This document shows positions 1-33,827 of a DNA stretch of 33,827 nucleotides, piece after piece. The stretch is from a virus. The notes beneath the pieces are model-generated. The model saw only the letters and a list, made by a program, of their open reading frames with translations, searched no databases and was not told the origin of the DNA. Positions within the stretch are counted from its first letter, which is position 1, and every line of letters begins with the position of its first letter. The translations under genes and the position numbers were made by a program. The stretch covers positions 1-33,827 of IMG/VR virus record IMGVR_UViG_3300025131_010157; one strand, 5' to 3'.

Positions 1-75
1 CCTTCACCACCGGGGCCTTCACCACCGGGGCCTTCACCACCGGGGCCTTCACCACCGGGGCCTTCACCACCGGGA
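1..75 (-). repeat. 15-nt tandem repeat, five copies, coding for GGEGP
   Basis: The plus-strand unit CCTTCACCACCGGGG occurs four times exactly in 1-60 and a fifth time at 61-75 with its last base changed; a degenerate half unit follows at 76-84. On the coding strand the unit is in frame and reads Pro-Gly-Gly-Glu-Gly. The array continues past the window edge, so the copy number is unknown. The five-residue period, with Gly-Gly pairs, is not a strict collagen Gly-X-Y triplet. It is likely a flexible or extended linker between LamG-like domains and whatever lies further downstream. Near-perfect nucleotide identity suggests recent expansion. Confidence 0.95.
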
Positions 76-3000
76 TCTTCGCCCACACTAGTAAGCCCGA
101 GTGTTTTTCCATTTTCTCCATAAAATAATCCAGCTACTTCTATTCCGTCTACAAACAACCTCATCATATCATTATTTGAGTTAGCTCTATAGTCACATCT
201 AACTCTGTGCCAAGAATTTCTCTTCCAGTCCATCTCGGCCCCAATCATATGCTCATTATCGGGACCGAATATACCGAATATAAGCCGACCGCGATCTCCC
301 TTAAATATGGAAATTACGTTATTACCAAGGTCTAATGGGCTATAAGTTACGACGACATCTACATCTGATCCAGGGAGGGCTTCCCTTAAGCTTATGCTTC
401 TTCCGTCCGCACCGAGCTTAGCTCCGAGAGAAAAATCTTTCTGTACACCAGTTCCTCCGGCTAATTTGCCTGTAATTTCGCTTCTATAAATTTCATCAAA
501 TAAGATTTCATCAATTTCAGACCGAGAATAAAACTCAGAAAATTCTTTCTTATTCTCAAGAAGCTTAATGCTAATGATCTTTCTGGCAGACGACGGCAGC
601 GAAAGCTCTGTTGATGAATCTGATTTTATACGCTTCCTTGTGGCGGAACTTATTTCTACAAATGATCTTTCATCTGGATCTCGTATGGTATCAATTAAGG
701 GAGATATCCAGAACTCTATACTTCCGCCCTCTTTTCTAAAATAAGAAAGATCATTTTGAATTACAAGAGGGGTAGTGTTGAAGAATTTAGCTGATTGCCC
801 AAAGTTGTCATTGACGCTGTTAGAGCTTATAAGCATTTTATCAGATCTTAATAGTTTCGCCTCATTAAAGACAGGACCTCCCTGGGCTTTGTGGCACTCA
901 AAGAAAGTTCTTGTAGCCTGATCCACAGAGAACCCCATTCTAATCATTTTTGATTCAAACAATTCTCTGTCATTTACAGCAAGAAGAAGCGCTTCTCGAT
1001 CTTCTAAGTCTAATTTAAATTTATAATTTCTATCTGTATTTAGAAACTCTTTCTGTCTGAGCTTTCTTGACTGCAGCTTTATCGGATCATCAAAGTGAAC
1101 TAGTAAAAGTGTTTGATCATCTGGACAACTTGGATTAGGATCTAAGTATTCCTCAGTTATGCTTCTTGTTCCACTGGTCAAAGATTCAGTTGGCCTAGTA
1201 TCACTAGACATTTCTGTGACAATTTTATATTCATCAATAATTCCATTAAACGGATTCTTACCAAACAAATCAGTTCCAAGATAAATACTTTGTCCAACCT
1301 GTGGAATGTTTATATTCAAATATGCAGGATATTCGATCCTATAACTTCCTGGGTTTAACTCGAATGGATCATCTGATCCAAATATATTGAATACAAGAGC
1401 TCCACTAATCCATCTGTTTATTTCTGCATAAATTCCCTGATTATTCTGAACTGTGATTGGATCACTCTCTAAGATCTCTAGAACACAAGGCTCATAATCT
1501 GGATCAGCAAGAATCAAGTTTCCTCTAGCTGAATCTACAGAATAAAATATTTTACTTCCATTTATAATTCCATTTCCACTTATAAGAAAAGTTTCAAAAT
1601 CAGATCCATCAGCTGTGTCTCCAAATATAGTTACGCTGCTTATGTCTGAACTTACATATCCATCAACAATGTCCGTGCAGAAGCTGATATTATCGGAATC
1701 TATGTTTACAGATAATAATCTTCCCCTATTTTCTCTGGCCACCTGTGTAGACTGAGAGCTAAGTTTATATTGACCGGTTGGGTCAGATAATTTAGTTAGA
1801 AATGTTCCGAGATAAAAATCTCCTATATCAGTTATAGAATCAAGCGCTGGAATATATCTCGGCTTAATAACCTTGGTTATCATAACATCGGAAAGTGATA
1901 CAGGTTCTACGCCGTATGACAGCAAAATACTTTCAAACCCTGGCCCCCCCATTTGGCTATAAGAACTTGAAGATAGCACTATATCTTTCTTTACTTTACT
2001 GAATGATAATCCAAAGGTTTTTATATGAATATCTAGATCTGAAAATTCTACGCTAGCCACCATATTACAATCGCTATCCTCTCCGACAAATTGAATAAGC
2101 CTAGTATCTAAGTTAACTCTGAATTGTGGTTTTATAACTCTGCTTCCATTTGTTACTACGATTTTATCATTTACAATTGTGTATTCTATTCCGCTAAATT
2201 CCTCTGAAACATTTTGAGAGTTAGTTTTAAAGATAGCATAAGATCCGTTTTTTACATCAGTAAGAATTTGGCTTGTTATTCCTGCGGTTGGAGCTAATGT
2301 GAACGTTATTTGGGAATCTGAAGTATTAAAAATAACTGGATCTAGCGTCTGAGCGTCCAGAATTGTGACTCCAGACCCAACTACTGGGCCTATCAAGAAG
2401 TTTCCGCCAACATATATTCCCGCTAGGACTGCAGCCTCAAATATAATTGATCGACCGAAAAGGGCATTCCCACTAAAATTAAGACTTTCCGAAGAAAAGA
2501 CAGATGATCCGGCCAAAATTGTACCGTCAGTATAAGAATCATAATAAACTATGTTATCCTCGACTAAGCCTTGGAGCATTTCCTTGCTAACATCTGAAAA
2601 TTTATCATTTACCCTGGTTTTTACATGACCACCGAATCTAAAAAGACTTGGGGCCTCTAGCCCATCAATAAATAGATGCATTTCGTCTTTTTCATAAAGA
2701 GTATTCAGCTTCCAGCTGGCAGCAATATGGCGAGCAATATTTGGCTTAAAATGCTTAATGCTTGTAGCAATATTATATATTCTTCCTTCTCCGTGCCTTT
2801 CTATGGAATTATCATGTATCCTGAAGTTTAAGAATCCCTTCCCGTCTTTGAAGATAGATATTCTATTTTTACTACCACTCTCTCCGGTATCAAAAAGATA
2901 TCTCAGCCTATCAGACGTAAATGTAATTTCATCAATATCATAAACTGCCGAAGAAACATAGCCATCTGCGTAACCATCTGCGTAACCATCCACACCACTG

Positions 3001-6000
3001 TTAGTCGTATTGAACGCAAATTCTATTTTTGAATCTGTAGAGACAAAGATATCATCAGCCTCCAACAGTCCGCTTCCAACCTCCTCTCTTCCGTCGTACT
3101 CAATTAAAGAAATATCAATTAGATTGCCAGAAAAAAGATTATGATATGAGGCAGAGCTCATTAGCTCTCCATCGAATAAATGAACAGCTATAAACGGCTC
3201 ACTCAATAATGAAGATAGATTTGCTGAAGCTTCTTCAAAATCACTTAACGCTATGCTGCTTAAAATTTCAGTATCAGTTTCTACCGTTATTATTCCATCC
3301 TGCTTCCTTATGATTAATTCTTTAAAATTTCCATCGCGATAGTCAAAGAATAATATGTCTAATATGCCTCCAGACTCGCCATCGAGAACCAGCAGGACGG
3401 GCTGGCCGGCATTTGACACTCCTAGTGATAGCTTTATATTTACCTCTCCATCAAAAACATGAAGGGGCGAAATTCCCGTTAGACCTCCAGATATAACTCC
3501 GTTAAAGTTAGCAATGTCAGAACTTATTATTCCAGAATCTGTTTCTAAAACTCTAAAATCAATAGTCGCGGTCCAATCACCCTCAGAGCATGGTAATCTA
3601 GAAAATAATGAGTTTCTATTTATTGAATCTCTATTATCTGGATCAATAGCCGAAGTTGATGGGCCAGCTCTGTATATTCCGCCAGGAATGGCTGTATTAA
3701 AATTACCTGATTTATCCCAGAATCCGATATCATTTTCCGAACCTCCTAGTAGAAGATTTATAATGCCAGAATCAGTTTCATTTATCCTTCTCCACCCGCT
3801 GCTCTCAATGAGTCCATCGCCACAATATCGATAATTTGCTGAGCAAATTATTCCGGAGGCGCATGAGTCATCAGCCTTTCGATAAGATCTTAAAACAGAG
3901 GAAAATTCTCCGTCTGTCAAGATTCTCCCAGAGAATATATGATTGACATATATATCAGAGAATTCAAGGCTATATTCTGATCCAATAACATTTACTGAAG
4001 TTGGAAGTGATATTTGCTCTCTTGATCTGGTCCTAAAAATCCACTGACCGGAATCAGCCGACAAGTCGGATAGGCATAGGTCATCAAAGCCTATAAACAC
4101 ACCTTCGGAAGTGTCATAATTAAACGGGAAGCCAACGGATGTATCTGGTGAATCGTATTTATTGACCACGAAAGGAAGTTTACTGGGATTTTTTGCAAAT
4201 TTTCCAATGTATATATCAGATAGATTAAATCTATTAAAAAGATTATAGGAGAAATTATTTACGTTTATTACAGAGCCACATGCGCGATCCAAAGTTCCAA
4301 TAGCGATTTTATCTGAGAGACTAACATCGCTACTTACCGGCAGATCAACTAGTGAAGAGAGATTAAATCTCGAAAAGATATAATCTTCATCTGCAGAGTT
4401 AATAAGGTCCGTGTAAAAGAGAGTAATAACCTGCTTGGCAGTAGTTAGTGCCGAAGACAATGTAATTATAACGCTATTTGTTACCGGATTTCTAACTATA
4501 CTTACATCTAGGTAATCAGAACTCCAATCTACGATAAAACTTTTTTCCTTATATCCGAGAACCGCTGCTGATGCAGTATTCTCCTTAGTCAGAACGGAAG
4601 CAACCTGATAAGATAAGACCATATTTCCTTGAGGGTTATAGTCATTGATAAATGCAGAGCCCCTGGCCGTAATTTCTTGATGATTTTGAGGAATTTTATT
4701 CAGAATAAAACCAGAGATACTATCAGGAATGGTTGTCGTTATATCACTTCCGACGGCATCAATAAATCCAAAGACATCATATATAGCGCCTCTTGAATCT
4801 GTAACCTTAAACACAGAAGGCTTATCAATATAAATAACATTTTCGTCTGAAATATTAGAGATATCAATTGGTGCATCAAATGTAATTCTAATTGATTGAA
4901 AATCCTTATCTCGGAAATCAGCCAAATCAGAAACAGTATCTGTTACAGAGCATCTGCAGCTTCGCGTTATATGAAGGCGATCATATTTCGGTATCTCATT
5001 GAAATCTAGGTTTAGATCTTCATCAGCAATAATGAAAGTCCGAGCAGCCCCGAGAGAATCTGTAACAGGCCTTAGGGCAAGCTGCAAGAACAACAGTTTA
5101 TTATCATCTCCTATTGAGATAAACCCAGGAGAAGCATACCCCGCGAGAGCTTGACTTGGGCTCTTTCCAATAAGATTCCATGGAACATTCACTATAGATT
5201 CATACAACCCTAAAGCTCCATCAGTTGGTGCGGAAACCGGAGTATCTGCCGCTGTACCGAGAATTATAGATGGTATGCTGAAATTATCTATTTTAATGGA
5301 AACAGAAAGGTCGAGCCTTGTAGCTCTAGTTAAAGTTTCTTCACTCTTCACAATAGCATTTGGAGCAATTTCTAAAATCTCTTGCTCGCCAGCAAGAACT
5401 ACATTGCTATTATGTATTGTTATGCTGGGAAGCGAAGTATCTATTCCGCCATCTCTATCGTCATCTGGGAATAAATTAAAATTATTTTCATAGCTAAAAA
5501 TATCTGATCCCAAAGTATATTTATAGACCTTCGTTCCAATATTATCTATATCAACCGTTATATTTGCATCGTTATCTATACCTGCCCAGTATGGTACGAC
5601 CCAAGAAGAAATTGTTCCTTCATCCAAATTTAGATTAGAAATGGCTGGGGTAGTAACTACCGTTCCCTCCGCCACTTCTAGCCCTTCTTTAAATTTGCAA
5701 TTTGCGAACTTAATTGGACCAGAAATGCTTACCTCTTCTGGCTGCAGAAAATCTCTTCCGAGAATCCAGCTACCAAATGCAGATTCTGTTATCTCAGGCT
5801 CTATATCGGTAAAAGATTCAATCAAAGTATTGAAAGACGACCTTATGGGTCCACCTGTAAACGCCTGCATAACGCCACTTAATGCATTTCGATATAACTC
5901 TCTATCAATATTTAGTCCAAACTTTTGGAAAAATGGAATCTTAGTCAAAATTCCAAAGTTCTTACGAAGAGCCTCTCTTAGCGCCCCATACTTGTAAGTA

Positions 6001-9000
6001 ACGAAGTACTCTTCTCCCTCGGCTATAGCGCTACCTATGGACCAGTCAATCTGGTTATCACCATATTCGTATGAGATATAAACATCATCATAAGAATATG
6101 TGTAGTTGAAGTAAATTTTTCCATATCTATAATCTATAGCGACTTCTGTACCTACGGTTGGGGTTCCGCTGACGAGGTAGCTAACCAAAACTATATCATT
6201 ATCCGAGCCAATGGACCCTGGGGCGAAAGAAACATATGCACCAAGCGAATCACTTATAACGGTGAAATCGCCAGCCGACAGAGTTTTGTTTGTCGATATA
6301 TTTTCTATTTTAAAAACTGATGCAAAATTAACATCGGATATCCGAACCAGAGTGGCTCCAGAATCCTTTACCACTCTTGTTCTATATTTCTTTTTTAAGT
6401 CAATAACATTATTTTCAAAAGAAACATAGGATGAATCATAAAGATTCTTTCCACCATCAATTACCGTCTGGAGGGCACTCGTCGCATTAGCCTCACCAAT
6501 TCTTTTTGCCGGGTCTTTAGATCCGAGGCCATAACCTTCTAAGAATTTTTCATCAATAATTGCCTTTATTGATGAAATATTATGTTCGACTACGACGGTG
6601 TAGTCGGAAAGAACCTTATTGACTTCCTGCAGGATACCAGTCAAGTCTCTGGCAGATACTCCGCGATTTAATATTAAACTTGTTTCCAAGTCATCAATAT
6701 TAATGGAATTATTGGTGTTTATGACTTTGTCATAATTTATAACAGAACTATAGACTGTATCATTAGGGGCTAGCAGCTTTGAGGCCTGAGATACTGCAAT
6801 TATATTGGAATTTCTAGTTAATGATGAGTTAAATTTATAGTCTATAGATCCAGACTCATAATCTTGTCCAGTGGATACCGCCAAGTAAATCTTGCCATTA
6901 TCGTAATCTACACTATAATCTCCGGGCTTTCTGAGCCTAGATATATTTGCCAGAGTATTATCATTGTTTGACGCTACAAAAGTAGATTTAATGGAGCTGC
7001 TAGCAACCCTCTTTAGAGACGGAGCCGTTGTGGACGATTTGAAATATTTTTCATTTAAAAATACTGATTCATCAGAGAATAAAATTGAACTATTTAAGAA
7101 CGATCCAATTGAATCTTCTGTGTCTCCAATAATCTGAGTATTTTCTAGGCTAAAAACATATCCTAGTGGCCCTAAGGTTACATCTTCTCCAAGGCTTGGA
7201 GCTTGAGCTGATAAGGCTATTCCGAATGAGTTTACCAGGCCATTTGAATCAGGGCTTCCAAAAAATCTTATCTGAATATCTTCGACAGGATCGGTCCCGC
7301 CTAAGCCAGTACTTCTAACAAAATAATCCTGAGAGCCTAAATTTATTAGTTCGGATGGAATTCCGGGAGAAAATCTAATATTAGAATTAGAAAGAGCGCT
7401 TCTTATCTGAATTTCAAATGCTGGACAAACAAATTCTCCAGCGGCAACAAGATCTTCTTGTTCAACTTGGTCAAAGCTTGCCTCTTCTGAGCCAGACTCC
7501 TTAAACTCAGGCGACCTTCTTCCGGCAAAGAATATTTCATCATCCGTGTGATATAGCGGCTGATAAACTTCTCCGGTTGTTTGGTTGAAAACTCTAAATA
7601 CATCAGTTATTGGCGTATTTTTTGGGCTAATTGAAAATGATGAAGAAAATTTATTTTCAACATGCTCATTAAAAATCTCAGTATGACAAGGTGCTTCGTA
7701 ATCGACTCCTTCTGCAAAAACTTTTTCATAAGTATATTCTATAGAAACTTCTTCGTCAACTAAAATCCTAGTTTCTGAGGCAACTATCTCATTATTATTG
7801 ATATAGAAGTCTAAATTTTTGACAAAAGAATTTCTGTATATATATGATGCGACTATTGGCCTGCTCCCAGTGCCTTCTCCTATGATTTTTGGTCCGACGA
7901 CGATGACCTCGCCCGTGCTATAATTTATAGCATATTCCCCGATTTTTGACGGAAGCTTTGATGTGTCAAAAACTAGTTCTCTTTTGAATTCTGCTGGAGT
8001 ATCAGTAGATGCCTGACCGTATAGGAATGATACCCCGCCTCTCTCGGGAATTTCATTATGAGAATCTACAACTGGGGCGTGCTTCAGGAAGAATCTTGTT
8101 ATATTGGCCGGAATAGACTCCTGTGGTATAGCTTTTAGATTAAAAATTTCCAATGAATCTTCGTTTATCTGAATTCCAGAATCTTTATACAAATAAGATA
8201 TGATAATTTTATCACCAAGCTTTGGCTCGTCAATATTTCCAAATTCAGATAATAAAATCTGATTTGAATTTAAAGAAACATTTTTAAATCCATATTCTGA
8301 ATCGTAACGATTATTTAAAATTGAATATTTATAAATTGATATATTATATTCTGTTCCCAAGTCGCCATCGCAGTCAACTACATCATCTGACTTGATGTGT
8401 ATTAGTTTATTGAGCTTAATAATATCTTTTTTCGGTAGATTAATCAAAAATCCATCAAAAGAGGCTCCGGTTGTTCCAAGGGATATTTCCTCGGAGTCAA
8501 CAGCTACCTCTTTTGCGGAGATGGGATATTTCGGAAAAGCGGAATGCCTTGGAATTGCTGAAGTTGAGTTATATTCGACTTCCCTAAAGATAGGCAGCTC
8601 GCCAGTTCTTTTGGAGGAAACTTTTTCAACCAGAAATGCGCCCTCATTTGCTAGGCGATCTGTAGCTCCTGAGCTTCTTATTCTTCTCTCGTCTATAACT
8701 GGCTCAGAAATATAATTATCGCTCAGGAGCTGACCCACATGCTTCTGCGCTCTATATAGCTCCTCCGCTTGGTTATCAATTAGGCTTGTTAAATTAGAAT
8801 TATCTAGCTTATAAAGAGACGGAACATTTTGAATAATTCTATCTCTAACAGGATTGTAATTTTTCAATCCAAGGAAATATAAGTCTCGGCTTAAATCATC
8901 ATTTATTAAGGCTACGCCATCGACAGACGAAAACTCTGAAGCCATGGTATCAACTAGCTTTAGAATGTAATAATTACCAGCAATCTGAGGCTTTGTGGTA

Positions 9001-9173
9001 ACCACAACAACATTATCGGCTACCACCACCCCGGTAACCTCTAGATCGTTAATATTTCCGCTTACAGAGACTACGCTAAAATTTTCAATACTTAACGTCT
9101 TAGATAGATTTTTATTAAATGTTACCTTTAGCTCTGTACTGGATGGTATTGAAAATAATGTTGGTCGAAGCAT
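1..9173 (-). CDS. Giant baseplate-peripheral / tail-fibre-like protein, 3' end beyond the window
   Basis: The frame stays open from an ATG at 9173 to base 1, at least 3,057 codons, so the C-terminus is missing. The start is supported by a purine-rich AAGGAAAGG (9175-9183) just upstream and by the 8-nt gap after the gp6-like stop. Residues about 1-75 look like a bacterial Ig-like beta domain. A helical stretch follows (about 90-150). Residues about 1063-1141 resemble the phage tail-protein-I/gp7 type segment, with REL-YRN-AL, an FTGG turn, and 'IEPEITE'. Several laminin-G/concanavalin-like segments follow: about 1855-1970, 2140-2182 (ASWKLN... LFIDG), 2687-2840 (SIEFWISP) and 2984-3018 (SWHRV... 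LFVDG). It then enters a GGEGP repeat. Known family behaviour: gpI/gp7-type proteins sit at the wedge and LamG-like folds bind glycans. I infer a wedge protein extended into a host-contact structure. Internal domain borders are approximate. Confidence 0.85.
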   Translation of the reverse strand, partial: MLRPTLFSIPSSTELKVTFNKNLSKTLSIENFSVVSVSGNINDLEVTGVVVADNVVVVTTKPQIAGNYYILKLVDTMASEFSSVDGVALINDDLSRDLYFLGLKNYNPVRDRIIQNVPSLYKLDNSNLTSLIDNQAEELYRAQKHVGQLLSDNYISEPVIDERRIRSSGATDRLANEGAFLVEKVSSKRTGELPIFREVEYNSTSAIPRHSAFPKYPISAKEVAVDSEEISLGTTGASFDGFLINLPKKDIIKLNKLIHIKSDDVVDCDGDLGTEYNISIYKYSILNNRYDSEYGFKNVSLNSNQILLSEFGNIDEPKLGDKIIISYLYKDSGIQINEDSLEIFNLKAIPQESIPANITRFFLKHAPVVDSHNEIPERGGVSFLYGQASTDTPAEFKRELVFDTSKLPSKIGEYAINYSTGEVIVVGPKIIGEGTGSRPIVASYIYRNSFVKNLDFYINNNEIVASETRILVDEEVSIEYTYEKVFAEGVDYEAPCHTEIFNEHVENKFSSSFSISPKNTPITDVFRVFNQTTGEVYQPLYHTDDEIFFAGRRSPEFKESGSEEASFDQVEQEDLVAAGEFVCPAFEIQIRSALSNSNIRFSPGIPSELINLGSQDYFVRSTGLGGTDPVEDIQIRFFGSPDSNGLVNSFGIALSAQAPSLGEDVTLGPLGYVFSLENTQIIGDTEDSIGSFLNSSILFSDESVFLNEKYFKSSTTAPSLKRVASSSIKSTFVASNNDNTLANISRLRKPGDYSVDYDNGKIYLAVSTGQDYESGSIDYKFNSSLTRNSNIIAVSQASKLLAPNDTVYSSVINYDKVINTNNSINIDDLETSLILNRGVSARDLTGILQEVNKVLSDYTVVVEHNISSIKAIIDEKFLEGYGLGSKDPAKRIGEANATSALQTVIDGGKNLYDSSYVSFENNVIDLKKKYRTRVVKDSGATLVRISDVNFASVFKIENISTNKTLSAGDFTVISDSLGAYVSFAPGSIGSDNDIVLVSYLVSGTPTVGTEVAIDYRYGKIYFNYTYSYDDVYISYEYGDNQIDWSIGSAIAEGEEYFVTYKYGALREALRKNFGILTKIPFFQKFGLNIDRELYRNALSGVMQAFTGGPIRSSFNTLIESFTDIEPEITESAFGSWILGRDFLQPEEVSISGPIKFANCKFKEGLEVAEGTVVTTPAISNLNLDEGTISSWVVPYWAGIDNDANITVDIDNIGTKVYKYTLGSDIFSYENNFNLFPDDDRDGGIDTSLPSITIHNSNVVLAGEQEILEIAPNAIVKSEETLTRATRLDLSVSIKIDNFSIPSIILGTAADTPVSAPTDGALGLYESIVNVPWNLIGKSPSQALAGYASPGFISIGDDNKLLFLQLALRPVTDSLGAARTFIIADEDLNLDFNEIPKYDRLHITRSCRCSVTDTVSDLADFRDKDFQSIRITFDAPIDISNISDENVIYIDKPSVFKVTDSRGAIYDVFGFIDAVGSDITTTIPDSISGFILNKIPQNHQEITARGSAFINDYNPQGNMVLSYQVASVLTKENTASAAVLGYKEKSFIVDWSSDYLDVSIVRNPVTNSVIITLSSALTTAKQVITLFYTDLINSADEDYIFSRFNLSSLVDLPVSSDVSLSDKIAIGTLDRACGSVINVNNFSYNLFNRFNLSDIYIGKFAKNPSKLPFVVNKYDSPDTSVGFPFNYDTSEGVFIGFDDLCLSDLSADSGQWIFRTRSREQISLPTSVNVIGSEYSLEFSDIYVNHIFSGRILTDGEFSSVLRSYRKADDSCASGIICSANYRYCGDGLIESSGWRRINETDSGIINLLLGGSENDIGFWDKSGNFNTAIPGGIYRAGPSTSAIDPDNRDSINRNSLFSRLPCSEGDWTATIDFRVLETDSGIISSDIANFNGVISGGLTGISPLHVFDGEVNIKLSLGVSNAGQPVLLVLDGESGGILDILFFDYRDGNFKELIIRKQDGIITVETDTEILSSIALSDFEEASANLSSLLSEPFIAVHLFDGELMSSASYHNLFSGNLIDISLIEYDGREEVGSGLLEADDIFVSTDSKIEFAFNTTNSGVDGYADGYADGYVSSAVYDIDEITFTSDRLRYLFDTGESGSKNRISIFKDGKGFLNFRIHDNSIERHGEGRIYNIATSIKHFKPNIARHIAASWKLNTLYEKDEMHLFIDGLEAPSLFRFGGHVKTRVNDKFSDVSKEMLQGLVEDNIVYYDSYTDGTILAGSSVFSSESLNFSGNALFGRSIIFEAAVLAGIYVGGNFLIGPVVGSGVTILDAQTLDPVIFNTSDSQITFTLAPTAGITSQILTDVKNGSYAIFKTNSQNVSEEFSGIEYTIVNDKIVVTNGSRVIKPQFRVNLDTRLIQFVGEDSDCNMVASVEFSDLDIHIKTFGLSFSKVKKDIVLSSSSYSQMGGPGFESILLSYGVEPVSLSDVMITKVIKPRYIPALDSITDIGDFYLGTFLTKLSDPTGQYKLSSQSTQVARENRGRLLSVNIDSDNISFCTDIVDGYVSSDISSVTIFGDTADGSDFETFLISGNGIINGSKIFYSVDSARGNLILADPDYEPCVLEILESDPITVQNNQGIYAEINRWISGALVFNIFGSDDPFELNPGSYRIEYPAYLNINIPQVGQSIYLGTDLFGKNPFNGIIDEYKIVTEMSSDTRPTESLTSGTRSITEEYLDPNPSCPDDQTLLLVHFDDPIKLQSRKLRQKEFLNTDRNYKFKLDLEDREALLLAVNDRELFESKMIRMGFSVDQATRTFFECHKAQGGPVFNEAKLLRSDKMLISSNSVNDNFGQSAKFFNTTPLVIQNDLSYFRKEGGSIEFWISPLIDTIRDPDERSFVEISSATRKRIKSDSSTELSLPSSARKIISIKLLENKKEFSEFYSRSEIDEILFDEIYRSEITGKLAGGTGVQKDFSLGAKLGADGRSISLREALPGSDVDVVVTYSPLDLGNNVISIFKGDRGRLIFGIFGPDNEHMIGAEMDWKRNSWHRVRCDYRANSNNDMMRLFVDGIEVAGLFYGENGKTLGLTSVGEDPGGEGPGGEGPGGEGPGGEGPGGE
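2962..2990 (-). repeat. Short 12-nt in-frame tandem repeat (GYAD)
   Basis: The plus-strand unit CCATCTGCGTAA is present twice, with five bases of a third copy, inside the giant gene. It encodes Gly-Tyr-Ala-Asp twice followed by Gly-Tyr, preceded by Val-Asp. It lies between two LamG-like segments and is probably a replication-slippage product in a surface loop or linker. Confidence 0.85.
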
Positions 9174-9181
9174 ACCTTTCC

Positions 9182-12100
9182 TTAATTTATTCTAAACTTA
9201 TTCCTTGAAATAGCCTCAAACAATATTTCACCTGGAGAGATCGATTGATTATCAAGAGCTTTAACAAATGGGACTCTTCCTGTTTTTCCTGATTCGTTAA
9301 AGACATTAATATTAACAGAGTCAACTCCGTCTATTGCTGCGGCTGTAGCAATTATATCAGAATAATCCACTGTGCCTCCCAAGACAGATGTATTGAGGAC
9401 GTTAGATACAGCACTTATCACATTTTCAACTATTTTATCAGTATTTGCCAACGAGTTATTATTTATAAGTAAGGTTCCCTGAACGCTTATCGGTATATTT
9501 TCGGCTTCTTTTATAAGAATATCTGCAGTTATAGGCCGTACTCTCTCGGCTTCTATAGTAGAGTTTATAATAAGCTTATTAACATTATACGAAATACTTA
9601 TTCTTTCTCCCTCTTTTGGAGCAAGAAAGTCATAATCAACATTATAGGTTATACCATTTTCCGGCTGGTTATCTGCATCTAATTTAATTGATCCTATTAG
9701 ATTTCCTGTGCTTGATCTAAATCCCGAGGAAACAGATACTCGATCTATTATTCCGAATCTATTTTTTGTAGATTTGCTAGCTGAGCTTGAGAAGTATAGC
9801 TCCTCACTGGCATCAAGATTATATAGAAGTAGCTCTATTCTAACTTTGTCTTCGGCCGTCAATGATACTGCAGTATTATTGGGAGTAGATGGAATTACAA
9901 ATGCATAATTATCAAGTGATGAGCTTGAAAGCGCAGTTCCAACTGAATACTCTGATGTTTTAAGTTGAACTCCAAGAGTATCTAAAGATGTAGTTTCGTT
10001 ACCATCGCTATCAAGAAGGGTTATCGCATCTATTTTCGCTATGCCTAAATTTGACGAAAGAGTTGTTAAGCCGAGGGCAGATAGTATGTCGTTTTCTAGA
10101 TCGCAAATTAGTCCGCTTATAGATACTCCTGCCGTTATGTCTAATGTATATCGATTTAAGGTTGTGCCTGTTACTTTTATTTTTCCAGGATTTGTAATTC
10201 CAGAAACTCCAATTTTTACATGAGTTGGGCCAAATCGGCCTACAGGCACTGGACCAGAACTGACAGAATTATCATAAAAAACAGGCTGATTAGAGGCCGA
10301 GGATCCATCTCCATTTAATGAGGTTAACCTATTTGAGGAGTCAACGCTTGTTATTGGTAAGTTGGACAGACTAACCTTCGAATAAATAGAGCTTGTATCA
10401 ATTACATATCTTACATAAACTGGCTCTTCTGCAAAATAAACCTCTTCTACTCCATCTAGAATACCTTCTGCGTCTAATATTCCATCTGACGGGAGAACTA
10501 CGACATTGTTATAAGTAGATGCATCGGAATTGCCTATGTCAAATATTTCGCCTTTATTATAATGAACAGTCACTATGTCTCCGACGCTTCCGACGGAATC
10601 TGATGGAAATATTATCGTCTTTGAATAAAATGAGCCATCATCTTCTTCCGTTTTGTATAGCTCCAAAAGATCAGAGCTTCTTTTGATAGAGATTATATTG
10701 TCAATAGATCTGTCTGATTCAGACAAAGTAATTCCGATTGTCGTTCCTCCGTCTATTGTGCTAACACTAGCAATTGTAGCGGTAGCTAGCTCCTTGACAT
10801 AAGCCGAGATGACTCTGCTGATGCCATAATCAAGAGAAATTTGAAAACTCAAATCATCATCTGATTTTTCAATAATCGATTCTTCCTCGAAAATTCCACC
10901 ACTCTGGGTCCAATCAATAACATCAACTACAGATGGGGCCTTAAATTGTGATGGATTACCTCCAGCAAAATCAATATGTCTATCGAAAAATTTTCTCCAA
11001 GTATAATTTACGCTCAGAATATCGGCAGGAGTTGGAAGCGACTTTCCAGAAATTTTAATAACGCCAGTTCTATTCAGACCATCAGAATCTAGATTCTGAT
11101 CAATAACCGAATAGACTTCTCCTGTGGTTTTGTTTTGAACCCGAGCCGCCCTAACCATTGGGGTTTGTCTTAGCGTAATGAATTCTCGATTAGCCTTACT
11201 TACTTCTGCGTTTTCTGATGCTTCATTTAGGTCTATATATACATTGTTTATGTTATCAATATCAGAAAATGCCAACAAATCTAATCCAAATAAAATTCCT
11301 TTTGGAATCGACTCTGCTTCAACATCTTTTCTGCTTGAAATAAAATGAATTTTATCAAATCCAAATGGGCTTCCACCAGTCTCTGGATTTAAATCTTTTT
11401 GTAATTCGAAATTACCTCTCTTAACTCCATCTTCATCAAGAAATGCTTCAGTTAATGCTCCAGACGAACTTCCTATAACAAACGCTACAGAGTCTGCTGG
11501 CTGTGCTGGCAAAGATCCAGTTTTAAATGCCAGCACTCTTCTTTCTTCTGATGTTCTCGTCTGATCCTGACCAGACTGGCCCAAAATGAAGTCATTTCTC
11601 TCATCGTTAATTCGCCCAACCCCGGATAGGTCTGTGAAAATATATGATTCAGAGACTTGCTCGACTTTTCTTCCAAGGATATAAATATCTACCTTACCAC
11701 CTGTTCCTGAGCTTAGAATTCTGCTAGTACCATCATCAAGTTCTAAGGTTTCTGTTCCATCTCTTAACATTAGAGAGTTTCCGGGCTCAACAACTAGCGC
11801 ATCTAAGACACCATTAACGCCTAGAATTGAATTTCTATATCCTGCTGAAGTTCCAATATTAGCTCCACTGAATATAGCTAAAATTCGTGATCTAAACGAA
11901 TCATCACTCTCATTATTCGAGCCACCAATAGTTGACGTTAAATTTATAACAGAAACAGCATTTTGTAGGTTTGTTTTTATTATCTGCAAAGACGCAACAT
12001 TGCCAGATGTTCCCGGCCTAACGGCTTGAATAGGAACTTCTATTGCATATGTGCTATTTAATCCGGCAATATTTAAAGCCTTTCTGAGTCTATTCGCATT

Positions 12101-12505
12101 CGCAGCTAAACGATTTTTATCAGCCGCAGACATTACATAGTTTCCTATCGTCCGAAATCCTATTCCGCCTCTTGATGTATTTAATGTTCCATTTGGAATT
12201 GGTATATCAGCAACCAAACTATTGGTTCCAAAAATGAGAATGCCACTTGCTGAAGATCCGGTACTCTTTGAAACTCCGAAGTTAGCCGCCAAACGTTCCA
12301 AGTCCCTACCAGATGTTGTTGCCAAAGATTGTTTTTCTGAAACTAAATTCAATGCCGAATATAATCTTGATATTTCGTCAGCCGGAAGATCTACGAAAAG
12401 ATCTCTAGATACAGATCCGGGCTTGGTATCAAGGCTTGGCTGTGAAAACCCTAATCTCTGAATCATCGTGGATACTATTTCGCTAAATGATCTAAAAGTC
12501 GCCAT
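9182..12505 (-). CDS. Baseplate wedge protein, gp6 / gpJ (baseplate J-like) family, enlarged
   Basis: 1107 residues. The N-terminal 230 residues carry the baseplate-J signature. A helical start (about 31-76) reads RDLFVDLPADEISRLYSAL and is followed by a GRDLERLAANFG motif. Residues about 165-208 have the typical GTSGNVA, then a Gly-Gly with acidic and FRSRI residues. The C-terminal 130 residues (DYSDIIATAAAIDGVDSVNI) match the usual J-family tail domain. In T4 and P2, members of this family form the wedge ring of the baseplate that links the tube-hub to the fibres. The middle (about 230-950) is an insertion of beta-rich segments not needed for the core, including an NKTTGEVY motif near residue 460 that recurs in the next gene. 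The start has a GGGGAAAG Shine-Dalgarno and lies 8 nt after the gp25-like stop. At 1107 residues it is much longer than P2 gpJ (about 300) and T4 gp6 (about 660). Confidence 0.92.
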   Translation of the reverse strand: MATFRSFSEIVSTMIQRLGFSQPSLDTKPGSVSRDLFVDLPADEISRLYSALNLVSEKQSLATTSGRDLERLAANFGVSKSTGSSASGILIFGTNSLVADIPIPNGTLNTSRGGIGFRTIGNYVMSAADKNRLAANANRLRKALNIAGLNSTYAIEVPIQAVRPGTSGNVASLQIIKTNLQNAVSVINLTSTIGGSNNESDDSFRSRILAIFSGANIGTSAGYRNSILGVNGVLDALVVEPGNSLMLRDGTETLELDDGTSRILSSGTGGKVDIYILGRKVEQVSESYIFTDLSGVGRINDERNDFILGQSGQDQTRTSEERRVLAFKTGSLPAQPADSVAFVIGSSSGALTEAFLDEDGVKRGNFELQKDLNPETGGSPFGFDKIHFISSRKDVEAESIPKGILFGLDLLAFSDIDNINNVYIDLNEASENAEVSKANREFITLRQTPMVRAARVQNKTTGEVYSVIDQNLDSDGLNRTGVIKISGKSLPTPADILSVNYTWRKFFDRHIDFAGGNPSQFKAPSVVDVIDWTQSGGIFEEESIIEKSDDDLSFQISLDYGISRVISAYVKELATATIASVSTIDGGTTIGITLSESDRSIDNIISIKRSSDLLELYKTEEDDGSFYSKTIIFPSDSVGSVGDIVTVHYNKGEIFDIGNSDASTYNNVVVLPSDGILDAEGILDGVEEVYFAEEPVYVRYVIDTSSIYSKVSLSNLPITSVDSSNRLTSLNGDGSSASNQPVFYDNSVSSGPVPVGRFGPTHVKIGVSGITNPGKIKVTGTTLNRYTLDITAGVSISGLICDLENDILSALGLTTLSSNLGIAKIDAITLLDSDGNETTSLDTLGVQLKTSEYSVGTALSSSSLDNYAFVIPSTPNNTAVSLTAEDKVRIELLLYNLDASEELYFSSSASKSTKNRFGIIDRVSVSSGFRSSTGNLIGSIKLDADNQPENGITYNVDYDFLAPKEGERISISYNVNKLIINSTIEAERVRPITADILIKEAENIPISVQGTLLINNNSLANTDKIVENVISAVSNVLNTSVLGGTVDYSDIIATAAAIDGVDSVNINVFNESGKTGRVPFVKALDNQSISPGEILFEAISRNKFRIN

Positions 12506-12513
12506 TCTTTCCC

Positions 12514-12945
12514 CTAAGCTATTCTTACTGTAACAGAGCTTTCTACTCTGTCTAATTCTTGAGTTAATACAGAAACAAATATATTATACAATCTTGGATC
12601 AACCTTATCTCTTGTAACCTCCAGATTTAAAATATCTATTATAATCTCTCCTGGGCTAAGCGACTGCCTTCTTGCTTGCGCCCGCTGTAGAGACATTAGA
12701 TTTCTTATTGCCGATCTAGCAGAAGATGTTATATCTAATGATATAAGCTTGTCATCAGCGTGGGATCCAACCTGAAGCTTTCCAACATGACTTCCATATT
12801 TTGGATGAAATTTGTTGTCTCCCAGGTCAGTTAAGAGAATTTTTAATATATCCTGTCTTAACTTTGAGTTCCCAGTAACAGATGAAACAGTCCCATCTGT
12901 GTTTATTTTCAAATCTCCATTTTCTAATCTTAAATCAAAAGACAT
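12514..12945 (-). CDS. Baseplate wedge protein, gp25 / gpW-like
   Basis: 143 residues, the usual length for the family. The hallmark stretch is present: LRQDILKILLTDLGDNKFHPKYGSH condensed as a helix, then LLT-DLG, then HP-YGS (residues about 28-52). It is followed by an amphipathic helix (SARSAIRNLMSLQ) and a beta-rich end (IIDILNLEV, IFVSVLT). Family knowledge: gp25/gpW sits in the inner baseplate beside gp6/J and the sheath initiates on it. Its old 'lysozyme' label reflects a domain name and no enzymatic activity is implied. It precedes the gp6-like gene with an 8-nt gap, which is the standard order in P2-like and T4-like modules. The start has AAGGAAG upstream, in the 82-nt gap. Confidence 0.94.
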   Translation of the reverse strand: MSFDLRLENGDLKINTDGTVSSVTGNSKLRQDILKILLTDLGDNKFHPKYGSHVGKLQVGSHADDKLISLDITSSARSAIRNLMSLQRAQARRQSLSPGEIIIDILNLEVTRDKVDPRLYNIFVSVLTQELDRVESSVTVRIA

Positions 12946-13027
12946 ATTACTTCCTTGTAGTTCCCTATTTTGTTATAAAAATAATAGAAATATTGAAATG
13001 AGGAAGAAGGCAAATATCTACTAAATA
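12946..13027 (-). other. 82-nt intergenic gap, the longest in the window
   Basis: All other junctions here are 43 nt or less. The gap holds a clear Shine-Dalgarno (AAGGAAG) a few bases before the gp25-like ATG and is otherwise very T-rich on the coding strand. No stem-loop with a U-run is visible. A TATAAC hexamer occurs about 30 nt upstream of the start but no -35 element sits at a good distance, so I do not call a promoter. Confidence 0.6.
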
Positions 13028-14959
13028 TTAGTCGTCGTACATGAATACGGCAGTTTCTTGCGTAGAAATAATCAGTCGAACAAGCTCGTACGCCTCATAT
13101 GCTGCTTCGGATACCTTCTCAACAGCATTCGCCATGCTGAACTCCAAAGAATAATCATCAAAAAATCCATCTGAAAACTCTGCCTTCATATAATCAAATT
13201 GCTTGTCCGTAAGTAGGGATAGTAATATATCTTCTGGAACAGAAAACAAAGCTATCGTAAAAGCGAGAACGTCTATAGACCCGACGCCTTTTGCTACTCC
13301 TAAATCTGCACCAATAGCGGCCCTATCTGGATCGGCTTTTTTCGCTATTTCATCTTTTTTGGTATTTACTTCTGAAATCTTTGATTCAGCCCATCTTCTT
13401 GGAATATCTATAGAAGATAGAACTGCGCCCATTAGATGAGCATCTTTAACGGAAGATGATCTAGCTGTACCCTCCTGAAGGTCAATGGTATCAAATGATG
13501 TATTATCTCCTAGCAGAAGAAGAATTGAATCTTCTACTGTTTTTATTAAATTATATTTATCTAATTCTGGATCAGACTTAACCTGTTTTGTCTCTGAAGC
13601 AACATTCTCAGGATCATCTTCTTCAGCTTTAGTTGGAATTCTCTTTGTTCTTTCCTGCACAATATTCATTGAGGCAACTTTTTCTCTAATATCTAATGCT
13701 AAACCATATAATGCGGTAAATAGTCTGGCTATAAGCAGTGATTCCAATAATCCAAGCTGAGACATGACACCTTTGAACGTTATATCCTTTTGAATAGAGC
13801 TAACTGAAGTTGGAGGCTGAGATGCGCTATCAGAGTATGTTTCGTTAGTTCCGGAAATTACATCTAGTCTAATTCTTATTATTGCTTCTAAGAGAGTTGG
13901 GCGCATCCTATGCGTATTAATGGTTCTTAAACTATTTGGAAGAAATGGTTCAGCAACTATTTTTCTTGTTTCATTAATACATTTCGCAATCCGCTCGTCC
14001 TGTACTGGCGGAAACAATAAGTAGGAATATTTCCAAAAATTATTAGCTAAATCTAATCGTCTTACTGATTGATCTGGTACCTTCAATACATATTCCTTAA
14101 ATAAAGTTGAAGTATTCTGAACATTAATTGATGGCTCTAATAGAAAAAGAGCCTCAGTGAGCATAGCGAGCAAATTTCTATCCGTAGCAGCATTGGCCGT
14201 TTGCCCAGGTCCAAAAAGTCCTGATAAATTAAATAATCTTGTTCTCGACGCATCTATCTCTTCTGAGTCCTCAGAAATTTCCGAAGAGACATCGCTTACT
14301 ACTTTCCGGGCCAACTCTTTGGCTTCCTCTGATGTTGAATCGCCTACTCCCTTTAAGGCGGATAAAGTTTCGAGAATACTTGATAATTCTTCAGTTTTCT
14401 CAAATCCTATTTCTTCCAAATCAGCAATTGGGTTACGATTGCCTATTAGATCAAAAATCTCATCACCATATACTGTCGGCCTACTCTCTCGCCCAAGCTG
14501 TCTTGTGTCAAGAACTACCGCAGTATATCGATCTTTATTTAATCCATCATTATGCCTAACTCCATCAGAGGTCATATAAGTAAGTTTTGCGTCTTCATCA
14601 ATATCGGCGGAAGATGGCATCCCAAGCATTCTGAAGAACGCATTCTCATATGACTCCAAAACAGCCTCGGAATCTACAATCTCCTCAAAGCTTAAATTAT
14701 TTCCTTCTTGGTCTGGAATTTCTTTTACTAATTCAAATGGAAGAAACGAAGATCTAATCCTTCTAAGATCAGCGAATAAAGAGCTAAAATTTTCATTAAT
14801 TTCAGCAAACATCTTTACATATTCTTCGCCACTTATATTACTTAAAAATGAATCTACTTGATATTTATACTTTAGGGTGGCAAGCGCCTTGCTTAACGCT
14901 ATTCCAAGAAAAGAATCTTTCTTCAAATTCTTATTAACTTTATTTAAAATATCTGCCAT
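13028..14959 (-). CDS. Unrecognised baseplate-module protein, mostly helical, 643 aa
   Basis: I do not recognise a family. The N-terminus is charged and amphipathic (residues 1-130, with FSSLFADLRRIRSSFLPFEL). An acidic Ser/Glu-rich stretch lies near 210-240 (DVSSEISEDSEEID) and a hydrophilic linker with KAEEDD and KQVKSD near 440-475. Helical segments follow to an acidic C-terminus (AVFMYDD). No signal peptide or membrane segment is apparent. It starts 1 nt after the stop of the 2521-residue gene and is followed by the gp25-like gene. That position, between spike-side and wedge-side genes, suggests a structural baseplate component or an assembly factor, but this is inferred from context only. 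The only upstream purine stretch is weak (AGAGAA), so translation may be coupled to the gene before it. Confidence 0.8.
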   Translation of the reverse strand: MADILNKVNKNLKKDSFLGIALSKALATLKYKYQVDSFLSNISGEEYVKMFAEINENFSSLFADLRRIRSSFLPFELVKEIPDQEGNNLSFEEIVDSEAVLESYENAFFRMLGMPSSADIDEDAKLTYMTSDGVRHNDGLNKDRYTAVVLDTRQLGRESRPTVYGDEIFDLIGNRNPIADLEEIGFEKTEELSSILETLSALKGVGDSTSEEAKELARKVVSDVSSEISEDSEEIDASRTRLFNLSGLFGPGQTANAATDRNLLAMLTEALFLLEPSINVQNTSTLFKEYVLKVPDQSVRRLDLANNFWKYSYLLFPPVQDERIAKCINETRKIVAEPFLPNSLRTINTHRMRPTLLEAIIRIRLDVISGTNETYSDSASQPPTSVSSIQKDITFKGVMSQLGLLESLLIARLFTALYGLALDIREKVASMNIVQERTKRIPTKAEEDDPENVASETKQVKSDPELDKYNLIKTVEDSILLLLGDNTSFDTIDLQEGTARSSSVKDAHLMGAVLSSIDIPRRWAESKISEVNTKKDEIAKKADPDRAAIGADLGVAKGVGSIDVLAFTIALFSVPEDILLSLLTDKQFDYMKAEFSDGFFDDYSLEFSMANAVEKVSEAAYEAYELVRLIISTQETAVFMYDD

Positions 14960-14960
14960 T

Positions 14961-17900
14961 TTAATTCTCTAATTTTGTTCCAAATGTTTGTGGAGTTGGC
15001 TTAGAAGACTTGGCACTGTTCTCTCTGTCCTTATCTCCAGATGAAGATGAGTCTATTCCTTTTGCAAACAGAATTGTCAATATTCGATCCACTTTAGTTA
15101 GCGCTCCGGGCGCGAAAACTTCTTCTGCCTCAGCTATTGATATCGCAGAATCATCAACACAATCTACTTTTGCTTCCAGTTCATCTGTTTCTGGGATTAT
15201 TATACCCCTATCTGTAACAGCCTGAATAACTGTTGAGCAAACAGTTGCTCTAACCTTAACAATTCCTGCGGCTGGAGCTGTAATCGCAAACGTATATTCT
15301 CCTCCATTTTTTTCGAATATACTTGCCTCATTTCCTTCAGATGGAGATGCTAATTTTGCCCCTCCTGTATCATCCCTTAGAAAATCTATCTTAATGGAAT
15401 CTGTTAGATCTAAAGCCGGAGATAATACGTCATCATAGCAGTCTCTTGGGGTTATGTTTATAACAGCCTTACTGCCTACTGTTACAATCGCAGAATCTCC
15501 AACTCCAGATGCATACTCCATTGCTCCGGTAATTTTCGGGAATCCGTCTAGCTCTTCATCAAATTCAAGCTCATCAACAATATCAAAATTAATCAGATTT
15601 GCCAAACCCTCTTGCTCTGGATCTATAAAATCCGTAAGAGGAGTTTCGTCTTCGTCATTTAGTAACTTGAAAGATGTATTTAATGGGTTAATCACAAATC
15701 CACAGATATTATCAATTTCACCTTCGTAGCAATCTTTAAGTATGTTATATTGGTCAATAACATCGCGAACTGATATCTGCTCTGGCACATTGCCAAGCTC
15801 CAAGAAGCTTCTTACTTTGGGAATTATTCCAACTGGAACTCCATTTAAATCTTCTATCGTGCTACTAAAGTAATCCAAGAAAGCCTGAGTACACTCAGAG
15901 AGAGTTGTTATGCTATCCTCTATTGTCTCTGTGTCTGTGAACCCCGGCAGATCAAGAAGCAGCTCTGTCGGGCCAGATGCTCCGCATGCTGCGGCAATAT
16001 CATCGGCTAATTGGCGCATGTCCACAATATATAGAGTCGGAAAGTCAAAGACATTAATCGTATTGGCAGCCCTTGTTATGGCGTCAATGTCTTCGGGTGA
16101 ACCTCCAACATAATTATAGTCGCCCACAGCAGTTCCATCTGCAAAAAATTCAAAAGGCTGATCAGCACTGTCTGCAATTGCATTATAATTGGCTTGCTGC
16201 CAAATTAGTATCTCTCCAGCATTAATTTCATGATCATTCTCAAGAGCCTCAAGAGAGGCGGCCTGGATTGAAGCAGGATCGGGATTCAGCTCTGCAAATG
16301 ACAGGTATATTTCTCGGCCCTCTACCGCAAAAGCTTTCTTGGGCGCAGTTGGAAAGTTCATCATTTTTGCGTGAATAGCGGTTATTGCCGGAACTCCGTT
16401 CACATCCTCAACTATAATTCCCCCCTGACCAGTACCGGGTTCTTCGACAAAATAGATATTAAACTCGTCATCTATCAAGGCGATCATCGGGATTGATCCG
16501 AATGTCTTGGTCACTTCAACCGGAGTAAATTCGGCAGATAAAGTATCAGGGTTTACCCCAGGCTCTTGAAGTTCAAATGTTACAGTTAGAGGCTTAGGCT
16601 GGTAGGTTCTAGCTCCATTTAAATCGGCCCCTCGTTCTAGAAAGAATCCTCCAGTTGTATCTTTGTCGGACGCCCCATCGATTGGAGAGACAAAGCCTAT
16701 GTCATCCATATCTCCTGCTATCTTCAGGGAGTTGCCGTCTGGCTTCAAAAAGCTAGGAGGAGAATCCAATGTTTGCAAATTATCTATAGTCTTTTTGTCG
16801 AAAAATGGAGCGAAAAATGGAATAAAGGCATGCGGAGCAGTTTTCCCACTCTCATTAAATTCAAACCAAACCATTCTCGGGTCAGGTCCTGTGAAGATTG
16901 CGAACTCCTTTGTTGATCTTGAAAACGAAAGTCCAAAAGTTCCTTCAAAGCTCCCTCCATTAAACCTTAGGCTTTGGTAATTAACGTTATCATGCTCTCC
17001 GTTTCCGTCTAAGTCTCCCTCGAAAAAGCCTCCCTCTTCAATTAAAATATTGTCTCCCGTCAGACTGCTCCTTATGCCGGGCAAAGGCCTTCCGCCAAAT
17101 CCGGTATTGTCAGATACAATTTCAACACCGGAAGCTTGCTCTGATACTTCCGATAAAATGCTTCCAAAATCAAAAATCGCTGGAGGTGTATTTCCTGCCG
17201 AACCTACGTCATCAACCGGAAGAGTAGTGTACGTTTGAGCCATAGGGAGAAGCGCATCCGGAACTATTCTTCCGGCCGGAACAACCTTGCTCATGATTAA
17301 TCCGGCCAATTGAGATGGATCTATACAGGCCTCTTCATCGGCGTCTGTTTTGATCTGACATGGGAATGCGAAGGTTAAACTTAGTAGCTCTAAGAATAGA
17401 GCTAAAACGTTAAGAATCGGGTCAAGAACAGTTAGGTCGGCCTCAAGGCTCGCTAAGTGCTCAGCAATTGTTTCTTCTAAAGCTATAATAGCAGGATAGT
17501 TCTTCTGCTCTATTGCGTTCTGTAGTGCAGTCGAGATTTCGTTAATAGCGTTTATAATTCCAAGAACCTTTATTATGATACACAGGAGAAGCTCAACAAC
17601 ATGCAAGACCAATGCTAGCGCCATAGCGGGAACGGCCAGCTGAGGAAGCAACAAAATTAGATCATACAGACAAAGGAAGAGTCTTATTATTGCAAATACC
17701 AGCGCAATCGGATTTAACAAAGCGCAAATTACATCTATAATGCAGAAGATAACCTTTATCGGAACTAACAAAACCTTGAAATTTCGCAGCTGCATAGTCA
17801 GCTCTGCAGTCAGGTGGAAGGACATATCACAGAAACTTTGAATCTGCTCCTTTGGAACATTTGCCTTGTCCAAAGTTACCGACATAAACTTCAGATATCT

Positions 17901-20900
17901 TTCTTCTAGCTTTTCCTTAAGATCAGAAGGGGAGCCTCTTTTGCTTCTGGCTCCGCCAGAAATGCTACTCTCGATCTTATCCTCCAGATCTATTGCTATA
18001 TCATTTCCAAGCTGCCTTGCGATCTGCATATGCTTTTCGCTAGAATTTGTTAACGCTATTGAGATGCAGTTATCAGCGCCATATAGCGACAAACCAAGGT
18101 CTGGAGCCCTAACTTTGAATCGTTGATTAATGCCAACTAATTTAAAGCCAAGTATTTTTAATCTTCTGCCGCCTAATTCAACCTTTGTATCCCTTGTTGC
18201 TCCGCTGGCAATAATGAAGAAAGCCTTATTGGATTTCAGTCTAAAATCAGAAAACTTCAGATCCCCATTGGCAGAATAGCGAGCGCCTCCATCATCTTCT
18301 ATTTCTATAATTTCTGGAACATTAAATTTTATTGCTGATGTTTGTCCGAATCTAAATGTTAAGGTTAATTTGAACTCAGTATTATCATCAGTCTGTTGTA
18401 TAAATGATGTTGGAATTAAGGAATCTTTGTCAATATAAATATTATCAATATTTGTTCTGGTGAAATCGCTAGCCCTCGGCTCCATAGCTGAAGCACTCTG
18501 CACCAAACCATCAGCAGCCTGAGAAGCCAACTGTGTCAGACTCGACAGTTTGTCGGTCAGAGATTGTATGAGGGCAAGTCCGTCCTCCAGCAGTCCTAAG
18601 GCATCTGCGGCAGCGCCCGTGGCGGCTCCTGCGGCACTTGCAGCCGCACTAGATGGATCTGCACTTTCAGCCGCATCGGAAGCCTCTGTGGCGCTAGCAG
18701 AAGCTGCGTCGGCAGTTGTGAGCGCCTGATTGTAGTCAGCCTGTTTTTCTTCTATTTCTTGAATCTTTCCGTCAATATCGCTAACTTCGCCTTCTGTTGC
18801 TCCCTCTTTCTCTGATTCGAGAGCAGCCTTCTGTCTATCCAGATTCGCTAACTGCTCCTCTCCCTGCTCTTTAACTCTATCGATTCCGGCCTGAACTTCC
18901 GAAAGTGGAATCTGAGCCTCAGAATCACCTAATATATTTATCTTTACTATTTCTCCATGACTATTCTCTTTACTGGGATTAGCGTCAGAGTCGGATAAAA
19001 ACATCCCATAAGTCTTTCCATCTATTTCACTTCCAAATATTAAATCAACACTTGGGTAAATTTTTATTGGGCTTGGGAACCTTAGAAAAGAAGTCGTAGG
19101 AGTAAATGCCCATTTCCCAGGATCTGTTTGGATCGGAATTGATGATAGCCCAAGATTAGCTGGGAAAATATTTGGATATGGAGATATTTGATCATAAAAA
19201 ATATACGGTATAAGTTTATTTTCTTCAGATGCCAAAATCATGGCATCCTCACTAATAGATGGATCATTTTTAACAATAGAATCGTCTATTACCTCACCAC
19301 TTCCTGAAAAGCTTACAGTTAGACGATTATATACTGTAGAGTCATAAGTAACGTTAAATCTTTTATCTTTTTTGGTTACAACAACATCAAGATATCCGGT
19401 ATCCGTTATACCAGTTATATTGTGAAAGTTTGCCACAAGCTTTTCGGATTCGCCTTTAACGAATCCAAAACGATATTTAGTAATCTTCTTAGCACTTGAT
19501 CCGGAACCTATGGTAAAGCTATATGATCTAGATTTTCTTGGCTCGTCGGGGGGACCATTAAATATAACTGCCAACCGTTCTATTTTGTTATTAGTTTTTA
19601 GCTCTGCTTGATACGCTATTGGACCGCCTTGGGTTGAATCTAGCCAGTCTATATATTTTCCGCAGCTATCAACTCCAGCCTTACTTATATTAGAAAAAGA
19701 TTGATCGGTTCCGATCCCAGCACCAGACACTCGTATTGCTAGTCCGGTAATATGTGGAGGATTAATGAATGCAGGCTTATCTTCCTCTCCCTTTTTTGAG
19801 CCAATAGGAATTATGGCGTAATTAGGCTTCTGCAAGATAGGCGTTGCATCAGTAATTTTGGAATTACTAAGAATTATATAAGCTCTATAATTTCCACCGC
19901 TATAAGTAAGTTGATTAAATCTGCTTAAATTTAATTTTGATCCTGGCCCAGGAAATTTTAACTTAACCCTTCTGTTGGTACCATTATTTATTCTTGAAAA
20001 ATATTCAGAGCCTAACTCATACTCAAGTCCTGTAGGGATTATAAGACTAGTATGATCAGGAGTGTCAAGAAGCGTATAAACAAGCGGAGAAGAAGACTTG
20101 GTAACCGTAGTTGGCCATCCAATATCTTCTTTTAAAATATCATTATTTTCCTGATTATTCAGAACACCTATATAGGCATATAATTCAAGTCCTTTTTTAA
20201 AAACTGGCTTATCATATCTCAATATAATTTCTGCATTTGTTTTATCGTCCATCAATAATGGAATAGAATCTATTTCTCTGCCAAATCTTGGGGCCTTCAA
20301 AAGATTTGGATCTTTGAAGGTAATTCTTGGGTCAGGAGCCGATGGAACATCTCCTATGACAGTTCCTTCTGACTCAATATTTATTAAAATAAAATCGCTT
20401 GTTATCCCCGTATCTAATACAATTTGTATAAAAAATTTACCAGTTCTTGTTCCAAATAGATTTTTAATTAAACTATCAGAATCGCTTGAGCTTAGGCTGA
20501 GCTGCTGGCTCTGGTATGAAATAGTTATTCCATCTGCATCAAATAAAATTCCATTACCGGGTTCGGTTTCTGATATTGCTTCATATAAGTATATAGAGCC
20601 AGAGCTAATAGGCTCTGTCAGCTCTATTGTTAGATTTTCTATATCAGAATTCTTATGAAGGACTGTTCCATCTTCCAGAAATCCGTCTGGAGTAAGGGAG
20701 CTAATAATAAAAGACTGCGGATTAATCTTTATGTTTTCCCCGGAAACTCGAATTATTTGCCCATATTTATCTACGGCGTAAAGAGCAAATGAAGATACTA
20801 TTCCCGGATTATACAGACTAACGCCTGCATTATTTTCTCCAAATGGTATCTTCAGGGTAATTCCCTCCTCTCCGAGGGCCGGCGAGCCTAGAGCTATCCA

Positions 20901-22526
20901 ATTTGCCGGAATTTGGCCTATATCTGTTAAAATATTTGGACAAACAAATGCAGCAAATGATCTTGCGGAACAAATCTTCTGATTAAACCATCGCTGATCA
21001 TTCAGTAAATAAGTTTCTTTTGAAAAATCTCGTGAGCCAAGAACCATTTCTGGTCTATTCATTTCTCCTAACAAATCTGTTGAGCTTGTTGCTCCGATTA
21101 GTTCCGCAGAAACAGAAAGTGGAATACCAACGTCTTTATGGTCGTATAAGCTACCTAATATTACATCTCCCGCATATATCCTTGTAGAAAAAGAATCTTT
21201 CTTATAATCATCAAGGCTTTTCATTAATCTTTTTAGTTTTGTTTCTTGGTCTTTGGGTTTGGCACCAGGATTAGCAATAACCTCAGGATCAACAATGGCC
21301 CTCAAAGAATTCTTGAAGTAAGGCTTTGTAAGAACTGGGGCCGTAAACATCTCCAGAGCGTCATCTGCTTCGACAAATCCGACCGGCAGATTAACTAATT
21401 GTTGCGGAGCAATTATTGGTGATAAGAAATATTTATATGAAGAATCGTGTCCTTCTTCAGAGATAGTTAAAAATATATCACTTTCATCTGATGGATATGT
21501 TAGATCTGCGTCAATTACTTCGATATCTGGAGGAAAAGCATGGTCAAAAACTATTGCCTTATAATCCTTGCTCTGCTTATTTATAAGCTCAAAGCAAAAG
21601 AATAAATTTTCATCATCTGATGTGCCTTCTAGATTAATAACTCCTGAGCTATTTCTTCCTGATAAATCTGGAGTCTTTATGTATAAAGATCCATTTACTT
21701 CGGTATAGTATCCTATTACTCCTTGAGATTTGCTGCTTTCTATAAAATCTTCTTTTATATGAAAAATTGGAAAAAGCTCCAACAAGATTTGAGATATTCT
21801 TTCGTCAGTTATGTTATCTATATCAATATCTGATAAGAATCCAGTTAGTTCACCAAATGTTACTCCGGAAATTCCAACATAATTTTTTAATCCAAAAATA
21901 GGATTGCTAAGCTCCTGAGTTAATGCCTCCAAAATAGACTTTATTTTTTCAATTGGAATGAATTTAAATCCACCAATTTTAGATACAGAACTTAATCTTA
22001 TTCTTTTTTTGTTCTTACTTTCTACCTCGCTGTTAACCGAATCAACGCTTGATAGTGAGCTTCTAAGGCTGCTCATATACAAACTTGGTAAGCCACTAGA
22101 GTGAAGTCCAGTGGTTATATTCGGCATATTCTGGAGGGCTCTATTTATTTTTACTCTTGCGTTTACAAGCTCAGAAATTTTCTGAGAATCACTATCAGAT
22201 ATTTGTTCAATTTTATTTTTAGCAAATGTAGCAAGCTCTTTTATTGGAAGATTATAACGACCAAGCTTATCGGCACTAAGAGGCCTGATATCCGTGCCCT
22301 TAAAAGCTATCTTGACTATAGAGCCGCCAATAAGCGGAACGACATCAAAGTCGCCACTGCCGGCACTTGAAGCCTCCGGAAATAGAACCTCATAGCCAGC
22401 GCCTTCTAGGCCGGCACGGCTAGTTGATTCGTCTTCCTCTATGCAGTTTACCTTGACTTTAGAGAAATCTTCGTCCGTATTTATGGGTCCGATTAGATCT
22501 AATAAAATCTTTGAAGAATTAGCCAT
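14961..22526 (-). CDS. Giant virion protein with coiled coil and hydrophobic helical module, 2521 aa
   Basis: Not assignable to a named family. Residues 1 to about 1200 are beta-rich and repetitive in character. Residues about 1209-1269 are a charged coiled coil (DRVKEQGEEQLANLDRQKAA and onward). An Ala/Ser-rich stretch follows (about 1270-1330), then a helical segment with LIQSLTDKLSSLTQLASQAA. Residues about 1579-1722 are strikingly hydrophobic, with four or five membrane-like helices and several Cys (VIFCIIDVICALLNP, LFLCLYDLILLLP, LLLCIIIKVLG). At about 1837-1846 an EF-hand/dockerin-like loop D-L-D-G-N-G-E-H-D is visible. The last 250 residues hold an Ig-like domain (TFAITAPAAGIVKVRATV). 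The start has GGAG eight bases upstream. The gene lies between the spike and gp25-like genes, so it is probably a large baseplate or tail-tip component; a role in host-envelope contact is inference. Confidence 0.85.
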   Translation of the reverse strand: MANSSKILLDLIGPINTDEDFSKVKVNCIEEDESTSRAGLEGAGYEVLFPEASSAGSGDFDVVPLIGGSIVKIAFKGTDIRPLSADKLGRYNLPIKELATFAKNKIEQISDSDSQKISELVNARVKINRALQNMPNITTGLHSSGLPSLYMSSLRSSLSSVDSVNSEVESKNKKRIRLSSVSKIGGFKFIPIEKIKSILEALTQELSNPIFGLKNYVGISGVTFGELTGFLSDIDIDNITDERISQILLELFPIFHIKEDFIESSKSQGVIGYYTEVNGSLYIKTPDLSGRNSSGVINLEGTSDDENLFFCFELINKQSKDYKAIVFDHAFPPDIEVIDADLTYPSDESDIFLTISEEGHDSSYKYFLSPIIAPQQLVNLPVGFVEADDALEMFTAPVLTKPYFKNSLRAIVDPEVIANPGAKPKDQETKLKRLMKSLDDYKKDSFSTRIYAGDVILGSLYDHKDVGIPLSVSAELIGATSSTDLLGEMNRPEMVLGSRDFSKETYLLNDQRWFNQKICSARSFAAFVCPNILTDIGQIPANWIALGSPALGEEGITLKIPFGENNAGVSLYNPGIVSSFALYAVDKYGQIIRVSGENIKINPQSFIISSLTPDGFLEDGTVLHKNSDIENLTIELTEPISSGSIYLYEAISETEPGNGILFDADGITISYQSQQLSLSSSDSDSLIKNLFGTRTGKFFIQIVLDTGITSDFILINIESEGTVIGDVPSAPDPRITFKDPNLLKAPRFGREIDSIPLLMDDKTNAEIILRYDKPVFKKGLELYAYIGVLNNQENNDILKEDIGWPTTVTKSSSPLVYTLLDTPDHTSLIIPTGLEYELGSEYFSRINNGTNRRVKLKFPGPGSKLNLSRFNQLTYSGGNYRAYIILSNSKITDATPILQKPNYAIIPIGSKKGEEDKPAFINPPHITGLAIRVSGAGIGTDQSFSNISKAGVDSCGKYIDWLDSTQGGPIAYQAELKTNNKIERLAVIFNGPPDEPRKSRSYSFTIGSGSSAKKITKYRFGFVKGESEKLVANFHNITGITDTGYLDVVVTKKDKRFNVTYDSTVYNRLTVSFSGSGEVIDDSIVKNDPSISEDAMILASEENKLIPYIFYDQISPYPNIFPANLGLSSIPIQTDPGKWAFTPTTSFLRFPSPIKIYPSVDLIFGSEIDGKTYGMFLSDSDANPSKENSHGEIVKINILGDSEAQIPLSEVQAGIDRVKEQGEEQLANLDRQKAALESEKEGATEGEVSDIDGKIQEIEEKQADYNQALTTADAASASATEASDAAESADPSSAAASAAGAATGAAADALGLLEDGLALIQSLTDKLSSLTQLASQAADGLVQSASAMEPRASDFTRTNIDNIYIDKDSLIPTSFIQQTDDNTEFKLTLTFRFGQTSAIKFNVPEIIEIEDDGGARYSANGDLKFSDFRLKSNKAFFIIASGATRDTKVELGGRRLKILGFKLVGINQRFKVRAPDLGLSLYGADNCISIALTNSSEKHMQIARQLGNDIAIDLEDKIESSISGGARSKRGSPSDLKEKLEERYLKFMSVTLDKANVPKEQIQSFCDMSFHLTAELTMQLRNFKVLLVPIKVIFCIIDVICALLNPIALVFAIIRLFLCLYDLILLLPQLAVPAMALALVLHVVELLLCIIIKVLGIINAINEISTALQNAIEQKNYPAIIALEETIAEHLASLEADLTVLDPILNVLALFLELLSLTFAFPCQIKTDADEEACIDPSQLAGLIMSKVVPAGRIVPDALLPMAQTYTTLPVDDVGSAGNTPPAIFDFGSILSEVSEQASGVEIVSDNTGFGGRPLPGIRSSLTGDNILIEEGGFFEGDLDGNGEHDNVNYQSLRFNGGSFEGTFGLSFSRSTKEFAIFTGPDPRMVWFEFNESGKTAPHAFIPFFAPFFDKKTIDNLQTLDSPPSFLKPDGNSLKIAGDMDDIGFVSPIDGASDKDTTGGFFLERGADLNGARTYQPKPLTVTFELQEPGVNPDTLSAEFTPVEVTKTFGSIPMIALIDDEFNIYFVEEPGTGQGGIIVEDVNGVPAITAIHAKMMNFPTAPKKAFAVEGREIYLSFAELNPDPASIQAASLEALENDHEINAGEILIWQQANYNAIADSADQPFEFFADGTAVGDYNYVGGSPEDIDAITRAANTINVFDFPTLYIVDMRQLADDIAAACGASGPTELLLDLPGFTDTETIEDSITTLSECTQAFLDYFSSTIEDLNGVPVGIIPKVRSFLELGNVPEQISVRDVIDQYNILKDCYEGEIDNICGFVINPLNTSFKLLNDEDETPLTDFIDPEQEGLANLINFDIVDELEFDEELDGFPKITGAMEYASGVGDSAIVTVGSKAVINITPRDCYDDVLSPALDLTDSIKIDFLRDDTGGAKLASPSEGNEASIFEKNGGEYTFAITAPAAGIVKVRATVCSTVIQAVTDRGIIIPETDELEAKVDCVDDSAISIAEAEEVFAPGALTKVDRILTILFAKGIDSSSSGDKDRENSAKSSKPTPQTFGTKLEN

Positions 22527-22550
22527 CTATATAGCTCCAGATATTAACAT

Positions 22551-22583
22551 ATTACCTTGAATAATAATATTATTCAAGGTAAT
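22551..22583 (-). repeat. Perfect 15-bp inverted repeat over the spike gene stop codon
   Basis: ATTACCTTGAATAAT and its exact reverse complement are separated by 3 nt. On the coding strand the left arm includes the last codons and TAA stop of the spike gene and the right arm lies in the 43-nt gap before the 2521-residue gene. No U-run follows, so it is not a standard factor-independent terminator. It could fold in mRNA as a processing or stability element, or modulate translation of the next gene. The AAGG it buries lies before a possible seven-codon reading frame, not before the real start. Confidence 0.85.
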
Positions 22584-24963
22584 CAAATAAGCAGTGAGCC
22601 TGAGCCAAAACTCCCTCTATTGTTGCAGTAGGGGTGTCTATAGATATTGGATCCTTATAGGTCTTTCTGGGAGACTGATTTCCTTCTCTTACCTCAACAC
22701 TCTGTCCGGCTAAAATCAGCTTAGAAGTACTTTCTAGGCAGATATCTCCGTCATTTCTTATAATCATAGGGCTGCCAGTATTCATGCCAGCAATTACAAG
22801 CCCATTTTTACTTATGGAGATTATATAATCTGATGCGTTAGTCTCTTCGGCTTCTTCTCCGAGAAATCCCTTGTGATTAACATTTACTCTTAATTCAAAT
22901 CTTCCTTCATTAAATTTATCACCATTTGTTCCTCCAACATTTATGAGGGCATCTCCATCTGTTTGTAGAATTAAACTTCTATTATTCTTATCTTTTCCAA
23001 ACCAAGCAATCATGCTTCCTGCGGTATCTAATATAATACTTTTCATATCATTATGATCCGCTCCAACAGATGCCTCAATTGCTCCTTCAAAATTTAGATT
23101 TGCGCTCTTTCCGCCAGAAGCTTTCCTGCTCTCTCCAGACTCGTCAACATTGGTTGTTGATACGACATCTCCATCATCATTCTTACTTACCGCGAATGAG
23201 TTAGTATACTGATAATTTGCTCTATTATCATTTTCATCAAAGTCAAGAGTAAGATCTTTTCCAGCCACCAAAACTCCACCGCCCGGATCAATAGCTGGAC
23301 TGCCCGGAGAGACTCCTACTGCTGCCATATAAGTTACTTGAGCTGAATCTTCCCCATTTAAATCAAGTGCCTCAGAGCTTCTTTCAAAAGATTTATTTAT
23401 AGAGTTTCCCGGAATAAACCCTACGCATGCTGTGTTTTGAAATGGAATCAAAACGCTATTAATGGTGTTTGCTATCAGCATCTCAGCAGCAGCATAAATA
23501 TTATGATGTTTTGTTGGGTTTATTCGAATATTTTCAGGCTGCTCAGCGGTTTGTTCTAATCCCTGGAAGTAACTATCATCATTTGAGTGTCTAATTCCTG
23601 TAAATCTAGTTACGCCTTCTCCCTCAGAAAGAACGAGATCTACGGCAGATTCAGACGGAATAAGAATTCCGCTCTCAGCATCCCTTAGTGTTATTGGAAT
23701 TTTTTCTTTTTTTCTAAAGTTATATGTTGTTTCTATCTTCTCAGAAGAATCAGAATAAAACTCAGCAAAGTTTGGATAAAAAATATTTCCAGTATCTGAT
23801 GTCGCAGGGATGTTCGCCTTTAAAGCCCCCTCTTTATCAATGGAAAAAATGAAATTACTTTCATTATTAGATACCTCATTGGACAGGCTGTTTGTTGATA
23901 GCTGGAAATGATATCCCATTCCTCTGCGAGACTGGAGCCGGCCCTTCTCATATTCCAATCGAATGTCTGATTCATCGGCCCGACCACCAGCATTACCAAT
24001 AACAACTCGGCCATAATTTGGATCTAATAGCTCTCCTCTTGAGTTGATAACGTTTCCTGCAATAATCTCTATAAGCTGGTGAGGCGCTAAATGTAAAGCA
24101 TTCTCTTGAGAAATAGCTCTTGTTTCTTTGTTATTTGAAAATTTAGATACATTTATTGAGTCAATTTCTCCAGATTCAACATCCCAGCCTCTAAAGTAAT
24201 CAGATTCAGAAATCTCATTAATAACAATTCTGTACTCAGATAGAGCAGGATTTCTTTTATCTCCAAAAATACTTGATCTTGCAGCTCTAAACCCCGGATA
24301 TATTCCCCTTACCATTCCGTAGTCTAAATTATATGTTTTTAAATCATTGCCAATATCTGCAATTCCGCTTTTTTGAGTGAATCCAGATGGAATTCTAATT
24401 GCGTCTCTTGACGTAATTCTGTGGGCCGAACTAACCAGCTGCATAGAGTCGGATACTAATGCCGTATTTGTTTTTACGGAATTTGCTTTAGATATAAATA
24501 ATCCACTAGAATGTTCGTTCCCAAGAAAAATTCCAGCAATAGCTCCGTCTCCGCCAAATAAATACAGTTCCCCGCCACCAGCGCCTACGGCCTTAAGCTC
24601 TCCCGGCACCAATCCCTTTGTTGGATAGTTGGATCTTCCTGCTAAAGTATTTCTCGAAGGCGCTCTTGATTCGGAGTTATCTCTATCTGCTTTAGGAATA
24701 ATTCTTAATGCCTGGAATATCCCCTTCCCGCCTGGAAAAACTCTAGAATAAATAACAGTATCACCAATGTCTGGATGCTGATAAATTCCTGCGCTGCCTG
24801 TTCCTCCATAGTAAACTGGAGGAATTATTATTGGATCCTTAATATCCGTTAAATCAGTTACTACATGCAAATCTCCAGTATTTTTATCAACCTTTATTAT
24901 TCTGCCTTCTTTTACTTTATATTTTTGGAGCTGATTCTTTACGCTATCCACGCCTACTTTCAT
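22570..24963 (-). CDS. Baseplate central spike protein, gp5/gpV-like with N-terminal OB fold
   Basis: 797 residues. Residues about 14-98 have the spike OB-fold pattern: EGRIIKVDKNTGDLHV, then a proline-rich IIIPPV loop, GDTVIYSR, and a closing strand. The C-terminal part is built of short beta repeats with Asp-Gly turns (LILQTDGDALINVGG about 665-685; IIRNDGDICLESTSKLILAG about 735-757), as in the beta-prism or beta-helix of gp5/gpV spikes that pierce the outer membrane. No lysozyme or peptidase domain is visible between them, unlike T4 gp5. The middle (about 110-640) is unassigned beta-rich sequence. It directly follows the hub gene (TAA-ATG with no gap), the usual hub-spike pairing. The end of the gene is part of a perfect hairpin. 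Confidence 0.85.
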   Translation of the reverse strand: MKVGVDSVKNQLQKYKVKEGRIIKVDKNTGDLHVVTDLTDIKDPIIIPPVYYGGTGSAGIYQHPDIGDTVIYSRVFPGGKGIFQALRIIPKADRDNSESRAPSRNTLAGRSNYPTKGLVPGELKAVGAGGGELYLFGGDGAIAGIFLGNEHSSGLFISKANSVKTNTALVSDSMQLVSSAHRITSRDAIRIPSGFTQKSGIADIGNDLKTYNLDYGMVRGIYPGFRAARSSIFGDKRNPALSEYRIVINEISESDYFRGWDVESGEIDSINVSKFSNNKETRAISQENALHLAPHQLIEIIAGNVINSRGELLDPNYGRVVIGNAGGRADESDIRLEYEKGRLQSRRGMGYHFQLSTNSLSNEVSNNESNFIFSIDKEGALKANIPATSDTGNIFYPNFAEFYSDSSEKIETTYNFRKKEKIPITLRDAESGILIPSESAVDLVLSEGEGVTRFTGIRHSNDDSYFQGLEQTAEQPENIRINPTKHHNIYAAAEMLIANTINSVLIPFQNTACVGFIPGNSINKSFERSSEALDLNGEDSAQVTYMAAVGVSPGSPAIDPGGGVLVAGKDLTLDFDENDNRANYQYTNSFAVSKNDDGDVVSTTNVDESGESRKASGGKSANLNFEGAIEASVGADHNDMKSIILDTAGSMIAWFGKDKNNRSLILQTDGDALINVGGTNGDKFNEGRFELRVNVNHKGFLGEEAEETNASDYIISISKNGLVIAGMNTGSPMIIRNDGDICLESTSKLILAGQSVEVREGNQSPRKTYKDPISIDTPTATIEGVLAQAHCLFDYLE

Positions 24964-27900
24964 TTAAGTAACCTCCTTACTGAGAAGGCCTGACGGAATA
25001 TCAACTATCCCTATCTCTATTATGCCTGATTTATAACCCCTCGATGCAGCTCCAACTACCTCTGTTCGTATATCAAGCCAGCCGGCTTGGCTTGGGCCGC
25101 CCTTCGGAAAAATACCAGATGCCTGATCATCGGTCAGCGAGCTAATACTTTCATCATGCTTTAGGGCAGACAGAATTCTTCTGTCCAAACACTTGATTTC
25201 TCCAATTTGATTTTTATCTGTTTTCTTGAAGTATGAAACTTGCTCAATAATTTTATTCGCAGGAACACTCCGAACCGGCTGACTGTTGGGCAGGGTCAAT
25301 GGCTTTAGGGTATTTTTTCCGGCTCCACCTAATAGCGGATTCTTCTGAGATATCTGGGAGGGTCGCTCAAATAGCTCCCTTATCTTTGCCATCTTACCTT
25401 GAGCGCTCTCAATCCCTTCTTCATCATCTTCGTCTAGTGCAAAGCCTCTTATCAAGAGGTACCTTGACCCGGAAAGACTTCCGATTAAATCTAGCATCAT
25501 ATTGGTGAATCTAATCTGATTATCTTTGAATGACAGGAGGCTAGCTAAAGACGCATCATCTGACGGGAATACTAATGTTGAGTCTGGATTGAGTGGTCGA
25601 TAATTATCATCAGTTTCGCTTGATCTATAGATTAGCGTTGGGTCATCTAAAAAGCTAGATACCAGTTGCTGGCCAATAACATCTAGCGGGCCGGGTATGT
25701 AGCCTCCGACGGGGTGACCATATTCAACGGTTAAATCTGTAGTAAATGAACTGCCAAAGTTAAAAGTGTGGGCGACACTTTTCACGTAATATAACAAGCC
25801 TTTGCTTGGAATATAAACGGTATCTCCAGGCTGATAGAACTCATTTCCGGCGATAGTAACTGTTCCGGTATTTATCGATAGCTTCTCCATTCCAAGCTTC
25901 AAAATTGCATACGGTTTCGCCTGACCATTAGAATCACTTATAAACGGAAGAGATAGCTGGTGCGCCTGGTAGCCGTACTGTCTCCATAGGTCAAAATCTG
26001 TTGCTCCAGCCCAGAAGTAAAGATCCTCAAGTCCGCGATTTATATTTGCGCCGAAGCCGAGTGGGGCGTCACCCTTTATGTCTAATCTGGTGAAATTGGG
26101 AGGATTCTCCTGAAAGGTGGAATTAAGAATATGCTCATCTTTCAATATGAACCTTTTTCCAGAACCCTGCCCTAAGAGGTTTCTCGTGTCATCCTCAATT
26201 AAGTGATCATATAAGGATCCTTCTGCCATTTTGCCAGTCAAGATGTCAGATCTTGTCTGTAGGGCGTTTGCACTTCTTTCTAAAAAGTCTACAACTTTAT
26301 CATTTATATTTAGCTCTATCCCGTCTGACTCTTCTCCAGTTCGAAGAATAGTCTCTATCTCCTTAAGCTCTTCTTCTTTAGCTAGATTTGCCTGAAGCAT
26401 TGAAACGAGACTATCTCGATCTGATATTGTCTTTTCTAACGTACTTATTAGCCCACTAGAGCCTGCGAAGATAGCCTTGTCTCTCGAATCTTCATCTGTT
26501 ATTTTGTAAACAAAATTCTTATCATTAAACTCGGACTCTATGTGCAATCCATTTGCCGGGTCGCGACCGAATTGCCTTTTGAATGTATTTCTAATATTAT
26601 TTAAGTCAGAAGCCGTAAAGTTCGTCGCAGGGGCTTCGCCCTCGCCTTGTGATCCGGTAGACCCTCCCGCTGGAGTCTGCAGATCGCTTATTACGCTTGA
26701 TTGCTCTTGAATAATTTGATCAAAGACGCCCAATAATTTATCAGTATTTCCCCCTAAGACATCTCCCTTATGCTGAAAGCTTGCAGATAAATCTAGACTA
26801 TTTTCCGCCTGCCTTACCGATCTGAGTGGATCAGTAGATGTTATATTTGTTTGAAATAATCCTAAAAATTTTGTTTGAGCGGAGCTGCTAGGCTCCTCAC
26901 CGGGAGTGTTACTATGATTTATAACAACTCCAAAAAACGGAAGAGAATCTGCTCCGCTAAGATTCATATTTGGAATAAGATTTTTATCAGGATATTGTCC
27001 TAAAAGCAATGATATAAGAACTATTTTTAGATTATACGTATGTATCTGGAGATACATTCCTTCTATTCTTGTTTGAAATAAGTCTGTTATAAAGCTAGGA
27101 ATAATGCTCTTATTCTCTTTCTTTTGAATTCTAATTGATTCCTTAAGAACACTTAATGGAACCCTGTTCCACGGCGGTGGCCTAAATTCCAAGTGACCCT
27201 GGGAGTTCGCAAAGAACTCAAGATCTAAATAACCAGAAGCTTCGCTGCACAACTGCCATGAGTTCTTGAACTCTCCATCAAACAGCTTCCAGCCGCCTGT
27301 GTTTAAAGCCAAAATAAATGGCTTAATATCCGCTGAGTCATACTGGTCAGAAACTATTAAGAGGTTTCTATCTCGGTTAAGCCTAACATCTTCTATTTTC
27401 CTCTGAGCCCCAACAAGCATCATAGCTCTAGTCACATCATTGTTTTCCTCTGCATCTCCAGACACAGGAAGGTTTACCGCTCCTGATAAACTAATTTGAA
27501 TTCCAACTTGATCCTCAGATGTTAAAGCGTTACCTGACGTAGTACCTATTTTAATTTGATTTCTAATGGCATTATCAATTGTTTCTATTTCCGATTGTAG
27601 TGTAGATACAAAGGCATTTATTGGAGAGATTCTTGATGGGCTCTTTTTTATATCTGCAATTTTTCTCCTTAGAACCCTCTTTCTTTTCTGCAGCTCCTTA
27701 ACATTATTGTTGGCCAAGTCTCTTGCACTGGCATTATTAAATGCCTGCTCGGTGCTTGCTGAGTTCATTGTTAACATTCGATACGGCTGAAAATTTCCAT
27801 AATAATTATTTTGTTTTCGAATAGTATTTAGAACTCCGGTTAACGGATCAAGGGGACTGAGTCTTGATGACTTATCTCTCTTATTATGTGCTGCAAACGC

Positions 27901-30027
27901 CTGCTCAATAAAGCTTTCTATGTTATATGGCTGTCCAACAATCAAAATGCTTAATATGTTTGGGATATCTAAATTATTTAAAACATTATCTGTGACAGTT
28001 ACTTGATTTACTTCACTGTGGTTAATATTATCTTGTGATTCTCCAGTAGCATCTGCAGCCTGGAATCCGGCAGTAGCCGTTATTATTCCAGACTTCCATC
28101 TATAAACAAATCCACTTGGATGCTGTAAAATCTTCTTGCCACTGAGCGATCCAATTCCGTTATACTGACCCTGTAGTAAATTTCCTTCTGATGCATTTTG
28201 TCCGGCAAATAGTCCAGAATCGTAGCTAAGCATTCCAGTTTGTAGTAGCTGTTTATTCTCATGCAAAAGCTCTCTTGATCCGGGAATTATAGCCCCCTGA
28301 TCATCTCTGCTAAAATCATATGGAGTTAATGGATCTTCGAGAATTCCCTTTGGGTCTGCTAGCGCTGGCCGAATGGCAAACTGGCTCCACTTGAGCCAAG
28401 ACATATTATCTGTACAAGATACGCTAAGAGAGTGGAATCCGCCAGAATATGTTTCTGACAAAGAAAGTACATATCCACCAAAAACGTGGATCATCCCGAA
28501 TGAATTATCTTGATTCTTTCTAAGCTTTTTATATTGTTCTATGGAAATATCCTGATTTGTGTAAAGCTGATATTCTGCCTTAAGAATAGAATTATCTATA
28601 TCTAAGAACTCACCATCAAACGGTGACTCGCTCGCCTCCTCTGGGTACGCTGACCCAGAATCAGTATAGTCGGTAAGAGTTCTGTTTCCCCTTATGTAAA
28701 AATGAACAGGATCTGATGCATTTATGAAGTTTTTACCTAAATAAAATTCTCTTAACCTATTTCTGATATAATCTATATCTAAAGAATCGTCTGCAGAGCC
28801 CGCTCCTGCCAATTCTATAACTGATGATATTGCAGATGATGCATCAAGTTGTGGAAGATTTCCGGACATTCCCTCTGACCCGAGCCCGCCACTTAATAGT
28901 TCTGCGAGAATTCCAACAGACCCATGTAGTGCTTCTTGAATCGCGCATTCTATGTCGTCCTCTAGGATTACTCCGATCTTGTATGGATATACCAAATTGA
29001 AACTTGCAGTAGAGGGATTTGAGTCATAGCTAACACTTGTGGAAAAATCGCTAAACAAGGCTAGCTCGATTACTCCGGTACCCGGCCCAATAATCTGATT
29101 CTCCGGATTATCTGGATCAACAATCCATGTTGTTAGATTATTATCAGTGGAGAACGCATTTCTCCTAAGGACAGATGCTATATCGGCATTTACCTTGTCA
29201 TATTCTTCAACGGCAGAACCATAAGATACCAAGCTTCCAAAGTCATCAAAGAAATCACCAATAGGATCTTCGGGTGTCGTTAGTCCGTCATATTCGGCTC
29301 CAAACTCAACTCTTTTCTTTGATAATATTTCGCGAGCCTGAGAAGATGGTATATTTTTTAAATATTCTCTATTCGCAATAGATCTTCTTTCACCAGAATT
29401 AACTATAAATGTTCTAGTTGCCAGATCAAATGTTGCTTGCGATTCACTGCCACTGGAAAATTCATCAAAATTTTGAGTAGTAGTATCAAACGATGCAGCA
29501 GACATATCTTTATCTAGCCATACCTCTAGCTTCTCAGTTACATATTCTTCTTTTGTTTTTCCAAGCTTATCCACATTTAGAAAAGATCCTTCTTTCAGAA
29601 GAGAAGATAGCAGGTTTACGCTATACATATGATTATCAGAAAAGAAATTTTCAAACTTAGTCAAGCTCTCATAGGCTCGAATCTGCTGAACCTTAAATGC
29701 AAAGAGCGCCTTAGTAGCTTTTAGTAGCATCTTTTCTGTTTTATCAATAAACCTTATGTCATTAATCCCGCCAAATGAAGAGAAAGCTTTCTTCTTAACC
29801 AGAATAACTGCGTCTGGAGACATCGTTACAATATTTCTCGTATCAGGAGTTATAGATACCGAATGATCTTGATTCAAGAAGATTGAAGCTCCAGAGTTTA
29901 CTAGTGATGGTTGATTTCCGGTACCACCACCAAGTTCGACATGAGCCGGATGAGAACCTCCGATTATATCGGACGTAGCCTTAAGGAGAGCGCTCGATAT
30001 ATTTCTCTTTAGAGTGTTTCTGGGCAT
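24964..30027 (-). CDS. Baseplate hub protein, gp27/gpD-like, strongly enlarged (1687 aa)
   Basis: Two stretches carry the hub signature. Near residues 915-955, WQLCSEASGYLDLEFFANSQ leads to GHLEFRPPPW, the 'old domain with aromatic/proline turn' common to gp27/gpD hubs. Near 1380-1430, PGDTVYIPSKGLLYYV-KSVAH is followed by FNFGSSFTTDL and EYGHP, the closing hub beta-domain. Hubs form the trimer that joins the tail tube to the spike. Its position, immediately before the spike gene, fits. The first 900 residues are additional and unassigned, with a basic helical stretch (QKRKRVLRRKIADIKK, about 775-795). A second acidic coiled-coil-like helix lies near 1205-1225. Usual hubs are about 350-450 residues, so most of this protein is lineage-specific. 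It starts 23 nt after the preceding gene with only a weak purine stretch. Confidence 0.85.
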   Translation of the reverse strand: MPRNTLKRNISSALLKATSDIIGGSHPAHVELGGGTGNQPSLVNSGASIFLNQDHSVSITPDTRNIVTMSPDAVILVKKKAFSSFGGINDIRFIDKTEKMLLKATKALFAFKVQQIRAYESLTKFENFFSDNHMYSVNLLSSLLKEGSFLNVDKLGKTKEEYVTEKLEVWLDKDMSAASFDTTTQNFDEFSSGSESQATFDLATRTFIVNSGERRSIANREYLKNIPSSQAREILSKKRVEFGAEYDGLTTPEDPIGDFFDDFGSLVSYGSAVEEYDKVNADIASVLRRNAFSTDNNLTTWIVDPDNPENQIIGPGTGVIELALFSDFSTSVSYDSNPSTASFNLVYPYKIGVILEDDIECAIQEALHGSVGILAELLSGGLGSEGMSGNLPQLDASSAISSVIELAGAGSADDSLDIDYIRNRLREFYLGKNFINASDPVHFYIRGNRTLTDYTDSGSAYPEEASESPFDGEFLDIDNSILKAEYQLYTNQDISIEQYKKLRKNQDNSFGMIHVFGGYVLSLSETYSGGFHSLSVSCTDNMSWLKWSQFAIRPALADPKGILEDPLTPYDFSRDDQGAIIPGSRELLHENKQLLQTGMLSYDSGLFAGQNASEGNLLQGQYNGIGSLSGKKILQHPSGFVYRWKSGIITATAGFQAADATGESQDNINHSEVNQVTVTDNVLNNLDIPNILSILIVGQPYNIESFIEQAFAAHNKRDKSSRLSPLDPLTGVLNTIRKQNNYYGNFQPYRMLTMNSASTEQAFNNASARDLANNNVKELQKRKRVLRRKIADIKKSPSRISPINAFVSTLQSEIETIDNAIRNQIKIGTTSGNALTSEDQVGIQISLSGAVNLPVSGDAEENNDVTRAMMLVGAQRKIEDVRLNRDRNLLIVSDQYDSADIKPFILALNTGGWKLFDGEFKNSWQLCSEASGYLDLEFFANSQGHLEFRPPPWNRVPLSVLKESIRIQKKENKSIIPSFITDLFQTRIEGMYLQIHTYNLKIVLISLLLGQYPDKNLIPNMNLSGADSLPFFGVVINHSNTPGEEPSSSAQTKFLGLFQTNITSTDPLRSVRQAENSLDLSASFQHKGDVLGGNTDKLLGVFDQIIQEQSSVISDLQTPAGGSTGSQGEGEAPATNFTASDLNNIRNTFKRQFGRDPANGLHIESEFNDKNFVYKITDEDSRDKAIFAGSSGLISTLEKTISDRDSLVSMLQANLAKEEELKEIETILRTGEESDGIELNINDKVVDFLERSANALQTRSDILTGKMAEGSLYDHLIEDDTRNLLGQGSGKRFILKDEHILNSTFQENPPNFTRLDIKGDAPLGFGANINRGLEDLYFWAGATDFDLWRQYGYQAHQLSLPFISDSNGQAKPYAILKLGMEKLSINTGTVTIAGNEFYQPGDTVYIPSKGLLYYVKSVAHTFNFGSSFTTDLTVEYGHPVGGYIPGPLDVIGQQLVSSFLDDPTLIYRSSETDDNYRPLNPDSTLVFPSDDASLASLLSFKDNQIRFTNMMLDLIGSLSGSRYLLIRGFALDEDDEEGIESAQGKMAKIRELFERPSQISQKNPLLGGAGKNTLKPLTLPNSQPVRSVPANKIIEQVSYFKKTDKNQIGEIKCLDRRILSALKHDESISSLTDDQASGIFPKGGPSQAGWLDIRTEVVGAASRGYKSGIIEIGIVDIPSGLLSKEVT
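24972..24978 (-). promoter_or_regulatory. Strong Shine-Dalgarno of the spike gene
   Basis: AAGGAGG on the coding strand lies inside the 3' end of the hub gene, 8 nt before the spike ATG at 24963. It is the best ribosome binding site in the window, consistent with a need for separate high-level initiation despite the abutting stop and start codons. Confidence 0.9.
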
Positions 30028-30050
30028 ACTTATATGTTACTAATTCTATT

Positions 30051-31052
30051 CTAGAAAGAATTCCTTCTTTTGATTGGGACAGAATTTGGATCCTCTTCTA
30101 CTTGAGCCTCATCATCGAACGATGATGAAGTATTTCCAGAAGGCCCTATTGAGTTATTTCGATTCACAACTAGCCTAGGATTTCCTATATTATTCCCAGA
30201 GTCTATCACCGGAAATGATAGCTCATCACTTCCCGGAGATTGCCCCTTTGACTCTGTTGTTCCTAGGCTCATACTTGCTTCCTGATCATGATTAACTGGA
30301 CTTCTATGCCATGGCATAAAGTTAGTTCTCTCTCCGGTTCTCCTTGTAACGGTAAAGCCGAAAGAATAATCAAAAAGCCCAGGTTGAGTAGCTAGTTCTG
30401 TTGTTGTAAAATTTGAAAAATATCCCCTAAAAAATTCTCCCTGATAATACATATCAACGTTAGTTGCAAAGGCTGCCAAGCTAGGTATGGTTTTGAAGAC
30501 TCCGGGCCTGCCGAGCCTTGCTCCGCTTTCTGATCCAAAAATTAAATCTATTGAATTAGACACTCCATCCACAACCTGTGTGAATGCACCTCCCGTCAGG
30601 AGGTCCGAAACATTGGAAAATTTTCCAAATGCATCATCTCTTTTTGCCAAACTATTTGCGGCATCTTTGGCATCTTGAGCTGCCGCCTCCGCAATCTCTC
30701 TTTGTCTTTTTATTAAAACCCTTCTGTATTGAATCTGCTCATGTCTATAAATAGACCGAAGTATATTAATCCCCTCTATGCCAGATGAGCCGGTTGTTCC
30801 ATTTACTTGAATTTTCGGAAGCTCCTCTCCCCAATACTGAACAATATATCCGCCCTTCGCAAGATCAGCCTTAACGAGCTTTGCCTCAGTAACAACAAAG
30901 TTTTGAGGATTAATATACATTTGTTTTTTATCCCAAAAAACCTCTCCATCTTTTGATGCAGAGTAAGGATTTTGATCATTAACAAAGGCTTCCATCTCTA
31001 ATGGAAGAAAAAAGATAATTGTTTGCCTGCCTATTCTATGTTGGGATGTCAT
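30051..31052 (-). CDS. Distal-tail / hub-associated virion protein (Dit-like candidate)
   Basis: 333 residues. It sits between tape measure and hub genes, where contractile phages encode the tube-baseplate adaptor. Residues about 50-90 (FVVTEAKLVKADL... YIVQYWGEELPKIQVNGTTG) look like the small beta domain that ends in an 'I.v.G.TG' strand in distal tail proteins. Residues about 205-245 (MYYQGEFFRGYFSNFTTTEL, then FDYSFGFTVTRR) look like a second strand-turn-strand that pairs with it. Between them lies a charged Ala-rich helix (QREIAEAAAQDAKDAANSLA). The C-terminal 80 residues are polar and low complexity, ending in KRRNSF, probably disordered. The assignment rests on position plus pattern, and a LysM-type adaptor remains possible. 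Its ATG abuts the tape measure TAA with no strong Shine-Dalgarno, implying coupling. An alternative start is Met20. Confidence 0.65.
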   Translation of the reverse strand: MTSQHRIGRQTIIFFLPLEMEAFVNDQNPYSASKDGEVFWDKKQMYINPQNFVVTEAKLVKADLAKGGYIVQYWGEELPKIQVNGTTGSSGIEGINILRSIYRHEQIQYRRVLIKRQREIAEAAAQDAKDAANSLAKRDDAFGKFSNVSDLLTGGAFTQVVDGVSNSIDLIFGSESGARLGRPGVFKTIPSLAAFATNVDMYYQGEFFRGYFSNFTTTELATQPGLFDYSFGFTVTRRTGERTNFMPWHRSPVNHDQEASMSLGTTESKGQSPGSDELSFPVIDSGNNIGNPRLVVNRNNSIGPSGNTSSSFDDEAQVEEDPNSVPIKRRNSF

Positions 31053-32912
31053 TTAATGATTTTCTGTTACTTGCTGCCCGAGGCTAGCGGAAATAGCAAG
31101 AAGATTTTTGAGTTCTTCAGTCATGCGGACGTCCACTACTACGTTTTTGTTGTTTTTGTTTGAATCAGTAAAAGCCCTGAGCGCTGCGGCTAAGTCGTCA
31201 GTTGTCGGCCCAGAACTTCCGCCGCCTGGGTCGCCGGATGGAGGAGTGGCTAAATTTTGTTGTGTATTCCTATCGACTTTGCCAGCATCAGTTTCTGCTC
31301 CGAGAACACTTGCAGCTCCCGTCCCATCTGGGCCTGCACCTATTACTCCCAAAAGCCTATCAACTCCAGCTGCATAGGTGCCCACACCATCTCTCGCTGC
31401 TTTTGATCCGACGTCAACCATCTCTTCAAGTTTATCCCTAAGAAGCTCTGCGCCGCCTCTTTGTTTTAAAAGTGTTTCGCTCGCTATTACTGCCAACCAG
31501 TTTGATTGTGCGGCAAGATGCCTGTTTGACAGCTCAAGCTTATCTAGAGTCTGATCTCTGCCATCTTTTTCTTTAGCTATCTGCTCTTCGAGTAATGCTT
31601 TTGCATCAAGATCTCCAGATCTTGTTGCATCATCTAGGTCAGCTAATAACTCAAGCGTTCTATTTGCTGACGCCTCATCCTTTATTCCAAACTGATTCAC
31701 TAATAGTTTCTGCTGCATAAAAAAATCTTTCTCTAGCCCAGGACTTTCTGCGGCCTGTGAAACCGTCACAATATCGCCGCCAGTAAATGATGCCAAAGTA
31801 TCTCTCATGCCCTTTGCTAATTCGGCTCCAAGATCTGCTTGACTTCCTGTTTTTTCTGCTTCCAAAACTGCGGCTTGCAATCCAATCGATGAGCTTAAAA
31901 CTCCTCCGCCTCCGCCAATATCCAGGCCCCCTCTTTGAAAGATTAAATAAGCATTTGCATAATCAGTTGTAAGGCTTGCTAATGAACTTGATAACCCTGC
32001 GGTTAAATCTGTTGCGTTTTCTATGCCCAGCCCCATATCATTCATCACTCTTGCAAACCCTTGCATTAGAGGAACGCCAAAGTCAGCAGATATGCCAAGT
32101 TTTGTAAATCCGGAAACAGCACTATTTAGGGTTTCAGAAACGCTTCTTATGCTGAGGCCAGTCTCCATTGATACTCCACCAAACATTGCCATCATCTCTA
32201 ATGCGTCTTGAGCGCTTTTGCCCTGTTTGTTTAGAGCTGTGCTAAGAAGCCCCATGCCTTCGTTGGCCGTTAGCCCACTTGCGGCTGCCAAAGACCATGC
32301 AGCAGCCAAAAGACTTGTGTCTCCAAGCCCTGTTCCAACAGTTTTGTTTAGCTGCTCTAGGGTTACATTTGTTCCTGCAGATGCATCTGCAAAAGCTTTT
32401 AGCTTGTCTCTCGTAAGGTGTAATGTTTCACCGAATTGACTATATGTTTCTTTCCTTAGGGCTTCTCCGAACTTAAAGGCTTGCTCAATCGTACCGCCAA
32501 ATTTCTTATTTAGATCAAAAATACCGCTAGCAAAGGATCTCACATCCCTAGACGGAGCATCAAAAAAATCAAATGCAGCCTTAAGTCCTGCATCGCCAAT
32601 ACTAATAAAATCTGAAAAAGCGTCTCCGACTACCCCAATTCCTTTTCCCAGACCCTCGAAGCCTTCTCCAACCAGTGGACCGGTAGACATTAAGGTAGTT
32701 ATAAACCCTAAAGAGTTTTTTCCGGCATCTACAAAGTTTTCTGCACTTTTCGCCAGATCCTCGAAGGCGCTTGTCATGTCGCCAACAGGCTTTGCGCTAT
32801 CCGAGCCAAGACGACTCAGGCGATCAACAGCCTCTCCCATACTTGTGATCGCCTTAGCGGCTTTCAACGCGCTGTCGGTAGTCTTTTTAAACTTGCTATC
32901 TTCTGTCGTCAT
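31053..32912 (-). CDS. Tail tape measure protein
   Basis: 619 residues, almost wholly helical by composition, rich in Ala, Gly, Ser, Leu and charged residues, with the amphipathic repeats expected of a tape measure (ALKAAKAITSMGEAVDRLSR at the N-terminus; KDGRDQTLDKLELSNRHLAA about 450-480). A Gly/Pro-rich linker (PPSGDPGGGSSGP) precedes a short C-terminal helix. The gene directly follows the frameshifted tail assembly chaperone, the conserved order in tailed phages. By the usual rule of about 0.15 nm per residue, it would set a tail of roughly 90 nm. No lytic-transglycosylase or peptidase domain is visible. The start lies 8 nt after the chaperone stop, with an AGGT that overlaps that stop codon. 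Confidence 0.9.
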   Translation of the reverse strand: MTTEDSKFKKTTDSALKAAKAITSMGEAVDRLSRLGSDSAKPVGDMTSAFEDLAKSAENFVDAGKNSLGFITTLMSTGPLVGEGFEGLGKGIGVVGDAFSDFISIGDAGLKAAFDFFDAPSRDVRSFASGIFDLNKKFGGTIEQAFKFGEALRKETYSQFGETLHLTRDKLKAFADASAGTNVTLEQLNKTVGTGLGDTSLLAAAWSLAAASGLTANEGMGLLSTALNKQGKSAQDALEMMAMFGGVSMETGLSIRSVSETLNSAVSGFTKLGISADFGVPLMQGFARVMNDMGLGIENATDLTAGLSSSLASLTTDYANAYLIFQRGGLDIGGGGGVLSSSIGLQAAVLEAEKTGSQADLGAELAKGMRDTLASFTGGDIVTVSQAAESPGLEKDFFMQQKLLVNQFGIKDEASANRTLELLADLDDATRSGDLDAKALLEEQIAKEKDGRDQTLDKLELSNRHLAAQSNWLAVIASETLLKQRGGAELLRDKLEEMVDVGSKAARDGVGTYAAGVDRLLGVIGAGPDGTGAASVLGAETDAGKVDRNTQQNLATPPSGDPGGGSSGPTTDDLAAALRAFTDSNKNNKNVVVDVRMTEELKNLLAISASLGQQVTENH

Positions 32913-32920
32913 AAATTAAC

Positions 32921-33355
32921 CTATTCTTCTTTTGCAAGATTAAGGAGCCCAGCCAAATTCTTTGGCAAACGGACATTTCTTCCGTCTCTAGCTCTCTCAT
33001 TATCATATAAATTAGTATTTTTATACTTTTCTTTAATAGCCTGAACAATATGGTCGTCTTTGAATGATCCGTCTAGTATTTGCTTCTCGAACTCTTCGTC
33101 ATCCATAAACCTTGGATCATCAACCGAGTCTCGAGAATCACGAACCTGCTTAACTGCCTCTGCATTCCAGAATGATGCAAGATACTCTGTTAGGCTTAAT
33201 TGGTAGTCATATTGATCTGACTCATCTTGATAAAACATTTGAGCATACCAAGCCCACTGCTCTCTGGTTATTTCAGAGAACTTTTCATCATCGACTTTGC
33301 AGCCCCAAATTTTGCAGAGTTTCCAACGGAGCCTACTGATAGGCTCCGTTGCTAT
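32921..33355 (-). CDS. Tail assembly chaperone, -1 frame portion (long form C-terminal domain)
   Basis: An ATG at 33238 gives 105 residues, but the frame is open without a stop up to the heptamer at 33355-33361. Its first codon after a -1 slip is the ATA at 33355, adding 39 residues. These read IATEPISRLRWKLCKIW..., then FSEITREQWAWYAQMFYQDE, which looks like real protein: a Trp-rich helix feeding straight into MFYQDE. The fused long form would be about 287 residues, counted from the start at 33783. In lambda, P2 and others, a -1 shift near the end of the short chaperone makes a minor long form; the extra domain recruits tail-tube subunits while the short domain coats the tape measure. No good Shine-Dalgarno supports independent initiation at 33238. 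Confidence 0.85.
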   Translation of the reverse strand: MATEPISRLRWKLCKIWGCKVDDEKFSEITREQWAWYAQMFYQDESDQYDYQLSLTEYLASFWNAEAVKQVRDSRDSVDDPRFMDDEEFEKQILDGSFKDDHIVQAIKEKYKNTNLYDNERARDGRNVRLPKNLAGLLNLAKEE

Positions 33356-33361
33356 TTTTTT
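33324..33361 (-). promoter_or_regulatory. Programmed -1 frameshift signal: slippery A-AAA-AAA and 12-bp stem-loop
   Basis: On the coding strand the end of the short chaperone reads CTA AAA AAA TAG, so the phase is A_AAA_AAA, the X_XXY_YYZ form for -1 slippage (33355-33361). The stop codon forms a 3-nt spacer. It is followed by a perfect 12-bp stem, CAACGGAGCCTA with its complement, and a 4-nt loop (33324-33351). The spacer is shorter than the common 5-9 nt, but stems usually open partly at the ribosome. The heptamer, phase, structure and open -1 frame all agree. Confidence 0.9.
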
Positions 33362-33783
33362 AGCTCTTCTAACCCGACCTCTTTAGACGAAGTTTTGGTA
33401 AGCTCTTCATGAACACGATGTAATCTTTCAACTACTGATAGCTGCAGCCCTAGCACAACGCTTAGGCGCTTATCCTCATCAGAAATAATCTCAGTATCTT
33501 CACATAAATCAGCCAGTGGTACGCCGTTAATTGTTCTTAAAGAGAATGACAGAGTAAGGGGCCTGATATCAAGAAGTCTATCGACTTCCTCTGAGGTCAT
33601 AATCTTCCTCATAATACTTTTTTGTTCATTTATATTTAAAGTTGAAATCTCAAACGTAAAGCCGCCGATGACTTCTTTCCTTGTAAGCCTCCCAAGAAAG
33701 GCTAAATCTTTTAAAGAAGACATGCTTAGCTTATTCTGCTTCGGCTCTTCGGTTTTATCTAATTTAACTGGATCTTGACTCAC
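33352..33783 (-). CDS. Tail assembly chaperone, short (frame 0) form
   Basis: 143 residues from a GTG at 33783. After a disordered, charged N-terminus (to about residue 25) comes GRLTRKEVIGGFTFEISTLNI, NEQKSIMRKIMT, LLDIRPLTLSFSLRTINGVPL, then a C-terminal helix (VVERLHRVHEELTK). That is the sequence style of short chaperones that bind the tape measure: a small beta sheet with a T-L-x-x-x-E motif, then helices and a central 'INGVPL'. The GTG overlaps the upstream gene's TGA as GTGA, with GGAG nine to twelve bases before it. The frame is also open to the window edge and encodes a polar stretch (QVSNNNEQADGESP), so the true start could lie outside. It ends at the TAG within the frameshift site. 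Confidence 0.8.
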   Translation of the reverse strand: MSQDPVKLDKTEEPKQNKLSMSSLKDLAFLGRLTRKEVIGGFTFEISTLNINEQKSIMRKIMTSEEVDRLLDIRPLTLSFSLRTINGVPLADLCEDTEIISDEDKRLSVVLGLQLSVVERLHRVHEELTKTSSKEVGLEELKK

Positions 33784-33827
33784 GGGGCTCTCTCCATCTG
33801 CTTGCTCATTATTATTTGAGACTTGTC
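33780..33827 (-). CDS. C-terminal end of the upstream gene (partial)
   Basis: Only the last 15 codons (DKSQIIMSKQMERAP) before a TGA at 33782-33780 are inside the window. The stop overlaps the GTG start of the chaperone as GTGA, a common coupled junction in phage operons. Function cannot be told; the position suggests a tail-tube, sheath or completion gene. This frame could also be non-coding if the chaperone starts further upstream. Confidence 0.4.
   Translation of the reverse strand, partial: DKSQIIMSKQMERAP

Follow-up and report, generated by a model that had tools for sequence, protein, structure and literature searches.

The DNA analysed here (the window) is a stretch of 33,827 nucleotides from an uncultivated phage, positions 1 to 33,827 of IMG/VR record IMGVR_UViG_3300025131_010157. 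Near the high-numbered end of the window the minus strand carries two overlapping open reading frames, ORF1 and ORF2, with a candidate -1 frameshift signal at their junction and two further tail-module genes behind them, as follows.

33352-33825, minus strand: ORF1, putative zero-frame (G-like) tail assembly chaperone, 157 aa, its 5' end open at the end of the window; fold match to gp181 of Bacillus phage G
33355-33361, minus strand: slippery heptamer A_AAA_AAA in X_XXY_YYZ phase; a canonical heptamer is found in 82 of 83 distinct homologous junctions
33352-33354, minus strand: zero-frame TAG stop, abutting the heptamer with a gap of 0 nt
33324-33351, minus strand: predicted stimulatory hairpin, perfect 12 bp with a 4-nt loop, arms 33351-33340 and 33335-33324, -21.3 kcal/mol
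33328-33347, minus strand: conserved stem core, GGAGCC (33347-33342) with GGCTCC (33333-33328), beginning 7 nt after the heptamer
32921-33361, minus strand: ORF2, putative -1-frame (T-like) extension, 144 codons after the slip, first ATG at 33238; homologous to the gp182 extension of phage G
31053-32912, minus strand: tape-measure-like protein, 619 aa; Pfam PhageMin_Tail, E = 0.0027, below the curated cut-off
30051-31052, minus strand: putative tail-tube-initiator-like protein, 333 aa; phrog_1011, E = 0.0033, and PF23980, E = 0.036

In the zero frame ORF1 ends GAG CTA AAA AAA TAG, and the -1 frame reads AAA AAA ATA GCA ACG GAG and onwards to a TAG at 32921. An earlier note on this DNA had proposed a frameshift signal here without giving a strand, and on the minus strand we recovered its elements as described: A_AAA_AAA in the exact slippery phase (33361-33355), the TAG directly after it (33354-33352), a perfect 12-bp hairpin that begins without a gap after the stop (33351-33324), and a -1 frame open for 39 codons, counted from the ATA overlapping the stop, before the first ATG of the downstream ORF at 33238. 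As a measure of chance, in-frame X_XXY_YYZ heptamers occur at 75 of the 10,897 codon junctions (0.7%) in the nine long minus-strand ORFs of the window, and perfect 12-bp hairpins with loops of 3-8 nt occur at three places in the window, compared with none in 20 Markov-1 draws. The decisive evidence for the signal is its conservation rather than these single-sequence statistics.

Scans of IMG/VR gave five loci with ORF1 and 23 loci with ORF2 alone. An alignment of the window and 13 relatives, used as a query, returned the best 80 of 83 qualifying loci, and an alignment with the phage G ORF2 as its first row returned 73. Junctions were read at 75 of the 80 loci in the first of these two sets and at 32 of the 73 in the second, making 107 IMG/VR loci, and loci on contigs already taken, near-copies and an edge fragment were left out; both alignment-based search patterns lie downstream of the heptamer, and so did not select for it. 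Junctions were counted as distinct when they differed in the 40 residues after the junction, which gave 83 among the 107 loci, phage G included.

An in-phase slippery heptamer close to the 3' end of ORF1 is conserved in this collection: in 82 of the 83 distinct junctions a canonical X_XXY_YYZ heptamer is separated from the following zero-frame stop, TAA or TAG, by 0 nt (63 junctions) or 3 nt (19), and clustering at 90% gives a similar result (61, 17 and 1 of 79). A_AAA_AAA is used at 40 junctions with a 0-nt gap and at one with a 3-nt gap, A_AAA_AAC at 20 and four, respectively, and A_AAA_AAG at three, all with 0 nt; T_TTA_AAA (13 junctions) and T_TTA_AAG (one) lie at 3 nt throughout. The commonest in-frame heptamers in the coding background of the window (TTTAAAT, AAATTTA, AAATTTT and AAAAAAT) are used at none of the 82. 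TGA is likewise the junction stop in none of the 83, although this is weak evidence, because the long open frames of these loci seldom end in TGA (21 of 326). In the first set, all 57 rows have NTA as the -1-frame codon holding the first two letters of the stop, where codon usage within the loci would predict 19.9, a difference to which we attach no probability because the rows are related and include two cut copies; six loci of the second set carry a different codon at this position and have their stop one codon further on. A rule that the stop falls always exactly at +7 (75 of 75 in the first set) was ruled out by the wider scan, in which six loci have it at +10 and one, L158, is irregular. 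Homologues with a disrupted heptamer, which the earlier note had named as evidence that would count against it, were searched for and came down to this one distinct junction in 83. L158 has kept the hairpin, and its irregularity may be a real change, a different shift site or an assembly error; the region concerned (L158:650-760) shows a G-rich stretch before an early TAA.

The heptamer and the stop have both changed repeatedly within the family. On a quick ORF2 tree of 55 rows, built without the junction columns, the heptamer class changes at least eight times, or 10 times if rows with two overlapping heptamers are treated as their own class, and every change leads from one slippery class to another; TAA and TAG are exchanged at least nine times. 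L037, which carries overlapping T_TTA_AAA and A_AAA_AAA, joins a 12-row T_TTA_AAA clade (SH-aLRT 92, and 90 for the clade itself) and is a plausible intermediate for the sliding of a slip site by one codon. The placement of L059, which also has T_TTA_AAA, and of several long rows is not settled on this tree.

The stability of the hairpin was compared with controls in which synonymous codons were redrawn while the ORF2 protein was kept. Among 57 hairpins, 50 were more stable than their controls at p ≤ 0.05 and 38 at p ≤ 0.01 (median z of -3.68); L083 and L104 are cut copies, and without them 48 of 55 passed at p ≤ 0.05. The seven hairpins that did not pass this control were those of L053, L056, L067, L072, L078, L082 and L100. 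Measured against other windows of the same genes, the hairpin was more stable than every sampled window in 33 of 55 cases. Glu codons of the 5' arm are GAG in 17 of 17 and 35 of 36, and the Ile codon over the stop is ATA in 41 of 41. Because 50 of the 57 exceed their codon-redrawn controls, codon choice indicates that the hairpin is selected beyond the protein code.

We defined a type-I stem as one forming at least five of the six core pairs GGAGCC/GGCTCC or their equivalents, and by geometry such a stem is present in 61 of the 83 distinct 60-nt stretches. Wider stems occupy the same place in 13 of the 83, of which 11 pair arms resembling AGCTCC with arms resembling GGGAGCT, in two registers offset by two bases, and two, in L152 and L182, have other sequences; neither type fits in nine, phage G included. 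In an alignment of type-I stems (40 distinct rows, omitting L067 and L072, which fit no common stem) 75.6% of cells pair, compared with 30.8-52.3% for slid stems, and the covariation score of 0.194 was reached by none of 500 shuffles, a test in which related rows can exceed the shuffles without structure. The number of pairs with double changes in this alignment (four) was not unusual, being reached by 139 of 500 shuffles. For the type-II stems, aligned as 12 rows with two registers mixed, the paired percentage was reached by 417 and 114 of 500 shuffles, and no covariation is claimed.

The earlier note had remarked on the unusual shortness of the spacer, namely the 3 nt of the stop codon itself, and on the 12-bp length of the stem. 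Both statements are true of the window but neither is general in the family. The short spacer is partly apparent, because it is created by the four outer pairs, all of which form in only 10 of the 61 type-I stems, whereas the distance to the conserved core is 7 nt from A_AAA_AAN heptamers and 10 nt from T_TTA_AAA. The usual distance from heptamer to stem is 5-8 nt (PMC4066793), so that the 7 nt of the A_AAA_AAN group lies within this range and the 10 nt of the T_TTA_AAA group exceeds it. In some relatives the loop of the stem is at least 9 nt. A Shine-Dalgarno-like upstream stimulator was also sought: the median locus was matched by 19% of control windows, and 16 of 56 loci fell in the best 5%. 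One locus has a strong Shine-Dalgarno-like stretch, AAGGAGGT (L031:5970-6001), approximately 17-24 nt upstream of the heptamer. A search of the window against Rfam gave no match at gathering scores.

Both ORFs lead to a known tail assembly chaperone by way of phage G, through predicted fold and through tblastn. The model of ORF1 (pLDDT 78, pTM 0.65) matches the folds of phage G gp182 and gp181 (both E = 4.9e-7) and of other named tail chaperones, and its best solved structure is the HK97 chaperone 2ob9, with a probability of 0.98 and an E-value, 0.11, that is not significant. The ORF2 model has low overall confidence (pLDDT 75, pTM 0.48) and matches gp182 with E = 2.4e-4; in tblastn, ORF2 aligns with phage G across gp181/gp182 at 35% identity over 71 residues (E = 6e-4). 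Profile searches of ORF1 and ORF2 against Pfam and PHROG found no known chaperone family at a useful E-value, neither blastn of the junction (928 bases) nor tblastn of the tape-measure-like protein found a match among cultured phages, and one scan of bacterial and archaeal genomes gave 19 pattern matches and no relative. Phage G gp181 ends GAA TTA AAA AAC TAG and gp182 is recorded as a two-piece join; the window and phage G have in common a heptamer abutting the stop and a homologous -1 extension. The phage G proteins were annotated as chaperones because of a lambda-like signature frameshift (PMC8570332), and their label rests on frameshift and position; according to the same paper, mass spectrometry of the phage did not detect them.

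The gene order is that of a tail module. In the window the zero-frame and -1-frame ORFs lie next to each other upstream of the tape-measure-like gene, whose own profile match is weak, and the gene at this position in L084 matches the phrog_8125 tape measure with E = 2.1e-4. The contig of L030, whose ORF2 is 100% identical to that of the window and whose ORF1 counterpart is 163 aa from its ATG, and that of L084 both have the order sheath, phrog_985 virion (tube-like) protein, ORF1, ORF2, tape-measure-like protein and weakly tail-tube-initiator-like protein. The sheath upstream of ORF1 matches phrog_2839 (E = 1.3e-14 in L030 and 5.6e-14 in L084), and proteins at the place of the tail-tube-initiator-like protein match PF23980 with E = 0.0024 (L041) and 1.2e-4 (L084), all below the curated cut-off. 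Further along, the window encodes a protein resembling baseplate J (E = 1.9e-22) and another, below the curated cut-off at E = 1.1e-5, that resembles a sheath initiator.

Because the signal is conserved, the gene order is appropriate and the proteins match phage G gp181/gp182, ORF1 and ORF2 very probably form a single gene, encoding the tail assembly chaperone of a phage with a contractile tail and expressed by -1 programmed frameshifting as in lambda G/GT. This is the reading that the earlier note had offered, and it fits the heptamer, its phase, the stop and the hairpin as well as the gene order and the phage G homology. Most ribosomes would read ORF1 to the TAG and make a short, G-like protein; with tRNAs on AAA_AAA and the ribosome meeting the hairpin, some would slip back by one base on A_AAA_AAA, and these would continue through ATA GCA to give a long, GT-like fusion of approximately 307 aa. 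Tandem tRNA slippage at the heptamer, its rate and the minority status of the long product are what we would expect of such a signal, the chaperone role is suggested by analogy with lambda (PMC5009743), and the ratio of short to long product would presumably matter in tail assembly.

Systems of this kind are known, and a stop abutting the heptamer is already present in phage G. Lambda G/GT and its conserved analogues in double-stranded DNA phages are frameshifting tail chaperones (PMC5009743), in which, as in the arrangement proposed here, a -1 slip late in the first gene gives a short and a long product and the tape measure is a partner (PMC5009743). Proteins of this kind would be expected to be made in both forms, to be missing from virions and to bind tape measure and tube. 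The lambda heptamer, G_GGA_AAG, differs from that of the window. A stop as close to the heptamer as in the window is not usual for the lambda kind; the mean distance in SEA-PHAGES training data is 26 nt (PMC10885494). We found 0 nt in phage G and in Eggerthella phage LE2-3, and for GGGAAAA heptamers 9 nt in Myrna, 3 nt in E3 and 9 nt in Stormageddon; it is plausible that a stop right behind the heptamer is rare among phage chaperones. Bacillus phage G (Donellivirus gee) is one of the closest systems, with a homologous ORF2, an ORF1 of matching predicted fold, the order sheath, virion proteins, chaperone and tape measure, and A_AAA_AAC directly before TAG. It differs in its -1 extension of 254 codons, in the limited identity noted above, in a tape measure gene of approximately 8.7 kb and in the absence of a strong type-I hairpin after the stop, where local folding is weak (-5.9 kcal/mol across 45 nt). 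In LE2-3, LE23_86 and LE23_87 lie behind a related sheath gene with the junction CTA AAA AAA TAA, the stop abutting the heptamer; here, however, two separate genes were deposited without a join, and the likeness to the window lies in the junction and the sheath neighbour. LE23_86/LE23_87 (MW679026.1 63968-64704; L108:6156-6892) look like an unannotated -1 frameshift pair, with the -1 frame open for 113 codons.

Three other explanations were considered and rejected as the main one. By termination-reinitiation, ribosomes would begin ORF2 afresh at a start close to the ORF1 stop or beyond it, and no frameshift would take place. The window does have an in-frame ATG at 33238, and L066, L082, L084 and L178 have TAATG at the junction, in which the ORF1 stop shares bases with an ORF2-frame ATG, so that these loci could also reinitiate. 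A separate start for the downstream ORF was, however, the other finding that the earlier note had set against its proposal, and our search placed an ATG, GTG or TTG within the first seven ORF2 codons in only four of the 83 distinct junctions (L066, L082, L178 and L181), and none within the first 40 codons in 20 of them. A well-conserved stretch of ORF2, RLRWKLCKIW, sits upstream of the first ATG of the window, and reinitiation leaves the conserved heptamer unexplained; we consider it very unlikely. Slippage of RNA polymerase on the run of A residues, yielding mixed mRNAs, is suggested by the A7 of the window and is more improbable still, because the sites in homologues include A6 before a C or G and TTTAAAA, with a run of only four A residues, and neither a fixed stop nor a hairpin would be required; transcriptional slippage usually needs longer runs. 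The least credible of the three makes the hairpin and T-run an intrinsic terminator of the opposite (plus) strand lying near the heptamer incidentally: a scan calls the hairpin terminator-like (12 pairs, CTATTTTTTT tail) and finds four such sites on both strands in 32500-33827 against 0.9 expected, and most homologues keep the T-rich stretch on the plus strand, but all ORFs of the window above 140 aa are on the minus strand, leaving no plus-strand transcript apparent to end, while the heptamer phase, zero-frame stop and codon choice are conserved and the loop of the stem reaches 9 nt or more in some relatives. Termination on the plus strand may be a secondary role of the hairpin.

Within the programmed frameshift that we favour, the role of the adjacent stop can be read in two ways. 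Across this chaperone family, which includes contigs of more than 200 kb, TAA or TAG stays 0 or 3 nt downstream of a heptamer that shifts and changes, beside a stem rebuilt in several pairings. The polymerase signals of luteoviruses, dianthoviruses and umbraviruses (BYDV, RCNMV, GRV and PEMV) similarly have a zero-frame stop 0 or 3 nt past the slippery site and beside a stimulatory stem (PMC4737148), and both spacings occur in the phage family, 0 nt in 63 and 3 nt in 19 of the 83 distinct junctions. The plant signals differ in belonging to RNA viruses read by eukaryotic ribosomes, in their larger stems with long-distance pairing and in a 5-nt spacer, and we claim no homology. In PEMV, replacing the stop by a sense codon is reported to lower frameshifting markedly (PMC4737148). 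It is possible, if somewhat doubtful, that the adjacent stop takes an active part in this bacterial frameshift signal and is itself under selection, the signal having converged on the plant virus design, with termination near the base of the stem setting the ratio of short to long product. A terminating ribosome might pause at the stem base, or leave queued ribosomes on the heptamer. The existence of the 3-nt group shows that immediate entry of the stop into the A site after the slip is not required. The passive reading, in which a nearby stop merely fixes the end of the short product, is so far as good. We found no remark in the open-access literature, as far as it was available to us and with Xu et al. 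2004 outside that scope, on a family-wide stop kept at 0 or 3 nt while heptamer and stem change.

The 83 distinct junctions form a natural series of one frameshift signal in mostly uncultivated phages, some with contigs of more than 200 kb, and the unusually compact form of the switch is common to many uncultivated relatives and the cultured phage G. Whether, and how, a stop beside the slip site helps -1 frameshifting, a question argued over in plant viruses, thereby becomes testable in E. coli. As the chaperones were missed by the profile libraries used, the junction signal also offers a way to annotate tail modules.

The tail module of the window further encodes very large proteins, of 2521 aa (14961-22526), 797 aa (22570-24963), 1687 aa (24964-30027) and at least 3057 aa (3-9173). 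The 2521-aa, 797-aa and at least 3057-aa proteins had no Pfam match at E = 0.001, and the first two no PHROG match at 0.001; the 1687-aa protein had weak PHROG matches only, one of them to a tail protein with lysin activity (E = 0.0064). A perfect, A+T-rich hairpin of more than 12 bp at 22551-22583 extends over the end of the gene for the 797-aa protein and into the gap that separates it from the gene for the 2521-aa protein, and a perfect 12-bp inverted repeat with a 6-nt loop lies at 6548-6577, within the gene for the protein of at least 3057 aa.
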